From assembly GCF_029910095.1 (NCBI RefSeq), contig NZ_CP094526.1, positions 5,208,001-5,272,000 on the forward strand: a stretch of 64,000 nucleotides of DNA, in the 5' to 3' direction. The translations under genes and the position numbers were made by a program. This DNA comes from Bradyrhizobium sp. ISRA464. GTDB taxonomy: Bacteria > Pseudomonadota > Alphaproteobacteria > Rhizobiales > Xanthobacteraceae. Every line of letters begins with the position of its first letter. Positions within the stretch are counted from its first letter, which is position 1. The notes under the pieces were generated by a model that was not told the origin of the DNA, did no database searches, and was given only the letters and a program-made list of their open reading frames with translations. Below, piece after piece: positions 1-64,000 of the stretch.

Positions 1-330
1 GAGTGCGCATGAGGCGGACGGTGAAGTCGTGCAGGCCTGACGCCCTAGCGGCAGGTGTCTCATCAGTAAGAGGAGGAGCTCTCACTGATGACGGTGACAA
101 CAAAGCCCAGTCTCGCCGGGGAGAGCACGTATAAGCCGTAAACCATCGCGCAGGGAAAGCCGGGATTGCTCCGGTTTCACCTGTGGTCCTACCTCCCGAG
201 CTTTCCATTTGCACGGGACCCATGGGTGCGATCGGCACCCGGCTTTCCCTGCGCCCTCTGATCAAGGAGAGGGCGGAACGAAGTGCAAAGCTCGGACAGA
301 TCGTGTCGCGAGAATGCAAGGGTGCGTCCC
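1..330. repeat. Dispersed long repeat, intact (IS-free) copy
   Basis: This stretch is the reverse complement of the repeat at about 34712-36064. Bases 11-46 match 36029-36064 and bases 47-330 match 34712-34986, with an IS481-type element splitting the second copy. It contains paired arms CGCAGGGAAAGCCGG (about 150-164) and CCGGCTTTCCCTGCG (about 239-253), so it can fold. No convincing gene is present; the short open frames here are typical spurious frames of this repeat. The family resembles dispersed repeats I recall from Bradyrhizobium genomes, which is recollection and not a search. Confidence 0.75.
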
Positions 331-341
331 CATCCACTTCT

Positions 342-442
342 GTCATCGCCCGGCTCGACCGGGCGATCCAGTACGCCGCGGCCTCTCGGTCAAGCTCAGC
401 GTCTCTGGAATACTGGATCACCCGCATGCGCGGGTGATGACA
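342..442. repeat. REP-like palindromic repeat
   Basis: Two small hairpins (GCCCGGCTCGACCGGGC near 349-365 and CACCCGCATGCGCGGGTG near 421-438) are bracketed by inverted GATCCAGTA (366-374) and TACTGGATC (411-419). This is the shape of an alphaproteobacterial intergenic mosaic element. The rest of 443-556 holds nothing recognisable before the first gene. Confidence 0.6.
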
Positions 443-556
443 CCGAGCAAGCTCCTTGACAGTTGAATCGGAAACGTTACCCACGTCATCCTGGCGACTA
501 GCGCGTCGCGCCTGCGCCCCTTTGCCCGCCTGGCGCCTTGGTCTACAAGCATCGCC

Positions 557-1471
557 ATGACAGACTCCTCGACCCCAACCCTCCCGTTCGACGAGCTGAC
601 GCGCGCCATCCAGGCCCGCCGCTCCATCTATGGCGCAATCAGCGGGCTGCGCCTTGATCGGGCCGCGCCCGGCGAAGCCTGGTCGAGCCTGGCCTATCGC
701 CCGGAGTTCGTCGGCGACACCGAGACCGGCGTCCTGCATGGCGGCGTCGTCACCGCCATGCTCGACGAGAGCTGCGGCATGGCGGTGCAGCTCGCGCTCG
801 ACGGCAGCCGCGCGATCGCAACGCTCGACCTGCGGATCGATTACCAGAAGCCTGCGACGCCGGGCCTCGATATCCGCGCGCACGCGGTCTGCTATCGCGT
901 CACCCGCCTGATCGCCTTCGTGCGCGCGACCGCCTACCAGGAGTCCGAGGACGATCCGGTCGCCACCGCGACTGCCTGCTTCATGATCGATGCCAACCGG
1001 AGCAACATGCTGATGGATCGCGCATCGGCTATCGGCACGTCGTTGCCGACCCTCGCCGCGGCGGACGATCCGGACGGGCCGTTCGCCGGCAGCCCGTTCG
1101 CACGGTGTCTCGGAATCCGCGCCGGCCGCGACGACACGCTGGTCATGCCGTTCTCGCGACAGATCATCGGCAACCCGATCCTGCCCGCTATACATGGCGG
1201 CATCACCGGCGCCTTCCTTGAGACGACGGCGATCGTCGGTGTCACGCGCGAGCTCGGCGTCGAGGCGCGGCCGAAGCCGATCGGTCTCACCATCAACTAT
1301 CTGCGCTCCGGTCGTGCGCTCGACAGCCACGCCCGGGTGTCGATCGTCAAGCAGGGCCGGCGCGTCGTCGCGTTCGAGGCGCAGGCCTGGCAGGACGATC
1401 CGGCCAAGCCGATCGCGTCGGCCTTCGGTCACTTCATGCTGCGGCCGACGCCGGGCCTCGATGAGGGATAG
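557..1471 (+). CDS. Tandem hotdog-fold (PaaI-type) thioesterase family protein
   Basis: The 304-residue protein carries two consecutive hotdog domains. The first spans about residues 15-150, with the PaaI-like motif VLHGGVVTAMLDESCG. The second spans about 175-300, with the related motif AIHGGITGAFLETTAI. Family members hydrolyse acyl- or aryl-CoA thioesters; the acidic residue after HGG is the usual catalytic position (D in the first copy, E in the second). A double hotdog in one chain is a known layout that replaces a homodimer. The gene stands alone between repeats and the convergent cbb operon, so context gives no substrate. It is cytosolic with no signal peptide. The family call is firm; the substrate is unknown. 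Confidence 0.75.
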   Translation: MTDSSTPTLPFDELTRAIQARRSIYGAISGLRLDRAAPGEAWSSLAYRPEFVGDTETGVLHGGVVTAMLDESCGMAVQLALDGSRAIATLDLRIDYQKPATPGLDIRAHAVCYRVTRLIAFVRATAYQESEDDPVATATACFMIDANRSNMLMDRASAIGTSLPTLAAADDPDGPFAGSPFARCLGIRAGRDDTLVMPFSRQIIGNPILPAIHGGITGAFLETTAIVGVTRELGVEARPKPIGLTINYLRSGRALDSHARVSIVKQGRRVVAFEAQAWQDDPAKPIASAFGHFMLRPTPGLDEG

Positions 1472-1494
1472 GCGTCTGGACGCGCCGCGAACGC

Positions 1495-2328
1495 TCATCC
1501 ACCTGGCGTCAAAATCGCTTGCTTCGCCGCGTGCCAGCTCGCCTCGTCGGGTGCGCACAGCAGCCCGCCCGCCAGATTGACGGGCTTGTAGGGTGATCCG
1601 TCGAAATGCGCGCTGTATCCGCCGGCCTCGCGATGCAGCAGCCAGCCGGCGGCGTGATCCCACGGCATCAGCTTGTTGTAGAACAGCAGATGGCAATGCC
1701 CCGACGCCGCCATGCGGTATTCATGCGCGGAGCATCTCAGCCATGCGCTCATGCCGAGTTTCGACAGGTTGCCGGTGACGGTGGTTCGCAGTGGCTCCGG
1801 AACGAAATTGACGCCGATCACCGCATCCATCTCTTTGACCGGCGCGGCTGCGGCGACCTTGAGGTCGTGGCGCTTGCCGTCCTGGGCCGCGAGCCAGGCG
1901 CCCTCGCCGCGCAGCGCGAAGGCGGTGTCGCTGCAGACCGGATCGTGAATCGCGCCGAACACGATCTCGCCGCGCATGGTAGCGGCAACCATGCTGCCGA
2001 ACAGCGGCAGGCTGGAGGTGAAGTTTCGCGTGCCGTCGATCGGGTCGATGATGAAGGCAAGCTCCGCCGTGCCGACCTGATCGAGCGCGGCCGGATCGCG
2101 CGCCGTCCCCTCCTCGCCGATGATGGCGGCGCCTGGAAAGGCGCGCAGCAGCGCCGCCGAGATCGCCTGCTCGGCAGCCTCATCGGCTTCGGTCACCACG
2201 TCGAAGGCGGAGGTCTTGGTGCGGACCTCGATCTCCCGCACGCGGCGGAACCGCGGCATGATCTCGGTGCGGCCGACGTCGGCCAGGATGTTTCCGATGA
2301 TCAGCGCATCGGCATGGGACAGTTTCAC
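1495..2328 (-). CDS. Inositol monophosphatase family phosphatase
   Basis: The 277-residue protein has the lithium-sensitive phosphatase signature: GEEG (about residues 71-74), the metal-binding IDPIDGTRNF (about 95-104) and the C-terminal PWDHAAGWLLHREAGG (about 220-235). The family includes inositol monophosphatase, histidinol phosphatase and FBPase-like enzymes; the sequence does not decide among these. It starts with GTG behind GGAGAA. It lies 108 bp downstream of cbbY on the same strand and may be the last gene of the cbb operon, where a sugar-phosphate phosphatase would make sense, but that is inference. Confidence 0.75.
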   Translation of the reverse strand: MKLSHADALIIGNILADVGRTEIMPRFRRVREIEVRTKTSAFDVVTEADEAAEQAISAALLRAFPGAAIIGEEGTARDPAALDQVGTAELAFIIDPIDGTRNFTSSLPLFGSMVAATMRGEIVFGAIHDPVCSDTAFALRGEGAWLAAQDGKRHDLKVAAAAPVKEMDAVIGVNFVPEPLRTTVTGNLSKLGMSAWLRCSAHEYRMAASGHCHLLFYNKLMPWDHAAGWLLHREAGGYSAHFDGSPYKPVNLAGGLLCAPDEASWHAAKQAILTPGG

Positions 2329-2436
2329 GCGGCGTTCTCCTGCGGTGAGTCGGGATCTTACAGCAGAAATGTGACCGCGTGGCCGCCGGCGATGCTGGTA
2401 TCCGATCTCCCCGTTCGCCGCGGCTCGGATGTGGCC

Positions 2437-3153
2437 TCAGTAGTCGATTTCGGAGAGATAGCCGACCACCAGCAAGGCTCCGGTGAAGTCATCCTCGCCA
2501 AAATAGGCGCTGCGGGTGATGACGGCAGGAATGCCGGCGCGCGACGCGGCCATGAGACCGTTGCCGGAATCCTCGATGGCGATGCAGTCCGCCGGCCCGA
2601 GCCCGAGCCGGGCCAGCACCTCGACATAGACATCGGGCGCCGGCTTCTTGCGGGGCACGTCGTCGCCGGCAACGATGGTCTCGAACAGATCGGCCCAGTC
2701 AAGGCCGAGTGCGACCGCGAGCAGCGCATCGATATTGCCATGCGAGGTCGTCGTGGCGATCGCCAGCCGCTGGCCGCGGCTCCGCGCACTCCGGAGCCAG
2801 GCTCTCACACCCGGCCGCAGCGGGCAGCCGCCAGCCGCTATCAGCGCGGCATAGCGCGCGGTCTTGATCCTGTGCAGGTCGGCGATATCGGCAAATGTCA
2901 GCGACGGAGTGGCGTTGCGCTGGTCGAACGCGCGGATGCGCTCCTTGCCGCCGGCGACGCGGAGCAGCCGCCCATAGGTGACCTTGTCCCAGGACCAGTC
3001 GAGGCCGGCTTCGGCGAACGCCTCGTTGAAGGCGCGGCGATGCACCTCCTCGGTTTCGGCGAGCGTCCCGTCGACATCGAAGATCAGCGCGCGGGCGCTC
3101 GCGATGACATCGCGCATCCCGGCGGTCCGGATCGCTGCGAGCGCCTGGTTCAT
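2437..3153 (-). CDS. cbbY: CbbY, HAD-family sugar-bisphosphate phosphatase
   Basis: This is a 238-residue HAD hydrolase. The nucleophile motif [19 protein letters not shown] sits at about residues 24-42 and the acidic motif [14 protein letters not shown] near 198-211. In red-type RuBisCO operons CbbY removes xylulose-1,5-bisphosphate, a misfire inhibitor of RuBisCO, giving xylulose 5-phosphate. Its ATG overlaps the TGA of cbbX (ATGA at 3150-3153), so the two are translationally coupled, as expected for a repair pair. The [11 protein letters not shown] motif plus position directly after cbbX makes this assignment strong. Confidence 0.9.
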
Positions 3154-4076
3154 CGTCCTTCGCCTGCCGTCCCCTTGGTGAACACGCGGCTCGCCAGCAC
3201 GTCGCCGGCTTCGATCGACATCACGTCGTCAGCAGTGAGCGTGCGATCGAGCTTGGCCACGATCCGGTTGGCCTGGCGCAGCCGGATACGATCCAGCGCG
3301 TTGCGGATCGAGCGTGCGTTGGAGAACAAGGGCTGCACCTTGCGTGCAGCGATGTAGCGGATGAAGGCCTCGCGTGCTTCGGGAGAGAAACGATAGTTCT
3401 GCTGCTGCAGCATCAGCTCGGCGATCCAGAGCAGCTCTGCGTCCGAATAGTCAGGGAAGTCGACATGGTGCGCGATGCGCGACCGGAAGCCGGGATTGCT
3501 CTGGAAGAACTTTTCCATCCGGTCGCCATATCCGGCCAGGATCACCACCAGGTCCTCGCGCTGCTGCTCCATCACCTGCAGCAGGATCTCGATCGCTTCC
3601 TGGCCGTAGTCGCGCTCGTTCTCGGGCCGATAGAGATAATAGGCCTCGTCGATGAACAGCACGCCGCCCATCGCCTTCTTCAGGATCTCCTTCGTCTTCG
3701 GCGCCGTGTGGCCGATATATTGCCCGACGAGATCGTCGCGCGTGACGCTGATGACGTGGCCGCGGCGTACGAAGCCGAGGCGATGCAGAATGCCGGCCAT
3801 CCTGAGCGCCACTGTGGTCTTGCCGGTGCCGGGATTGCCGGTAAACGACATGTGCAGGGTCGGGAATGTAGTCGCGAGCGCCATCTTCTGCCTGATGCGC
3901 TCGACCAGCAGCAACGACGCGATTTCGCGGATGCGCGTCTTCACCGGCTTGAGCCCGATCAGTTCGGAATCGAGCTGGTCGAGCACCGCACCGATGCCGA
4001 GATCGGCGAATTCATGCCGGAGGTCGACGGTCTCGATTGGCGTCTCGCGGACTTGTTCTTGTGTTTGCGTCATCAT
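3150..4076 (-). CDS. cbbX: CbbX, red-type RuBisCO activase (AAA+)
   Basis: The 308-residue AAA+ ATPase has Walker [10 protein letters not shown] (residues 80-88), pore loop [10 protein letters not shown] (115-124) and Walker [13 protein letters not shown] (about 137-148), the usual CbbX layout and length. CbbX hexamers pull on the C-terminal tail of red-type CbbL to release inhibitory sugar phosphates. Two adjacent ATG codons (4076 and 4073) follow GAGAGG; the second has the better spacing. The frame is open further upstream, but that part is antisense-like and overlaps cbbS, so I reject it. It lies 106 bp after cbbS with a hairpin in the gap. Confidence 0.92.
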
Positions 4077-4093
4077 CCTCTCGCATCGAAAAG

Positions 4094-4123
4094 CTCCGTC
4101 GCCGCGCGGCAGCGACGACGGAG
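4094..4123 (-). other. Hairpin in the cbbS-cbbX gap
   Basis: Inverted arms CTCCGTCG (4094-4101) and CGACGGAG (4116-4123) lie between cbbS and cbbX with no T run. By analogy with other RuBisCO operons such a hairpin could protect the cbbLS transcript or lower cbbX expression. Only the hairpin itself is seen in the sequence. Confidence 0.45.
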
Positions 4124-4182
4124 AAGTGCATCCGGACCAGGACGGCCGAGGGAGCAATCCGCCTGGCTTCAACCGGACGCGG

Positions 4183-4608
4183 TCACTGGTCGGCGTAGCG
4201 CTCCCCCTCGGGGCGCGTGGCGGCATAGGCATGCGTCGCGTAGCGGATGTTGCGCCCGACGGATTCCCGGCGGTCGAGCCGGAAGCCCGGCTCCTCCCGT
4301 GGCCGGTTGACGATGAAGGAGATGCGGACCGACTCCCAGCCGTGGCTGGAATCGAAGCCGGAGATCCGGATGTAGCGATCGCCATAGACGCGACGGCAGT
4401 CAGCGAGCTCCTTCATGATGCCTGCGGCGTCCCGCAGGTCGAACATCGGCAGGCCCCACATCTCCCAATAGGTGTTGCGGGGATGCGGATCATCGGTGAA
4501 CTCGATGTTCACCGCCCAGCCCTTGTCGAGGCAATATTGCACCTGCGCCGAAATCTGCTCGTCGGTGAGATCAGGCAGGAACGAAAAGCAGCCCTGGGTT
4601 ATGCGCAT
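4183..4608 (-). CDS. cbbS: RuBisCO small subunit, form IC
   Basis: The 141-residue protein begins [19 protein letters not shown], the standard N-terminus of red-type small subunits. It has the long C-terminal extension after VNRP that forms the beta-hairpin lining the central solvent channel in form IC/ID enzymes. It assembles with CbbL as L8S8. It starts 12 bp after the cbbL stop codon. Red-type small subunits are about 125-140 residues, so the length fits. Confidence 0.95.
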
Positions 4609-4620
4609 GAGAAACTCCTG

Positions 4621-6111
<1,491 letters not shown>

Positions 6112-7194
6112 TCAGGCCGCCTGTGTCATCTTTCCGATCTGCGGATCGAGGGTGCCGGAGCGATAGCGCTTGGCCATCTCCGGCAGTGGAACCACCTTGA
6201 TCTTCCCGGCATTGCCGGCCGTGCCGAACTGCTCGAAGCGGTCGCGGCAGAGCTCGCGCAATGCGTCCATCGCGGGTTTCAGGAACTTGCGCGGGTCGAA
6301 CTCGCTCTTCGCCTGCACGGCAACCTTCCGGAACGCTGCGGCCATCGCGAGGCGGCAATCGGTGTCGATATTCACCTTGCGGACGCCGTGCCTGATGCCG
6401 CGGACGATCTCCTCGACCGGCACGCCCCAGGTCTGCGGCATCTCGCCGCCGAACTGGTTGAACAAGTCCTGCAACGGCTGCGGCACCGAGGACGAGCCGT
6501 GCATCACCAGATGCGTGTTAGGCAGCCGCGTATGGATTTCCTCGACCACGCGCATCGCCAGGATCTCACCGTCAGGCTTGCGCGTGAACTTGTAGGCGCC
6601 GTGCGAGGTGCCCATCGCGATCGCAAGCGCATCGACCTTGGTGGCGCGGACGAAGTCGACGGCCTGCTCCGGATCAGTCAGGAGCTGGTCATGGCTGAGC
6701 TGGCCCTCGACGCCATGGCCGTCCTCCTGCTCGCCGCCGCCGTGCTCCAGCGAGCCGAGGACGCCGAGCTCGCCCTCGACCGAGGCGCCGACCCAGTGTG
6801 CCATCTCGACGACGCGGCGGGTGATGTCGACGTTGTAACCATAGTCCGCTGCGGTCTTGGCGTCCGCCTTCAGCGAGCCGTCCATCATGACCGAGGTGAA
6901 GCCGTAGCGGATCGCGGTGGCGCAGGTCGCCTCCTCGTTGCCATGGTCGAGATGCAGGCAGAGCGGGATCTGCGGGTACATCTCCTCCAGCGCATCGATC
7001 ATCTTCGCCAGCATGATGTCGTTGGCATAGGCCCGGGCGCCGCGCGAGGCCTGGATGATGACCGGCGCATCGCAGGCCGCCGCCGCCTCCATGATGGCAA
7101 GGCCCTGCTCCATGTTGTTGATGTTGAAGGCCGGCACGCCGTAGCCGCGCTCGGCGGCGTGATCCAGCAATTGCCTCAGGGTTATCCGAGCCAT
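6112..7194 (-). CDS. cbbA: Fructose/sedoheptulose-bisphosphate aldolase, class II (Calvin cycle)
   Basis: The 360-residue zinc-dependent aldolase has the ligand motif HLDHGNE (H81, D83, H84), the second zinc region SVEGELG near 139-145 and VMHGSSSVP near 229-237. The length and the [10 protein letters not shown] insert match the Calvin-cycle CbbA subtype. It condenses triose phosphates to fructose bisphosphate, and dihydroxyacetone phosphate with erythrose 4-phosphate to sedoheptulose bisphosphate. It lies between cbbT (12 bp gap) and cbbL (27 bp gap), as in other cbbFPTALS operons. Confidence 0.93.
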
Positions 7195-7206
7195 GGGGTC
7201 CTCCTT

Positions 7207-9219
7207 TCAGTTCGATCGACGGGACACACGCTTTGCCGCGGCGGTGACAGCGGCGGGCGTGATGCCGAATTGATGGTAGAGCACGTCGGCGGGCGCGGAG
7301 GCGCCGAAGCCGGTCATGCCGACAAACTCGCCGTCCTCTCCGAGCCACTTCGCCCAGTCGCCTTCGACTGCGGCTTCGACGCCGACGCGCGGCGCCTCGC
7401 CCAGAACCTTTGCGCGATAGTCGCTCGGCTGCTGGCGGAACAGGTCGAAGCACGGCGCCGAGACGACCGCGGCCTTGATCCCTGCTTCCGCCAGCAGCTT
7501 TGCGGCTTCGAGCGCGATCGACACCTCCGAACCCGTCGCAATCAGGGTGACGTCACGCGCGAAGTCGGGCTCGACGAGAACGTAGGCGCCGAGCGCGACC
7601 TGGTTGTCTTTGGTGCCGTCGCGAACCGTCGGCAACGCTTGCCGCGACAGGCAGAGGATCGATGGCGAGGTTTCGGCTTTCAGCGCGCAGTCCCAGGCTT
7701 CCGCCGTTTCGACCGCATCGGCCGGACGAAACACCAGCACGTTCGGGATGGCGCGCAGCGCAGCCAGATGTTCCACCGGCTGATGCGTCGGCCCGTCCTC
7801 GCCGAGCCCGATCGAGTCATGGGTCATCACGTGGATGACGCGGATCCCCATCAGCGCCGCAAGGCGGATCGCCGGCCGGCTGTAATCGGCGAAGGAAAGG
7901 AACGTGCCGCCATAGGGAATGAAGCCGCCATGCAGCGCGATCCCGTTCATCGCGGCGGCCATGCCGTGCTCGCGGATGCCATAATGAATGTAGCTGCCGT
8001 CGAGCGTTTCCGGCCGAACCGGCACTTGGGTCTTCGCCAGGGTCAGGTTGGAGTGCGTGAGATCCGCCGAACCGCCAAGCAGGTTCGGCAAGGCTTGCGC
8101 GATGACGTCGATCACCTGCTGCGACGCCTGTCTTGTCGCGAGCTTCGGCCGCTCAGACGCGAAGCGCGCCGTCAGCGTCGCCATCGCCTCGGTATAGGCG
8201 CAGGGCAATTTCCGGTTCAACGCATCATGGAACGGGGAACGCTCGCCGTTGCAGGCACTCCGCGACCGCTCGATCCAGGCGCGGCGGGCATCGCGGCCGC
8301 GCGCGCCGATCGCGCGCCATTCGGTCAGCGCAGCATCCGGCACGTCGAACGCCGGATACGGCCAGCCGAGCGCCGCACGGGTCTTGCCCACCTCCTCGGC
8401 GCCGAGCGGCGCGCCGTGGACCTTCTCGCTGCCCTGCCGGTTCGGCGCGCCGAACCCGATGACCGTGCGGCAGGCGATCAGCGACGGACGATCGCTGGCC
8501 TTGGCCTGCCGGATCGCCGCAGCGATGGCCTGCGGATCGTGGCCGTCGATGCTGCTGACGTTCCAGCCGCTCGCCTTGAACCGCGCGGCCTGGTCGTCGG
8601 AGCAGGACAAGGAGGTGGCGCCGTCGATCGAGATGCGGTTGTCGTCGAACAGCACGACCAGCCGGTTGAGCCGCAGATGGCCGGCGAGCGAGATCGCTTC
8701 GTGGCTGATGCCCTCCATCAGACAACCATCGCCGGCGATCACGTAAGTAAAGTGATCGACGAGGTCGTCGCCGAACCGCGCGTTCATCAGCCGCTCGGCG
8801 AGCGCCATGCCGACAGCCGTGGCAATGCCCTGCCCGAGCGGTCCGGTCGTCGTCTCCACACCGGGCGTATGACCATATTCAGGATGTCCCGGGGTCTTCG
8901 ATCCCCACTGCCTGAACGCCTTCAGCTGGTCGAGCGTCATGCTCTCGTAGCCCGTCAGATAGAGCAGCGCATAGAGCAGCATCGAGCCGTGACCGGCCGA
9001 CAGCACGAAGCGGTCGCGGTCCGGCCAGGCCGGATCGGTCGGGTCGAATTTGAGGAAGTCCGAGAACAGGACGGTCGCGACATCGGCCATGCCCATCGGC
9101 ATGCCCGGGTGGCCCGACTTCGCCTGTTCCACCGCGTCGATAGCGAGGAAGCGGATCGCGTTCGCCATCTCGGCATGGCTGACGCCGGGGCGGCTGGCTA
9201 CGGACGCAAGTGCGGTCAT
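7207..9219 (-). CDS. cbbT: Transketolase
   Basis: This is a 670-residue thiamine-diphosphate enzyme of usual transketolase length. The TPP motif [13 protein letters not shown] is near residues 155-167, with the cofactor-binding His in [13 protein letters not shown] near 63-75. The pyrimidine-binding domain has [14 protein letters not shown] and GEDGPTHQP. It regenerates ribulose 5-phosphate precursors in the reductive pentose phosphate cycle. Its ATG overlaps the cbbP stop (ATGA, 9216-9219). It is probably the operon-specific isozyme, with a second tkt elsewhere in the genome. Confidence 0.93.
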
Positions 9220-10091
9220 ATCGTTCGCCTCTTTCGTTCGATCAGTTGCAGGATCAGCGGGGTGAGGATGAGCTGCATCGCCAAATCGAGCTTCGCGCCA
9301 TGAACCACGATCGAGTTGGCGCGCGACATAAAGCTGTGCGGGATCATCGACAGCAGGTAGGGAAAATCGATGCCGCGCGGGTTCTTCAGCCGGATCACCA
9401 CCATCGATTCATCCGGCGTCGGGATCCAGCGCGCGATGAACGGGTTCGAGGTATCGACCGTCGGCACGCGCTGGAAGTTGATGTCGGTCTCGGTGAACTG
9501 CGGGCAGATGTAGTTCACGTAGTCGGGCATCCGCCGCAGGATGGTGTCGGTCACCGCCTCCGTGGAATAGCCGCGATGGCTGCGGTCGCGATGCAGCTTC
9601 TGGATCCATTCGAGGTTGATGACCGGGACGACGCCGATCTTGAGGTCGGCATGCTGCGCGACGTTCACCTTGTCGGTGACCACGGCGCCATGCAGGCCCT
9701 CGTAGAACAGCAGATCGGAATTTTCCGGCAACGGCTCCCACTCGGTGAAGGTGCCGGGCTTGGCGCCGTAAAGCCGCGCCTCCTCCTCGTCGTGCACATA
9801 GTGGCGCGTCGTTCCGGTGCCGGTCTCGGCATAGTCGCGGAACAGCTTCTCCAGCTCCTCGAACAGGTTGGTCTCGGGGCTGAAATGGCTGAAATGCTTG
9901 TTGCCGTGCTCAGCCTTCTCCAGCATCTTGCTGCGCATCTCGGCGCGGTCGTAGCGGTGGAACGCATCGCCCTCAATGTAGGCCGCGACCACATTCTCCC
10001 GACGGAAGATGTTCTCAAACGTCTTCTTCACCGAGGTGGTGCCGGCGCCGGACGAGCCGGTGATCGAGATGATGGGATGTCGACGTGACAT
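9216..10091 (-). CDS. cbbP: Phosphoribulokinase (bacterial octameric type)
   Basis: The 291-residue kinase makes ribulose 1,5-bisphosphate from ribulose 5-phosphate and ATP. The P-loop GSSGAGTTS is at residues 12-20, followed by [12 protein letters not shown] (about 38-49) typical of bacterial PRK, and EGLHGAVV in the middle. I chose the ATG at 10091 because GAGGGGG precedes it by 6 bp and bacterial PRK begins with this [16 protein letters not shown] arrangement; an upstream extension in the same frame has no support. It overlaps cbbT by 4 bp and follows cbbF after 10 bp. Confidence 0.95.
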
Positions 10092-10101
10092 GCGGTCCCC
10101 C

Positions 10102-11139
10102 TCAGCGGAACAGGCCGCGCCGTGCGAACAGCGGGGCATCGCTGCTCTCGAACAACGGCTCGACGGTCAGGTGGATCGCATCGACGTCGCGCACGGCGCG
10201 CGTCGATCCCATGATGAGGGGCACGCGCTGATGTGGCGTGCGTGCCGACAATTCAAGGATGCGCGACCGCCCGTTCGACGCGGCGCCGCCCGCCCATTCC
10301 ATGATCAGCGCGATCGGATGCGCCTCATAAAGCAGACGCAACCGGCCTTCGCGGTAGCCCGGGCGCGCATCCGCAGGGTAGAGGAACACGCCACCGCGCA
10401 TCAGGATACGGTAGGCCTCGGCCACCAGCGAGCCGATCCAGCGCATGTTGAAATCCTGGCCGTGCTCACCGTTGACGCCGGCAAGGCACCGGTCAATGTA
10501 GCTGCGCACCGCGCCGCTCCAGTGCCGTCGGTTCGACGCGTTGATGGCGAATTCCGACGCATCCGGCGGCACCCGCAGATCGCGCCCGGTCAGGACGAAC
10601 TCTCCGGTGCGCGGATCGAGCGTGAAGCAGTCGACACGCTGGTCGAGCGCCAGCACTAGCACGGTCTGCGGGCCGTAGATGAAGCAGCCGGCGGCACATT
10701 GCGCGGTGCCGGGCTCGAAGAAGGTCGAGATGATGTCGTGTGCTTTCGGCCTGATCGAGAAGATCGTGCCGACCGAGATGTTGTTCTCGAGATTGGCAGA
10801 TCCGTCCAGCGGATCGATCGCGACGCAAAGTGGCGCATCGGCGTCGAGCGTCTCCGGCAGTTCCGCCTCCTCCGACAACACGGCCGCGACCGGCGCGGTC
10901 CGCAGCGCGTCGCGCATCAGGCTGTCCGCAACGATGTCGATGGTCTTTTGGCGATCGCCGTCGGGATTGATGCCGCCGCTCTCACCGCCGATCCCGGCAA
11001 GGGAGCCGGCAGCAATGGTCCGTGCGAGCTCGACCGCTGCGCCGGCGAGCGCCTCGATCACCGCGACCGTGGCTGCACGCAAAGGGTTTTGCTGCGCCGG
11101 CCACTCCAGATGGGCATGCAACGAAGGACGAATCTCCAC
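10102..11139 (-). CDS. cbbF: Fructose-1,6-bisphosphatase class I
   Basis: The 345-residue enzyme is counted from a GTG at 11139 that follows GGGAGAGG. The open frame continues to 11217, into the divergent promoter, which is less likely. The metal and phosphate motifs are LSEE (88-91) and DPLDGSANLENN (109-120), with GGVFLYPAD further on, as in class I FBPases. In this operon it also probably handles sedoheptulose bisphosphate. It is the first gene of the cbb operon, facing cbbR. Confidence 0.93.
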   Translation of the reverse strand: MEIRPSLHAHLEWPAQQNPLRAATVAVIEALAGAAVELARTIAAGSLAGIGGESGGINPDGDRQKTIDIVADSLMRDALRTAPVAAVLSEEAELPETLDADAPLCVAIDPLDGSANLENNISVGTIFSIRPKAHDIISTFFEPGTAQCAAGCFIYGPQTVLVLALDQRVDCFTLDPRTGEFVLTGRDLRVPPDASEFAINASNRRHWSGAVRSYIDRCLAGVNGEHGQDFNMRWIGSLVAEAYRILMRGGVFLYPADARPGYREGRLRLLYEAHPIALIMEWAGGAASNGRSRILELSARTPHQRVPLIMGSTRAVRDVDAIHLTVEPLFESSDAPLFARRGLFR

Positions 11140-11251
11140 GGGCCTCTCCCTTTGATCGCGCCCACTTTGCCGAGGCTTCGACCGGCGACCCCACCGGAGT
11201 CGCCTCGCCACTATCAACGCGCGAATTGCCGAATTAGGGAAATTTTATTAT

Positions 11252-11268
11252 CTTTGGTCTCGCCAAAG
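11252..11268. promoter_or_regulatory. Palindrome in the cbbF-cbbR intergenic region, candidate CbbR site
   Basis: CTTTGG (11252-11257) and CCAAAG (11263-11268) form a perfect inverted repeat with a 5-bp spacer in an AT-rich stretch, 24 bp before the cbbR start and about 110 bp before the cbbF start. CbbR-type LysR regulators bind in this divergent region in the organisms studied. The palindrome is seen; that CbbR is the binder is inferred. Confidence 0.5.
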
Positions 11269-11291
11269 TATTCCTTATGGGAGGGCTCACC

Positions 11292-12218
11292 ATGGCCGGC
11301 TACTTCACGCGGGATCTCACCATCCGCCAGCTGCGCGCGCTGTCCGCGGTGCACGAGGCCGGTTCGATCACGTCGGCGGCCAATCGCCTCAACCTGACGC
11401 AGCCGGCAGTGACGCTCCAGCTCCGCAACCTGCAGGCACTCGCCGGGCTCCCGCTGATCCAGCGCACCGGCGACGGCATGGCATTGACGCACGCCGGCGC
11501 CCATGTGCTGACGCTGGTCGAACGGATCGAAGCGGCGCTGAAGGATTGCGAGCAGTCGCTCGACATGATCGCAGGCCGCAGCGGTGGACGCGTCGCGATG
11601 GGCGCGGTCAGCACCGCGAAATACTTCGTGCCGTTCGCGATCGCGGCGTTCTCGCGCCGCTTTCCCCAAATCGAGGTCACGCTCAGGATCGGCAACCGCG
11701 AGGAGATCCGCGATGCGCTGCGTGGCTACGACCTCGATATTGCCGTGATGGGCCGGCCGCCGGCCGACGTCGAGGTCGAGATGCGACCGCTCGGCCGGCA
11801 TCCGCACTTCATCATCGCCGCGCCCGATCACCGGCTGGCACGACGGCGTCACGTCGCCGTCTTGGAGCTCGCCGGCGAGACCTTCATCACCCGCGAGCAG
11901 GGATCCGGCACGCGCATGCTGATGGAGCAGTTCTTCGAGCGGGTCGGGCTGACGCCGAAGATCGGCATGGCGATGGACAGCAACGAGACCATCAAACAGG
12001 CGGTGATGGCCGGGCTCGGCATCGCCTTCATCTCCCAGCACACCGTGTTTCACGAGCTGGAGGACGGACGGCTTGTGGTGCTGAAGGTGAAGGGACTGCC
12101 GATCATCCGGCAGTGGCACGCCGTCCGCCGCACCGACAAGATCCTGCTGCCGCCGGCGCAGGCCATGATGGACTTTCTCGGCAAGGAGGGTTGGCGCTAT
12201 CTGCCGAACACGCGGTAG
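11292..12218 (+). CDS. cbbR: CbbR, LysR-type regulator of the Calvin operon
   Basis: The 308-residue LysR regulator has its winged helix at about residues 8-65 (FTRDLTIRQLRALSAVHEAG, then SAANRLNLTQPAVTLQLRNL) and an effector-binding domain behind it. The ATG at 11292 follows GGGAGGG by 7 bp, better than the ATG at 11277. It is divergent from cbbF, the classic place for cbbR. Known CbbR proteins respond to metabolites such as RuBP, ATP or NADPH; the ligand here cannot be read from sequence. Confidence 0.93.
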   Translation: MAGYFTRDLTIRQLRALSAVHEAGSITSAANRLNLTQPAVTLQLRNLQALAGLPLIQRTGDGMALTHAGAHVLTLVERIEAALKDCEQSLDMIAGRSGGRVAMGAVSTAKYFVPFAIAAFSRRFPQIEVTLRIGNREEIRDALRGYDLDIAVMGRPPADVEVEMRPLGRHPHFIIAAPDHRLARRRHVAVLELAGETFITREQGSGTRMLMEQFFERVGLTPKIGMAMDSNETIKQAVMAGLGIAFISQHTVFHELEDGRLVVLKVKGLPIIRQWHAVRRTDKILLPPAQAMMDFLGKEGWRYLPNTR

Positions 12219-12233
12219 GCGCGGTTCAATCTA

Positions 12234-12428
12234 TTAGCGAAACTTGAGCCGCAACCAGGTCCAGGCGATCACCAGCACCGGCGCGCCAACCGCGAGCCAG
12301 GACAGATAACGGCCGACGTCGCCGAACAGCAGCGCGGCCAGCAGCCCCGCCATCGACAAGAGCCCGAGCACGATGGGCACGCAAAAGACCGCGATCCAGC
12401 CCTGCGATCGACCGGAGGAAGACGTCAT
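12234..12428 (-). CDS. Small two-helix membrane protein of the siderophore locus
   Basis: The 64-residue hydrophobic protein has two predicted membrane helices (about residues 11-35 and 41-60) and a basic C-terminus ending WLRLKFR. Its ATG overlaps the stop of the PepSY gene (ATGA at 12425-12428), so it is translated with it and probably works in the same membrane process. I do not recognise a named family. It is the last gene of the three-gene iron-uptake set. Confidence 0.6.
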   Translation of the reverse strand: MTSSSGRSQGWIAVFCVPIVLGLLSMAGLLAALLFGDVGRYLSWLAVGAPVLVIAWTWLRLKFR

Positions 12429-13570
12429 TGAGCCGGCACCGCGTGACCCATCGGCGTGGCCCGCGCCCGCTTCCGCCGCCGTGCGAACCAGAGATAGAGC
12501 CCGCTGCCGATCACGATGATCGTAAGGATATCCAGCACGGCCCAGATGATCTTCAGCGGCATGCCGCCATAGTCGCCGAAATGCAGCGGCTGCGAGATCA
12601 GGAGCGCCTGCAGATAGGCGGGCAGCGCCCTTTTATCCGAAACCTCTGCGGTTTCGCCGTCGAGCAGGACCGGCTTCAGCAGCCGCGAGGTCAGCGGCGT
12701 ATCGCCGCGCATGAAGGCGGCGTAGTGATGCGACGAGGTGAACGGCGTTCCGGGATATGCGACGAACGCAACGTCCATGCCGGGCGCGGCCTGCTTCGCG
12801 TTCGCCACGACCAGATCGAGCGGCGCGAGCTTCACCGGCGGTGGCTTGCCGGCATAGGGCTTCACCATCTCGGCGAGCTCGTTTGCCTTCCACTGGTTCA
12901 GCATCAGCTCCGCCCAGGTATTGATCACGCCGGTCAGCCCGACCACCAGCGCCCAGACGATCGTGACCACGCCGATCAGATTGTGCCAGTCGAGCCAGGC
13001 GACCCGGCGCGCCGAACGGTCGCGGATGGTGGCAAACCGCATACGGCGGGTGAACGGCCAATACAGCACCACGCCGGAAACGATCGCGACCGCGAACAGC
13101 AGTCCCATCCCGCCGAGGAACAGCTTGCCGGGTTGGCCCGCAAACATGTCGGTGTGCAGCTTCAGCACGATCAGCATCGGGCCGACCCCGACTAGCCCGA
13201 GCGGCTTCGCCGTCACCGCATCGAAGGCACGCACGGTCGCGTCATCGGGCCTTCCGTCAGGTGCATTGTTGGTGAACGCCATGACGGCGCCCGGCTCATC
13301 CTTGTCCCACGACACATACTGCATCACTCGTCCCGGGTCGGCTGCGAGCGCAGCCTGTACGACCTGCTGCGCGGGCAGCGGCGGCCGCCCGGCTGCGGCC
13401 TCCGGCTGCGGCGCATAGCCGAGCGCCTCGTCGATCTCGTGGTGGAAGATCAGCGGCAGCCCGGTGAGGCATAGCAACAACAGAAATACGGTTGAGATCA
13501 GGCTGGTCCAGGTATGCACCAGCGACCAGATCCTAACGGTTCGCGCCTTCAGCCGCCCCCCCGTCACCAT
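12425..13570 (-). CDS. PepSY-associated transmembrane protein, probable ferri-siderophore reductase
   Basis: The 381-residue inner-membrane protein has four hydrophobic segments (near residues 15-37, 150-175, 195-220 and 340-365) and periplasmic PepSY regions between them. The pattern WSLVHTWTSLISTVFLLLLC at the N-terminus and HNLIGVVTIVWALVVGLTG in the middle is typical of PepSY_TM proteins next to TonB receptors; these are thought to reduce ferri-siderophores in the periplasm. The ATG at 13570 overlaps the receptor stop by 7 bp, and an upstream in-frame extension is antisense noise inside the receptor gene. Confidence 0.8.
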   Translation of the reverse strand: MVTGGRLKARTVRIWSLVHTWTSLISTVFLLLLCLTGLPLIFHHEIDEALGYAPQPEAAAGRPPLPAQQVVQAALAADPGRVMQYVSWDKDEPGAVMAFTNNAPDGRPDDATVRAFDAVTAKPLGLVGVGPMLIVLKLHTDMFAGQPGKLFLGGMGLLFAVAIVSGVVLYWPFTRRMRFATIRDRSARRVAWLDWHNLIGVVTIVWALVVGLTGVINTWAELMLNQWKANELAEMVKPYAGKPPPVKLAPLDLVVANAKQAAPGMDVAFVAYPGTPFTSSHHYAAFMRGDTPLTSRLLKPVLLDGETAEVSDKRALPAYLQALLISQPLHFGDYGGMPLKIIWAVLDILTIIVIGSGLYLWFARRRKRARATPMGHAVPAQ

Positions 13571-15843
13571 TTGTAACCCAGGCTCGCGGTAATGCGCCGC
13601 CGGTCGCCGTAGAAGCAGGAGGTCGTGCCTGCGCAACTCGCGACATAGATCGTGTCGGCGATGTTGACGACGTTCAGCGCGGCGCGCCAGCCCTGCCATT
13701 CATAGTGGATCGCAGCGTCTCCGAGCACCACCGAGGGGACTTCCAGCGTGTTCGCCTGATCGGCAAAGGACGAACCGACGTAGCGCACGCCGCCGCCGAA
13801 GCCGAAGCCGGTCAACGGACCCTGCTGGATGGTGTAGTCCGCCCTGATCGATGCCATCTGCTGCGGCGTGTTGGTCGGAGTCTTGCCGATCAGGGCCGGG
13901 TTGAGGTCCTTGCTGGTGAAGAGATCGTAGGTCGTGAGCGCGCCGATCAGCTTCAACCCGGGCAAGGGATTTGCGACGGCCTCGACCTCGAAGCCGCGCG
14001 AGGTGACCTCGCCGGTCTGGTTCTGCAGCAGCGGGTTGTTCGGATCGGTCGTCAGCGCATTCTGACGCTTCAGATCGAACCAGGCGAAGGTGAAATGGCC
14101 GTCGAAGCCCTTCGGCTCGACCTTGACGCCGACCTCGGTCTGCTGGCCGGTCTCCGGCAGCAACAGCTGGTTCGAGGCGTTGAGGCCGATCACCGGATTG
14201 TAGCTGGTCGCATAGGACACATAGGGCGCGACCCCATTGTCGAAATTGTAGATCAGCCCGGCGCGGCCACTGAACTTGCTGTCCTCACGATTGTACAGCG
14301 TGACGCCGCTCGGCCGGTCACCCTGGCTGGTCGACACCCAGTCGTTGCGACCGCTCAGCACCAGCGTGAAGCGACCGAGCTTCATCTGGTCCTGCAAATA
14401 GGTGCCGAGCTGCTCCTGCGTGATCAGGTAATTGCGGAACGGCGCGCTCGTGAACGGCAGACTTCCAAGGCCGTAGACGGGGTTGAACACGTTGAGCGAC
14501 GGCGTCGTGCCGAACTGGAAGTTCTGGTAGTCGTCGATCCGGTAGTCGCGCAGGTCGAGCCCGAACAGCATCGTGTGTTTGACCGGGCCGGTATCGAAGC
14601 GATATTCGAGCTGGTTGTCGAGATTGGCCTGATTGGCCGTGTCCTTCGCATACCAGTTGTAGCGACCGAGATCGCCGGCTGCCATGTCGGTATAGCCATT
14701 GCCGACCAGGCCTCTATACGTCACGTCGACATGCGCGAAGCGGGCATTCTGGCGGAAGGTCACGTTGTCGGAGAGATTGCGTTCGAACTGATAGCCGAGC
14801 ATTTCCTGCTCGCGCGTGAAGGTATCGATCGAGGGATCGCCGACGAACAGACTGGTCGGAATCCGACCGAACGGCGCGTTGGTGACGGTACCGACATAGG
14901 GCAGGAAGTTGATGCCGCGCGTTTCGTTGCGTGAGGCGGACGCGAGCACGGTGAAGGTGGTGTCGGCATCCGGCTTGTAGGTCACCGACGGCGCAATGAA
15001 GTAGTTGTTGTCGGGCGTGAAGTTGACCTGGGTACCGCCATTCTGGACCTGGCCCACCACGCGATAGAACAGCTTGCCGTCCTGCGATTGCGTCGCGACC
15101 GGACCACCGACGTCGAAGCCGACATAGGCATTGCCGAAATTGTTGACGCCGGTTTCGATATAGCGGATCGGCTCCGCCGGCGGCATCTTGCTGATCGCGT
15201 TGACGATGCCGCTGGGGCTGGAGCCGCCATACAGCACCGCCGAGGGACCGCGCAGCACCTCGACGCGCTCGAGATCGAACGGCTGCAGCTTCCAGCTCGC
15301 ATAGGATGTGTAGAAGAGCTGCATCCCGTCGAGGAACAGACCGACGTCGTCGGACTTGAAGCCGCGGATCAGGAACCAATCGTTGCGCGTGTCGGCGCCG
15401 AACGTGCCGGCAAGCACACCGGCCGAATAGCGCAGCGTCTCGTCGAACTTGCCGGGCTTCTGGTCGCGGATCTGTTCGCTCCCGACCACCGACACCGACT
15501 GCGGCGTCTCCATGATCGGGGTATTGGTTTTGGTTCCGGACGAACTGCGGTGGGCGACATAGCCCTGGATCGGACCGCGCGGGCTCTCGACAAGGCCGAC
15601 ATTGCGAACCGGCGGAGGTTTTTGCGACGCGGCTGGCCGCGCAGCGCGCTGGATGCGACGTGGCGCCGCAGTGGTCGTTCGCCGCCGCGTCTCGGGAGAC
15701 GCAACCACCACTGGCGGCAACGCCCGCGCGCCGGATTGCTGCGACGAGGTCGTCGTCCCCTGCGCAAAGGATGAATGCGGCAACAATGCCAATGCGGATG
15801 CGGTCGCCGACGCGGCGATCCGCAATAGACATGAATGGTTCAA
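13564..15843 (-). CDS. TonB-dependent siderophore receptor
   Basis: The 759-residue outer-membrane protein has a signal peptide ending HSSFAQ near residue 28, a plug domain from about 95 (ETPQSVSVVGSEQIRDQ, VLRGPSAVLYGGSSPSG) and a beta-barrel ending GYKW with the usual terminal aromatic residue. The VSVV-type plug start is that of ferrichrome/hydroxamate receptors (FhuA/FpvA group). The frame opens with TTG at 15843 behind GCAGGG; no in-frame ATG lies near the signal peptide, so a TTG start is my best call. It is first in an operon with PepSY and small membrane proteins. Confidence 0.88.
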   Translation of the reverse strand: MNHSCLLRIAASATASALALLPHSSFAQGTTTSSQQSGARALPPVVVASPETRRRTTTAAPRRIQRAARPAASQKPPPVRNVGLVESPRGPIQGYVAHRSSSGTKTNTPIMETPQSVSVVGSEQIRDQKPGKFDETLRYSAGVLAGTFGADTRNDWFLIRGFKSDDVGLFLDGMQLFYTSYASWKLQPFDLERVEVLRGPSAVLYGGSSPSGIVNAISKMPPAEPIRYIETGVNNFGNAYVGFDVGGPVATQSQDGKLFYRVVGQVQNGGTQVNFTPDNNYFIAPSVTYKPDADTTFTVLASASRNETRGINFLPYVGTVTNAPFGRIPTSLFVGDPSIDTFTREQEMLGYQFERNLSDNVTFRQNARFAHVDVTYRGLVGNGYTDMAAGDLGRYNWYAKDTANQANLDNQLEYRFDTGPVKHTMLFGLDLRDYRIDDYQNFQFGTTPSLNVFNPVYGLGSLPFTSAPFRNYLITQEQLGTYLQDQMKLGRFTLVLSGRNDWVSTSQGDRPSGVTLYNREDSKFSGRAGLIYNFDNGVAPYVSYATSYNPVIGLNASNQLLLPETGQQTEVGVKVEPKGFDGHFTFAWFDLKRQNALTTDPNNPLLQNQTGEVTSRGFEVEAVANPLPGLKLIGALTTYDLFTSKDLNPALIGKTPTNTPQQMASIRADYTIQQGPLTGFGFGGGVRYVGSSFADQANTLEVPSVVLGDAAIHYEWQGWRAALNVVNIADTIYVASCAGTTSCFYGDRRRITASLGYKW

Positions 15844-16277
15844 TGCGCCCTGCCCAACTGTAACGGAGTCCCATGGCGCGCCGATTTCGCATCCGGCGTG
15901 CCGTTGCTCGGGCTTACGCGAGGGATGAAGATTTCTCTAATAGAAGGGCTCTTAGAAGCGATCCAAGAGTTCGAGCTTTGCGTGCGGCACGCGATGTGGC
16001 TGACGCGCTCTCGCGCGATGGTTGCCATGGCAAGTGGCGAGCGGAACTCGCTTCGGTCGATTGCGCCGCGCGTGCGGCAATGCACCACAGGCCCGACGGG
16101 TCCAATACAAATGCACTCGTCGTCTTAACTTACCAGCGGCCGGCCGCGGCCCGAGAGCCGCACGCGCCCGGTTGAAAAAGTCGAGGTTGTACCACCCCTT
16201 AGCCATTGCGCTCGAGCGGTGTGCGTGCGACATCTTGGCTGCGGAATGCGCACAGTTCCATATCCCTGCGAGGGAGG
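15844..16277. other. Intergenic region between the TonB receptor and the histidine kinase
   Basis: These 434 bp hold the divergent promoters. An AT-richer stretch at 15925-15960 with TAGAAGGGCTCTTAGAAG could be a degraded iron-response site, but I cannot match a Fur, RirA or Irr box with confidence. Short open frames on both strands show no recognisable protein. Confidence 0.4.
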
Positions 16278-17996
16278 ATGAACCTGCAAACCCCGTCCCC
16301 GCCGATGCCTGACTTCAAGGCGTTGTTCGAGGCGGCACCCGGCCTCTATCTGGTGCTGACTCCACCCGACTTTCGTATCGTGGCAGCGAGCGAAGCCTAT
16401 CTGCGCGCCACGATGACCGAGCGCGCTGCGATCCTTGGGCACGAACTGTTTGAAATATTTCCAGACAATCCTGACGATCCGGCTGCCGACGGCGTGCGGA
16501 ACCTGCGGGCGTCGCTCGAGCGTGTGGTCCAGTTCAGGCGAGCCGACACCATGTCGGTGCAGAGATACGACATCCGTAAGCCTGATTCAGAGGGCGGCGG
16601 CTTCGAGGAGCGCTTCTGGAGCCCGCGCAACTCGCCCGTGTTCGGACCAGGCGGACAGGTCAGCTACATCATCCACCGGGTCGAAGACGTCACCGAATTC
16701 ATTCATCTGAAACGCCGGGGCGCCGAACAGGACAGGCTGGCGGACCGGCTGCGCGAGCGCACCGAGCAGATGGAAGCCGAAATCTTCATGCGTGCACGCG
16801 AGATCGAGGCCGCCAGGGAGCAGCTCGAGGCCGAGCAGAAGCTGCTCCAGGTGCAGAAGATGGAGGCGGTGGGGCACCTCACCGGCGGCATCGCGCACGA
16901 CTTCAACAACATCCTGACCGTCATCACCGGCCTGATCGACATTCTCGCCGACGCGGTGGCGCACGATGCCGCGCTGTCGTCGGTCACCAAGATGATCAGC
17001 GATGCGGCCTCACGCGGCGCGGAAGTGACCAAGCACCTGCTCGCCTTCTCGCGGCGACAGCCGCTGCAACCGCGCGAAGCGGACCTCAACACGCTGGTGC
17101 AGGATACCGCGCGGCTGCTGCGTCCCTCGCTCGGCGAACAAATCGAGATCGAGACGTCCCTCGAGCCTGACGCATGGACGGCCTTCATCGATCCCAATCA
17201 TATGGCGACCGCGCTGCTCAATCTCGCGGTCAATGCGCGCGATGCGATGCCCGAGGGCGGCAAGCTGATGCTCGAGACCGGCAACGTCGTGCTCGACGAG
17301 ACCTATGCCGCCGCCAATCCCGATGTGCGGCCGGGCGAATACGTCATGGTCGCGGTGAGCGATACCGGTGAAGGGATCCCAGAGGCGATCCGCGAGAAGG
17401 TGTTCGAGCCGTTCTTCACCACCAAGGACACCGGCAAGGGCACCGGCCTGGGCCTCAGCATGGTCTACGGCTTCATCAAGCAGTCCAACGGGCACCTCAA
17501 GATCTATTCCGAGGAGGGCCACGGCACCTCGATCAAGCTCTATCTGCCGCGCAGCAGCGGCAACATGGTCGACGCCGAGCCGCCCGCCCTTGTCGACGCG
17601 CGCGGCGGCAGCGAGTCCATCCTCGTCGTCGAGGACGATCCGCTGGTCCGCAACTACGTCAGCGCCCAGCTCGAGCAGCTCGGTTACCGCACCCTGGTGA
17701 CGGCCAACGGCCCCGAGGCATTGGCCGCGCTCGACAAGGGGTTTGTCTGCGACGTCCTCTTCACCGACGTCATCATGTCCGGCGGCATGAATGGCCGGCA
17801 GGTCGCCGATGCCGTCACCGCCAGGCTGCCGTCAGTGCGGGTGCTCTTTACCTCCGGCTACACCGAGGATGCGATCTTCCACCACGGCCGTCTCGACCCC
17901 GACGTGACGCTGCTGCCGAAGCCTTATCGCAAATCCGATCTCGCTCGGATGATCCGGCAGGTGCTCACCCAGCCGCCCGCGGCGGCGGCCAAGTAG
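16278..17996 (+). CDS. Hybrid sensor histidine kinase (PAS - HisKA - HATPase - receiver)
   Basis: The 572-residue protein has a PAS-like sensor at about residues 11-145 ([20 protein letters not shown]), a coiled coil at 147-195, a HisKA domain with the phosphorylated His H207 in [11 protein letters not shown], a HATPase with [18 protein letters not shown] and [10 protein letters not shown], and a C-terminal receiver domain ([10 protein letters not shown], acceptor Asp in [13 protein letters not shown]). No membrane segment is seen, so it is a cytosolic sensor. No response regulator with an output domain is adjacent, so it is an orphan. GAGGGAGG lies directly before the ATG; an in-frame upstream extension lacks support. 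Confidence 0.88.
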
Positions 17997-18010
17997 CGCG
18001 GCCGCCTAGA

Positions 18011-18230
18011 TTAGGGTCCGAAGCTCGAGCGGCTCTGGATCTTGCACGCGCTACCGAGCAGGCTCAGCAGGTACAGCGAGTCGTAGACGCCGATGACCGA
18101 GCCGTCCTCGCGATAGCGCGTGTACGGGACCGGATAGGTGCGCCTTCGCCGGCGAGGACTCGCATTTAGCCTGGTCGTCACGCGAGTTCTTCGCCTCGAC
18201 GGTGTAGGTCGCGGCCACCTCCGGCATCAT
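18011..18230 (-). pseudogene. Frameshifted C-terminal gene remnant
   Basis: Read on the minus strand, one frame gives ATYTVEAKNSRDDQAKCESS and, after a one-base shift near 18140, the other gives YPVPYTRYREDGSVIGVYD and continues to a TAA at 18013-18011. The joined reading looks like real coding sequence of about 70 residues split by a frameshift. I do not recognise the family. It lies just downstream of, and slightly overlaps, the tetR gene end. Confidence 0.45.
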
Positions 18231-18937
18231 GCATCTCCGCTCTTCTTGCTGGACTGGTCGGCAAGCACGGCGCATCCCGACAGGAACAGCGCCGCACAGG
18301 CCTTGGCGCGCGCTTCGATCTCGCTGCGCGGCGGCACCGGCTTGTGTCCGAACATCACGTCACGCTGCGGCTGGAAGATGAGCATCCCGAGTAGCATGCC
18401 CGCGGCAGCTTCGACATCGTCCAGCACGATCCGTCCCCGCCTCTGCTGAACGCCCAGCCAATTGGCCAGCGCGGCAATGGTCCGCTGCATGGCCTTTTCG
18501 TAGAATGTCTCGGCAATGTCGGGGAATTTGTCGCTCTCGGCCAGGATGATGCGTTGCATCGCGATAACCTCGGCGTCGAGCACGAGATCGGCGCACGTCA
18601 GCAGCGCAGCCTCTAGCGCCGCTGCGATATCGCGACCATCACAGGCACCGAGGTTCACGACCGAGACAAACCGATCCATCCGGTCCGTCACCATCCCTTC
18701 GAACAGCGCCAGCTTGGTCGGGATCAGCCGGTAGAGCGTCTTGGTGGAAACGCCGGCCCGGCCGGCCACGTCGGCGATATTTGCCGCAGCGAACCCGCGC
18801 TCTGCGAATTCACGCCGCGCCGCTTCGAAGATGAGCGCGCGCGTTTCATCGTCGGAGCGAAGCTGCGGCCGTCCGCGGCCGCGCCGCTCCGGCGCTGGCG
18901 CGCTTCCCTCTGTCTGAGATTTGGCCTTCCCGTTCAT
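18227..18937 (-). CDS. TetR-family repressor, probable regulator of the adjacent EmrAB pump
   Basis: The 236-residue protein has an N-terminal TetR HTH at about residues 28-75 (ALIFEAARREFAERGFAAAN, then IADVAGRAGVSTKTLYRLIPTK in two parts) and a C-terminal ligand domain of the TetR_C_33/AefR-like type. A low-complexity basic leader (RRGRGRPQLRSDDE) precedes the HTH. It is divergent from an HlyD/EmrB pair, and the intergenic region has a palindrome over a promoter, the standard arrangement for a drug-responsive repressor. The inducer is unknown. Confidence 0.85.
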   Translation of the reverse strand: MNGKAKSQTEGSAPAPERRGRGRPQLRSDDETRALIFEAARREFAERGFAAANIADVAGRAGVSTKTLYRLIPTKLALFEGMVTDRMDRFVSVVNLGACDGRDIAAALEAALLTCADLVLDAEVIAMQRIILAESDKFPDIAETFYEKAMQRTIAALANWLGVQQRRGRIVLDDVEAAAGMLLGMLIFQPQRDVMFGHKPVPPRSEIEARAKACAALFLSGCAVLADQSSKKSGDA

Positions 18938-18970
18938 CCGGCGATCCGAGCCATGCTTTTAGATGATGCC

Positions 18971-19008
18971 TGTCATTCTATTGACAGTCCCAATATGGGC
19001 TCTATTTT
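18971..19008 (+). promoter_or_regulatory. Candidate TetR operator over a sigma70-type promoter for the efflux operon
   Basis: TGTCA (18971-18975) and TGACA (18982-18986) form an inverted repeat with 6-bp spacing. The right arm is part of a TTGACA -35 element (18981-18986), followed after 16 bp by TATTTT (19003-19008) as a -10. A repressor bound here would block the promoter. Sequence-based; binding is inferred. Confidence 0.5.
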
Positions 19009-19099
19009 GGAAAACATCAAGTTTCCTAATTAATCGAACGGCCGGTTACGAGAAATATCGCGCCTTTCCAACAGGATAGAATGATCAGGAGCGTCTGCC

Positions 19100-20284
19100 A
19101 TGAGCCAGCATGAAACGTCATTCAAGGCCGAGAGCCAGGTTCCGGCCGAGACCGCCAAGCAGTTGATCGCGAATCCCGAGGCGGCGAAGCCGCCCGCCCA
19201 GAAGGGCAAGCTGCGCCGCCTGCTCCTTGCCGGAGCGGCCGTCGCCGTGCTTGCGGGCGCAGCCTGGTACGGCTGGGACTATTGGACGGTCGGCCGCTTT
19301 CTGGTCTCCACCGACGATGCCTATGTGAAGGCCGACAATACGACGATCGCGCCCAAGGTCTCCGGCTATCTCAGCAACGTGCTGGTCGGCGACAACGAGC
19401 ACGTGCACGCGGACCAGGTGCTGGCGCGGATCGACGACCGCGACTTCAAGGTGGCGCTCGATCAGGCCAAGGCCGACGTCGCCGCCGCAGAAGCCGCCGT
19501 CACCAGCAAGCGCGCCCAGCTCGACGTGCAACAGTCCGTGATCGAAGCGGCCCGCGCCACGCTTGCGGTCGACACCGCAGCGCAGACCTTCGCCGCGCAG
19601 GAGAACAAACGCTACACCGACCTTGCCGGCACCGGCTTCGGCAGCGTGCAGAACGCGCAACAGGCGCAGTCGCGCTACGCCAGCGCGCAGGCCGCCATTG
19701 CGCGCGATACTGCCAACCTGGCATCCGCACTGCGTCAGGTGGAGTTGCTCAAGGCCGAGATCGCCCAGGCCGTCGCGGCGCAGGAACGGGCGAGCGCGCT
19801 CCAGCATCAGGCCGAGCTCAACCTCGGCTACACCACCATCACCGCGCCGATCGACGGCGTCGTCGGCAACCGCACGCTGCGCACCGGTCAGTTCGTCCAG
19901 GCCGGCACGCAATTGATGTCGTTGGTGCCGGCCACCGGCGCCTACGTGATCGCGAACTTCAAGGAGACGCAGCTGACCGACGTCCGCAAGGGCCAGCCGG
20001 TGGAGATCGCCGTCGACATGTTCCCCGGACAGGTCGTGCGCGGTCACGTCGACAGCCTCGCGCCCGCGAGTGGTCAGGAATTCGCTCTGCTGCCGCCGGA
20101 CAACGCGACCGGCAACTTCACCAAGGTGGTGCAGCGCATTCCCGTGAAGATCGCGCTCGACGCCACAGCGGTCGAACTGCGGCCCGGCATGTCCGTGATC
20201 CCGACCATCGCGACATTGTCGCGTCCGGCTTCCGCATCGCACACGAATTCAACTCCGAAAGTCGCTGTCGCCTCCTTCAAATAG
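19100..20284 (+). CDS. HlyD/EmrA-type membrane fusion protein
   Basis: The 394-residue periplasmic adaptor has one membrane helix (about residues 42-60), a lipoyl half-domain with STDDAYVKADNTTIAPKVSG near 74-93, a long alpha-helical hairpin (about 120-250, AAEAAVTSKRAQLDVQQ) and a C-terminal barrel region with TTITAPIDGVVGNRTLRTGQ. It links an EmrB-type inner-membrane transporter to an outer-membrane channel; no TolC gene is present locally. AGGAG is 8 bp before the ATG. The emrB gene follows after 8 bp. Confidence 0.9.
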   Translation: MSQHETSFKAESQVPAETAKQLIANPEAAKPPAQKGKLRRLLLAGAAVAVLAGAAWYGWDYWTVGRFLVSTDDAYVKADNTTIAPKVSGYLSNVLVGDNEHVHADQVLARIDDRDFKVALDQAKADVAAAEAAVTSKRAQLDVQQSVIEAARATLAVDTAAQTFAAQENKRYTDLAGTGFGSVQNAQQAQSRYASAQAAIARDTANLASALRQVELLKAEIAQAVAAQERASALQHQAELNLGYTTITAPIDGVVGNRTLRTGQFVQAGTQLMSLVPATGAYVIANFKETQLTDVRKGQPVEIAVDMFPGQVVRGHVDSLAPASGQEFALLPPDNATGNFTKVVQRIPVKIALDATAVELRPGMSVIPTIATLSRPASASHTNSTPKVAVASFK

Positions 20285-20292
20285 GTGATGCC

Positions 20293-21906
20293 ATGTCCGA
20301 CCTCGCGCTCTCCTCCCCGGCTGCCTCGCCCCGCGCTACAGCCGTAGCCATCGATCCCAACCGCGCCAGCCCGGCGGTGTGGATTTCCGTGTTCGCCGCG
20401 ATGATCGGCGCCTTCATGGCGATCCTGAACATCCAGATCACCAACGCCTCGCTGCTCAACATCGAGGGCGGCATCGGCACCGGCGTCGACAACGGGTCCT
20501 GGATCTCGACGTCGTACCTGATCGGCGAGATCGTGGTGATCCCGCTCACCGACTACCTCAGCCGTGTCTTCTCTTTCCGCAACATCATGATCGGCCACGC
20601 CACGCTGTTCGCGGTGTTCTCGGTTGCCTGTGCCTTCACCCACGATCTTCCATCGATGATCGCGATGCGCGGCCTGCAAGGCTTCTTCGGCGGCGTGCTG
20701 ATCCCGATGGCTTTCACGCTCGTCTTCACCAAGCTGCCGAAGCCCCAGCAGCCGATCGGTCTTGCCATGTTCTCACTTGCGGTGACCTTTGCGCCGGCGA
20801 TCGGCCCGACCATCGGCGGCTATCTCACCGAGAACTACGGCTGGCAGACCATCTTCTTCGTCAACGTGATCCCGACCGCGGTGATGGTCGTGATCCTCTA
20901 TTTCACGCTGGAACGGCAACCGATGCAGCTCAAGCTGCTGCGCGAAGGCGACTGGCTCGGCATCGTGACGATGGCGATCGGCCTCTCGGCGCTGCAGGCG
21001 GTGCTGGAGGAAGGCAACAAGGACGACTGGTTCGGCTCGCCCTTCATCGTTAGGCTCGCGGTGATCGCCGCCGTCTCTCTCAGCCTGTTCGTCTGGATCG
21101 AGCTTGTCGTGGAGAAGCCGCTGATCCGGCTGCGGCTGCTGGCCCAGCGCAGCTTCGGCTTCGGCACCATCTCGTCTGTGTTTGTCGGGTTCGCTTTGTT
21201 CGGCTCGGTCTACCTGCTGCCCGCCTATCTCGGCCAGGTGCAGCGCTACAACGCCGAGCAGATCGGCCAGGTGCTTGCCTGGACCGGTCTGCCGCAGCTC
21301 ATCCTGATCCCGCTGGTCCCGATACTGATGAAGCGCTTCGATGCCCGCTTCATCGCCTTCACCGGCATGATGCTGTTCGCGGTGTCATCCTTCATGAACA
21401 TCTCGATGTCGCTCGATTATTCCGGCGACCAGTTCTTCATTCCGAACATCGTCCGTGCGGTCGGCCAGGCGATCATGCTGGCGCCGCTGTCTGCCGTCAG
21501 TCTCGGCAGCGTTGCACCGCAGGACGCCGCGGCCGCCTCCGGCATCTCCAACATGATGCGCAACCTCGGCGGCGCGATCGGAACGGCCCTGCTCGCTACC
21601 ATCGTGACCAAGCGCGAGCAGTTTCACTCCAACATCATCGGCCAGTCCGTCGACCTCGGCCGCGAGGAGGTACGCTCGAGGATCGCCGAGGTCACCAACT
21701 ACTTCCTCAGCCACGGCATCACTGATCCCGCCGCCGCGCATCAGCAGGCCATTATCGTGCTCGGCAACATCGTGAAGCGTCAGGCGCTGGTGCTGGGTTT
21801 CAGTGATACCTTCGCCGTGATCGGTATCGTGCTGGTTATCGCCGCGATCGCGATCCTGCTGACCGGCAAGTCGAAGGGCACGGCCGAAGGTGGCGCGGCG
21901 CACTGA
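20293..21906 (+). CDS. DHA2-family MFS drug transporter (EmrB/QacA type)
   Basis: This is a 537-residue proton antiporter with about 14 hydrophobic helices, as in EmrB. Family motifs include ISTSYLIGEIVVIPLTDYLS (motif A region), RGLQGFFGGVLIPMAFTLVF and AIGPTIGGYLTENYGWQTIF (motif C). It works with the preceding HlyD protein to export hydrophobic compounds across both membranes. The gene begins 8 bp after the adaptor gene with AGGTGA upstream. The same frame is open far upstream inside the adaptor gene, which is not coding. It is probably controlled by the divergent TetR gene. Confidence 0.9.
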   Translation: MSDLALSSPAASPRATAVAIDPNRASPAVWISVFAAMIGAFMAILNIQITNASLLNIEGGIGTGVDNGSWISTSYLIGEIVVIPLTDYLSRVFSFRNIMIGHATLFAVFSVACAFTHDLPSMIAMRGLQGFFGGVLIPMAFTLVFTKLPKPQQPIGLAMFSLAVTFAPAIGPTIGGYLTENYGWQTIFFVNVIPTAVMVVILYFTLERQPMQLKLLREGDWLGIVTMAIGLSALQAVLEEGNKDDWFGSPFIVRLAVIAAVSLSLFVWIELVVEKPLIRLRLLAQRSFGFGTISSVFVGFALFGSVYLLPAYLGQVQRYNAEQIGQVLAWTGLPQLILIPLVPILMKRFDARFIAFTGMMLFAVSSFMNISMSLDYSGDQFFIPNIVRAVGQAIMLAPLSAVSLGSVAPQDAAAASGISNMMRNLGGAIGTALLATIVTKREQFHSNIIGQSVDLGREEVRSRIAEVTNYFLSHGITDPAAAHQQAIIVLGNIVKRQALVLGFSDTFAVIGIVLVIAAIAILLTGKSKGTAEGGAAH

Positions 21907-21951
21907 TCTCGGGAGCGGCGGCCGCTCTCGACGCACGCCGTCGCTCTTTTC

Positions 21952-23595
21952 TCAACTCGCCTCGCGCAGCTTGAAGCGTTGGATCTTTCCGGTCTGCGTC
22001 TTCGGCAGCGCCTCGACGAAGGAGATCGCGCGGGGATATTTGTACGGCGCGATCGTCGCTTTGACATAGTCCTGCAACAGCTTGACCTCGATATCGTCGT
22101 CACGCGCGCCAGGTTTCAGCACGACGAAAGCCGAGACGATCTGGCCACGCTCCACATCCGGCGCGCCAACGACCGCACACTCCGCAACGTCGGGATGTCC
22201 GAGCAGCGCGGCCTCGACCTCGGGACCGGCGATGTTGTAGCCCGCCGAGATGATCATGTCGTCGGCGCGCGCCACGAACGACAGCCGGCCGCTCTCGTCG
22301 CTGACGAAGGCGTCGCCGGTGATGTTCCAGCCGTCGCGCACATAATTGGTCTGCCTTGAGTCGGCCAGATAGCGGCAGCCCGTGGGCCCGCGAACCGCGA
22401 GCTTGCCGACCGTTCCGGGCGGCAGTTCGTTCATGTTCTCGTCGACGACCTTGGCCTCATAGCCGGTGACCGGATGGCCGGTCGTCCCGCCCACCGCGCT
22501 GCCAGCGCGGTTGGTGATGAAGATGTGCAGCAATTCCGTGCTGCCGATGCCGTCGAGGATCGGCTTTCCCGTCTTCTTCGTCCAATTTTCGAACACCGGC
22601 GCCGGCAGCGTCTCGCCCGCCGAGACCGCCAGCCGCAGCGACGACAGGTCGGCCCCCTTGTCCATCGCCGCCATCATGGCGCGATAGGCGGTCGGCGCCG
22701 TGAAGCAGATCGTCGCCTTGTAGTTTTCGATGATCTTGACCATCTCGCTGGGCGCCGCATTCTCCAGCAGCGTCGCGGTAGCGCCAAAGCGCAGCGGAAA
22801 GATCGCAAGCCCGCCGAGACCGAAGGTGAAGGCGAGCGGCGGCGATCCGACGAAGACGTCGTCCGGCGTCACCTTGAGCACTTCCCTTGCATAGCCGTCC
22901 GCGACGATCAGGAGATCGCGGTGGAAATGCATCGTCGCCTTCGGCTCGCCCGTCGTGCCCGACGTGAAGCCGAGCAGCGCCACATCGTCGCGGCCGGTCT
23001 TCACCGCATCGAACTTCACCGGCTTGTTCAGCGCGATCCGGTCGAGCTCGGCGTCATGGTTCTGTGTGCCGTCGAAGTTGACGACCTGCCTCAGGAACTT
23101 GCTGGTCTTGGCGCAGGCAACCAGCTCATCCGCGATACGGCTGTCGGTCAGCGCCAGCGAGATCTCGGCCTTGTCGACGATCTTTGCCAGCTCACCCGCG
23201 CGCAGCATCGGCATGGTGTTGACGACGACCGCACCTGCCTTGGTCGCGGCAAGCCAGGCCGCGACCAGCGCCGGATTATTGCCCGAACGGATCAGGACAC
23301 GATTGCCCGGCTTGACGCCGTAATTCTCCACCAGCGCATGAGCCAGGCGGTTCGACCAGTCGGTCAATTCCTTGTAGGTACGCTGGCGGCCGTTGCCGAT
23401 CAGCGCGATGCGATCGCCCATGCCCTGCTCGACGATGCGGTCGGTCAGCTCGACCGCGGCGTTGAGATAGTCGGGATACTGGAATTCCGGCCGATCGAGC
23501 AGCAGCTTCGGCCATTGATGGAACGGCGGCAGGTTGCGCCGCGCGAAATCGTCAACGTGCCCTGATGGGCCAAGCCCAGCAATTTCACCTGACAT
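21952..23595 (-). CDS. Benzoate/2-aminobenzoate-type aryl-CoA ligase
   Basis: The 547-residue ANL-superfamily enzyme has the P-loop TSGTTGEPK (residues 211-219), the motif GIGSTELLHIF, the hinge RADDMIISAGYNI and the C-terminal catalytic lysine in PKTQTGKIQRF. The GSTELLHIFI segment is that of benzoate-CoA ligase relatives. With the fused 2-aminobenzoyl-CoA monooxygenase/reductase further right, the best substrate is 2-aminobenzoate (AbmG role), but benzoate derivatives remain possible. The ATG at 23595 follows GAGGG by 8 bp. A 19-bp site shared with three other promoters lies 93 bp upstream. Confidence 0.82.
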   Translation of the reverse strand: MSGEIAGLGPSGHVDDFARRNLPPFHQWPKLLLDRPEFQYPDYLNAAVELTDRIVEQGMGDRIALIGNGRQRTYKELTDWSNRLAHALVENYGVKPGNRVLIRSGNNPALVAAWLAATKAGAVVVNTMPMLRAGELAKIVDKAEISLALTDSRIADELVACAKTSKFLRQVVNFDGTQNHDAELDRIALNKPVKFDAVKTGRDDVALLGFTSGTTGEPKATMHFHRDLLIVADGYAREVLKVTPDDVFVGSPPLAFTFGLGGLAIFPLRFGATATLLENAAPSEMVKIIENYKATICFTAPTAYRAMMAAMDKGADLSSLRLAVSAGETLPAPVFENWTKKTGKPILDGIGSTELLHIFITNRAGSAVGGTTGHPVTGYEAKVVDENMNELPPGTVGKLAVRGPTGCRYLADSRQTNYVRDGWNITGDAFVSDESGRLSFVARADDMIISAGYNIAGPEVEAALLGHPDVAECAVVGAPDVERGQIVSAFVVLKPGARDDDIEVKLLQDYVKATIAPYKYPRAISFVEALPKTQTGKIQRFKLREAS

Positions 23596-23687
23596 TCGAT
23601 TGCCCTCGCTTTCCATCCAGAAAGGCCAAGACCAACATCGAGAAACCAATATCGAGCACGCCCGCCAACGTTCCAGTCGCCCAGTTA

Positions 23688-23706
23688 TTTTATACTTAAA
23701 GTAATT
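23688..23706 (+). promoter_or_regulatory. Candidate MarR operator, site C (before the aryl-CoA ligase)
   Basis: TTTTATACTTAAAGTAATT differs by one base from the site before the monooxygenase/reductase (33103-33121) and matches the two sites at the marR promoter at TTT, CTT, AA, G and AATT positions. It sits in the upstream region of the ligase gene. Confidence 0.55.
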
Positions 23707-23740
23707 CGGCGCAAGAGTGGAATCGACGCCTCCCAGGGAT

Positions 23741-24556
23741 TCAGATCTGTGTGAGCTCCTTCAACCGCAGCACCATCAAAGAATCCGGGTCGGCCAGCGG
23801 TGCGATCGCGGTAAAGTGGTTGGCATCCGGCACGAGGCCGAACCGTGTTGCAACGCCGGCTTTGCCCCAGACGTCGGCGATGGTCCGGCTCTGCCGATGA
23901 TACTCGACGCTCTCGTTGCCGCCGACGACAGCGTCGAGCGTCCTTCCCTCGGGCGCGGTCCAGAACAGCGGGCTCGCCGCCCTTGCTGCGGCGCGGTCAA
24001 GACCGAGTGCCTTGTTGATGGAGGTGCCGACCAGCGGTTCGAGCTCAAACAGGCCCGAGATCGCGTAAGCAGCCTTGACCAGATTTTTCGGCAGCGACGC
24101 GTCGTAAGCGGGCCAATCGGTCGCCAGCATGCAGGCGGCAAGGTGCCCGCCCGCCGAATGCCCGCTGACCACAAGCGGACGTCCGAGCTTCGCCAGCTCG
24201 CGCGACGCCGCGCGCAACTGGCCGATGATGTCATCGACCGTGACGTTGGGGCAGAGATCGTAGGTCGGTACCGCCACGCTGATGCCGTGACCATTCAACC
24301 CCCGCGCGCAGTGGCTCGACGACGAGCCGTCGAGCGCCTGCCAGTAGCCGCCATGGATGAAGACGACCAGCGGGCCGCCGCTGTTACCCTCGAAAAGGTC
24401 GATGACGTTGCGGCTGCCTGGACCATAGGTCAGCCGCCGCGGCGGGTGCTGCTCGCGGTAGGCCGCGGAGTCCCTCACCCAGCCGGCCATCAGCGCTGGA
24501 TTCTCCGGAACCCGCGCGCGATTGTTGTACTCCACCTCGTAATCGATCTCGGCCAC
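23741..24556 (-). CDS. Alpha/beta hydrolase, kynurenine-formamidase-like
   Basis: The hydrolase of about 271 residues has the oxyanion motif HGGYWQ and the nucleophile motif GHSAGGH, with Asp and His of the triad near the C-terminus (VVGGNESVEYHRQ, PDANHF). HGGYW is characteristic of arylformamidase (AFMID) relatives, which deformylate N-formylkynurenine. In an aminobenzoate locus it may release anthranilate from N-formylanthranilate or start from kynurenine-pathway compounds; this is inference. A GTG at 24556 has AAGGA 7 bp before it; a TTG at 24562 overlapping the marR stop is the alternative start. Confidence 0.72.
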   Translation of the reverse strand: MAEIDYEVEYNNRARVPENPALMAGWVRDSAAYREQHPPRRLTYGPGSRNVIDLFEGNSGGPLVVFIHGGYWQALDGSSSSHCARGLNGHGISVAVPTYDLCPNVTVDDIIGQLRAASRELAKLGRPLVVSGHSAGGHLAACMLATDWPAYDASLPKNLVKAAYAISGLFELEPLVGTSINKALGLDRAAARAASPLFWTAPEGRTLDAVVGGNESVEYHRQSRTIADVWGKAGVATRFGLVPDANHFTAIAPLADPDSLMVLRLKELTQI

Positions 24557-24558
24557 GG

Positions 24559-25050
24559 TCAAGTCCTTGCCTTGGCGGCGCGCTGCGCCGAGTCCTTGGC
24601 CTTGGCGAGCAGCCGCATCAGCTCACTCATATCCTTCGGCGACAGGTCGCCGAAGATGTCGGCGATCCATTTCTCATGCTCTGCGGCCATCTTGCGGAAT
24701 TCAGCGCGGCCGAGCTTCGTCAATCGGATGAACTGCACGCGGCGGTCAGTTTCCGAGGTGCGGCGATCGAGATGGCCCGACTCGACCAAGCGCTCGACCA
24801 GGCCGGTGACGTTGCCGTTGGAGACCATCATCCGCTTCGACAGGTCCGACAGCGTCATGCCGTCCTGCACCTTGTCGAGCTGGGCCATCAGGTCGAAGCG
24901 CGGCAGCGTCACGTCGAACCGCTCGCGCAGCCGGCTGCGCACCTCGCCTTCGATCAGCGTGGTGCAGGTCAGAAGGCGGAGCCACAGCCGCAGCTCGGTG
25001 CCATGATCGTCGGGCAATTCGACGGCTTTGGTTTCGGAATCGAGGATCAT
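24559..25050 (-). CDS. MarR-family regulator, probable repressor of the aminobenzoate genes
   Basis: The 163-residue MarR protein has winged-helix elements LRERFDVTLPRFDLMAQLDK (part), MTLSDLSKRMMVSNGNVTGL (part) and the wing LDRRTSETDRRVQFIRLT. MarR proteins in CoA-dependent aromatic pathways usually sense the aryl-CoA intermediate. I start at the ATG at 25050 (GGAGG upstream); a TTG at 25110 would lie inside the candidate operator. The downstream hydrolase starts at its end. Four related 19-bp sites near this gene, the ligase and the monooxygenase make it the likely local regulator. Confidence 0.8.
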   Translation of the reverse strand: MILDSETKAVELPDDHGTELRLWLRLLTCTTLIEGEVRSRLRERFDVTLPRFDLMAQLDKVQDGMTLSDLSKRMMVSNGNVTGLVERLVESGHLDRRTSETDRRVQFIRLTKLGRAEFRKMAAEHEKWIADIFGDLSPKDMSELMRLLAKAKDSAQRAAKART

Positions 25051-25093
25051 GCGGCGATCGCGCCTCCGCGGCGGGTTCCGGTCGGACGGATTG

Positions 25094-25112
25094 TTTTGAG
25101 CTTCAAGCAATT
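25094..25112 (+). promoter_or_regulatory. Candidate MarR operator, site A
   Basis: TTTTGAGCTTCAAGCAATT lies 44 bp upstream of the marR start. It shares an exact 13-base core (GCTTCAAGCAATT) with site B, 81 bp away, and 13 of 19 bases with site D. Confidence 0.5.
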
Positions 25113-25174
25113 CGCGGCGCGCCGCAAGGACAATTGCGAATCGACGCGACCTCGTCGGCTCAACCCTGCAATTT

Positions 25175-25193
25175 CTTTAGGCTTCAAGCAATT
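25175..25193 (+). promoter_or_regulatory. Candidate MarR operator, site B
   Basis: CTTTAGGCTTCAAGCAATT lies between marR and the divergent ABC binding-protein gene. It contains the palindromic core GCTTCAAGC and repeats the 13-base core of site A. It could control the binding-protein gene at 25314. Confidence 0.5.
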
Positions 25194-25313
25194 GGCGCGA
25201 CCCTTGCATGCCGCGTGACCATCGTCCGGACGCAATGCCGCATCGCTTGCAGCGATCGCGCTCGTCAGAATAAGCTGAGGTCCAAGCAACAAGGCAACAA
25301 TTGGGGGAGCGGC

Positions 25314-26492
25314 ATGAAGCAGCTGACGAGGTTGGCGGGACTGGCGGCGATACTGGGCCTCACGATCGCTCCGGCGGCCGCGCAGGACAGCAGCCAGGGC
25401 AAGATCAAGATCGGCGTGCTGGTGACGACCTCGGGCCCGGCGGCAGCGCTCGGCCAGCAGGTGCGCGATGGCTTTGCGCTGGCCGTCAAGGATCTCGGCG
25501 GCAAGATGGCCGGCCGCGATGTTGAGGTCATCAATGCCGACGACGAGTTGAAGCCCGACGCCGCGGTGACCAAGGTGCGCGGCCTGCTCGAGCGCGACAA
25601 GGTCGACTTCGTGGTCGGCCCGATCTTCTCCAACATCCTCCTGGCGATCCACCGCCCGGTGACCGACAGCAAGACCTTCCTGATCAGCCCGAATGCGGGC
25701 CCGTCCAGCTTTGCCGGCAAGGAGTGCAATCCGTTCTTCTATGTGACGTCGTACCAGAACGACCAGGTGCACGAAATCCTCGGCAAGGTCGCGCAAGATC
25801 GCGGCTACAAGCGCGTCTATCTGCTGGTGCCGAACTATCAGGCCGGCCGCGACTCGGTGGCCGGCTTCAAGCTCGATTACAAGGGCGAGATCGTCGAGGA
25901 ATCCTACACGCCGCTGAACACGCTGGATTTCCAGCCCGAGCTCTCCAAGATCGCCTCGCTGAAGCCGGACGCGCTGTTCACCTTCATGCCGGGCGGCATG
26001 GGCGTGAACCTGGTGAAGCAGTACAAGCAGGCCGGCGCCACCGTGCCCGTGCTCTCCGCCTTCACGGTCGACGAATCCACCCTGCCCGCCCAGCAGGACG
26101 CCGCGGTCGGCATGTTCGGCGGCGCGAACTGGGCGCCCAACCTCGACACCCCCCAGAGCAAGAAATTCGTCGCTGCCTATGAGGCGGCCTATAACGGCGT
26201 GCCCGGCACCTACGCCATGCAGGCCTATGACGCGGCGATGCTGATCGACAGCGCGGTCAAGGCTGTGAAGGGCGATCTCGCCAACAAGGATGCGGTCGCT
26301 GCTGCACTGAAGAAGGCCGACTTCACCTCGCTGCGCGGTAACTTCAAATTCAACAACAACGGCTATCCGATCCAGGATTTCTACCTCACCAAGGTAGCGA
26401 AGCGGCCGGACGGCAAATTCCAGACCGAGATCGTCGAAAAGGTGTTCTCGAACTACGGCGACCGCTACGCCAAGGACTGCGCGGCCAAGTAA
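25314..26492 (+). CDS. Branched-chain amino acid type ABC substrate-binding protein (Peripla_BP_6)
   Basis: The 392-residue periplasmic protein has a signal peptide ending IAPAAAQ near residue 23 and the LivK-like start IKIGVLVTTSGPAAALGQQV. In aromatic-degradation clusters such proteins bind aromatic acids and not amino acids, so it may capture aminobenzoate; no permease or ATPase gene is adjacent. GGGGGAG lies before the ATG at 25314. The frame is open upstream without support. It is divergent from marR and followed by a cupin gene after 15 bp. Confidence 0.85.
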   Translation: MKQLTRLAGLAAILGLTIAPAAAQDSSQGKIKIGVLVTTSGPAAALGQQVRDGFALAVKDLGGKMAGRDVEVINADDELKPDAAVTKVRGLLERDKVDFVVGPIFSNILLAIHRPVTDSKTFLISPNAGPSSFAGKECNPFFYVTSYQNDQVHEILGKVAQDRGYKRVYLLVPNYQAGRDSVAGFKLDYKGEIVEESYTPLNTLDFQPELSKIASLKPDALFTFMPGGMGVNLVKQYKQAGATVPVLSAFTVDESTLPAQQDAAVGMFGGANWAPNLDTPQSKKFVAAYEAAYNGVPGTYAMQAYDAAMLIDSAVKAVKGDLANKDAVAAALKKADFTSLRGNFKFNNNGYPIQDFYLTKVAKRPDGKFQTEIVEKVFSNYGDRYAKDCAAK

Positions 26493-26507
26493 ATCCCAGG
26501 AGGAGAT

Positions 26508-26969
26508 ATGACGATGAAAGACGAGATCGCCGGCATCACCCGCGCCAATGAGGGCATCCAGGGCATCTCCTGGAGCATCCTCGGCCAGACCTACGTGCCG
26601 AAGAGCCGCACCGAGCATTCCTTCTCCTGGCACGCCACCTTCCCGCCCGGCACCTTCGTTCCTCCGCATATCCATCCCGACCAGGACGAGTACCTCTACA
26701 TCCTCGAGGGCAAGCTCGATTTCATGCTCGACGGCGCCGACGAGTCCGCCACATCAGGCGATCTCGTGCGCCTGCCGATGGGCAAGCCGCACGGCATCTT
26801 CAACAAGTCGCAGCAGCCGGCGAAGACGCTGTTCTGGGTGTCGCCGACGCGCAGGCTCTACGACCTGTTCTGGGCGATCCACAACATGAAGGAGCAGAAC
26901 CCGGATGACGTGGTGCGGCTCGCCGCCGAACACAACATCCACTTTCTGCCGCCGCCTCCGGCAGCGTAG
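26508..26969 (+). CDS. Small cupin-domain protein
   Basis: The 153-residue single-domain cupin has a conserved motif with metal ligands in PPHIHPDQDEYLYILEG (two His and the Glu) and a second motif LPMGKPHGIFNKS. It could be a dioxygenase, isomerase or storage fold; the sequence does not say which. AGGAGG sits 5 bp before the ATG, and the gene is 15 bp behind the binding-protein gene, so it is probably co-transcribed with it and part of the aromatic pathway. Confidence 0.75.
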   Translation: MTMKDEIAGITRANEGIQGISWSILGQTYVPKSRTEHSFSWHATFPPGTFVPPHIHPDQDEYLYILEGKLDFMLDGADESATSGDLVRLPMGKPHGIFNKSQQPAKTLFWVSPTRRLYDLFWAIHNMKEQNPDDVVRLAAEHNIHFLPPPPAA

Positions 26970-26988
26970 CATCTGCACCGGCTCTCTC

Positions 26989-27086
26989 CCCTCATCCTGA
27001 GGAGCGCGCAGCGCGTCTCGAAGGATGAGGCCGAAGTCGGGCCCATGGTTCGAGACGGCGCTGCCGCGCCTCCTCACCATGAGGGT
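26989..27086. repeat. REP-type palindromic repeat
   Basis: CCTCATCC (26990-26997) pairs with GGATGAGG (27023-27030), followed by a second half CATGGTTCGAGACGGCGC and CTCACCATGAGGG. This is the common Bradyrhizobium repeat with alternating GAGGAGCGCGC and CGTCTCGAAGG blocks. It fills the gap between two convergent genes. Confidence 0.65.
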
Positions 27087-27124
27087 TGACAATCGGCCGA
27101 ACTCTTCTCCCTTCCAGCACCCTC

Positions 27125-28366
27125 CTACTGCCGCGCGACCACCCGCGCGGCAAAGCCAGCCTTCGCGGCATAGCCGCGGACGATCGCCTCGCGCGCCTCA
27201 TAGTTGAGGATCGTGTCGACGTCGGTAAACCCCTGCGGCGCGAGCTGCTCGACGGCGTCGATCACGCCCTCCGGCCCGCCGCGGCGGTTCGAGGCGACGA
27301 TGTCGGCGGTCATCGGCAGGCGCTGCCGCTCATAGGCGACAAGCGCCTGGCGCGGATGCTCCGCCCGCGCCAGCAGATCCGCAAGGCACCGCGCATCGAG
27401 GATGGCCTGCGACGCGCCATTCGAGCCGACCGGATACATCGGATGCGCGGCATCGCCGAGCAGCGTGACGCGGCCGCTCGACCAATAGGGCAGCGGATCG
27501 CGGTCGCAGCACGGATACTCCCAGAACTCGGGCGTCGCGTTGATCAAGCCGGCGAAATCGACCTGCGGGATCGTGAAGCTCGTGACATAGGGCATCATCT
27601 CCTCGCGCCGGCCGAGGTTCGACCAGCCCTCGCGGCGCGGCGGCGGCGAGGAACCGTCGCCGATCCGCACCAGCACCGCCCAGTTGGTGAGCCGGCTTGC
27701 CGGGCTCGAGCCCGGCGCGATCGGATAGATCACGGCCTTGGCATTCAACCCGCCGGCGATGATCATCGAGCGTCCGGTCAGGAACGCCGGCCAGTCGGTG
27801 GCGCCGCGCCACAGCATCAGGCCATTCCAGCACGGCCCGCCCTCGTCCGGAAACAGCGTCTGCCGCACCTTGGAGTGAATGCCGTCGGCGCCGATCAGGA
27901 TGTCGCCGCGCGCGGTGTGCACATGGCTTCCGCTGCGATCGAAGAAATAGGCCGAGACGCCGCCTTCATCCTGCGTGAACGAGCCGAGCCGGCAACCGGT
28001 GTGGATCGCATCCGCGCCGAGGCGCTCGATCACGGCCTGGTGGATCACGCCCTGCAGCCGGCCGCGATGGATCGAGAATTGCGGCACGTCGTGGCCGGCA
28101 TCCAGTCCGCGCTTCTCGTGCCAGACCTGCTGGCCATGCCGCGTCAGATAGAACAGCTCGTAGGTGCGGATCGCGACCTCGTCGAGCCGGTCCAGCAGAC
28201 CGAGGCCTGCGAGCTCGCGGATCGCATGCGGCAGCGTGTTGATGCCGACGCCGAGCTCGCGGATGGTGTCGGACTGCTCGTAAAGCTCGCATTGGATGCC
28301 GCGCGAGCGCAGCATCAGCGCAGTGGTGAGGCCTCCGATTCCGCCTCCGACGATTATCGCCTTCAT
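27125..28366 (-). CDS. FAD-dependent aromatic monooxygenase (PhzS/salicylate-hydroxylase-like)
   Basis: The 413-residue class A flavoprotein has the FAD motif GGGIGGLTTALMLRSRG near residues 7-23, the DG motif GADGIHSKVRQ and the GD motif LLGDAAHPMYPVGSNGA. It uses NAD(P)H and O2 to hydroxylate an aromatic ring. The overall layout, with YPVGSNGASQAI, is that of flavin-dependent oxidoreductases related to PhzS. It sits 332 bp behind the RidA gene on the same strand, separated by repeats, so it may have its own promoter. The substrate is unknown, possibly an aminobenzoate or hydroxyanthranilate derivative. Confidence 0.78.
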   Translation of the reverse strand: MKAIIVGGGIGGLTTALMLRSRGIQCELYEQSDTIRELGVGINTLPHAIRELAGLGLLDRLDEVAIRTYELFYLTRHGQQVWHEKRGLDAGHDVPQFSIHRGRLQGVIHQAVIERLGADAIHTGCRLGSFTQDEGGVSAYFFDRSGSHVHTARGDILIGADGIHSKVRQTLFPDEGGPCWNGLMLWRGATDWPAFLTGRSMIIAGGLNAKAVIYPIAPGSSPASRLTNWAVLVRIGDGSSPPPRREGWSNLGRREEMMPYVTSFTIPQVDFAGLINATPEFWEYPCCDRDPLPYWSSGRVTLLGDAAHPMYPVGSNGASQAILDARCLADLLARAEHPRQALVAYERQRLPMTADIVASNRRGGPEGVIDAVEQLAPQGFTDVDTILNYEAREAIVRGYAAKAGFAARVVARQ

Positions 28367-28697
28367 CGTCCCTTACTCCACTCGAACACAGGACGTTTTA
28401 CACCTGCCCTCAGCGTCGCACGGCCCGTTGTCCTGCCGCAAGCGGCTTTGTTGCCTCGACCTTCCGGCGGCCTACCCTGCTTTGGCTTAGGATTAACATT
28501 CTCGCAGCGCGCTCCAATCTATCTCCGTCACCCTTGAGGAGCGCGGAACGCGCGTCTCGAAGGGTCGACGGCCACCGGCCGGGCCGTGCATCCTTCGAGG
28601 AACCCAGCGGCGCAACTGCGCCGCAAGGCTTGCACCTCCAGCGACAAAGGCAAAGCCTTTGCGCGAGGATGACGGGTTTGTCGATCGGGCGTCACCA
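28367..28697. repeat. Repeat-bearing gap between the FAD monooxygenase and RidA genes
   Basis: At 28531-28676 lies another member of the GAGGAGCGCGGAACGCGCG / TCTCGAAGG repeat family, ending in GCAAAGCCTTTGCGCGAGG. The left part (28367-28520) is the probable promoter region of the monooxygenase gene; no matching MarR-like site was found there. Confidence 0.55.
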
Positions 28698-29093
28698 TCA
28701 ATCCGGCACCACCGCGATCGCCTGGATTTCCACCTTGGCGCGGTCCTCGATCAGGCCGGCGACTTGGATCGCCGTCATCGCCGGAAAGCGCCGGCCTATG
28801 ACGTCGCGATAGACCACGCCGATCTCCTTCAGTCGCGCCGAGTATTCCTTGCGGTCGAGCAGGAACCAGGTCATCGACACGATGTGCTCCGGCCCGGCCC
28901 CGCCGGCCGCCGCGATTGCGACAATGTTGCGCAGGGTCTGCCCGATCTGCGCGACCAGATCGTCGCTCTCGAACACGCATTGCGCGTTCCAGCCGATCTG
29001 GCCGGCGATGAAGATCTGTTTGCCGCGTGCGGCCATGCCGTTGGCGTAGCCGATCGGCTTCGCCCATCCGTCAGGTTGCAGGATCTCGTTCAT
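28698..29093 (-). CDS. RidA/YjgF-family deaminase
   Basis: This 131-residue Rid-family protein has the usual features IFIAGQIGWN, LRNIVAIAAAGGAGPEHIV and a C-terminal VEIQAIAVVPD. Rid proteins hydrolyse enamines and imines to ketones and ammonia. In this operon the obvious substrate would be the enamine product of the 2-aminobenzoyl-CoA monooxygenase/reductase (2-amino-5-oxocyclohex-1-ene carbonyl-CoA); that link is inference. It starts 1 bp after the crotonase stop. Confidence 0.82.
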   Translation of the reverse strand: MNEILQPDGWAKPIGYANGMAARGKQIFIAGQIGWNAQCVFESDDLVAQIGQTLRNIVAIAAAGGAGPEHIVSMTWFLLDRKEYSARLKEIGVVYRDVIGRRFPAMTAIQVAGLIEDRAKVEIQAIAVVPD

Positions 29094-29094
29094 C

Positions 29095-29934
29095 TCAATT
29101 GCCCTCGAAGGCCGGTTTCTGCTTGGCAGCGAAGGCTTCGAAGGCGCGGCGGAAATCGCCGGTCACCATGCAAATCGCCTGCGCCTGCGCTTCCGACTCG
29201 ATCATCTCGTCGACGCCCATCGCCCATTCCTGGTTGAACATGGTCTTGGTCACGCCATGCGCGAACCACGGTCCGTCCGCGAGCGAGCGCGCCAGCTCAT
29301 GCGCGGCCCCCGAAAGCTCGGCTGCCGGCACCAGGCGATTGTGGAAGCCCCAGGCGAGTCCCTCCTCCGCGCTCATCGCGCGACCGGTGTAGAGCAGGTC
29401 CGCGGCACGGCCTTGGCCAACCACGCGCGGCAACAGTCCGCAGGCGCCCATGTCGGCGCCGGCAAGGCCGACGCGGGTAAACAGGAACGCGGTCTTGGCC
29501 TGCGGCGTCGCCAGGCGAAGGTCGGAGGCGAGCGCCAGCATCGCGCCGGCGCCGGCGCAGATGCCGTCGATCGCGGCGACGACGATCTGCGGGCATTTGC
29601 GCATCGCCCGCACTACCTCGCCGGTCATGCGGGTGAAGGCGAGCAAATCCGGCATCGCCATCCGCGTCAACGGCTCGATGATCTCGAACACGTCGCCGCC
29701 GGAGCAGAAATTTCCGTCCGCGCCCGTCAGCACGATCGCGCGAACGTCAGATGCATATTTGAGATCGGTGAAGAGGTCGCGCAGTTCCTCGTAGGAGTCG
29801 AAGGTCAGCGGATTCTTCTTGTCGGGCCGGTTCAGCGTGATGGTCGCGACGCGGCCGGTCGCATCGGTCGACCAGCGGAAGTGCTTTGCCGGATAATCCT
29901 TGAACGGACGGAGCTTTGCTTTCATCTCGGACAT
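29095..29934 (-). CDS. Enoyl-CoA hydratase/crotonase family protein
   Basis: The 279-residue crotonase has the oxyanion-hole segments [12 protein letters not shown] (about residues 74-85) and [18 protein letters not shown] (about 125-142). In a ring-reducing aminobenzoyl-CoA pathway it could hydrate the enoyl-CoA or open the alicyclic ring. It is 12 bp downstream of the SDR gene and 1 bp upstream of the ridA gene. The family call is firm; the exact reaction is not. Confidence 0.85.
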
Positions 29935-29946
29935 GACGTGTTCCTT

Positions 29947-30726
29947 TTACCCGGTCAGGACTTCGCCGCCGGCCACCGCGACGGCTTGTCCGTTGATTGA
30001 CGATGCGCCCTCGGAGGCGAGCCAGAGGATGGCATCAGCCACCTCCTCCGGCGTCACCAGCCGCTGCATTGGATTCACCTTTGCCAGCGCCGCGCGCGCT
30101 TCCGCTTCGCTGCGCCCGGTCTTGGCGACAATGTTGGCGGCGGCATCCGCCACCAGCGGCGTGTCGGTATAGCCGGGGCACACCGCGTTCACGGTGACGC
30201 CGCGCCGCGCATATTCCAGCGCCAGCGAGCGCGTCAGGCCGACGACGCCGTGCTTTGCCGCGACATAGGCCGAGACATAGGCGTAACCGGTGAGGCCCGC
30301 GGTCGAGGCGACATTGATCACGCGTCCGCGTCCGCGCTGCGCCATGCCAGGCAGCACCGCCTGCGTCACCAGAAACACGCTGGAGAGGTTGCTCGCCAGC
30401 ATGTCCGCCCATAGCGCCGGATCGGTCTTGTCGAAGGGTGCGCTCGCGGCCTTGCCGGCGTTGTTGACGAGGATGTCGATCGAGCCGGCCCGGGCCTCGA
30501 TCTGCGCGACACCTTTTGTCACGGCGGCCGCGTCGGTCACGTCGATCGCAACGACTGCACCAGCGCGATCGCCAAGCAACGCTGCGGTCGCCTTCAGTGC
30601 CTCGATCCGGCGTCCGGCGATGCTGACGCGCACGCCGGCCTTGGCGAGCGCGATCGCCGTCGCGGCGCCGATGCCGGAACCGGCGCCGGTGACGAACGCG
30701 TGGGCATTGGGCCAGAACCGCGTCAT
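29947..30726 (-). CDS. SDR-family dehydrogenase
   Basis: This is a 259-residue classical SDR with the NAD(P) motif TGAGSGIG (residues 14-21), NNAG, catalytic Ser, and YVAAK. It probably oxidises the 3-hydroxyacyl-CoA or alicyclic alcohol formed after the crotonase step. Its ATG overlaps the monooxygenase/reductase stop (ATGA, 30723-30726), so the two are translated together. Confidence 0.85.
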
Positions 30727-33038
30727 GCCTTCACTCCCGCGGCTGCTCGTTCGAGATTGGCCTCGTATTGCGGCTTGCCCGACAGATATTGCTTCGGCCA
30801 GGGGACCGACTTCACGCCGATCTTCGCCGCCTCGTGCAGCGTCCAGGCCGGATCGGCAAGATGCGGCCGCGCGATCGCGCAGAGGTCGGCGCGGCCGGCA
30901 GCAATGATCGAGTTGGCGTGGTCGGCTTCCGAGATCGCGCCGACCGCGATGGTGGCGATACCGATCTCGTTGCGGATCTTGTCGGCGAACGGTGTCTGAT
31001 AGAGCCGGCCGTAGACCGGATGGTCGTCGGCCCAGACCTGGCCCGACGAGCAGTCGATCAGGTCCGCGCCTGCTGCCTTGAACAGCTTTGCGAATTCCAG
31101 CGCATCCTCGGGCGTGTTGCCGCCCTCGGCCCAGTCGTGGCAGGACAGCCGGACCGACATCGGCTTGTCCTCGGGCCACACCTCGCGGATGGCGCAGAAC
31201 ACCTCGAGCGGATAACGCGCGCGGTTTGCGATCGATCCGCCATACGCGTCGGTGCGGCGGTTGGTCAGCGGCGACAGGAAGCTCGACAGCAGATAGCCGT
31301 GGGCGCAATGCAGCTCCAGGATATCGAAGCCGATCTTGGCGCCGCGCCTGGCGGCGGCAACGAACTGCCCGCGCACCTCGTCCATCTCGGCGCGACTCAT
31401 CGGCTCGGGCACCTGGCCCTCTGGCAGATAGGGAACTGACGAGGCCGACACCAGCGGCCAGTTGTGATCGGGCAGCGGCTCGTCCATCCCCTCCCAGGCC
31501 ACGCGGGTCGAGCCCTTGCGGCCGGAATGGCCGAGCTGGATGCCGATCTTGGCTTGCGAATTGCGGTGCACGAAATCGACGATGCGCTTGTAGGCCACCG
31601 CCTGCGCGTCATTCCACAGCCCGCAGCAGCCGGGCGTGATGCGCGCCTCCGGCGAGACGCAGGTCATTTCGGTGAACATGAGGCCGGCGCCGCCGAGCGC
31701 GCGCGAGCCGAAATGCACCAAATGGAAGTCGCTGGGCACGCCCTCTTCCGCCGAATACATCGCCATCGGCGAGACGATGATGCGATTGTTGAGCGACAGC
31801 CCACGGATACGGAACGGCGTCAGCATCGGCGGCGTGACGCGGTCGTTGGTCGCGGGCAGTCCGCTGCGCTCGGCGAACCAGCGCTCATAGCCTTCGAGCC
31901 ATACCTTGTCGCGCAGGCGCAGATTCTCGTGGCTGATGCGCTGCGAGCGCGTCAGCAGCGAATACATGAACTGTTCCGGCTCCAGCGTGTCGGCATAGCG
32001 CGAGCCGACCACCTCGAACCATTCCATCGCATTGCGCGCGGCGTTCTGGATCCGCGCCACGTCGACCCGGCGCAGTTCCTCATAGGCGGCCAGCACCCCG
32101 GGAATGCTGTCCCTGGTCGCACCATGCTTCTTGAACTGGTTGGTCAGCTCGATCGCATCCTCCAGCGCGAGCTTCGTGCCCGAGCCGATCGCGAAATGCG
32201 CGGTGTGCGCGGCATCGCCCATCAGCACCACATGGCTGTTGCCGTTGAAGGCGGTCCACTTGCCGCAGATCAGCCGCGGGAAGGACAGCCAGGCCGAGCC
32301 GCGCAGATGGCGGGCGTTGGAGACCAGGTGATGCCCTTCGAGGATTTCGGCGAACACTTTTTCGCAGAATGCGATCGAGGCATCCTGATCCATCTTGTCG
32401 AGGCCGTGGGCGAGATACGCGGCCTCCGTGGTCTCGACGATGAAGGTCGCCGCGCCCTCCTCGAACTTGTAGATGTGCGCTTGGAACCAGCCGTGCTCGG
32501 TCTTGCGAAAGTCGAAGGTGAAGGCGTCGAACGGCCGGTTGGTACCGAGCCAGATATAGCGGTTCGGCCGCATCAGCATGTCGGGCTGGAAGTCCTTCGC
32601 ATATTTACTGCGGATCTTCGAGTTCACGCCGTCGCACGCGACGATCAGGTCGGCGTCTGGGAACTCGAGATCGGAATTGACCTCGCGCTCGAAGATCAGC
32701 TCGACGCCGAGTTCCTCGGCCCGTGCCTGCAGGATGTTGAGCAAATGCTTGCGCCCGATGCCGACGAAGCCATGGCCCGTCGTGCGCATGCGCCGGCCCT
32801 TGATCAGGACCTCTATGTCGTCCCAGTGGTTGAAGGCCTGCTCGATTGTGTCGGCAGTCACTGGATCCCACTTGCGCATGTTGTCCATGGTGGCGTCGGA
32901 AAACACCACGCCGAATCCGAACGTGTCGTAGGGCCGGTTGCGCTCGACCACGGAAATCCGGTGCGCGGGATCCAGCATCTTCATCAGGATGCCGAAATAC
33001 AGCCCGGCCGGCCCGCCTCCAATGCAAACGATGCGCAT
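30723..33038 (-). CDS. abmA: 2-aminobenzoyl-CoA monooxygenase/reductase (fused FAD monooxygenase and old-yellow-enzyme domain)
   Basis: The 771-residue fusion has an N-terminal FAD hydroxylase (residues 1 to about 385; GGGPAG at 7-12, [27 protein letters not shown]) and a C-terminal old yellow enzyme TIM barrel (about 398-760; [40 protein letters not shown]). This pairing is known from 2-aminobenzoyl-CoA monooxygenase/reductase of Azoarcus evansii, which hydroxylates C5 and then reduces the ring; salicylyl-CoA 5-hydroxylases share the layout, so a salicylyl substrate is the alternative. It heads the operon with SDR, crotonase and RidA. A 19-bp MarR-like site lies 65 bp upstream. Confidence 0.85.
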
Positions 33039-33102
33039 GGCGATCTCCCGTTGGCTTCGGCGGGCCGGCGCAGCGTCTTCCGGCGAGCCGATGCCGATAT
33101 TA

Positions 33103-33121
33103 TTTTATACTTAAAATAATT
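33103..33121 (+). promoter_or_regulatory. Candidate MarR operator, site D (before the monooxygenase/reductase)
   Basis: TTTTATACTTAAAATAATT lies in a larger palindrome with arms ATTATTTTA and TAAAATAAT (33099-33120). It is 18 of 19 identical to the site before the aryl-CoA ligase. Such an AT-rich island is conspicuous in this high-GC sequence. Confidence 0.6.
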
Positions 33122-33220
33122 GTCAAGGGAGGCCGGCCGGCCGTTTACCCACCACTATCGTCCCGGCGCGACCCGAAGCCGATGTCGCGCCATATCCACC
33201 GCCGTCGTCCTGGCGAAAGC

Positions 33221-34556
33221 CCATAGGCGCTAAAATAGGATTTGCGCGTTGGATTTGCTTGTGATTCCAAGATGGGATGAGGCACGAATCGCTTGTGAAC
33301 GAAGACTGGGCGCGTGTTGTTGCGCGGCTTGGCGGGGCCGATGCTCTCGGGGTCAGCGCCCGCGAGACGAAGGCGTTTGTCCGCCCGCGAGAGATTAGCA
33401 ATGCGGTCGATTTGCTGCGTCTGATCCTGGCGTACTGTCTCGGCGAGAGGGGTCTGCGGTTGACGACGGCATGGGCAACCTCGGTGGGCCTTGTCGATAT
33501 CTCCAACGTGGCTCTGTTGTATCGCTTGCGTCAATGCGGGGATTGGCTGGCGCGCCTGGTAGGCCAAGCGCTTGTGAGCGGTGCACCGAAGGCGAGCCGC
33601 GGTCGCCTGATCCGCATTGTTGACGCCACGACGGTCCCCAAGGCTGGGACGAGCGGCAGGAACAAGAACGCGGTGTGGCGTGTCCACAGTGCGTTCGATC
33701 TTCCGCGGGAGCGTTTTGGTCACTTCGAATTGACTGATGAGCGCGGGGGCGAGACGCTGGATCGGATACCGGCGGTTGCCGGCGAAATCCGTCTTGCCGA
33801 TCGCGCCTATCTGCAGCCCGAGCGCATGGCACGTCTGCTCGATGCCGGTGCGGACTTCGTGATCCGGTCCGGCTGGAAGAGTGCGCGTTGGCTTGATGCC
33901 GAAGGTGGTCTGGTTGATCTCACGGCCGAACTGCGCAAAGCCACGGCAGGCGGCATGATCGATCGGCCGATCTGGATAAAACGCAGGTCTGGCGTGCCGC
34001 TCGCCATGCGTCTGGTTGCGATCAGGAAGCCGGCGCAAGCTGCCGCGGCTGCGCGACGCAAGGCACGCCGGACCGCACAAAAGGGAGGCCATCAGCTCTC
34101 CAGGCAAACACTGGACGCCGCAGATTGGGTGATCCTGGTGACCTCACTCAAACCAAAGGACTTCACGACTGCCGACATTTTCGCCCTCTATCGGCTACGA
34201 TGGCGCATCGAGCTCGGCTTCAAGCGGCTGAAAAGCTTGATTGGCCTGAAGGGGCCGCCCGGAACTGACGAGCGATCCGCCAGACCCCATATCCTTGCCC
34301 ATCTGCTGATCATTCTTCTGCTCGAGCCGCTCGTCGACGAACTCGAGGACTCTCCCCGCTTGGCCGACGCCGCCTGACCCGCCCAGGGGCGTGGCGTCTC
34401 CTGCACCAGCTCGTCGCTTCGCTACGGCAAGCCATCATTCCCCAGCCCGCAATCGCTTGCCTCCGCAGACTCCGCTCCACGCTCCGGCGGCACCTCCGCG
34501 AGCCGCCCAGACACAAGCGTCGCTATCAAGCAATCCAACTATCTTAGCGCCTATGG
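33221..34556 (+). mobile_element. IS4-family insertion sequence with 8-bp target duplication
   Basis: The ends are inverted repeats: CCATAGGCGCTAAAATAG at 33221 and, in reverse complement, CCATAGGCGCTAAGATAG ending at 34556 (17 of 18). GCGAAAGC flanks both ends directly (33213-33220 and 34557-34564). Removing the element restores a REP hairpin whose arms are GTCCTGGC and GCCAGGAC. The 1336-bp element carries one transposase; about 180 bp after it are non-coding. Confidence 0.85.
33277..34377 (+). CDS. IS4-family transposase
   Basis: The 366-residue DDE transposase has a first Asp in RIVDATTVPKAG (about residues 112-123), a second Asp in RLADRAYLQ (about 171-179) and the IS4 YREK signature in YRLRWRIELGFKRLK near the C-terminus. 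It is full length and uninterrupted, so the element may still be active. It cuts and pastes its own element through the terminal repeats at 33221 and 34556. Confidence 0.88.
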   Translation: MRHESLVNEDWARVVARLGGADALGVSARETKAFVRPREISNAVDLLRLILAYCLGERGLRLTTAWATSVGLVDISNVALLYRLRQCGDWLARLVGQALVSGAPKASRGRLIRIVDATTVPKAGTSGRNKNAVWRVHSAFDLPRERFGHFELTDERGGETLDRIPAVAGEIRLADRAYLQPERMARLLDAGADFVIRSGWKSARWLDAEGGLVDLTAELRKATAGGMIDRPIWIKRRSGVPLAMRLVAIRKPAQAAAAARRKARRTAQKGGHQLSRQTLDAADWVILVTSLKPKDFTTADIFALYRLRWRIELGFKRLKSLIGLKGPPGTDERSARPHILAHLLIILLLEPLVDELEDSPRLADAA

Positions 34557-34986
34557 GCGAAAGCCAGGACCCATACCCACACGGTTGAGTCGTTGAAAAA
34601 GCTGCGACCCCAGCGTTGCGCAACAATTCGCGTTCGGGGTAATGGGTCCTGGCTTTCGCCAGGACGACGCTGAATGGGAGGCGCAGCCTGGCTTCAAACA
34701 ACTCGCAACCCTACGTTCTCGCGACGTGAATCGCCCGAGCTTTGCGTCCTGTTCGACGCCCTCTTCGATCAGAGGGCGCAGGGAAAGCCGGGTGCCGATC
34801 GCACCCATGGGTCCCGTGCAGTGAAAAAAGCACCGGGGTAGGACCACAGGTGAGACCGGAGACACTCCGGCTTTCCCTGCGCGATGGGCTACGGCTTATA
34901 CGCGCTCTCCCCGGCGAGACTGGGCTTTGTTGTCACCGTCATCAGTGAGAGAGCTTGCTCTTACTGAGGAGACACCTGCCACTAGG
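34557..34986. repeat. REP hairpin and left part of the dispersed long repeat
   Basis: After the IS4 element comes the other half of the broken REP, then an intact REP at about 34648-34668 (GTCCTGGC, TTTC, GCCAGGAC). From about 34712 the sequence is the reverse complement of bases 47-330 of the window. The arms CCGGCTTTCCCTGCG and GCAGGGAAAGCCGG recur. No gene is supported in this stretch. It ends in the left ACTAGG duplication (34981-34986) of the IS481 element. Confidence 0.7.
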
Positions 34987-35944
34987 TGTGGAGCCTCAAG
35001 AGGTTGTTCCCGGTTAATCCGAGCCTGCTGATCGGTGGCTTTGAGCCGAGACTGCCATGAGGACGATGCCAGTTGTAGCGGTGAAGCCATCGTGGCAGCT
35101 CCGCTGCTCTTTCTGTTGAGGTGTTGTAGGCCTGCGCGTAGGCCCATTCTCGTAGGCTGGTTTGAATGAAGCGTTCGGCCTTGCCATTGGTTTTGGGCGT
35201 ATAGGGCTTGGTGCGGATGTGCTTGAGACCGAGACGCTTGCACGCCCTGAGGAAGGCGAAGGATTTGTAGCACGCGCCGTTGTCGGTCATGACGCGCTCT
35301 ACCTTCACGCCCAGGCTCATGTAGTAGGCCACTGCCGCCTTGAGGAAAGCGACGGCACAGCCCTTTCGCTCGTTCTTCATGACCTGGCTGAAAGCGATCC
35401 GCGACGCATCGTCGATGCAGACATGGACGTATTCCCAACCGGGCCCTTGACGGCGAGAACGCAGATTGCTCGACCCACGTCGATCGCTGGTGATCCGATG
35501 GCCGATCCGATTGAACTTGCCGAGCTTTTTGATGTCTAGGTGGATCAGTTCACCAGGATGCTGGCGCTCATAGCGCCGGATCGGCTCGGCCGGCTCCAGA
35601 GCAGCCAGCCTGTTCAAACCGAGCCGGCGCAGGATACGGCTGACGGTTGCTGCTGAGACCCCGACTTCGAACGCGATCTGTTTGCCGGTGTGGCGCTGCC
35701 GGCGGAACGTCTCGACAAGGTGCATGTGGCTGCCGGGGTTTGGCTTGGCAAGGAATGAGGCCGTGAGGAACGACAAACCATCGACGCCTTCTGCGCGGAA
35801 GCGCTTGACCCATTTGGCGACCGTCTTCGCCGTGACATTGAATTGCAGCGCGGCTGCGGCCTTCGTCAGGCCGCCCTCGATCACGCTCCGCACCATCGCC
35901 TCTCGACCTTTCGGCGTCAGAGGCGCATTCTTGTGGATGTTCAT
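34982..35944 (-). CDS. IS481-family transposase, stop codon supplied by the target site
   Basis: The transposase of about 320 residues has an N-terminal HTH (AAAALQFNVTAKTVAKWVKR), a second HTH (GVSAATVSRILRRLGL) and an rve integrase core with Asp in LIHLDIKKLGKF, Asp in VMTDNGACYKS and Glu in TNGKAERFIQT. The last coding bases belong to the IS, but the TAG stop (34984-34982) lies in the duplicated target ACTAGG. I prefer the ATG at 35944 (GGGGAGA upstream) over one at 36010. Confidence 0.88.
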   Translation of the reverse strand: MNIHKNAPLTPKGREAMVRSVIEGGLTKAAAALQFNVTAKTVAKWVKRFRAEGVDGLSFLTASFLAKPNPGSHMHLVETFRRQRHTGKQIAFEVGVSAATVSRILRRLGLNRLAALEPAEPIRRYERQHPGELIHLDIKKLGKFNRIGHRITSDRRGSSNLRSRRQGPGWEYVHVCIDDASRIAFSQVMKNERKGCAVAFLKAAVAYYMSLGVKVERVMTDNGACYKSFAFLRACKRLGLKHIRTKPYTPKTNGKAERFIQTSLREWAYAQAYNTSTERAAELPRWLHRYNWHRPHGSLGSKPPISRLGLTGNNLLRLHT

Positions 35945-36027
35945 CTGGTCTCCCCGGGGAACACTGAAGCTTCGCAACCTCAGCTTGCTCGGTTCAGACC
36001 AGATGGACAACCTCCTGAAAGCTCACA
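34987..36027 (-). mobile_element. IS481-family insertion sequence with ACTAGG target duplication
   Basis: The element starts TGTGGAGCCTCAAGAGGTTG and its other end, in reverse complement, is TGTGAGCTTTCAGGAGGTTG, imperfect inverted repeats beginning with TGT. ACTAGG is duplicated at 34981-34986 and 36028-36033. The intact repeat copy at the window start has CCTAGC (44-49), the complement of an unduplicated GCTAGG, at the same place. Known IS481 relatives prefer NCTAGN targets with 6-bp duplications, which this fits. The element is 1041 bp. Confidence 0.88.
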
Positions 36028-36033
36028 ACTAGG

Positions 36034-36212
36034 GCGTCAGGCCTGCACGACTTCACCGTCCGCCTCGTGTACGCTCGTCAGTCGCACAGTTGGCGTCCAC
36101 CGCATCTCGACCCAACACTCGTGACGATCGCGAAGCGCCCCTCAGGCGGGTGAGACGCGCCATTCATACACCGAGCCGCATTTCCGGAAAACAGAAATAT
36201 TTTTCCCGCGGG
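36034..36212. repeat. Right remainder of the dispersed repeat and linker to the IS1182 element
   Basis: Bases up to 36064 match the window start (11-43) in reverse complement. The following segment (GTACGCTCGTCAGTCGC, then CTCGTGACGATCGCGAAGCG and TTTCCGGAAAACAGAAATAT) resembles a common Bradyrhizobium intergenic repeat. No gene is seen. Confidence 0.5.
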
Positions 36213-37920
36213 GCCTTGCGCCGTCGAGGCTGGGCAAGAACTCGGCATTTTTTGGAGTTGATGTACGATTCGGCGCATGGCGAATCGGACGTTCAAGGCC
36301 GGCGACAGCCGGGAGCAACCCAGTCTTCTTCCTCCCCGGATTGAGGACTATGTCGGACAGCAGAATCCGGTGCGGGCGATCGACAGTTTCGTTGGCGCGC
36401 TCGACCTTTCAAAGCTCGGCTTCCGCCATGCGGATCGTGCCGCGGACGAAGTGGGGCAGCCGCCCTACGATCCGGCCGATCTGCTGAAGCTCTACCTTTA
36501 CGGCTACATCAACCAGATCAGGTCGTCGCGGCGGTTGGAGCGGGAGGCCTGCCGCAATCTGGAGCTGATCTGGCTGTTGAAGAACATGAAGCCGGGCTAT
36601 CGGACGATCGCCAACTTCCGCAAGGAGAACTGGGCGGCGCTCAAGGCCGCGAACCGCAGTTTCGTGCTGCTCCTGCGCGACCTCGGCCTGATCGGTGGGA
36701 CCTTCGTTGCGATCGACGGGGCGCTATTCCATGGTAACGCCAGCAAGGGCAGCATCTTCACGCAAGGGAAGCTGGCCAAACAGATCGCCGCGTTGGACAA
36801 GGAGATCGAGGCTTATGGCAAGGCCCTTGAAGCCAACGATGCCGAGGAAGCCAAGCGATGTGCCGGTCCGGGAGATGGCAGCAAGGGCAGCGGCGATGTC
36901 GGCGAGAAGGTGAAGGAGCTGATGGCCCGGCGCGAGCGCGCGCAAGCCGACCTCAAGAACCTGGAGACAAGCGACAAGGGGCAACTCTCGAAGACCGATC
37001 CCGACGCAAGGCTTCTGAGCAAGGGCGACCAGACCATTGCGGGTTACAACGTGCAGAGCGTCGTTGACGACAAGCACACGCTCATCGTTGCCAGCGAGGT
37101 CGTCAACCGCAACGACGCGGGCCATCTTCATGAGATGGCAAAGGCGGCAAAAGAGGCCCTCGACGTCGAGACTCTGCAGGTGGCGGCCGATGCCGGCTAT
37201 TCCACCAGCGAGGACCTGAAGGCCTGCGAGGATGACGGCATTGTTGCCTATGTGCCGCTGCACGAGGGCAATGGCAAGCTCAAGGAAGGCCGCCTCAGCC
37301 GCAAGGACTTCAGTTACGATGCGAACGCCGATGCCTACCGTTGCCCGGCCGGCGAGCTGCTGCGCCCGACGGAAGGGCGCTGGACGAACACGAGCGGCCG
37401 CATCGAGATCCGCTACCTGGCGCGCAAGGCGGCCTGCGCAGCATGTCCCCTGAGCGCGCGGTGTCTTGCCCCGAAGGCGCCTTACCGGAGCATCGCGCGC
37501 TGGGAACACGAGGACGTTCTCGAACGTCACCGCATGAGGATGCAAAGCGCCGAGGCTGCCACATTGATGCGCCGCCGTTCCGCCATCGTCGAGCACCCTT
37601 TCGGAACACTCAAATGCCGCGCCGGCTATCAGCACTTTCTCGTGCGCGGCTTCGACAAGGTCCGCGGCGAATGGAGCCTGATGGCGCTTTGCTACAACTT
37701 CACCCGCGTGCTCAGCATTCTCGGCTTCGACCGCTTCGTCGCGTACCTTGCAGAAAAGACGCGCATTGCCGGCGCAAACCTCCTTGCGGCCACTCTGCGC
37801 GCCATTCGGCTTGCTTTGCGGCCCTTCCGCGCCAAAATCTCGCTGTCGCTCGTCGTCAGTGCTTTCCGAGCCGCCCCAGCCCCTTAGTTGCCATTCTTGC
37901 CCAGTCTCGTCGGGCAAATC
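36213..37920 (+). mobile_element. IS1182-family insertion sequence (ends approximate)
   Basis: Imperfect terminal inverted repeats GTCGAGGCTGGGCAAGAA (36223-36240) and, in reverse complement, GACGAGACTGGGCAAGAA (37894-37911) flank one transposase gene. The outermost bases and a target duplication could not be fixed, so the ends are within about 10 bp. It lies about 185 bp from the IS481 element. Confidence 0.7.
36277..37887 (+). CDS. IS1182-family transposase
   Basis: The 536-residue transposase has the N-terminal DUF772 domain (QPPYDPADLLKLYLYGYINQ), Asp in FVAIDGALFHGN, Asp in VAADAGYSTSEDL and Glu in IVEHPFGTLKCRAGY, plus the Cys cluster ACAACPLSARC. An alanine-lysine-rich coiled segment (about 165-235) sits between the first and second catalytic residues, as in other IS1182 members. 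Full length and intact. Confidence 0.9.
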   Translation: MANRTFKAGDSREQPSLLPPRIEDYVGQQNPVRAIDSFVGALDLSKLGFRHADRAADEVGQPPYDPADLLKLYLYGYINQIRSSRRLEREACRNLELIWLLKNMKPGYRTIANFRKENWAALKAANRSFVLLLRDLGLIGGTFVAIDGALFHGNASKGSIFTQGKLAKQIAALDKEIEAYGKALEANDAEEAKRCAGPGDGSKGSGDVGEKVKELMARRERAQADLKNLETSDKGQLSKTDPDARLLSKGDQTIAGYNVQSVVDDKHTLIVASEVVNRNDAGHLHEMAKAAKEALDVETLQVAADAGYSTSEDLKACEDDGIVAYVPLHEGNGKLKEGRLSRKDFSYDANADAYRCPAGELLRPTEGRWTNTSGRIEIRYLARKAACAACPLSARCLAPKAPYRSIARWEHEDVLERHRMRMQSAEAATLMRRRSAIVEHPFGTLKCRAGYQHFLVRGFDKVRGEWSLMALCYNFTRVLSILGFDRFVAYLAEKTRIAGANLLAATLRAIRLALRPFRAKISLSLVVSAFRAAPAP

Positions 37921-38161
37921 AGTGATTGGCGCGTGAGGGACGCACCGGCGAAAGGGTTCTCTCTCCCCTTGCGGGAGAGGGGTAGGGAGAGGGGTGCCAC
38001 ACGACGTATACTCTCCGCATCCGTGATGACGACAAGCGAATGCAATTTGCGAGGACAACGCCCGCATCGATCGGCTGAGCCCGCGGCTTACCCCTCTCCC
38101 CACCCTCCCCCGCAAGTGGGGAGGGAGCCTGGGCAGCGTGCTCGCCTCACATGCGACGCCG
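37921..38161. repeat. Imperfect palindromic repeat downstream of the IS1182 element
   Basis: CCCCTTGCGGGAGAGGGG (37976-37982 region) on the left and CCCTCTCCCCACCCTCCCCC with GCAAGTGGGGAGGG on the right form a long imperfect stem. It is related to the palindromes at 47637-47779 and 50459-50584. No gene is present. Confidence 0.5.
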
Positions 38162-39699
38162 TCAATGCACCGCGGCGTACAGGATCTTGTCCTGCGTCGC
38201 CTCGGCTGCATCGAATTCGGCGACGATGCGGCCGGTGCGTGCGACCAGGATGCGGTCGGAGACGGCGAGGATCTCCGGCAGATAGGACGAGATCACGCCA
38301 CCGCCTTGCCCTCGTCGGCGAGACGGCGGATTTCGCCGTGGATATGCGGGATGGTGCCGACGTCGACACCGCGCGTCGGCTCGTCGAAGATGATGATCGA
38401 GGGCTCCTGCACCAGCGTCTTCGCCAGCACCACCTTCTGCTGATTACCGCCCGACAGCTCGATGATCCGCGCCTTGCGCTGCAACGCGCTGATCTTCAAC
38501 CGCTCGACCCAGTAGTTCGCAAGCTTGCTGCGCCTCGCGCGCGACAGCAGAAAGCTCCAGCCCTTCCGGGTGGCGAGGCTGCCGATATAGACGTTGTCGT
38601 CGACCACCATGGTCTCGAAGAAGCCGTTGGCCTTGCGGTCCTCGGTGATGTAGGCGATGCCGTCGTTGATCGCCTGCCGCGGCACGCGATAGCGGATCGG
38701 TTTTCCCCGCAGCCGGATGGTGCCGCCGTTGACAAGGTTGCGCTTCAGCGCGCCGTAGATGATCTTGGCGATCTCGGTACGGCCCGAGCCGATCAGGCCG
38801 GCGATGCCGACCACCTCGCCGGCACAGACCGAGAATGACATGTTCTTGACCGCCATGCCCATGGTGACGTTCTCGACCGTCAGCACCTTCTCGCGCCGCT
38901 GATGGGTCTTCTCTCTTCGCCCGTAGACGGCCTGCGCCACCTCGCGGCCGACCATGTGCTGCACCAGCGCATCGCGCGTGAGCTGCTTCGCGGGCGCGGT
39001 GATCACGAGCTTGCCGTCGCGCAGTACCGTGATGCGGTCGGCGATCTGCAAGGACTCCTCCAGCGCGTGCGAGATGTAGATGATCGAGACGCCGCGCCCG
39101 CGCAGATCGCGCACCAGATGGAAGAAGTGTACGATCTCTTCGGGCGTCAGCGACGCGGTCGGCTCATCGAAGATGATGATGCGCGCCTTGTTGTAGATCG
39201 CGCGCGCGATCTCCACCATCTGCTTCTTGGCGGTGCCGAGCAGCGCCACCGGCGTCGCCGGATCGACATGGAAGTTGAGGGACTGCAGCAGTTGCTGGGC
39301 CTGGATGTTCAGCGTGCGGAAGCGCGTCAAGAGCTTCTCGTTGCCGAGCTCGATATTCTGCGCCGCAGTCATGGTCGGCACCAGGCTGGTCTCCTGATAG
39401 ACCATGCAGATGCCGGAGTTGAGCGCGTCGCGCGGCTGCTCGAAATTGACCGGCTTGCCGTCGAGCATATAGTCGCCCGAGGTGAGCTGGATCGCGCCCG
39501 CGATCGCCTTGCACAGCGTCGACTTGCCGGCGCCGTTCTCGCCGACCAGCGCGTGCACCTCGCCGGGATAGAGATCGAAATTGACGCCCTCGATGGCGTG
39601 GACGCCGCCATAGATCTTGGAGCCGTTGCTGATCCGCAGCACCGGTTCGCGTGCCGCGGTCTGGGGATCGGTCGCTGCCTGCATCACGCCGTCATTCAT
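38162..39699 (-). pseudogene. Sugar ABC transporter ATPase (RbsA/XylG type) with 3' frameshift
   Basis: The double-ATPase protein has a first Walker A GENGAGKST, signature-like LLGTAKKQMVEIARAI, Walker B IIIFDEPTASL, a degenerate second Walker A (GLIGSGRTEIA) and second signature LSGGNQQKVVLAKTL with IIFDEPTRGVDVG. After DEGKAVA the frame stops at 38293, but another frame continues VISSYLPEILAVSDRILVAR and ends AAVH at 38162. The span is 1538 bp, one short of a whole number of codons, so one base is missing near 38296. About 45 residues, including the last switch region, are lost unless this is a sequencing error. Confidence 0.8.
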
Positions 39700-40817
39700 C
39701 GCAGGTCTCCCGTATAGAGCAGCAGGCGTCCGGCGCCGCGGGCCGCGATCACAATGCCGCGGCTGGTTGCGCAGGCGGCGGTGATACCGTGGAAACGGCC
39801 GCCGGCGCGGCTGTGCAGACTGTCCGACGCCTCGCCGTCGGCGTCGAGATGCACCAGCAGGCCATAGGAGCGCGGCGGCGCCCATGGCTTCTGGATGCCG
39901 AGCGCCTTGACGCCGCCGATCTGCATCGGCTCCAGGCAGTCGCTGCCGCCGACGAGGGCCGGCGCCACCCAGTAGTCCGGCGGCATCGTCGCCATCATCT
40001 CCTCGCGGAAGTCGTCTTCCTTGAGCACGAACTCGATCAGATGCGTGCGACGCGCGAAGATGCCGAGCAGCAGGCCGCCATCCCCGTCTGGATGCAGCCG
40101 CGCCGGATAGCCCGGCATGTTGCCGGCGACGATCTCGCGCGGACCAAGGCCGTTGCCGCCGAGCGCGAACCGGCTCAGCCGATGCGCCCAGCTCTCGGTG
40201 AGCCACAGGCTGTTGCCGTCGGCAGAAACCGCAACGCCGTAAGGATATGGCAAGTCGCGCAGCAGCATTTGCGGGTTGTCGAGGCCGGCGCCGCAGGTGA
40301 CGAGGCGGCCGCCTGTGCGCTTCTGCATCAGATCGTGGCGCCACTGATCGGGACGGCGGCCGGTGCTGCCTTCGACGGCATAGATACGACCATCCGGCGC
40401 CGCGGTGACCGACAGCAGTCCCGCGAGCGAGCTGCCACCGGCTGCTTCCAGCCAGCGCGGAGCGGGCTTTGCCGGATCGATCGCGGCAAGCCCCCTGCCC
40501 GCCACGCAAACCAGCAAGCGGCCATCGGGATGCAGCGCGAGCCCGCCGGCGTCGCCCTCGAACTCGGCAATGACCGTGCGAGCAGAGAAGTCGTCTCCGC
40601 TCAGCTTCAGCACGCGCCGTCCGGCGGAGACATAGACCGCGCCATCACCGGCGGCGATCACGTCGTCGATGCCGGGCAGCGGCTCACCGATCGGCACGGC
40701 CGTGTCGAGCCGGTCGTTGGAGCTCAGCGCACCGTCGAGCGGCGGGATAGCGTTCTGGCCGCCGTCGCGGTCGATGACGCTTCTGATGTCGCGCAACAGA
40801 TGATCGAACAGTCCCAT
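39696..40817 (-). CDS. SMP-30/gluconolactonase-like beta-propeller protein
   Basis: The 373-residue protein has repeated propeller strands of the SMP-30/strictosidine-synthase type (VIAAGDGAVYVSAGRRVLKL, GLALHPDGRLLVCVAGRGL, GVAVSADGNSLWLTESWAHR). No signal peptide is clear. Relatives hydrolyse sugar lactones. Its start overlaps the previous stop (TAATG at 40815-40819) and its stop overlaps the ATPase start (ATGA), so it is embedded in the ABC operon. It probably processes the imported sugar or lactone, which is inference. Confidence 0.75.
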   Translation of the reverse strand: MGLFDHLLRDIRSVIDRDGGQNAIPPLDGALSSNDRLDTAVPIGEPLPGIDDVIAAGDGAVYVSAGRRVLKLSGDDFSARTVIAEFEGDAGGLALHPDGRLLVCVAGRGLAAIDPAKPAPRWLEAAGGSSLAGLLSVTAAPDGRIYAVEGSTGRRPDQWRHDLMQKRTGGRLVTCGAGLDNPQMLLRDLPYPYGVAVSADGNSLWLTESWAHRLSRFALGGNGLGPREIVAGNMPGYPARLHPDGDGGLLLGIFARRTHLIEFVLKEDDFREEMMATMPPDYWVAPALVGGSDCLEPMQIGGVKALGIQKPWAPPRSYGLLVHLDADGEASDSLHSRAGGRFHGITAACATSRGIVIAARGAGRLLLYTGDLR

Positions 40818-42955
40818 TATGTCGTCACCCTGCTCTTGGTGCCCCAATAGGCATCGTAGCCGGTCCAGTCCTCATCGACGCCGTCGAGCTTGATGCGGCC
40901 GATGCGGTTGTTCTCGAGCCCGCCGAGATAGAGATAGCCCTTGTGCTCGCGCATCGAGGTCAGGGTCGAATGCGAGATGCCGGTCGGGTCCCACCAGGAT
41001 TCCAGCGCCTCGCCCTGCTCGTTGAACTTCAGCACGCAGCCATGATTGAGCGCGGGCGCGAGCCACTCGTCGGTCGGCACCTGCTTGACCATGCGCAGGC
41101 GGAAACCCGGCTTGCGCGCGGCGAGATCGAAGGTCGGCGTGCGGATGCCGACCAGCGCCAGCCAGTAGGTGCCGTCGGAGGCGCGGTTGATGTTGTCGGG
41201 GTTGCCCGGCAGCTCGTCCATCAGGATCTCGGTGCGGCCCTTCTTCGGGCCATCGATCCAGTGGCGGAACACCTTGCACAGCGAGGTCGAGGCGATCAGC
41301 ACCGACTTGCCGTCATGCGAGACGCAGATCCCGTTCGGGAAGTAGAAGTGGTTGATCACCGTGCGTGTAGTCTTGGTCGCGGGATCGTAGCAGACCACGC
41401 GGCCGTTCGGCCGGCCCTCGAGGATGTCGAGGGTGTTGGTCGTCATCTCATAACGCGTGGTGCAGTCGCTGAAATAGATCTTGCCGTCGGGCGCGATGTC
41501 GAGATCGTCGGCCATGCGCAGGCGGGAATCGTCGTTCAGCTTGTACCAGGTGCGGTTGGTCTCGTCGGTGACCTTGAAGATACGGCCGTCGGGCGCGACG
41601 CCATAGACGCCCATGCCGGCGACCGCGACGATCAGGTTCTCGTCGCGATCGAACTGCATGCCGAGTGGCCGACCGCCGATATGGGCGAACACCTCGCGGG
41701 TTTCGAAATTCGGCCCGGAGAAGCGGATCACATTGCCGTCGCGGGTCGAGCCGTAGACCCGGCCCTGACGGTCGAGGATGACATCCTCCGGCCCTTCGAC
41801 CTGGTCGAGGCCGATCGCCTGCGCATTGATCAGCCGGTCGTTCTGCGCATAAGGAGAGGTCGCGCCCGGCTGCACCGACGGCGCCGACGCCAGCGGCACG
41901 AAGGCCGGGTTGACGTAGATCTTCTGGATGGCCTTGCCGCGGTTCTTCGACCATTTGACGTCGATGCCGACGGCGGCGAGCAGGATCACGCCGGTTACCG
42001 CCGAAGTGACGTAGCCGGGGATGCCCATGCGCACGAGGCCGTTGATCAGGAGGAAGATGATCAGCGCCCCAATCATCGCCCGCCACACCGTACCCTTGCC
42101 GCCGGCGAGCGAGACGCCGCCGAGCACGACCGCGGTGAGCGCCTGGAATTCCCAGCCCACGCCGGTGGTGGAATCCGTCGAGGCCTGCCGCGCGGCGTAG
42201 AAGATGCCGCTCGCCGCGCACAGCATGCCCGACAGCACATAGGTCATGAACAGCATCAGCCGGACGCGGATGCCGGCATGGCGCGCCGCCTTGCGGCTCG
42301 CGCCGATCGCGGTGAGATGCCAGCCATAGCGCGAGCGCGACAGGAAGATGTGGCAGATCAGGAGCACCACGAACAGCGTCGCCGCGTTGACGGGGATGCC
42401 GCGCACGCTGCCGCCGCCGATGAAATCCCAGGCGTCGCTGTCGACCGAGTTGGTCGCGAACACCTGCGCGTAGGAGGTGTTGAGCAGGTTGACCGAGGCG
42501 CGCAGGATGATCAGCGTCACCAGCGTGGTGAGGAACGGCCGCGTCTTCAGGAAGCCGATCAAAAAGCCGTTGATGCTGCCGAGCAGCGCGCCGACCACCA
42601 GCGTCGCCGGCACCGCGAGGCTAACAGGCCATTCGCGTACCAGGAGGAAATACAGCGCCGCGAAGTTGCACAGCGCGAAGATCGCGCCGACGGAGAGATC
42701 GATGCCGCCGGTGACGAGGCAGAACCCCATCGCCAGCGCAACGAAGCCGAATTCGGCGAACAGCCGCAGCAGCGACACCGAGTTCTGCACCGAGGCGTAG
42801 TCGGGAATCGTGAGCGCGAAATAGGCCCACAGCCCGATCATCACGGTGAAGGGAACGACCGGCTCGAACCACTGCTTGAGCAGGAGCTCCGAGAGCAGGA
42901 GCCGGGGTGAAAACCGCCGCACCGATGCGGCAAAGGAATCGACTGCCATCGACAT
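40817..42955 (-). CDS. ABC sugar permease fused to an SMP-30/strictosidine-synthase-like beta-propeller
   Basis: Of about 712 residues, the first 340 are a RbsC-type permease with 8-10 hydrophobic helices (VTGGIDLSVGAIFALCNFAA, VVLGGVSLAGGKGTVWR). From about 385 onward the chain is a six-bladed propeller like SMP-30 (GPEDVILDRQGRVYGSTRDG, DDLDIAPDGKIYFSDCTTRY, FPNGICVSHDGKSVLIAST). The linker has no stop or frameshift. The last helix would leave the propeller on one fixed face of the membrane. The ATG at 42955 follows GAGGGAG by 9 bp. Confidence 0.82.
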   Translation of the reverse strand: MSMAVDSFAASVRRFSPRLLLSELLLKQWFEPVVPFTVMIGLWAYFALTIPDYASVQNSVSLLRLFAEFGFVALAMGFCLVTGGIDLSVGAIFALCNFAALYFLLVREWPVSLAVPATLVVGALLGSINGFLIGFLKTRPFLTTLVTLIILRASVNLLNTSYAQVFATNSVDSDAWDFIGGGSVRGIPVNAATLFVVLLICHIFLSRSRYGWHLTAIGASRKAARHAGIRVRLMLFMTYVLSGMLCAASGIFYAARQASTDSTTGVGWEFQALTAVVLGGVSLAGGKGTVWRAMIGALIIFLLINGLVRMGIPGYVTSAVTGVILLAAVGIDVKWSKNRGKAIQKIYVNPAFVPLASAPSVQPGATSPYAQNDRLINAQAIGLDQVEGPEDVILDRQGRVYGSTRDGNVIRFSGPNFETREVFAHIGGRPLGMQFDRDENLIVAVAGMGVYGVAPDGRIFKVTDETNRTWYKLNDDSRLRMADDLDIAPDGKIYFSDCTTRYEMTTNTLDILEGRPNGRVVCYDPATKTTRTVINHFYFPNGICVSHDGKSVLIASTSLCKVFRHWIDGPKKGRTEILMDELPGNPDNINRASDGTYWLALVGIRTPTFDLAARKPGFRLRMVKQVPTDEWLAPALNHGCVLKFNEQGEALESWWDPTGISHSTLTSMREHKGYLYLGGLENNRIGRIKLDGVDEDWTGYDAYWGTKSRVTT

Positions 42956-43023
42956 CGTCAAGCACTCCCTCGATCACGCTGCGATTTCAAGAAATCGCAG
43001 CGCGATCTCGCCTCCTTGATTGC

Positions 43024-43068
43024 GCATGATCTCTTCGGAAAACCGGTTCCCACTTTTCCGGATCATGC
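43024..43068. repeat. Rhizobiales intergenic palindrome
   Basis: GCATGATC and GATCATGC bracket CGGAAAACCGGTTCCCAC and TTTTCCG, a short palindromic element I recall as very common in Bradyrhizobium and Rhodopseudomonas. It lies in the permease-fusion/binding-protein gap. Confidence 0.65.
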
Positions 43069-43076
43069 TCCTGATA

Positions 43077-43110
43077 CAGCCGGCGCGGGACGGATGGCCC
43101 GCGCCGGCTG
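43077..43110 (-). other. Strong intergenic hairpin after the binding-protein gene
   Basis: Arms CAGCCGGCGCGGG (43077-43089) and CCCGCGCCGGCTG (43098-43110) form a perfect 13-bp stem 12 bp after the stop of the substrate-binding-protein gene, without a T run. Such stems often stabilise the upstream mRNA so that binding protein exceeds the membrane parts. Confidence 0.6.
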
Positions 43111-43121
43111 CCGCGCCCTTG

Positions 43122-44144
43122 TTAGTTTTTCTTGGGTAGCGCGAAGCAGTTGGCGCCTGAGGCGTTGGACTTATCAAGCCAGATCGGCCGCGTGTAATAG
43201 GCGAGATTGCGGGTGCCGGGCTTCTCGCCGGACATCAGCAGGGTTTCGGCGGCGAACATCAGGTCGTGGCCCTGCTCGGTCGCCTTGTAGCTCAGGAACT
43301 TGTAGAAATTGCCCGAATTGACCTGATCGCAATCGAGCTGCGAGCCCTCGCCCGAAGCGAGCACCTTCACGTCGTTGATCTTGCCGGCATTGCGGATCGC
43401 CTGCGCTGCGCCTGATTCCATGATGCCCCAGAAGCCGATCGAGGCGCAGAGATCGGGATGCTGCTGGATCACCGTGGCGGTGATGTTGAGCGCGGTGTTG
43501 GCGTCCCAGTTCGCCGCCTGGTTCGACACCACCTTGATGTTCGGGTCCTTGTTCAGAACCTCCATGATCGCGCCGACCTGGTCGACACTGGCGGCCGCGG
43601 TCAACTCGCCCTGCACGATCTGGACCTTGCCGGACTTGCCGGAGCCGGTGCCGCAGGCCTTGACCGTCTCGTTGGCGAGCATCCTGCCGATCTCGCGCCA
43701 GTCGACGCCGACGAAGGCGCCGGACTTGTAGTTCGAGGCCATGTTGACCTGGATCACATGCGTACCCTGGCTCTCCGCGCGCTTGAGGTCCTTCATCAAG
43801 AGCGTCACGCTCGGATTCTGCACGATCAGGACGTCGGGCTTCTGGTCGACCAGCGCGGTCAGCGCCTGCTGCATCGCCGACGGATTGTTGTTGGGATCGC
43901 GGACGATGTATTTCATGCCGCGCCACTCGGCCTCTTCGTGCACCACGCGGCCCCATTCGTCGGACAACGGCACGCCGAGCGCGATCGGCAAATAAGCGAT
44001 CGTCTTGCCCTGCAGCGCCTTGTCGTAGGCGGCGCGCAGCTCGCGCCCGGCCTTGGTGCCCTCTTCTTGCGCGCTGGCCACGAACGGCAACGCGGCCAGC
44101 GTCGCCCCGGCGAGCAGGATCGTCCAGAACTTGGTCGTCTTCAT
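43122..44144 (-). CDS. Sugar ABC transporter substrate-binding protein (ribose/xylose type)
   Basis: The 340-residue periplasmic protein has a signal peptide ending PFVASAQ near residue 26 and the Peripla_BP_4 fold (VLIVQNPSVTLLMKDLKRAE, FVGVDWREIGRMLANE). It delivers a sugar or polyol to the two permeases encoded next to it. The substrate is not evident. GGAGGAGACG precedes the ATG. It lies between the first permease gene (73 bp) and the permease fusion. Confidence 0.88.
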   Translation of the reverse strand: MKTTKFWTILLAGATLAALPFVASAQEEGTKAGRELRAAYDKALQGKTIAYLPIALGVPLSDEWGRVVHEEAEWRGMKYIVRDPNNNPSAMQQALTALVDQKPDVLIVQNPSVTLLMKDLKRAESQGTHVIQVNMASNYKSGAFVGVDWREIGRMLANETVKACGTGSGKSGKVQIVQGELTAAASVDQVGAIMEVLNKDPNIKVVSNQAANWDANTALNITATVIQQHPDLCASIGFWGIMESGAAQAIRNAGKINDVKVLASGEGSQLDCDQVNSGNFYKFLSYKATEQGHDLMFAAETLLMSGEKPGTRNLAYYTRPIWLDKSNASGANCFALPKKN

Positions 44145-44217
44145 CGTCTCCTCCACACAGATATTCTTTTGATTGATTGTCTGATTGATCGCCGTGACGG
44201 CGCGCCCCGGAGCCGCA

Positions 44218-45243
44218 TCAGTCGCCCTGCCGCGCGGTCTCCTCGTCGCGGGGGTGCAGCCAGTTGTCGAGCACGATCGCGGCCAGCAGCACCACGCCCT
44301 TGATGATGTTCTGGACCTCGCTATTGACGTCCATGATGGTGAAGGCGTTGAGCAGCGTGCCGATCAGGATGCAGCCGACCACAACGCTGAACACGCTGCC
44401 GCGGCCGCCGACCAGGCTGATGCCGCCGATGACAACGACGAGCACGACGTCGAAGATCATGGTGCCCTGCGTGATCGCCATCTGCATGCTGCCTGTGGTA
44501 CCGACCCAGACCAGGCCTGCAATCCAGGCGAGCAGCGCAACCAGCACATGCTCCAGCACGATCAGCGGTCGCAGCGCGACGCCGGTGAGCCGCGCGGCCT
44601 CCGGATTGTCGCCCTGCGCATAGATGAAGCGCCCGATCGAGGTGCGCGACAGGAACAGATGCATCGCGATCGCGGCGATGGCGAACACCAGGATCGGAAC
44701 CGGGACACCGAACAGCCGGCCGGCGCCGAGATACATCAGCCCTGGCGCATCCTTCGGCGCATAGACCACCCAGGCCGGCGCGATCCAGAACGCGAGGCCG
44801 TAGATCACGAAGCCCGCGGCCAGCGTCACGAACAGCGCCGGCGCCTCGACGAAGGCGACCATCACGCCGTTGACGACGCCGATCAGCACCGCGATCGCCA
44901 GCGCCAGCAGCACGGCCGTGAACACCGGCATGCCGTTCTGCATCTCGATCAGCGCGATCGCCCAGGAGCCCGCCATGATCGCGACCTCGGAGAGGTCGAT
45001 GCCGCGGCTGATCACGATCAGGCCCATGCCGAGCCCGAGCACGCCGAGGATGGAAATGCTGCGCAACAAATTGAGGAGATTGGAAACGGTGGCGAAGCCG
45101 TTCAGCGTCAGGCCGAACACGATCAACAGCGCGATCGTGATCAGGAGCACGATATGCTCCTGGCTCGGCTTGGCGAACATCGTGCCAGATCGGGACGACG
45201 CCGCCGGGACGGCAACGCCGCGCGACGGCGATTGCACGCTCAT
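44218..45243 (-). CDS. Sugar ABC transporter permease (RbsC type)
   Basis: The 341-residue BPD_transp_2 permease has about 9 hydrophobic helices and the family segments VISRGIDLSEVAIMAGSWAI and VVIGGISLVGGRGSVFS. It is the first gene of the importer operon and probably pairs with the permease half of the fusion protein as a heterodimer. A LysR gene is divergent from it. Confidence 0.88.
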   Translation of the reverse strand: MSVQSPSRGVAVPAASSRSGTMFAKPSQEHIVLLITIALLIVFGLTLNGFATVSNLLNLLRSISILGVLGLGMGLIVISRGIDLSEVAIMAGSWAIALIEMQNGMPVFTAVLLALAIAVLIGVVNGVMVAFVEAPALFVTLAAGFVIYGLAFWIAPAWVVYAPKDAPGLMYLGAGRLFGVPVPILVFAIAAIAMHLFLSRTSIGRFIYAQGDNPEAARLTGVALRPLIVLEHVLVALLAWIAGLVWVGTTGSMQMAITQGTMIFDVVLVVVIGGISLVGGRGSVFSVVVGCILIGTLLNAFTIMDVNSEVQNIIKGVVLLAAIVLDNWLHPRDEETARQGD

Positions 45244-45296
45244 CGTTTCCTCCAGGTATTATTTTGCTTGAGACTTTAAGAGTGCCGATTAGTATT

Positions 45297-45314
45297 CGTC
45301 AAATGCATTCGACG
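45297..45314. promoter_or_regulatory. Candidate LysR-type operator
   Basis: CGTCAAATGCATTCGACG is an 18-bp near-perfect palindrome in the 91-bp space between the ABC permease and the divergent lysR gene, containing a TCAAATGCATTCGA T-N-A style core. Placed where a LysR regulator would act on both promoters. Confidence 0.5.
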
Positions 45315-45334
45315 GATACGGATTGATCAACGCC

Positions 45335-46330
45335 ATGCATGTACGCGACATCGATCTGAACCTATTCGTCGTGTTCGATGCGATCTATTCCGAAGGCGGC
45401 GTCAGCCGCGCCTGCTTCCGTCTCAATCTGACCCAGCCCGCGGTGAGCCATGCGCTCGGGCGGCTGCGCGCGATGTTCAACGATCCGCTGTTCGTGCGCC
45501 GCCATCACGTGATGACGCCGACGCCGCTGGCACGCCAGATCATCACGACGGTGCGCCAGGCGCTCAACGGGCTGGAGACAACGCTGACCCACACCAATCG
45601 CTTCGATCCGGCGAAGACGCCGAAGCGGTTCGTGATCGGACTGCGCAACAATCTCGAGGCGCCGATGCTGAGCGCGCTGGTGAACCGGATCAGCGCGGTC
45701 GCGCCGCTGGTCGAGATCGCGACCGCGCGCTGCGAGCGCAACAATCTGGAGCGCGAGCTTGCCGCCGGCACGCTGGATGTCGCGATCGATACGCTGCTGC
45801 CGCTCTCGGCCGAGGTGCGGCGCGAGCAGATCCTGACCGAGCATATCGCCGTGTTCGCCCGCCGCGACCATCCCGAGCTGCGCTCCCGGCTCGACAAGAA
45901 GACCTATCTGCGCCTGGAACATGTCTGCGTGACGTCGCGGCGCAGCGGGCTGTCGTTCGAGGACTTCCAGTTCCAACGGCTCGGCATCAAGCGCACCGTG
46001 CGCCTGCAATGCCAGAATTTCGCGACCGCCTGTCACGTCGTCAGCCGCAGCAACATGCTGCTGACGGCGTCCGAAAGCGCGGCCTCGGTGCTGGAGCAGC
46101 CGGGGCTGCTGCAATGCTTCCCCTGCCCGTTCCCGGTCAGCCCGCACGTCAATTATCTTTACTGGCATGCCACCGCCGAGGGCGACACCACCAATCAATG
46201 GCTGCGCGAACAGTTGCGGGCCGCCGCGAATTTGCGCGCGGGCACCCAGTTCGGCCGCAAGAACGGGCGGGCCGCGAAGGCCAAACCAAAGGCGGGATAT
46301 TCGGCGACGACCAGCGTCGCCGCCGAATGA
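45335..46330 (+). CDS. LysR-family regulator of the sugar ABC operon
   Basis: The protein of about 331 residues starts MHVRDIDLNLFVVFDAIYSE, the N-terminus of NodD/SyrM-like LysR proteins, with HTH GVSRACFRLNLTQPAVSHAL. The long C-terminal tail (GRKNGRAAKAKPKAGYSAT) is basic and low in complexity. A TTG 12 bp upstream is an alternative start. It is divergent from the importer and shares its promoter region, so control of that operon is the simplest reading. Confidence 0.83.
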   Translation: MHVRDIDLNLFVVFDAIYSEGGVSRACFRLNLTQPAVSHALGRLRAMFNDPLFVRRHHVMTPTPLARQIITTVRQALNGLETTLTHTNRFDPAKTPKRFVIGLRNNLEAPMLSALVNRISAVAPLVEIATARCERNNLERELAAGTLDVAIDTLLPLSAEVRREQILTEHIAVFARRDHPELRSRLDKKTYLRLEHVCVTSRRSGLSFEDFQFQRLGIKRTVRLQCQNFATACHVVSRSNMLLTASESAASVLEQPGLLQCFPCPFPVSPHVNYLYWHATAEGDTTNQWLREQLRAAANLRAGTQFGRKNGRAAKAKPKAGYSATTSVAAE

Positions 46331-46334
46331 CGGC

Positions 46335-47192
46335 TCACATTCCACTCAGACCGCTGTCGACCGCAAGCGTCTGCGCGGTGACGTAGACGCTCTCGTCCGA
46401 CATGAAGAACAGCACCGCATAGGCGATCTCCCATGCGGTCGCCTGGCGGCCGAACGGGATATGTCCCTTGCCGCGCGATGGCCGCCCCGCGCCGGCCTCG
46501 CGGCCGTTCGGCGTGTCGACGAGACCGGGATAAACCAGATTGGCGCGGATGCCGCGCCGCGCGCCCGCATGCGCGATGTTGCGCATCAGGCCGCCGAGCG
46601 CGGCCTTGGAGGAATCATAGACCGCCATCTGCGATCCCGCCTTCCGCGCCGCGATCGAGGAGATGAAGACGATCGAGCCGCCGTTCTCGAACTTCGGCAG
46701 CGCTGCGCGGCAGCACAGCATCGGGCCGCGGACGTTGACATCGTAGATCCTATTCCACTCCTGGGCGCTGACATTGTCGAGCCCGGTCTTGCCGAAGGTG
46801 CCGACATTCAGGACCATGCCGTCGAGCCCGCCCATGGTCCGATGCGCTTCATCGATCATCCTGACGACGTCAGCCTCGATGGTGACGTCGGCCGCGATCG
46901 CAAACGCACGGCCGCCGTCGCCTTTGATGCGCACGACCGTATCCTCGGCGGAGGCGCGGTTGAGGTCGGCGACCGCGACGTGGGCGCCTTCCCGCGCGAA
47001 CAGCAGGCTCATGGCGCGGCCATTGCCGATCGGATCGGTGGCCGCATCGAACACCCGCTGACCGCCGCCGACGATCAGGATGCGGCGGCCGTTCAGCCGC
47101 CCTCTCCCCGGCGCATGACCGGATGACTCCGAGCTCAACGGGCGAACATAGCGCTCCGGCTTGCCGTCAGCCTGCGGCACGGTCTCCGACAT
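46335..47192 (-). CDS. SDR-family oxidoreductase
   Basis: The 285-residue SDR has a variant cofactor motif (VGGGQRVFDAATDPIGNGRA with a long glycine loop), NVG in place of NNAG, and YDSSKAA as catalytic YxxxK. The loop suggests an atypical or enoyl-reductase-like SDR. It starts 1 bp after the stop of the truncated CMD gene (TGAGATG), so they once formed a translational pair. Substrate unknown. Confidence 0.78.
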   Translation of the reverse strand: MSETVPQADGKPERYVRPLSSESSGHAPGRGRLNGRRILIVGGGQRVFDAATDPIGNGRAMSLLFAREGAHVAVADLNRASAEDTVVRIKGDGGRAFAIAADVTIEADVVRMIDEAHRTMGGLDGMVLNVGTFGKTGLDNVSAQEWNRIYDVNVRGPMLCCRAALPKFENGGSIVFISSIAARKAGSQMAVYDSSKAALGGLMRNIAHAGARRGIRANLVYPGLVDTPNGREAGAGRPSRGKGHIPFGRQATAWEIAYAVLFFMSDESVYVTAQTLAVDSGLSGM

Positions 47193-47193
47193 C

Positions 47194-47475
47194 TCAACTG
47201 CCCCGCTTCTTGCCGCTGTCAAACACGGCCATGCCGGCGGCAGGATCGAGATCGGTCTCCGTCGCTTCCGTCAGCCGCGCCATCATCATGTAGAAGCCGA
47301 GCGTGATGATCGCCTCGACAATCTCCTGATTGCTGAAATGCTTCGCGACGCCGGCAAAGGCCGCATCGCCGACGCGCACCTTCTCGACCACCTCGCGGCC
47401 GAAGGTGAGCAGCGCACGCTCCGCCTCGTTCAGCGCGTTGTCATTGTAATGGCCGCGCTCGACCGCATCGATCTG
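47194..47475 (-). pseudogene. 5'-truncated carboxymuconolactone decarboxylase-family gene
   Basis: The intact part reads ALNEAERALLTFGREVVEKV and FSNQEIVEAIITLGFYMMMA, the C-terminal half of CMD/AhpD-type proteins as seen in aromatic catabolism. Upstream of the DAVERG residues (about 47475) the sequence changes to a remnant of a different gene on the other strand, so about 90 N-terminal residues including the CxxC region are gone. The open frame runs on to 47556 only by chance. Confidence 0.65.
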
Positions 47476-47589
47476 CTGGAGGAATTGGCTGACACGCCGA
47501 GCTACCTGTTGACCGGACACTTCCCCGCCCCGACCGCCGGCCGCGTCGTGACGCACGGCGATGCGTTCAGGTTTCGGTTCGAGGATTAG
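47467..47589 (+). pseudogene. 3' remnant of an MBL-fold metallohydrolase gene
   Basis: The plus strand encodes IDLLEELADTPSYLLTGHFP and continues APTAGRVVTHGDAFRFRF to a TAG at 47587. GHFPxPTAGxVxxHGDxFRF is the usual C-terminus of MBL-fold hydrolases. Everything upstream, including the HxHxDH metal site, is missing. Confidence 0.6.
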
Positions 47590-47949
47590 CGTATGGCGAG
47601 AGCGGATCGAATAGTCGCCACGCAGCAGATGCGCTCCCTCTCCCGCTTGCTTGCGGGAGTCCGAGGCGAGCGAAGCTCGCTCTCGAGGTTGGGGTGGGGC
47701 TCTCTCCGCGAGTCACACTGTGGAGAGAGCCCCCACCCGATGCGCTGCGCGCATCGACCTCCCCCGCAAGCGGGAGAGGTGAACCGCGCCCTGCGGATGG
47801 ACTCCGCTAATCATCACCGTCGATGGAGGCGCGGACACCGAGATCAGATAGCGGGGTTCAGCCATGCGGTTCCGCGCTTGAATCGGCGCCCCTGTGCGGG
47901 CATAAGGGCGGCTTCTCCCTTAAAAACGCCCTTAGCCCAAGGATTTGAG
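47590..47949. repeat. Long imperfect palindrome upstream of ilvD
   Basis: CCTCTCCCGCTTGC (47637-47650) and GCAAGCGGGAGAGG (47766-47779) are exact inverse copies around a GGTGGGG/CCCCACC inner stem. The same 14-base arms recur at 50459-50584. Closer to ilvD, AAGGGCG (47904-47910) and CGCCCTT (47927-47933) can pair. No leader peptide rich in Leu/Ile/Val codons was found. Confidence 0.6.
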
Positions 47950-49797
47950 ATGCCCGCCTATCGCTCCCGCACAACCACCCACGGCCGCAACATGGCGGGT
48001 GCGCGCGGCCTCTGGCGCGCCACCGGCATGAAGAACGAGGATTTCGGCAAGCCGATCATCGCGGTGGTCAATTCCTTCACCCAGTTCGTGCCCGGCCATG
48101 TGCATCTGCAGAATCTCGGCCAGCTCGTCGCGCGCGAGATCGAGAAGGCCGGCGGCGTCGCCAAGGAGTTCAACACCATCGCGGTCGACGACGGCATCGC
48201 GATGGGCCATGACGGCATGCTCTACAGCCTGCCCTCGCGCGAATTGATCGCCGACAGCGTCGAATACATGGTGAATGCGCATTGCGCCGACGCGATGGTC
48301 TGCATCTCCAACTGCGACAAGATCACCCCGGGCATGCTGATGGCGACGCTGCGCCTCAACATCCCGACCGTGTTCGTCTCGGGCGGACCGATGGAGTCCG
48401 GCAAGATCGTGCTCAAGGGCAAGAAGCGCGCGGTCGACCTGATCGACGCCATGGTGGCCGCGGCCGATTCCAACGTGTCAGACGAAGAGGTCGCGGTGGT
48501 CGAGCGCTCGGCCTGCCCGACCTGCGGCTCCTGCTCCGGCATGTTCACGGCGAACTCGATGAACTGCCTGACCGAGGCGCTGGGCCTGGCGTTGCCCGGC
48601 AACGGCTCGGTGCTGGCCACCCATGCCGACCGCAAGAGCCTGTTCGTCGAGGCCGGCCACCTGATCGTCGACCTCGCCCGCCGCTACTACGAGCAGGACG
48701 ACGCCAAGGTGCTGCCGCGCTCGATCGCGAGCTTCAAGTCGTTCGAGAACGCGATGACGCTGGATATCGCGATGGGCGGCTCGACCAACACCGTGCTGCA
48801 TCTGCTCGCCGCCGCGCGCGAGGGCGAGGTGCCCTTCACGATGGCCGACATCGACCGGCTCTCGCGCAAGGTTCCGGTGCTCTGCAAGGTCGCGCCCTCG
48901 GTGCAGGACGTGCACATGGAGGACGTGCATCACGCCGGCGGCATCATGGCGATCCTCGGCGAGCTCGACCGCGCCAAGCTGATCACGACCGACGGACCGA
49001 CCGTGCACAGCCCGACCCTGGACGAAGCGCTGAACCGCTGGGACGTCGTGCGCACCACGAGTGACAAAGTGCGCAGCTTCTACCGCGCCGCGCCGGGCGG
49101 CGTGCCGACCCAGGAAGCCTTCAGCCAGGATCGCCGCTTCGACGAGGTCGATCTCGACCGCGCCAAGGGCTGCATCCGCAACGCCGCGCACGCCTATTCC
49201 AAGGACGGCGGTCTCGCCGTGCTGTTCGGCAATCTGGCCGAGGACGGCTGCATCGTGAAGACCGCCGGCGTCGACGAGAGCATTCTGAAGTTCTCCGGCC
49301 CTGCCCGCATCTTCGAGAGCCAGGACGCGGCAGTCGAAGGCATTTTGGGCAACAAGGTGAAGGCCGGCGACGTCGTGCTGATCCGCTATGAGGGGCCGCG
49401 CGGCGGCCCCGGCATGCAGGAGATGCTCTATCCGACCAGCTATCTGAAGTCGAAGGGGCTCGGAAAGGCCTGCGCGCTGATCACCGACGGCCGCTTCTCC
49501 GGCGGATCATCGGGCCTATCGATCGGCCACGTCTCGCCCGAAGCCGCCGAAGGCGGCCTGATCGGTCTTGTCGAGGAAGGCGACATCATCGAGTTCGACA
49601 TTCCCAACCGCAAGGTCAACCTCGCGGTGGATGAGGCCGAGCTGAAGCGCCGCCGCGCGGCGATGGTCGCGAAGGGCAGTGCCGCATGGAAGCCGGCCGC
49701 ACCGCGCAAGCGCGCGGTCTCCACTGCGCTGAAGGCCTATGCGGCATTCGCGAGCAGCGCCGCGAAGGGCGCGGTTCGCATCGTGCCGGAGCAATAA
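47950..49797 (+). CDS. ilvD: Dihydroxy-acid dehydratase
   Basis: The 615-residue IlvD/Edd protein has the Fe-S ligands in [10 protein letters not shown] and [11 protein letters not shown], Mg-binding [12 protein letters not shown], and the C-terminal substrate motif [21 protein letters not shown]. It converts 2,3-dihydroxy-isovalerate and -methylvalerate to the 2-oxo acids of valine and isoleucine synthesis. The length and the [20 protein letters not shown] start match the E. coli-type enzyme; a sugar-acid dehydratase role is less likely. AAGGA lies before the ATG. Confidence 0.92.
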
Positions 49798-49813
49798 GCA
49801 AGGCGCGGCAAGG

Positions 49814-50029
49814 TCAACTCAGGTGGAGGTCGGCCGCTTCGATCCGGATGCGGTCGGCATGGAGCGACCAGTCGCACAGCGACTGTTGCTCACAGAATTT
49901 GCGCTTGGCCATTTCCGTCGCCTGGCCTTCGGTCGACGCGTCGATTTCGAGCGCCCCTTGGCAAACCTCGCGCTCGCGACCGTTGTCGCCGAGCACGTCC
50001 TTCATGAATTGAACGACAAAACGTGACAT
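49814..50029 (-). CDS. Small conserved-looking protein of unknown function
   Basis: The 71-residue soluble protein begins MSRFVVQFMKDVLGDNGRE and contains CQGALEID and KRKFCEQQSL (three cysteines). GGGAGG stands 5 bp before the ATG, an excellent ribosome site, which makes it a likely real gene. I do not recognise the family. It is convergent with ilvD, 16 bp away. Confidence 0.6.
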   Translation of the reverse strand: MSRFVVQFMKDVLGDNGREREVCQGALEIDASTEGQATEMAKRKFCEQQSLCDWSLHADRIRIEAADLHLS

Positions 50030-50143
50030 GGAACCCTCCCTGCTGCAGCGGCAGCGCGCCCGGGGATCACATGCTAGCACTCGCGCGAGATCAGGGTGAG
50101 TTAATTCAGCGCCGCTGCGTGCGGCCGTTCGCGGCAGGCAAAA

Positions 50144-50251
50144 TTACGCGCCGGCCTGAGGCAGGCTGGCCGCGGCGATGGCGACAATCTGCGCAAGGCG
50201 GCGGCCGATCTTGGCCGGAGCGGTGCGGAGCAATGTCTGGACCTGTCGCAT
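50144..50251 (-). CDS. Possible 35-residue small protein
   Basis: MRQVQTLLRTAPAKIGRRLA then QIVAIAAASLPQAGA forms a basic, amphipathic-to-hydrophobic peptide. GGAAGGA lies 8 bp before the ATG. It might be a small membrane peptide, but there is no family evidence and it could be chance. Confidence 0.3.
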   Translation of the reverse strand: MRQVQTLLRTAPAKIGRRLAQIVAIAAASLPQAGA

Positions 50252-50458
50252 GATGCATTTCCTTCCGCGCCCGGAACAGCCGGGCACAGAGGGAACATGG
50301 CGACATCGGGCTAAGCCGTCGATATCTCGGGGAAAATAGCAACGGACGCTTCGCGAGACGGTCGATCGGCAGTGGGTTTATTGCTGCAATCGAGGCTACG
50401 ACGAAGAAGATTTTCTCCGCGATTTCGGGCGGCGCTTGGGCCGCATCGCGCACTGCAC

Positions 50459-50584
50459 CTCTCCCGCTTGCGGCGGAGGTCGGATCGCATCGACAGATGC
50501 GATCCGGGTGGGGGCTTTCTCCACGCAAAGGCTCTCGCTTGCGGAGAAACCCCCACCCCAGCCCTCCCCCGCAAGCGGGAGAGG
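50459..50584. repeat. Imperfect palindrome, second copy of the CCTCTCCCGCTTGC family
   Basis: CCTCTCCCGCTTGC (50459-50472) and GCAAGCGGGAGAGG (50571-50584) are the same arms as at 47637-47779, here around different inner sequence. It lies just after the dehydrogenase gene end at 50614. The rest of 50252-50613 shows no gene. Confidence 0.65.
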
Positions 50585-50613
50585 GAGTGGAGTCCCGATG
50601 TGGGAGCAACGCC

Positions 50614-51663
50614 CTACCCCGGCATGAACCCGAACGCCCTTTCGAACCGCCGGGCGTAGACCGGCCAGACCTCGGGGTTGATGACGCGCGGCGGGCGCTT
50701 GCCGTCGAGCGCGTCGAGGATCTGTTCGGCTGCGATCCGGCCCATGTTCATGCGCGCTTCGCGGGTGACGCCGGCGGTGTGCGGGCTCGCCAGCACATTG
50801 TCGAACTGCAATAGCGGATGATCCGGCGGCGGCGGTTCCTTGGCCCAGACGTCGAGGCCGGCGCCGGCGATCCGCTTCTCGCGCAGCGCGTCCTCCAGCG
50901 CCTTCTCGTCGTGGATGAAGCCGCGCGCGGTGGTGACGAAATAGGCGTGCGGCTGCATCAGCGCGAATTCGCGCGCGCCGATCATGCCGCGGCTGTCCTT
51001 TGCAAGCGGGCATGAGATCGAGACGAAGTCGGCGCGGCGCAGCAGGTCGTCGAGCTCGACCTTTTCCCCGCCCCGCTTCGCCATCTCTTCTGCCGTGAGA
51101 TACGGATCGTAGGCGATCACCTTCATGTGCAGCAGGCCCTTGCACAGCTCGGCGATGCGGCGGCCGACATTGCCGAGGCCGACGATGCCGACGGTCTTCT
51201 CCTTCAATTCGTTGCCGATCAGGTCGTTGCGGTTGACGTTGGCCTCGCGGCGCAGCCGGCGGTCGGACTGGATGATGCGCTTCGACAGCGTCAGCATCAT
51301 GCCGAGCGCGTGCTCGGCGACCGAGTTGGCATTGCCGCCGGACTGATTGACCACCAGCACGCCGGCTGCGGTGCAGGCATCGACGTCGACGGGATCGAAG
51401 CCCGCGCCGTTCGAGGAGACGATCAAGAGATTGGGCGCGCGCTTCAACAGCTCGGCATGCGCATGGAAGTGCGGCGCCAGCTCATCACGCGCAGCACCGA
51501 TCTGGTAGGCATGAGCTTCGGCCAGGATCGGCGCGAACTGCGCCTCCGGCGTCTCGTTCTCGAGCCGGTCGAGCCGCACGTCCGGCCGCTTCTTCAGGAT
51601 GTCGACGTAGATGTCGTGGGCGAGATATTTGATGTAGAACACACGCTTGTTGTTGACGGTCAT
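50614..51663 (-). CDS. D-isomer-specific 2-hydroxyacid dehydrogenase
   Basis: The 349-residue enzyme has the NAD motif GIVGLGNVGRRIAEL (about residues 158-172), the Arg/Glu region FVTTARGFIHDEKALEDAL, the Glu in AGLDVWAKEPPPPDHPL and catalytic His in ASPHTAGVT. It is a phosphoglycerate-dehydrogenase-like oxidoreductase acting on a 2-hydroxy/2-oxo acid. It is 15 bp downstream of the amidohydrolase gene, in one operon with it. Substrate unknown; glyoxylate/hydroxypyruvate-type acids are possible. Confidence 0.82.
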   Translation of the reverse strand: MTVNNKRVFYIKYLAHDIYVDILKKRPDVRLDRLENETPEAQFAPILAEAHAYQIGAARDELAPHFHAHAELLKRAPNLLIVSSNGAGFDPVDVDACTAAGVLVVNQSGGNANSVAEHALGMMLTLSKRIIQSDRRLRREANVNRNDLIGNELKEKTVGIVGLGNVGRRIAELCKGLLHMKVIAYDPYLTAEEMAKRGGEKVELDDLLRRADFVSISCPLAKDSRGMIGAREFALMQPHAYFVTTARGFIHDEKALEDALREKRIAGAGLDVWAKEPPPPDHPLLQFDNVLASPHTAGVTREARMNMGRIAAEQILDALDGKRPPRVINPEVWPVYARRFERAFGFMPG

Positions 51664-51678
51664 GTCTTCGAGCAGCTC

Positions 51679-52575
51679 TCAGTTTGGGAAGCCATAGAGT
51701 CTTGCGGGATTGTCGACGAGGATGCGCTGCCGCGTCGCCGCATCCGGCGTCCACTCGTGGAACAGGTCGAGCAGGTGACCGGCATCGGGCATCTCGCCCT
51801 CGACGCGTGGATGCGGCCAGTCGCCGCCCCACACCAGCCGTTCGGAATTCGCAGCGACCAGCGCCTCATGAAACGGCCGCGCATCCGGATAATCGGGCGC
51901 CTCTCGGCTCAGGCGGTGCGCACCGGACAGTTTGGCCCAGCACCAGCCCTCATCGACCGCGCGCAGCAGGCTCTGGAAACCCTCGCTGTTGATGCCGACG
52001 CGGGCATCGGTGCGGCCCATGTGGTCGACCACGACGGGCAGACCCAGCTTCTTCAGCGTCGGGATCGTCGCGGGCAGATCCTTCACGTCGATCCAGAGCT
52101 GCAGGTGCCAGCCGAGCTCGGCCATCACGGCCGCATGCGTCGCGGCGACACCAAGGGGAATGCCGCCGCGATAATGCAGCTGCCCACCGCGGAAGAAATG
52201 ATTGAAGCGCAAGCCGCGCACACCCAGCACGTGCCATTGTCGCAACGTGCCCGGCGACACATCGGCGTCAGCCACCGCAACGCCGCGCAGACGCGCGGGC
52301 TCGCGCTGCAGTGCATCCAGCATCGCCGAATTGTCGCGGCCATGCGCACTGCCCTGCACCAGCACGCCGCGGGCAAAGCCGAGCGCATCGAGCATGCCGA
52401 GATATGTCTGCAACGGCGCGTCCGGCGGCGTGTAGCTGCGATCCGCAGCATAGGGAAAGCGCTCCGCCGGGCCGAACACGTGGGCATGCGTGTCGCAGGC
52501 CTTTGGCGGCAGCTTTTGCTTCGGCGGCGTCACTGGACGCGGCGGCAAGCAGGCGGGAATGTCTGACGCGGTCAT
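51679..52575 (-). CDS. Amidohydrolase_2-family lactonase/hydrolase
   Basis: The 298-residue TIM-barrel enzyme has the metal motif ACDTHAHVFGP near residues 26-36, VVDHMGRTDA and the C-terminal RLVWGGDWPHP. This pattern is that of 2-pyrone-4,6-dicarboxylate lactonase and D-galactarolactone isomerase relatives. It follows the Bug remnant after 4 bp and leads the dehydrogenase gene. The pathway is probably aromatic-acid or sugar-acid degradation; the evidence does not decide. Confidence 0.78.
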   Translation of the reverse strand: MTASDIPACLPPRPVTPPKQKLPPKACDTHAHVFGPAERFPYAADRSYTPPDAPLQTYLGMLDALGFARGVLVQGSAHGRDNSAMLDALQREPARLRGVAVADADVSPGTLRQWHVLGVRGLRFNHFFRGGQLHYRGGIPLGVAATHAAVMAELGWHLQLWIDVKDLPATIPTLKKLGLPVVVDHMGRTDARVGINSEGFQSLLRAVDEGWCWAKLSGAHRLSREAPDYPDARPFHEALVAANSERLVWGGDWPHPRVEGEMPDAGHLLDLFHEWTPDAATRQRILVDNPARLYGFPN

Positions 52576-52579
52576 CGCC

Positions 52580-52804
52580 TCACTCCGCTGTCATGCCGGC
52601 GGCCTTGATGATCGGCCCCCATTTCTCATAGTCGGCGTGGATCTTGGCATCGAATGTCGCCGGCGTGCTGCCGATCGGAATCGCGCCGAGCTTGCCGAGC
52701 CGCTGGATATGCACTGATTTGGTGGGGAACGGCTCGGCCGAGGCAATGCCGGCCGCGATCATCGCCGCTGCCGCAATGGCCATCCGCCAGACCCACCCGG
52801 CCAT
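52580..52804 (-). pseudogene. Internally deleted Bug-type (TTT) substrate-binding protein
   Basis: The 74-residue open frame has a full signal peptide (MAGWVWRMAIAAAAMIAAGI, cleaved after SAE) followed by PFPTKSVHI, the first strand of Bug proteins. It then jumps to RLGKLGAIPIGSTPATFDAK and EKWGPIIKAAGMTAE, their last 40 residues. About 240 middle residues are missing with the frame kept. A normal GGGAGG ribosome site remains, so a useless short secreted peptide may be made. Confidence 0.72.
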
Positions 52805-52975
52805 GCATGCCTCCCGTCATTATTGTTGTCGTTTCTATCGCACGCCGGATCGGCGCCGGTATCGTCGAAATCCGCAGATCGCATTGCGGCCGGGGCATGT
52901 TGACAATCCCGCGCACCGCGTCAAGTTTTCACCCCCGCAAGCGGCCAGAAGCGTCGCGCGATCAGGGAGAACGGG

Positions 52976-53539
52976 ATGGCCGCATCAGCGGAACAAAGCT
53001 CAGCCCAGAAACCAGCGTCGCCCGTGACGACGTGGCACGGCATCGTGCTGGAGACGCTGAAGCGCAACGAGATCCGCCTGGTCCCCTACGTGCCCGACCG
53101 GGTGCTGACCACGCTGATCAAGAACCTGCACGCCGATCCCTTTTTCACGACGTTTCCAACCGCGCGCGAGGAAGAGGCTGTCGGCATCGTCTCCGGTGCC
53201 TGGATGGCCGGGATGCGCGGCGCGGTGCTCATGCAGACCTCGGGTTTCGCCACGCTCGCCAATGTGCTGGCCTCGCTCGCGGTGCCCTACCAGATCCCGC
53301 TGATCATGTTCATCTCCGAGCGCGGCACGCTCGGCGAGTTCAACTACGGCCAGGCGCTGGTCTGCCGCACCATGCGCCCGGTGCTCGATTCGCTGGCGAT
53401 GGAGCATCACACCATCACGCGGCTCGACGAGCTCGAATTCATCGCCGACCGCTCGATCAAGCAGGCCGTCACCACCCAGGCGCCGGTGGCGCTGATCCTC
53501 TCGCCGCTGCTCACCGGCGGCAAAGTGTTCGACAAGTGA
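52976..53539 (+). CDS. TPP-binding decarboxylase, alpha-like subunit (sulfopyruvate decarboxylase type)
   Basis: The 187-residue protein corresponds to the pyrimidine-binding half of a thiamine-diphosphate enzyme: VPYVPDRVLTTLIKNL, then AREEEAVGIVSGAWMAGMRG with the activating Glu, and the ISERGTLGEFNYGQ loop. The separate small subunits resemble ComD/ComE of sulfopyruvate decarboxylase and phosphonopyruvate decarboxylase halves. It decarboxylates a 2-oxo acid of unknown identity. AGGGAGA precedes the ATG; the partner gene follows 8 bp later. Confidence 0.78.
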   Translation: MAASAEQSSAQKPASPVTTWHGIVLETLKRNEIRLVPYVPDRVLTTLIKNLHADPFFTTFPTAREEEAVGIVSGAWMAGMRGAVLMQTSGFATLANVLASLAVPYQIPLIMFISERGTLGEFNYGQALVCRTMRPVLDSLAMEHHTITRLDELEFIADRSIKQAVTTQAPVALILSPLLTGGKVFDK

Positions 53540-53547
53540 GCGCCGCC

Positions 53548-54150
53548 ATGACTGCAACGCAAGCGCGCAACACCAAAGTGATGAACCGCTTCGATCTCAC
53601 CCGGCGGCTCGTCGCAAAACTGAAGGACGAGGCCGTGATCGGCGGCATCGGCAACACCAATTTCGACCTGTGGGCCGCCGGCCACCGCCCGCAGAACTTC
53701 TACATGCTGGGCAGCATGGGCCTCGCCTTCCCGATCGCGCTCGGCGTCGCGCTGGCGCAGCCGAAGCGGCGCGTGTTCGCGCTCGAAGGCGACGGCTCGC
53801 TCCTAATGCAGCTCGGCTGCCTCGCGACGATCGCGGCGCAGGCGCCCAAGAACCTCACCATGGTGGTGATGGACAACGGCATCTACCAGATCACAGGCAG
53901 CCAGCCGACGCCGGCCGCCGGCCACACCGACATCGTCGCGGTCGCGCTGGCAAGCGGCCTTGCCAACAGCTCCTGGGCCGCCGACGAAGACGATTTCGAC
54001 CGATTGATCGAGCAATCGATGACGGCTTCAGTGCCGAGCCTGATCGGCGTCCGCATCGACGACAAGCCCGGCACCGGAACGACACGCCGCGATCCCGTCC
54101 AGATCCGCGAGCGCTTTATGCACGGGATGGGGGTAAGGCAGCCGCTGTAG
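53548..54150 (+). CDS. TPP-binding decarboxylase, beta-like subunit (sulfopyruvate decarboxylase type)
   Basis: The 200-residue protein is the diphosphate-binding half: MLGSMGLAFPIALGVALAQP, the TPP/Mg motif EGDGSLLMQLGCLATIA and VVMDNGIYQITGSQ with GDG...N spacing. It completes the active site with the preceding subunit. Its start 8 bp behind the first stop indicates co-translation. Partner genes around it are a 2-hydroxyacid dehydrogenase, amidohydrolase and PanE-like reductase. Confidence 0.8.
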   Translation: MTATQARNTKVMNRFDLTRRLVAKLKDEAVIGGIGNTNFDLWAAGHRPQNFYMLGSMGLAFPIALGVALAQPKRRVFALEGDGSLLMQLGCLATIAAQAPKNLTMVVMDNGIYQITGSQPTPAAGHTDIVAVALASGLANSSWAADEDDFDRLIEQSMTASVPSLIGVRIDDKPGTGTTRRDPVQIRERFMHGMGVRQPL

Positions 54151-54175
54151 GCAATCTGCCGCGATAGCTCCGCCC

Positions 54176-54260
54176 GTCATTGCGAGCGAAGCGAAGCAAT
54201 CCAGCTGTCCGCATATGTGGAAAGATGGATTGCTTTCGTCGCTCTGCTCCTCGCATTGAC
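54176..54260. repeat. GTCATTGCGAG-type dispersed repeat
   Basis: GTCATTGCGAGCGAAGCGAA (54176) and GCTCTGCTCCTCGCATTGAC (ending 54260) are inverted around AAGCAATCCA/TGGATTGCTT. This is a common Bradyrhizobium intergenic element, here between two convergent genes. Confidence 0.7.
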
Positions 54261-54277
54261 GGCGGTGAGACGCTGCG

Positions 54278-55339
54278 TCAGTTCATCCGCAGTTCCGTGA
54301 TGTGCCGCGGATCCGGGCTGAGCTCGCCGCGCTCGACGCGCTTGACGATGTCGGTCAGCGCGGCGTTGGCATGGCACGCAAGGCCGAGCTTCTCGCCCTC
54401 ACGCACCACGAAGCCGTTGAGGAATTCGATCTCGGTACGCCGGCCCTTCTGCATATCCTGGCCCATCGAGGGGCGCTGCGCGGACGAGGTGCGTTTCGCG
54501 TCCTTGAAGCGCTGCTCGTCGCAGGCGCGCATCGCCGCCTCGTCGCCTTCGCCGGCGCGCGCGATCGTCTCGGGCGGCAGATGCAGGATCTCCTCCAGCT
54601 GATAGCCGTAGGCCTGGCCAACGCGGATCGCCTCGCTGCCAAGCCGCGTCGAGAAGCGGCGCAGCGGCTCGCTTTGCAGCACCTCGCCGCCCGGCAGGCC
54701 GGTGCAGGCCGAGAGCCCGTTGCCCATCACGTTGGCGACCAGCTTCGACCAGCGCTCACCCCAGAGGTTGCTCGTCACCTTGGCGCTGTCGGAATAGCCG
54801 ACCAGCCGGCAGACTTCTTCGACGCGTGAGGTGATGCGGCCGTGCACCTCGCCGGCGCGAAACACGGTATGCGCCGCCCCGCCTTTGCCGGCGCCACGAT
54901 GGATGTGGCCGGGGTCAGGCAGGTTGACGGTGATGCTGCTCGCGATGCAGCCGAGCGTCTTGCCCCAGCCGACGACGCCGGCGATCGTCTCCTCGTTCAT
55001 GCAGTTCTGCAGCGAAACGACATAGCCGTCTGCCGCCAGATATTGCCGGATCAGCATGGTCGCCCAAGCCGTGTCGTACGACTTCATGCACACGAAGGCG
55101 ATGTCGACCGGCTTCTCCTTTGCCAGTTGCTGTGCGTCGGTGACGTGGAGTGCACGGACCGGCACCGAGAATTCCGCGACGTCCATGGCGTGCGTCACGC
55201 GCAGGCCGTGCCTTCTCATGTGCTCGACATGCTCGGGCCACGGATCGATGAACGTGACGTCCTCACCTGCCTGCACCATATGCGCACCGGCGTAGCCGCC
55301 GACGGCACCAGCTCCGACGATCGCGATCTTCCGACCCAT
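54278..55339 (-). CDS. Ketopantoate-reductase-family (PanE-like) oxidoreductase
   Basis: The 353-residue protein has the NADP motif GAGAVGGYAGAHM (about residues 8-20), CMKSYDT and the C-terminal ApbA domain with ERWSKLVANVMGNGLSACTG. It reduces a 2-oxo acid. Length and neighbours make a catabolic role likelier than pantothenate synthesis. In Methylobacterium extorquens a PanE homologue (PanE2) is the oxalyl-CoA reductase; the oxalate module 1.9 kb away allows that role here, but it may instead belong to the TPP-enzyme cluster. Confidence 0.75.
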   Translation of the reverse strand: MGRKIAIVGAGAVGGYAGAHMVQAGEDVTFIDPWPEHVEHMRRHGLRVTHAMDVAEFSVPVRALHVTDAQQLAKEKPVDIAFVCMKSYDTAWATMLIRQYLAADGYVVSLQNCMNEETIAGVVGWGKTLGCIASSITVNLPDPGHIHRGAGKGGAAHTVFRAGEVHGRITSRVEEVCRLVGYSDSAKVTSNLWGERWSKLVANVMGNGLSACTGLPGGEVLQSEPLRRFSTRLGSEAIRVGQAYGYQLEEILHLPPETIARAGEGDEAAMRACDEQRFKDAKRTSSAQRPSMGQDMQKGRRTEIEFLNGFVVREGEKLGLACHANAALTDIVKRVERGELSPDPRHITELRMN

Positions 55340-55501
55340 GCTTCCATCCCCTGCCTGTTCTTGACCGTGGCGGGCGCAAGCTCGCGTCCGTCCGTTGGAG
55401 CTCAGTCTAGGGGATCGGGGCTAGCAGCCAAATGGTCGTTTCATGCCAAAAGTGGCCCCGTGCCATGCCGGTAATGATGGACGGGCCGGACCAAACGAAT
55501 C

Positions 55502-55526
55502 CTCGCGGGCGATTGGCCCGCGAGGA
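55502..55526 (-). terminator. Hairpin terminator after the DUF1236 gene
   Basis: Arms CCTCGCGGGC (55502-55511) and GCCCGCGAGG (55517-55526) with a 5-base loop lie 30 bp after the minus-strand stop, followed on that strand by a T-rich ATTCGTTTGG. Confidence 0.6.
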
Positions 55527-55555
55527 TGTTGTGCGCAATTACAGATCGCGCCAGA

Positions 55556-55942
55556 TCAGTCGATGACCCTGATGACCCTGTGGGTGCGCGGGTCGACGAT
55601 CACGCGATGATCATTGACGACCGCGTAGCGGTACTCGGTGTAACGCGGCACCGGGCGCAGCACGACCGTATCAGGCAGCGGCTCGCCGACCACGACGCGC
55701 TCATGCACGACGACTGACGGCTCGTCCCGCGGGATCGACCTGATCACCGCATTCGGGATTTCGAGGCCGGCGCCGACCGCGGCGCCTACCGTACCGCCGA
55801 CGATCTCGCCCACCGGCCCTGCAATTTCGCCGCCGGCCCGCGCACCGTTCGCGGCGCCCGCTGCAGTGGTCGACTGCGCGAAGGCCGAGCCGGACGCAAG
55901 CAGCGACGCGGCGACAATTGAAACAACAAGACGTTTGTTCAT
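55556..55942 (-). CDS. DUF1236-domain periplasmic protein
   Basis: The 128-residue secreted protein has a signal peptide ending GSAFAQ near residue 23, a glycine/alanine-rich segment (AGPVGEIVGGTVGAAVGAGL) that may insert in a membrane, and a C-terminal DUF1236 repeat (EPLPDTVVLRPVPRYTEYRY, DPRTHRVIRVID). These proteins are common in Bradyrhizobium and of unknown function. GGAGGAGG precedes the ATG. It is a single-gene unit. Confidence 0.8.
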   Translation of the reverse strand: MNKRLVVSIVAASLLASGSAFAQSTTAAGAANGARAGGEIAGPVGEIVGGTVGAAVGAGLEIPNAVIRSIPRDEPSVVVHERVVVGEPLPDTVVLRPVPRYTEYRYAVVNDHRVIVDPRTHRVIRVID

Positions 55943-56074
55943 CAATCTCCTCCTCCGAGTTGATAGACGCCCTGTCAACTTCCGGAGGAATGAGAACGTT
56001 CCGGTTCCAAGCCGGCAACATCGGGAGCAGAGTCGAATTCGGCTGCAATTCCTGTCAGTTCCAGCACAAATGAA

Positions 56075-56108
56075 AAATGCCGCATCGGACGTGTCCGAAG
56101 CGGCATTT
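56075..56108 (-). terminator. Rho-independent terminator of the acyl-CoA ligase gene
   Basis: AAATGCCGCATCGGAC (56075-56090) and GTCCGAAGCGGCATTT (56093-56108) form a 16-base stem with one mismatch and a 2-base gap, 20 bp after the minus-strand stop, followed on that strand by TTTTT. Confidence 0.8.
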
Positions 56109-56128
56109 ATCGTTCGTTCAGAATTGTA

Positions 56129-58258
56129 TCAAAGCAGGCCCGCGCCGCGCGCCCATTTGTATTTGGCGCCCAGCACCTCGACCGGCAGCTCGGTCGAATA
56201 GGCATAGGCCGGGATGCCGTGCTGATAGAGATACTCCGCGGCCTCCTCGACCTCGACGTCGCCGGCGAGCGAAGCGACCATCGGCTTCACGAAGCCCTTG
56301 GCTTCCATCTCCTTCTTCACCTCGACCATGTTGCGCGCGAACACCATCGGCGGCGTGACGATCGTGTGCCAGTAGCCGAGGATCAGCGCGTGGATACGAT
56401 CGTCCGACAGGCCGAGCTTCACGGTGTTGACATAGGTAATCGGCGGCTCGCCGCCGGTGATGTCGACGGGATTGCCGGCCGCGCCGAACGGCGGGATGAA
56501 CTTGCGGAACGCCGCATCGAGATCCGGCGGCATCTGCATCAGCGACAGGCCGTTGTCGACGACGGAGTCGGAGAGCAGCACGCCCGAGCCGCCGGCGCCG
56601 GTGATGATCAGCACGTTCTCGCCCTTCGGCGTCGGCAGCACCGGCACGCCGCGGGCGAATTCCAAGAGCTGCCGCAAGCTGCGGGCACGGATCACACCGG
56701 ACTGCTTGAACACGTCCTCGTAGATCTTGTCGTTGCCGGCGAGCGCGCCGGTGTGCGACGAGGCCGCCTTCGCACCGGCCGAGGTGCGGCCGGCCTTGAG
56801 CACGACGACCGGCTTCTTCTTGGCGACGCGCTTGGCCGCTTCCGCGAACGCACGGCCGTCCTTCAAATCCTCGCAGTGCTGCGCGATCAGGTTGGTGTTC
56901 GGATCCTGCTCGAAGAAGGCGAGCAGATCGTCCTCGTCGATGTCGGACTTGTTGCCGAGGCCGACGATCGCCGACACACCCATCTTCGCCGAGCGCGAGA
57001 AGCCGATGATCGCCATGCCGATGCCGCCGGACTGCGACGACAGCGCCGCGTGGCCCTTGACGTCGTAGGCGGTGCAGAAGGTCGCGCAGAGATTGGCCGG
57101 CGTGTAATAGAAGCCGTAGATGTTCGGCCCCATCAGGCGGACGTTGTACTTCTTGCCGACCTCGACGATCTCGGCCTGCAGCTCCGGCGCTCCCGCCTCC
57201 GCAAAGCCTGACGGAATCAGCACCGCGCCGGGGATTTTCTTCTCGCCACATTCGGCGAGCGCGCCGGCAACGAACTTCGCGGGGATCGCGAACACGGCGG
57301 TGTCGATCACGCCGGGCACGTCCTTGACGCTCTTGTAGGCCTTGTAGCCGAGGATCTCGTCCGCCTTGGGGTGGATCGGATAGATCTCGCCCTTGTAGCC
57401 GCCGTTGATGAGGTTCTTCATCACGGAGTTGCCGATCTTGCCGTCCTCGGCGGAGGCGCCGATCACCGCAACGCCCTTCGGCTGCATGATACGGCTCATC
57501 GCCGCGACGATCTCCTCGGTCGGACGGGGCGCCGGACGCGGCTTGTAGTTGAAGTCGACGACGATGCGGACATCGGCCGCGATCGCGTCCTTCTTGGTCG
57601 CGAAAACGGGGTTGAGGTCGAGCTCGACGATCTCGGGGAAATCGCTGACGAGCTGCGAAACCTTGACGATGACGTCGGCCAGCGCCTCGCGATTGACGGG
57701 ATCGCCGCCGCGGACGCCCTTCAGCATCTCGTGCGCCTGGATGCCGTCGAGCATCGACAGCGCGTCCTCCCTGGTCGCGGGCGCGAGGCGGAAGGTGATG
57801 TCCTTGAGAACCTCAACGAGCACACCGCCGAGGCCGAAGGCGACCAGCTTGCCGAACGAGCCGTCGGTGATGGAGCCGACGATGACCTCGGTGCCGCCGC
57901 CCAGCATCTGCTGCACCTGGATGCCTTCGATCTTGGCGTCGGCCTTGTACTTCTTTGCGTTGGCGAGAATCGTCTCGTAGCTCTTCTCGGCCTCCGCGGC
58001 GCTTTTCACGCCGACCACGACGCCGCCGGCCTCGGTCTTGTGGAGGATGTCCGGCGAGACGATCTTCATCACGACCGGGAAACCCATCTCGGAGGCGATC
58101 CGCGCGGCATCGGCCGCGGACTTGGCAACACCCTCCTTCGGCACCGGAATTCCGTAGGCGTCGCACACCACCTTGCCCTCGGGCGCGGTGAGGCTCGTGC
58201 GTTTGTCGGCCCTGACCGCATCGAGAACTTTGCGGACCGCATCCTTTGAGTTTGACAT
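56129..58258 (-). CDS. NDP-forming acyl-CoA ligase (acetate-CoA ligase superfamily), probable oxalate-module ligase
   Basis: The 709-residue protein joins an N-terminal ATP-grasp half (residues 20-240; FPVVMKIVSPDILHKTEAGG) to a C-terminal CoA-binding and succinyl-CoA-ligase-like half (about 255-700; GVAVIGASAEDGKIGNSV, the phosphorylated His in SSHTGALAGND, IITGAGGSGVLLSDS). The domain order, beta before alpha, is the permuted one. It is divergent from gntR-oxc-frc and shares the operator region, so oxalate or formate is a plausible acid, but the substrate is not shown by the sequence. Confidence 0.8.
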   Translation of the reverse strand: MSNSKDAVRKVLDAVRADKRTSLTAPEGKVVCDAYGIPVPKEGVAKSAADAARIASEMGFPVVMKIVSPDILHKTEAGGVVVGVKSAAEAEKSYETILANAKKYKADAKIEGIQVQQMLGGGTEVIVGSITDGSFGKLVAFGLGGVLVEVLKDITFRLAPATREDALSMLDGIQAHEMLKGVRGGDPVNREALADVIVKVSQLVSDFPEIVELDLNPVFATKKDAIAADVRIVVDFNYKPRPAPRPTEEIVAAMSRIMQPKGVAVIGASAEDGKIGNSVMKNLINGGYKGEIYPIHPKADEILGYKAYKSVKDVPGVIDTAVFAIPAKFVAGALAECGEKKIPGAVLIPSGFAEAGAPELQAEIVEVGKKYNVRLMGPNIYGFYYTPANLCATFCTAYDVKGHAALSSQSGGIGMAIIGFSRSAKMGVSAIVGLGNKSDIDEDDLLAFFEQDPNTNLIAQHCEDLKDGRAFAEAAKRVAKKKPVVVLKAGRTSAGAKAASSHTGALAGNDKIYEDVFKQSGVIRARSLRQLLEFARGVPVLPTPKGENVLIITGAGGSGVLLSDSVVDNGLSLMQMPPDLDAAFRKFIPPFGAAGNPVDITGGEPPITYVNTVKLGLSDDRIHALILGYWHTIVTPPMVFARNMVEVKKEMEAKGFVKPMVASLAGDVEVEEAAEYLYQHGIPAYAYSTELPVEVLGAKYKWARGAGLL

Positions 58259-58288
58259 TGGCTTCCTCCTGGGACAAATTTTATGGCA

Positions 58289-58302
58289 TTTGGTATGCCA
58301 GA
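58289..58302. promoter_or_regulatory. Candidate GntR operator 1
   Basis: TTTGGTATGCCAGA is an imperfect copy of operator 2, 31 bp upstream of the acyl-CoA ligase start. A reverse-strand TTGACA (58311-58316) close by may be that gene's -35. Confidence 0.55.
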
Positions 58303-58369
58303 GAAGGAATTGTCAAGGTCACCGAATGCTCAAAAGCGCCGAAAATAAAGGTATCTTGACATTCTGGTA

Positions 58370-58383
58370 TTTGGCATGCCAAA
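58370..58383. promoter_or_regulatory. Candidate GntR operator 2 (perfect palindrome)
   Basis: TTTGGCATGCCAAA is a perfect 14-bp palindrome, of the TTGGNATNCCAA kind bound by FCD-type GntR regulators. It lies 9 bp after a TTGACA (58356-58361) and 54 bp before the gntR start, so it would sit between the -35 and the transcription start. Confidence 0.65.
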
Positions 58384-58437
58384 AACTAAGGTAATTTCTT
58401 CTGCTAAAAAGACGTCTCCAAGAGGAGGAGACGAGTC

Positions 58438-59169
58438 GTGCCCGAACCAAAACAGACCAAGGCGTCGCCTATCATGGCAGACACAGACATCGCCATCGTC
58501 CGGATCGCTCCGGAGACGAGCTTCAAGAACAAGGCCTATGAGGCCTTGAAGGAAGCGATTCTGAAGATGGACATCTACGCGACGCCCGAGCCGGTGATGC
58601 TCGACGAGCGCGCGCTCTCCGAACGGCTCGGCGTCAGCCGCACGCCGATCCGCGAAGCGATCGCGATGCTCGAGCAGGACGGTTTCGTGAAGACCGTGCC
58701 GCGCCGCGGCATCGTCGTGATCCGCCGCAGCAAGGCGGAGATCGTCGACATGATCCGCGCCTGGGCGGCGCTGGAAAGCATGGCGGCGCGCCTGATCACG
58801 ACCACCGCGCGCAAGAAGGACATCACGGCGCTGCGTGACTTCTTCAAGGATTTCGGCCCCGATCGCCTGCCGCAGGATCACGTGGAGGAATATTCCAAGG
58901 CCAACATCGCATTCCATCAGGCGCTGATCTCGCTGTCGGAATCGCCCGTGCTGGTCGACCTCACCAACGACCTGCTGCTGCATGTGCGCGGCTATCGCCA
59001 GCTCACGATCGGCCGCAAGGACCGCACCGCGACCTCCCTGCCCGAACATCTCGGGATCATCGAGGCGCTGGAAGCGCGCGACACCGAGCTCGCCGAGAAA
59101 CGTGCGCGCGATCACACGCTTGGGCTGGCGGCCTATGTCGAGGCACACGGCCAAGAACTCTTTACGTAG
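58438..59169 (+). CDS. GntR-family (FCD) regulator of the oxalate module
   Basis: The 243-residue regulator has a GntR winged helix (about residues 30-95; [36 protein letters not shown]) and an FCD effector domain with metal-site residues in [15 protein letters not shown] and [15 protein letters not shown]. It starts with GTG behind AGGAGGAG at good spacing. It is divergent from the acyl-CoA ligase gene and 67 bp upstream of oxc, with two palindromes in its promoter, so control of both transcripts is likely. The ligand may be oxalate or a CoA ester. Confidence 0.85.
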
Positions 59170-59236
59170 CACTCAAAGTCCACACGCTTCAGACGACCAT
59201 CAGATCGTCCGAAACAAAAGAACGATCAGGGAGACG

Positions 59237-60973
59237 ATGCCGATGCTGAATACCGCTGCGAAGTCCGAGGCACCGGGCACCGAGCAAGAATTGACCGATG
59301 GCTTCCACCTCGTCATCGAGGCGCTCAAGCTCAACGGCATCAACACCATCTACGGTGTGCCGGGTATCCCGATCACGGACCTGGGCCGCATGGCCCAGGC
59401 GGCGGGCATTCGCGTGCTGTCATTCCGCCACGAGCAGAACGCCGGCTATGCCGCGTCGATCGCGGGCTTCCTGACCAAGCGCCCCGGCGTCTGCCTCACA
59501 GTGTCGGCGCCCGGCTTCCTCAACGGCCTCACCGCGCTCGCCCACGCCACCACCAACTGCTTCCCGATGATCCTGATCTCGGGCTCCTCCGAGCGCGAGA
59601 TCGTCGACCTGCAGCAGGGCGACTATGAGGAGATGGATCAGCTCGCAATTGCCAAGCCGCTGTGCAAGGCCGCGTTCCGCGTGCTGCATGCCCAGGACAT
59701 CGGCATTGGACTTGCGCGCGCCATCCGCGCCGCGGTGTCGGGCCGTCCGGGCGGCGTCTATCTCGACCTGCCCGCAAAGCTGTTCTCCCAGGTGATGAAT
59801 GCCGACGCCGGCCAGAAGTCGCTGGTCAAGGTGATCGACGCGGCGCCCGAGCAGATCCCCTCCCCGTCGGCGGTCAAGCGCGCGCTCGACGTGCTCAAGA
59901 GTGCGAAGCGGCCGCTGATCATTCTCGGCAAGGGCGCCGCCTACGCGCAGGCCGACGAGCAGATCAAGGCCTTGGTCGAGAAGAGCGGCGTGCCGTTCCT
60001 GCCGATGAGCATGGCCAAGGGCCTTCTGCCCGACCTGCATCCGCAATGCGCCGGCGCGGCGCGCTCGACCGTGCTGAAGGACGCCGACGTCGTGATGCTG
60101 ATCGGCGCCCGCCTCAACTGGCTATTGTCGCACGGCAAGGGCAAGACCTGGGGCGACGCCCCGAAGAAATTCATTCAGGTCGACATCGAGCCGAAGGAGA
60201 TGGACTCCAACGTCGAGATCGCGGCCCCCGTGGTCGGCGATATCGGCTCCTGCGTCACGGCGCTGCTCGAGGGCATGGGCGCGAACTGGCCGACGGCGCC
60301 GGCCGACTGGGTCGGCAAGATCGCGACCAAGCGCGACGAGAACGTCGCCAAGATGGCGCCGAAGCTGATGAGCAACGCCTCGCCGATGGACTATCACGGT
60401 GCGCTCGGCGCGCTGCGTGCGATCATCAAGGAACGGCCGGACACTATCTTCGTCAACGAAGGCGCCAACACGCTCGACCTCGCCCGCGGCGTGGTCGACA
60501 TGCATGAACCACGCAAGCGGCTCGACGTCGGCACCTGGGGCGTGATGGGCATCGGCATGGGCTATTCGATCGCCGCCGCGATCGAGACCGGCCACCCCGT
60601 GCTCGCGGTCGAGGGCGACAGCGCCTTCGGCTTCTCGGGCATGGAGGTCGAGACCATCTGCCGCTACAAGCTGCCGATCTGCGTCGTGATCTTCAACAAT
60701 GACGGCATCTATCGCGGCACCGACGTCAACAGTGCAAGCTCGGATCCCGCGACCACCGTGTTCGTCAAGGGCTCGCGCTACGACAAGATGATGGAGGCCT
60801 TCGGCGGCGTCGGCGTCAATGCGACCTCTCCCGACGAGCTGAAGCGCGCGGTCAACGCCGCGCTGGATTCCGGCAAGCCGACGCTGATCAACGCGGTGAT
60901 CGATCCTGCCGCCGGCTCGGAGAGCGGCCGCATCGGCAACCTCAATCCGCAAAGCGTTCTGAAGAAGAAATAG
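59237..60973 (+). CDS. oxc: Oxalyl-CoA decarboxylase
   Basis: The 578-residue thiamine-diphosphate enzyme converts oxalyl-CoA to formyl-CoA and CO2. Catalytic Glu E66 is in [14 protein letters not shown], the TPP motif is [16 protein letters not shown] with [10 protein letters not shown], and [20 protein letters not shown] is the OXC-specific N-terminal signature. The length matches Oxalobacter OXC (about 570). AGGGAG precedes two close ATG codons (59237, 59243). It is followed by frc after 63 bp. Confidence 0.95.
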
Positions 60974-61036
60974 CAGGTCCCCTCAACCCATCACTCCCTG
61001 CGGGTGCAGGGGCACATAGAGTACGGAGCAGACATT

Positions 61037-62314
61037 ATGACAAAGGCGCTCACGGGCGTTCGCATTCTCGATTTCACCCACGTCCAGTCGGGTCCGACCT
61101 GCACGCAGTTGCTGGCCTGGTTCGGCGCGGATGTGATCAAGGTCGAGCGTCCCGGCGTCGGCGACATCACGCGCGGCCAGCTGCAGGACATCCCGAACGT
61201 GGACAGCCTGTATTTCACCATGCTGAACCACAACAAGCGCTCGATCACGCTCGACACCAAGAACCCGAAGGGCAAGGAAGTGCTCACGGCGCTGATCAAG
61301 CAGTGCGACGTGCTGGTCGAGAACTTCGGCCCCGGTGTACTGGATCGGATGGGTTTCCCCTGGGAGAAGATCCACAGCATCAACCCGAAGATGATCGTCG
61401 CCTCGATCAAGGGTTTCGGCCCCGGCCCGTATGAGGACTGCAAGGTCTACGAGAACGTCGCGCAGTGCACCGGCGGCGCCGCCTCGACCACCGGCTTCCG
61501 CGACGGTCTGCCGCTCGTGACCGGCGCGCAGATCGGCGACAGCGGCACCGGGCTGCACCTCGCGCTCGGCATTGTCACCGCGCTCTACCATCGCACCCAC
61601 TCGGGCAAGGGCCAGCGCGTCACCGCGGCGATGCAGGATGGCGTGCTTAATTTGTCGCGCGTCAAGCTGCGCGACCAGCAGCGCCTCGCCCACGGCCCGC
61701 TGAAGGAATACAGCCAGTTCGGCGAAGGCATTCCGTTCGGCGACGCGGTGCCGCGCGCCGGCAACGATTCCGGCGGCGGCCAGCCGGGCCGCATCCTGAA
61801 GTGCAAGGGCTGGGAGACCGATCCGAACGCCTACATCTACTTCATCACGCAGGCCCCGGTCTGGGAGAAGATCTGCGACGTGATCGGCGAGCCCACCTGG
61901 AAGACCCATCCGGACTACGCCAAGCCGGCCGCCCGTCTGCCGCGGCTGAACGAGATCTTCGCCCGCATCGAGCAGTGGACGATGACCAAGACCAAGTTCG
62001 AGGCGATGGAGATCCTCAACAAGGACGACATCCCCTGCGGTCCGATCCTGTCGATGAAGGAGCTGGCGGAAGATCAGTCGCTGCGCGCGACCGGCACCGT
62101 CGTCGAGGTCGATCATCCGACCCGCGGCAAGTACCTCTCGGTCGGCAACCCGATCAAGCTGTCGGACTCACCGAGCGACGTGAAGCGCTCGCCGCTGCTC
62201 GGCGAGCACACCGACGAGATCCTGCGCGAGGTGCTCGGCTTCTCCGATCACCAGGTCGCCGAGATCCACGATTCCGGCGCGCTCGATCCGCCGCGGAAGC
62301 AGGCGGCCGAGTAA
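61037..62314 (+). CDS. frc: Formyl-CoA:oxalate CoA-transferase
   Basis: The 425-residue class III CoA-transferase moves CoA from formyl-CoA to oxalate. The conserved Gln is Q17 (THVQSGPTC), the catalytic Asp is D168 (AQIGDSGTG) and the glycine loop is NDSGGGQPG; these are the positions known from Oxalobacter FRC. Together with oxc it forms the oxalate-to-formate cycle. CGGAG lies 10 bp before the ATG, and a strong terminator follows. Confidence 0.95.
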
Positions 62315-62346
62315 GCACGCTTCAGCTTCGTCGCAGCATTCACAAG

Positions 62347-62374
62347 GGCCGCCGGGGCCTCCGGCGGCCTTTGT
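62347..62374 (+). terminator. Rho-independent terminator after frc
   Basis: GGCCGCCGG (62347-62355) and CCGGCGGCC (62361-62369) form a 9-bp GC stem with a 5-base loop, followed by TTTGTT. Confidence 0.85.
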
Positions 62375-62527
62375 TGCAGACCACGCCTTGGTTGCGCTTC
62401 CTTCTGGCGTTGCCTGAATGCTAATGTCTCAGCGAAGCGGCGCTAGAATCTGCTGATACTCGCCGGGCGTGGGCTGACGCGTCCCGCCGAGACGAGCTGA
62501 CGGCTCTGTCGCCGGAACGATGGTGAG

Positions 62528-62548
62528 CCCGCCTGTAGCGGGTTTTTT
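62528..62548 (+). terminator. Terminator in the leader of the MFS gene (possible attenuator)
   Basis: CCCGC (62528-62532) and GCGGG (62538-62542) with loop CTGTA are followed by six T, 26 bp before the GTG start at 62574. A terminator upstream of a start codon suggests premature termination control or the end of a short RNA from 62400-62540. No known riboswitch class was matched. Confidence 0.6.
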
Positions 62549-62573
62549 ATTGCCCGACCGAGGGAGGCAGCAG

Positions 62574-63794
62574 GTGAAGGACGAACCCAGCTCACCTCTC
62601 CCACCGGCCCGAATCCCCGCGGGAGTATGGGCGCTGGGCTTCGTGTCGATGCTGATGGACATCTCGTCGGAGATGATCCACGCGCTGCTGCCGATCTATC
62701 TCGTCACCGTGCTCGGCACCTCGATGGTGACGGTCGGCTTCATCGAAGGCATCGCGGAAGCGACCGCTTCGATCACAAAGATATTCTCGGGCGCGCTATC
62801 CGACTGGCTCGGCAAGCGCAAGCTGCTCGCGGCGATCGGCTACGGAATTGCCGCCTTCACCAAGCCGGTGTTTCCGCTGGCGCCGACTGTCGGCTGGCTG
62901 ATTGCCGCCCGCTTCATCGATCGCGTCGGCAAGGGCATACGCGGCGCGCCACGCGACGCGCTCGTCGCCGATATCGCGCCGCCCGAACTGCGCGGCGCGA
63001 GCTTCGGGCTTCGGCAATCGCTCGACACCGTCGGCGCCTTCGTCGGTCCCCTGCTCGCCATCGCCCTGATGCGGACCAGCGCCGATAATTTCCGCGCGGT
63101 GTTCTGGCTTGCCGTCATTCCGGCCTTCCTCTCACTCGCCCTGATCGTCCTCGCCGTCGAAGAGCCGCGGCGTCACTCCAACGGAAGCCGAGCGAAAAAC
63201 CCGCTGAGCCTCGCCGCGGTGAAGCATCTCGGGAAACCCTACTGGCGCGTGGTCGGGATCGGCGTCGTATTCACGCTCGCCCGCTTCAGCGAGGCGTTCC
63301 TGATCCTGCGCGCACAAAATGTCGGACTTGACGCGATGTGGGTCCCCGCGGTGCTGGTGCTAATGAACATCGTCTATGCGCTATCGGCCTATCCAGCCGG
63401 TGTGCCGTCCGACCGGATCAATCGCACCGGCCTGCTCGCAATCGGGCTCGTATGCCTCGCTGCCGCCGATCTCACGCTGGCCACCCTCGCGAATCTGGGC
63501 GGGCTGGCGCTCGGCGTAGCCCTTTGGGGCCTGCACATGGGGCTGACACAAGGCCTGTTCGCAACGCTTATCGCTGATACCTCGCCCGCCTCGCTGCGTG
63601 GCACCGCCTACGGGTATTTCAACCTGTTGAGCGGCGTCGCAATGCTTTGCTCGAGCGTCATCGCAGGCGCGCTGTGGGACGCGCTTGGGCCCGCAGCCAC
63701 ATTCCTTAGCGGTCTTGCCTTTGCCCTGTTGTCGCTCGCCGGACTGCTTGCCATCGATACGACCGTCAAGCGTGCGAACGATCAAGAACTTTGA
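62574..63794 (+). CDS. MFS transporter, possible organic-acid or drug exporter
   Basis: The 406-residue protein has about 12 hydrophobic helices and the MFS motif A in FSGALSDWLGKRKLLAAI and the RFIDRVGKGIRGAPRDAL segment of the TCR/Tet-like subfamily. It is not the OxlT type by sequence, although it stands next to the oxalate genes behind a terminator, so it is a separate unit. I prefer the GTG at 62574 with GGGAGG 7 bp before it; an ATG at 62520 would lie within the leader hairpin. Confidence 0.8.
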   Translation: MKDEPSSPLPPARIPAGVWALGFVSMLMDISSEMIHALLPIYLVTVLGTSMVTVGFIEGIAEATASITKIFSGALSDWLGKRKLLAAIGYGIAAFTKPVFPLAPTVGWLIAARFIDRVGKGIRGAPRDALVADIAPPELRGASFGLRQSLDTVGAFVGPLLAIALMRTSADNFRAVFWLAVIPAFLSLALIVLAVEEPRRHSNGSRAKNPLSLAAVKHLGKPYWRVVGIGVVFTLARFSEAFLILRAQNVGLDAMWVPAVLVLMNIVYALSAYPAGVPSDRINRTGLLAIGLVCLAAADLTLATLANLGGLALGVALWGLHMGLTQGLFATLIADTSPASLRGTAYGYFNLLSGVAMLCSSVIAGALWDALGPAATFLSGLAFALLSLAGLLAIDTTVKRANDQEL

Positions 63795-63845
63795 GGAGAT
63801 GTCACGCAAACTGCGCAATCAGCAGCAGCCTCACCTCGCCGACAA

Positions 63846-64000
63846 GTGCGGCAAGAATTCATTCGGCTCGAGGTGACGATCACCGAGGGCACCAGCACGC
63901 GGGACGAGAAGTCGGTCTACCAGAACAAGGCCTTCGCGCTGCTGTCGAAGCTGATCGGCAATCTGCATCCGCATGCGAACGTCCATATCATCGACTGCGG
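63846..64000 (+). CDS. Partial tautomerase-like protein, cut by the window end
   Basis: The frame reads RLEVTITEGTSTRDEKSVYQ then NKAFALLSKLIGNLHPHANV, resembling small tautomerase (4-oxalocrotonate tautomerase superfamily) proteins, though without a visible catalytic Pro at residue 1. Only a GTG at 63846 is available as start, with no clear ribosome site, so the 5' end may be frameshifted. The 3' end lies beyond the window. Confidence 0.45.
   Translation, partial: MRQEFIRLEVTITEGTSTRDEKSVYQNKAFALLSKLIGNLHPHANVHIIDC

Follow-up and report, generated by a model that had tools for sequence, protein, structure and literature searches.

Gene Content of the Locus

The stretch of DNA analysed, a window of 64,000 nucleotides from Bradyrhizobium sp. 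ISRA464, carries a cluster of genes with the probable function of degrading anthranilate. In this aromatic acid the breakdown routes of tryptophan, indole and plant auxin meet. Most of the cluster is read from the minus strand. There, abmA (30723..33038) encodes a predicted 2-aminobenzoyl-CoA monooxygenase/reductase, in which a FAD monooxygenase is fused to an old-yellow-enzyme-type reductase. Both parts were seen by profile match, with residues 1-767 matching NF006101 (1351.6 bits, cut-off 1078) and residues 405-752 matching the NADPH dehydrogenase NamA. Such a fused FAD monooxygenase/old-yellow-enzyme-type reductase is a feature of the 2-aminobenzoyl-CoA pathway, the abm genes of which are known from Azoarcus evansii, and 2-aminobenzoyl-CoA is the presumed substrate of AbmA. 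The rest of the abmA module, on the same strand, consists of genes for a short-chain dehydrogenase (29947..30720, the start codon of which is not fixed), an enoyl-CoA hydratase family protein (29095..29934) and a RidA-like protein (28698..29093).

Also on the minus strand are genes for a FAD-dependent monooxygenase (27125..28366; NF005720) and for a benzoate-CoA-ligase-like, AMP-forming CoA ligase (21952..23595), predicted to be a 2-aminobenzoate-CoA ligase, which scores 373.8 bits against TIGR02262, slightly below the cut-off of 375.25. An alpha/beta hydrolase gene (23741..24562) lies between the ligase gene and marR (24559..25050), and the 163-amino-acid product of the latter is the predicted repressor of the regulon. 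Divergent from marR, on the plus strand, is the gene for a periplasmic binding protein (25314..26492; Peripla_BP_6), with a cupin gene (26508..26969) directly after it in order.

Four Inverted Repeats in the Cluster

Four 19-bp sites were found where an earlier note on this DNA had placed them, at 23688 (TTTTATACTTAAAGTAATT), 25094 (TTTTGAGCTTCAAGCAATT), 25175 (CTTTAGGCTTCAAGCAATT) and 33103 (TTTTATACTTAAAATAATT), and all are AT-rich, against the 65% GC of the window. The ligase and abmA sites are indeed identical at 18 of 19 bases, and the two sites in the marR gap have the exact 13-mer GCTTCAAGCAATT in common, as had been reported. The proposed consensus, TTTnnnnCTTnAAnnAATT, is exact in three of the four, with the site at 25175 starting with C instead. 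Rather than a plain 19-bp site, each is an inverted repeat some 20 bp long, with TTRYTTKAAG and CTTMAARYAA as its halves.

As inverted repeats, the putative operators are operator 1 (23685..23704, TTATTTTATACTTAAAGTAA), 90 bp upstream of the CoA ligase gene with its start taken as 23595; operator 2 (25091..25110, TTGTTTTGAGCTTCAAGCAA), 41 bp upstream of marR (start 25050); operator 3 (25172..25191, TTTCTTTAGGCTTCAAGCAA), 123 bp upstream of the binding-protein gene; and operator 4 (33100..33119, TTATTTTATACTTAAAATAA, with 9-bp arms ATTATTTTA and TAAAATAAT), 62 bp upstream of abmA (start 33038). Operator 3 lies 81 bp from operator 2, start to start, and its edge is 122 bp from the marR start. 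The claim that every site falls within about 110 bp of a start codon therefore holds at 90, 41 and 62 bp and is slightly exceeded by operator 3, at 122/123 bp. Operators 2 and 3, the less symmetrical pair, each have one TTGAAG half, and operators 1 and 4 are without it. The aryl-CoA ligase gene, with its own operator upstream, is part of the predicted regulon, and no operator was found before the hydrolase gene.

In the 8,462,457 bp of the genome the exact pattern of the earlier note matches three times, always within the cluster, and its reversed control has no match. A symmetrised 21-bp pattern allowing up to three mismatches finds the four sites only in the 8.46 Mb, each matched on both strands because they are palindromes, with no control matches. 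Equally good matches in unrelated contexts, for which a whole-genome scan had been recommended, were not found by it. Two further places in the genome come up with a looser pattern. Since the control of that pattern gives 6, these two are at chance level, and extra operators elsewhere in this genome were rejected. The notion that frequent AT-rich words explain the sites was likewise rejected, on the genome scans and on the controls upstream of the genes of relatives.

Conservation in Relatives

Sites with at most three mismatches were counted within 250 bp upstream of the homologous genes in relatives. A gene was counted only if its tblastn match begins in the first 6 residues and at least 150 bp lie upstream; the repeat-genome loci L046, L048 and L049 were dropped, and close relatives among the counted loci are not independent. 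A site precedes abmA in 25 of 25 loci at 85% identity or more, in 26 of 28 at 45-60% (other Bradyrhizobium and relatives) and in 33 of 60 at 70-85% (mostly other Rhizobiales), the last count rising to 46 of 60 at up to four mismatches. Ligase genes have it in 26 of 29 loci at 80% or more and in 9 of 29 at 50-80% (20 of 29 at up to four mismatches), and marR genes in 54 of 56 at 80% or more and 2 of 12 at 40-80% (6 of 12 at up to four). The binding-protein gene, at 80% or more, has it in 43 of 44 loci, a count not to be added to that of marR because the two groups share one gap and their sites overlap. Before the dehydrogenase gene of other Bradyrhizobium (50-70%) a site is present in 8 of 20 loci, or 18 of 20 at up to four mismatches. 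Within the same 250 bp, none was found upstream of the hydrolase (0/27), the cupin (0/56), the FAD monooxygenase (0/52), the dehydrogenase at 80% or more (0/25) or RidA at 45-60% (0/23). The reversed control gave 0 in every gene group, and 40 shuffled palindromes, out of 200 shuffled control patterns, gave a mean of at most 0.075 loci.

The comparison of promoters across other Bradyrhizobium that had been called for thus finds the site again before abmA, before the ligase gene and between marR and the binding-protein gene. Where relatives have kept the genes, the sites have mostly been kept too, with exceptions among the abmA loci at 70-85% and in the distant groups. Among the abmA loci at 70-85%, 14 of 60 are without a site at up to four mismatches. 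Ten of these 14 keep a weaker variant with five mismatches, including Shinella (L146), the MarR of which is 67% identical; L102, L104 and L105, with a MarR 69% identical, and L110 have no site before abmA, not even the weaker variant. In the 1.5-kb flanks of the marR loci L184-L211, a site at up to four mismatches is present in just 3 of 28, and autoregulation of marR is, as far as these sequences indicate, not general outside Bradyrhizobium. Similar sites and the same kind of predicted repressor gene recur in many other bacteria. Kynureninase was considered as a further target in Rhizobium and rejected, the aminotransferase-V protein behind the site being cysteine-desulfurase-like.

Across 117 Bradyrhizobium genomes, 113 have the site at up to two mismatches anywhere in the genome, with 8 reversed-control matches in total. 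Both marR and site are present in 112, marR only in one (G100, 81% complete), the site only in one (G016, 89% complete) and neither in three (Fisher p 6e-5). The close ligase of the window type is present in only 10 of 32 other Bradyrhizobium loci. The abmA module is deeply different between Bradyrhizobium lineages, with regulator and operator the same, a case of a catabolic enzyme module that differs deeply beneath one conserved switch.

Putative Operator Types and the Predicted abmA Promoter

The operators of Bradyrhizobium are of two types, each tied to particular promoters. Every marR-gap site (91 of 91, all sites at up to three mismatches being counted there and the best site at up to four elsewhere) has one TTGAAG half, always on the binding-protein side. 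No TTGAAG half was found before abmA (0/25 at 85% or more, 0/27 at 45-60%) or before the ligase gene (0/28 and 0/20 in two groups). The simpler rule that catabolic sites all lack TTGAAG and the marR gap alone has it was rejected, as the best site before the dehydrogenase gene of other Bradyrhizobium has one such half in 15 of 18 loci; the types therefore follow the promoter, not the function. Among distant marR genes, any TTGAAG half is present in just 3 of 6 sites. From the two types, we infer that the promoters of the regulon differ in their affinity for the repressor.

Operator 4 overlaps the predicted abmA promoter, a promoter-like pair at 33097..33126 on the minus strand that reads either TTGACA-16-AATAAT (11/12, ending at 33099) or, as an alternative, TTGACA-18-TAATAT (10/12, ending at 33097). 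In the first of these two readings, 15 of the 16 spacer bases lie within the operator, as do 5 of the 6 bases of AATAAT. TTGACA adjoins the operator in relatives too, a -35-like hexamer lying 1 or 3 bases before it in 25 of 25 loci with abmA at 85% or more. A promoter scan at the ligase and marR-gap operators found no promoter-like pair.

The MarR-Family Regulator

The product of marR matches the Pfam families MarR (42.7 bits) and MarR_2 (43.5 bits), both over their cut-offs. Its AlphaFold model, a monomer with a mean pLDDT of 88.9, has the MarR fold with a recognition helix, predicted to be residues 78-90, and a wing, and the best folds listed for it belong to the MarR family, several of them being structures with bound DNA. 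The recognition-helix region reads [ST]NGN[VI]TGL in 16 of 21 aligned AbmA-associated MarR proteins and in none of the eight paralogues of this genome, out of 14 loci, whose alignment covered the region; the next paralogue is only 28% identical. In 398 sampled genomes of the phylum, MarR and AbmA occur together in 67, AbmA alone in 3, MarR alone in 6 and neither in 322 (p 7.5e-65, or 1.9e-57 minus the 10 genomes of its own genus). This co-occurrence shows a functional association, not DNA contact. The survey entered 72 AbmA places in the 70 genomes with AbmA, and the scan upstream of AbmA took in 69 of these copies (29 + 40), two of the 40 stretches (G138 and G110) repeating earlier loci. The 67 genomes have both genes on one contig in 62 cases and within 10 kb in 59; the linkage follow-up took in 24 of 39 loci showing no MarR, plus L102 and L146. 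The proposal of one MarR regulon for the ligase, marR/binding-protein and monooxygenase/reductase genes is supported by the specificity of the sites, by their conservation and by this co-occurrence.

A Predicted Repressor and Its Likely Inducer

Very probably the MarR-family product of marR (24559-25050) has the four sites as its operators and acts as a repressor of the abmA module, the ligase gene and the marR/binding-protein pair. With no substrate, a MarR dimer would sit on each inverted repeat and bar RNA polymerase from the abmA-module, CoA-ligase and divergent marR/binding-protein promoters, so that MarR would repress its own gene too. Once the pathway was running, a metabolite, most likely 2-aminobenzoyl-CoA or anthranilate itself, would bind the dimer, which would leave the DNA, and the genes for uptake, activation and ring attack would be switched on together.

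That the regulon is right and its substrate or inducer is something other than 2-aminobenzoate or its CoA ester, such as salicylyl-CoA or another aryl-CoA, is rather unlikely. It would fit the NCBIfam name of the AbmA match, salicylyl-CoA 5-hydroxylase/oxidoreductase, and the two AbmA types, about 50% identical, that stand under the same operator in different Bradyrhizobium lineages. Against it, the linked loci of Rhizobium hold indolepyruvate-oxidoreductase genes and a PF04199 cyclase, which could lead to anthranilate, and B. cajani has a PF04199 cyclase about 30 kb from an iad-type locus. NCBIfam named neither cyclase; PF04199 is a family that includes isatin hydrolases. The RidA-like protein of the module would also suit an amino intermediate.

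It is quite improbable that MarR is an activator or dual regulator instead of a repressor. Some MarR proteins do activate (PMC9613470), and the geometry varies by lineage: where abmA is 70-85% identical, a TTGAC-like hexamer was found in 31 of 46 loci and not in the other 15, and in 30 of these 31 the operator starts 15-19 bases past it (the largest hexamer-operator gap being taken for this group and the smallest for the others). Either geometry, however, places the operator over part of the spacer or of the -10 region, so that a bound dimer would block polymerase.

That the sites serve another DNA-binding protein, with MarR merely a linked passenger, is very improbable, even though L102, L104 and L105 keep a close MarR with no site before abmA. 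MarR is the sole regulator identified among the cluster genes scanned (21952 to 33038), it is present in 67 of the 70 genomes that have AbmA, some of which hold the two without linkage or at a distance of tens of kb, the sites also stand in the promoter gap of marR itself (54 of 56 close loci), and three of the four sampled Bradyrhizobium genomes without MarR are also without the site. That conservation of the sites serves polymerase, as promoter or AT-rich sequence and not as operators, is scarcely credible: their AT-richness in a 65% GC window and the overlap with the abmA promoter would suit it, but the sites retain their dyad symmetry, reversed and shuffled palindromes of matched composition match almost nowhere, and in 8.46 Mb the sites are confined to this cluster.

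Relation to Known Systems

The repressor reading has a counterpart in CouR of Rhodococcus jostii RHA1, described as a MarR repressor released by p-coumaroyl-CoA (PMC4737184). Both have the MarR fold and a role, here predicted, in repressing a CoA-dependent aromatic pathway, and 2-aminobenzoyl-CoA is plausible as the MarR ligand by this analogy. The pathways differ, however, and the sequences are distant, the family profile giving the structure 6c28 (named CouR) 36.3 bits and 3BOQ, a MarR-family regulator of Silicibacter pomeroyi, 123.6. The latter is the best PDB sequence match of the window MarR among those listed (80.7 bits with the window MarR alone), and its recognition-helix region reads TNGNVSGLVNRL. 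The statement of the earlier note that such regulators usually respond to the aryl-CoA is an analogy, because IadR, a MarR from a different aromatic pathway, has indole-3-acetic acid, a free acid, as its ligand (PMC9613470).

For the 2-aminobenzoyl-CoA branch, abm genes were annotated in Cupriavidus metallidurans CH34, which did not grow on anthranilate (PMC8879955). As here, a predicted ligase stands with 2-aminobenzoyl-CoA enzymes; unlike here, the main text of that paper mentions MarR 0 times. Among the matches listed in the open-licence PMC literature, in the text these offered, none names a regulator or operator of this branch, AbmR included, and the main text of PMC5343134 has no anthranil- or aminobenzo- word. 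A predicted regulator, its exact operator and its targets can now be named for the branch and traced over a phylum, as an on/off switch for the anthranilate pathway that is open to direct testing, with the operator as a ready probe for the ligand.

IadR and IacR are described as MarR repressors of auxin catabolism. Like the window MarR, they stand before genes for aromatic catabolism, and anthranilate, the substrate predicted for the present cluster, is the end product of the iad pathway (PMC9613470). IadR was recognised by PDB match in the locus of genome G063 that matches the B. cajani iad-type locus. Unlike these likenesses of setting, the window MarR and IadR are far apart in the tree, with IadR well outside the anthranilate-side family, and IadR (7KYM) is absent from the best 60 of 70 PDB matches listed for the window MarR.

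A second regulator, IadR2, comprises MarR_50 of Variovorax and MarR_Bj2 of B. japonicum, and the same source reports that those who discovered it identified neither its ligand nor its DNA site (PMC9613470). A MarR beside IadR in a Bradyrhizobium iad-type locus (L344:13999-14493) scores 126.7 bits with the family profile and, from its position, may be IadR2; the 20-kb stretch around it has no site at up to four mismatches. The two IadR2 candidates nest inside the anthranilate-side MarR clade, on a very long branch (length 5.28) at a weakly supported fork. It is tentatively suggested, as a possibility on the doubtful side, that IadR2 is a divergent anthranilate-side MarR that senses the end product of auxin degradation, with the operator types setting the thresholds of release. 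If so, IadR2, on which the operator could also be used as a probe, would sense anthranilate or 2-aminobenzoyl-CoA, not auxin, IadR would read the start and the anthranilate-side MarR family the end of one auxin-to-CoA route, and the promoter-specific operator types would order the genes of the regulon in time.

The predicted MarR regulon

The cluster comprises a benzoate-type CoA ligase (21952-23595, minus strand), an alpha/beta hydrolase, a MarR gene (24559-25050, minus strand), a periplasmic binding protein (25314-26492, plus strand), a cupin, an FAD monooxygenase, and a module in which a RidA-like protein, an enoyl-CoA hydratase and a dehydrogenase stand together with AbmA (30723-33038, minus strand). 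AbmA joins a flavin monooxygenase and an old-yellow-enzyme-type reductase in one protein, a fusion that we take to be the 2-aminobenzoyl-CoA monooxygenase/reductase named in work on Azoarcus; its NCBIfam name is salicylyl-CoA 5-hydroxylase/oxidoreductase. We read this cluster as an aromatic regulon under MarR control, with operators of lasting, promoter-specific types, in which both the binding and the ligand are predicted. The single regulon proposed in the earlier note is well supported by the compared sequences.

All four sites reported at that time are present in the window; the one-sided consensus proposed for them held for three and failed for one. Viewed on both strands, each of them forms an inverted repeat of 20 bp with the halves TTRYTTKAAG and CTTMAARYAA, and they lie at 23685, 25091, 25172 and 33100. 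When the whole genome was scanned with a symmetrised 21-mer at up to three mismatches, these four sites alone were returned, with no control matches and no equally good match elsewhere. The closest MarR paralogue in the same genome is only 28% identical, so that no close one is present. The motif [ST]NGN[VI]TGL, at the recognition helix predicted by the AlphaFold model (residues 78-90), is common to 16 of 21 AbmA-associated MarRs and was found in none of the eight own-genome paralogues aligned at the helix.

Conservation of the predicted operator and its regulator

To assess conservation, 40 further Bradyrhizobium regions were taken together with 80 named AbmA loci, and a site was counted if it had at most three mismatches and lay no more than 250 bp upstream of a gene. 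The site was found before 25/25 abmA genes of at least 85% identity and 26/28 of the 45-60% type, and before close homologues of the ligase (26/29), marR (54/56) and the binding protein (43/44). It was weaker before ligases at 50-80% (9/29, rising to 20/29 at up to four mismatches) and marR at 40-80% (2/12, rising to 6/12), and the corresponding counts were 33/60 and 46/60 for abmA at 70-85%, and 8/20 and 18/20 for the dehydrogenases of other Bradyrhizobium. No site meeting the three-mismatch rule lay within 250 bp upstream of the hydrolase (0/27), cupin (0/56), FAD monooxygenase (0/52), close dehydrogenase (0/25) or RidA (0/23), and reversed controls gave 0. Among the abmA loci, 14 had no site when up to four mismatches were allowed. 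Ten of them retain a five-mismatch variant; in the other four (L102, L104, L105 and L110), not even this variant was found upstream of abmA. In the wider phylum sample, a variant site at up to four mismatches occurred in 18/29 upstream stretches (reversed control 0/29 even at five), and in a second set in 27/40, or 33/40 at five (reversed control 1/40 at five). Several other Bradyrhizobium genomes carry a further palindrome outside the cluster, such as TTATTTTAAGCTTAAAGGATT in at least eight genomes, and these possibly mark extra regulon members that are missing from the genome studied here.

The regulator follows the enzyme closely. Across 398 genomes of the phylum, with profile thresholds of E ≤1e-25 for MarR and E ≤1e-150 for AbmA, 67 had both, three AbmA only, six MarR only and 322 neither. 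G270 is one of the AbmA-only genomes; its contig stops 54 bases beyond abmA, and genomes with the same genus label have marR about 1 kb past abmA, beyond that point. The two genes lie within 2 kb in 45 of the 67 genomes and within 10 kb in 59. Of 39 fetched abmA loci that showed no MarR, 24 were followed up by searching their genomes, together with the genomes of two other loci; all 26 genomes had a MarR, at E 8.6e-50 or better, and the contig carrying it was as long as the abmA contig in 19 of those 24. Within Bradyrhizobium, marR and the site agreed in presence or absence in 115 of 117 genomes.

Operator types and probable mode of action

Two types of operator could be told apart. In the gap between the divergent marR and binding-protein genes of close relatives, all 91 sites with up to three mismatches have exactly one TTGAAG half, which is in every case the half nearer to the binding protein. 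This half is lacking from the best abmA site in 25/25 close, 27/27 45-60% and 43/46 70-85% loci, and from the best ligase site in 28/28 close loci and 20/20 at 50-80%. One TTGAAG half is also seen at 15/18 dehydrogenases of other Bradyrhizobium and at only 3/6 distant marR genes, so the types do not simply separate regulation from catabolism. On these comparisons, each promoter in Bradyrhizobium lastingly keeps its own type of predicted operator, and we infer that the two types differ in repressor affinity. Two sites (up to four mismatches) occupy the marR gap in 38/56 loci, mostly spaced at 81 or 69-70 bp (27/38).

The abmA operator overlaps a promoter-like TTGACA-16-AATAAT, where it takes in the greater part of the spacer along with five of the six bases of the −10-like hexamer, a place fit for a repressor. 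The adjoining TTGAC hexamer is kept in 25/25 close abmA loci, with a gap of 1 or 3. MarR would act here as a repressor, its predicted operator overlying the promoter. A scan of the ligase and marR-gap sites found no consensus promoter, and repression at these is therefore suggested by analogy. As to the likely inducer, CouR speaks for an aryl-CoA (PMC4737184), and IadR, the MarR repressor of auxin-degrading iad loci, for a free acid (PMC9613470).

An insertion element, whose DDE transposase lies at 33277-34377, occupies 33168-34566 and starts at least some 40 bp upstream of the abmA −35 hexamer. Its flanks (33041-33167 and 34567-34755) align just 27 bp apart in a close relative (L042), which therefore lacks the insertion. 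A few kb further, at 36277-37887, is another transposase gene of a different kind (DUF772, DDE_Tnp_1_6).

A probable exchange of the enzyme module

In 32 other Bradyrhizobium loci (L050-L081) compared with the window's cluster, marR is 85-89% and the binding protein 82-88% identical, whereas abmA reaches 51-52% (28 loci), the hydratase 58-62% and the dehydrogenase 52-63%. The ligase is close in 10 loci, 53-57% identical in 14 and missing from eight. In a FastTree phylogeny of AbmA, the window's type joins Rhizobium-type enzymes, and the other Bradyrhizobium form a separate deep clade. The simplest reading is that the enzyme module was exchanged while the regulator and operator were retained; the event and its direction are inferred from these sequences.

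Possible links to auxin degradation

Outside Bradyrhizobium, a site near marR is rare (3/28 loci with 1.5-kb flanks). One occurs about 1.8 kb upstream of marR in 6/26 wider regions (L214-L218 and L238), in L218 placed 60 bp before the oxidoreductase gene preceding marR. In this Rhizobium tropici locus (L218:5121-8483 and L113), where the site stands about 60 bp before the CrtI-like oxidoreductase gene and marR follows, a PF04199 cyclase, an IadR-like MarR and indolepyruvate-oxidoreductase genes adjoin, all close to abmA, possibly as a joined indole-to-anthranilate-to-CoA cluster.

In another genome (G063), a MarR at L344:13520-13942 matches PDB 7KYM, a structure assigned to B. japonicum (PMC11630574), with 289.5 bits when 141 residues were searched; its locus also holds indolepyruvate-oxidoreductase genes and a Rieske oxygenase. 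The adjoining MarR (L344:13999-14493) belongs to the family of the window's MarR (126.7 bits); its nearest PDB relative is 3BOQ, and the tree places it among AbmA-associated MarRs, on a very long branch. No operator was found in the L344 stretch at up to four mismatches. From its position, this protein should be IadR2, the second MarR of iad loci, which serves as a lead; the cited portion of the iad work reports neither ligand nor DNA site for IadR2 (PMC9613470).

B. cajani and G063 (L155 and L346) have a second AbmA, about 74% identical, with its own MarR and operator, near a PF04199 cyclase, a thiolase, a binding protein and a CoA ligase; an iad-type locus lies 30-40 kb away on the same contig. 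In two Bradyrhizobium genomes, yet another MarR of the same family (L339:15143-15670 and L341:12340-12867) stands behind Rieske oxygenase, dehydrogenase and indolepyruvate-oxidoreductase genes, in loci whose RidA is 80% identical to that of the window.
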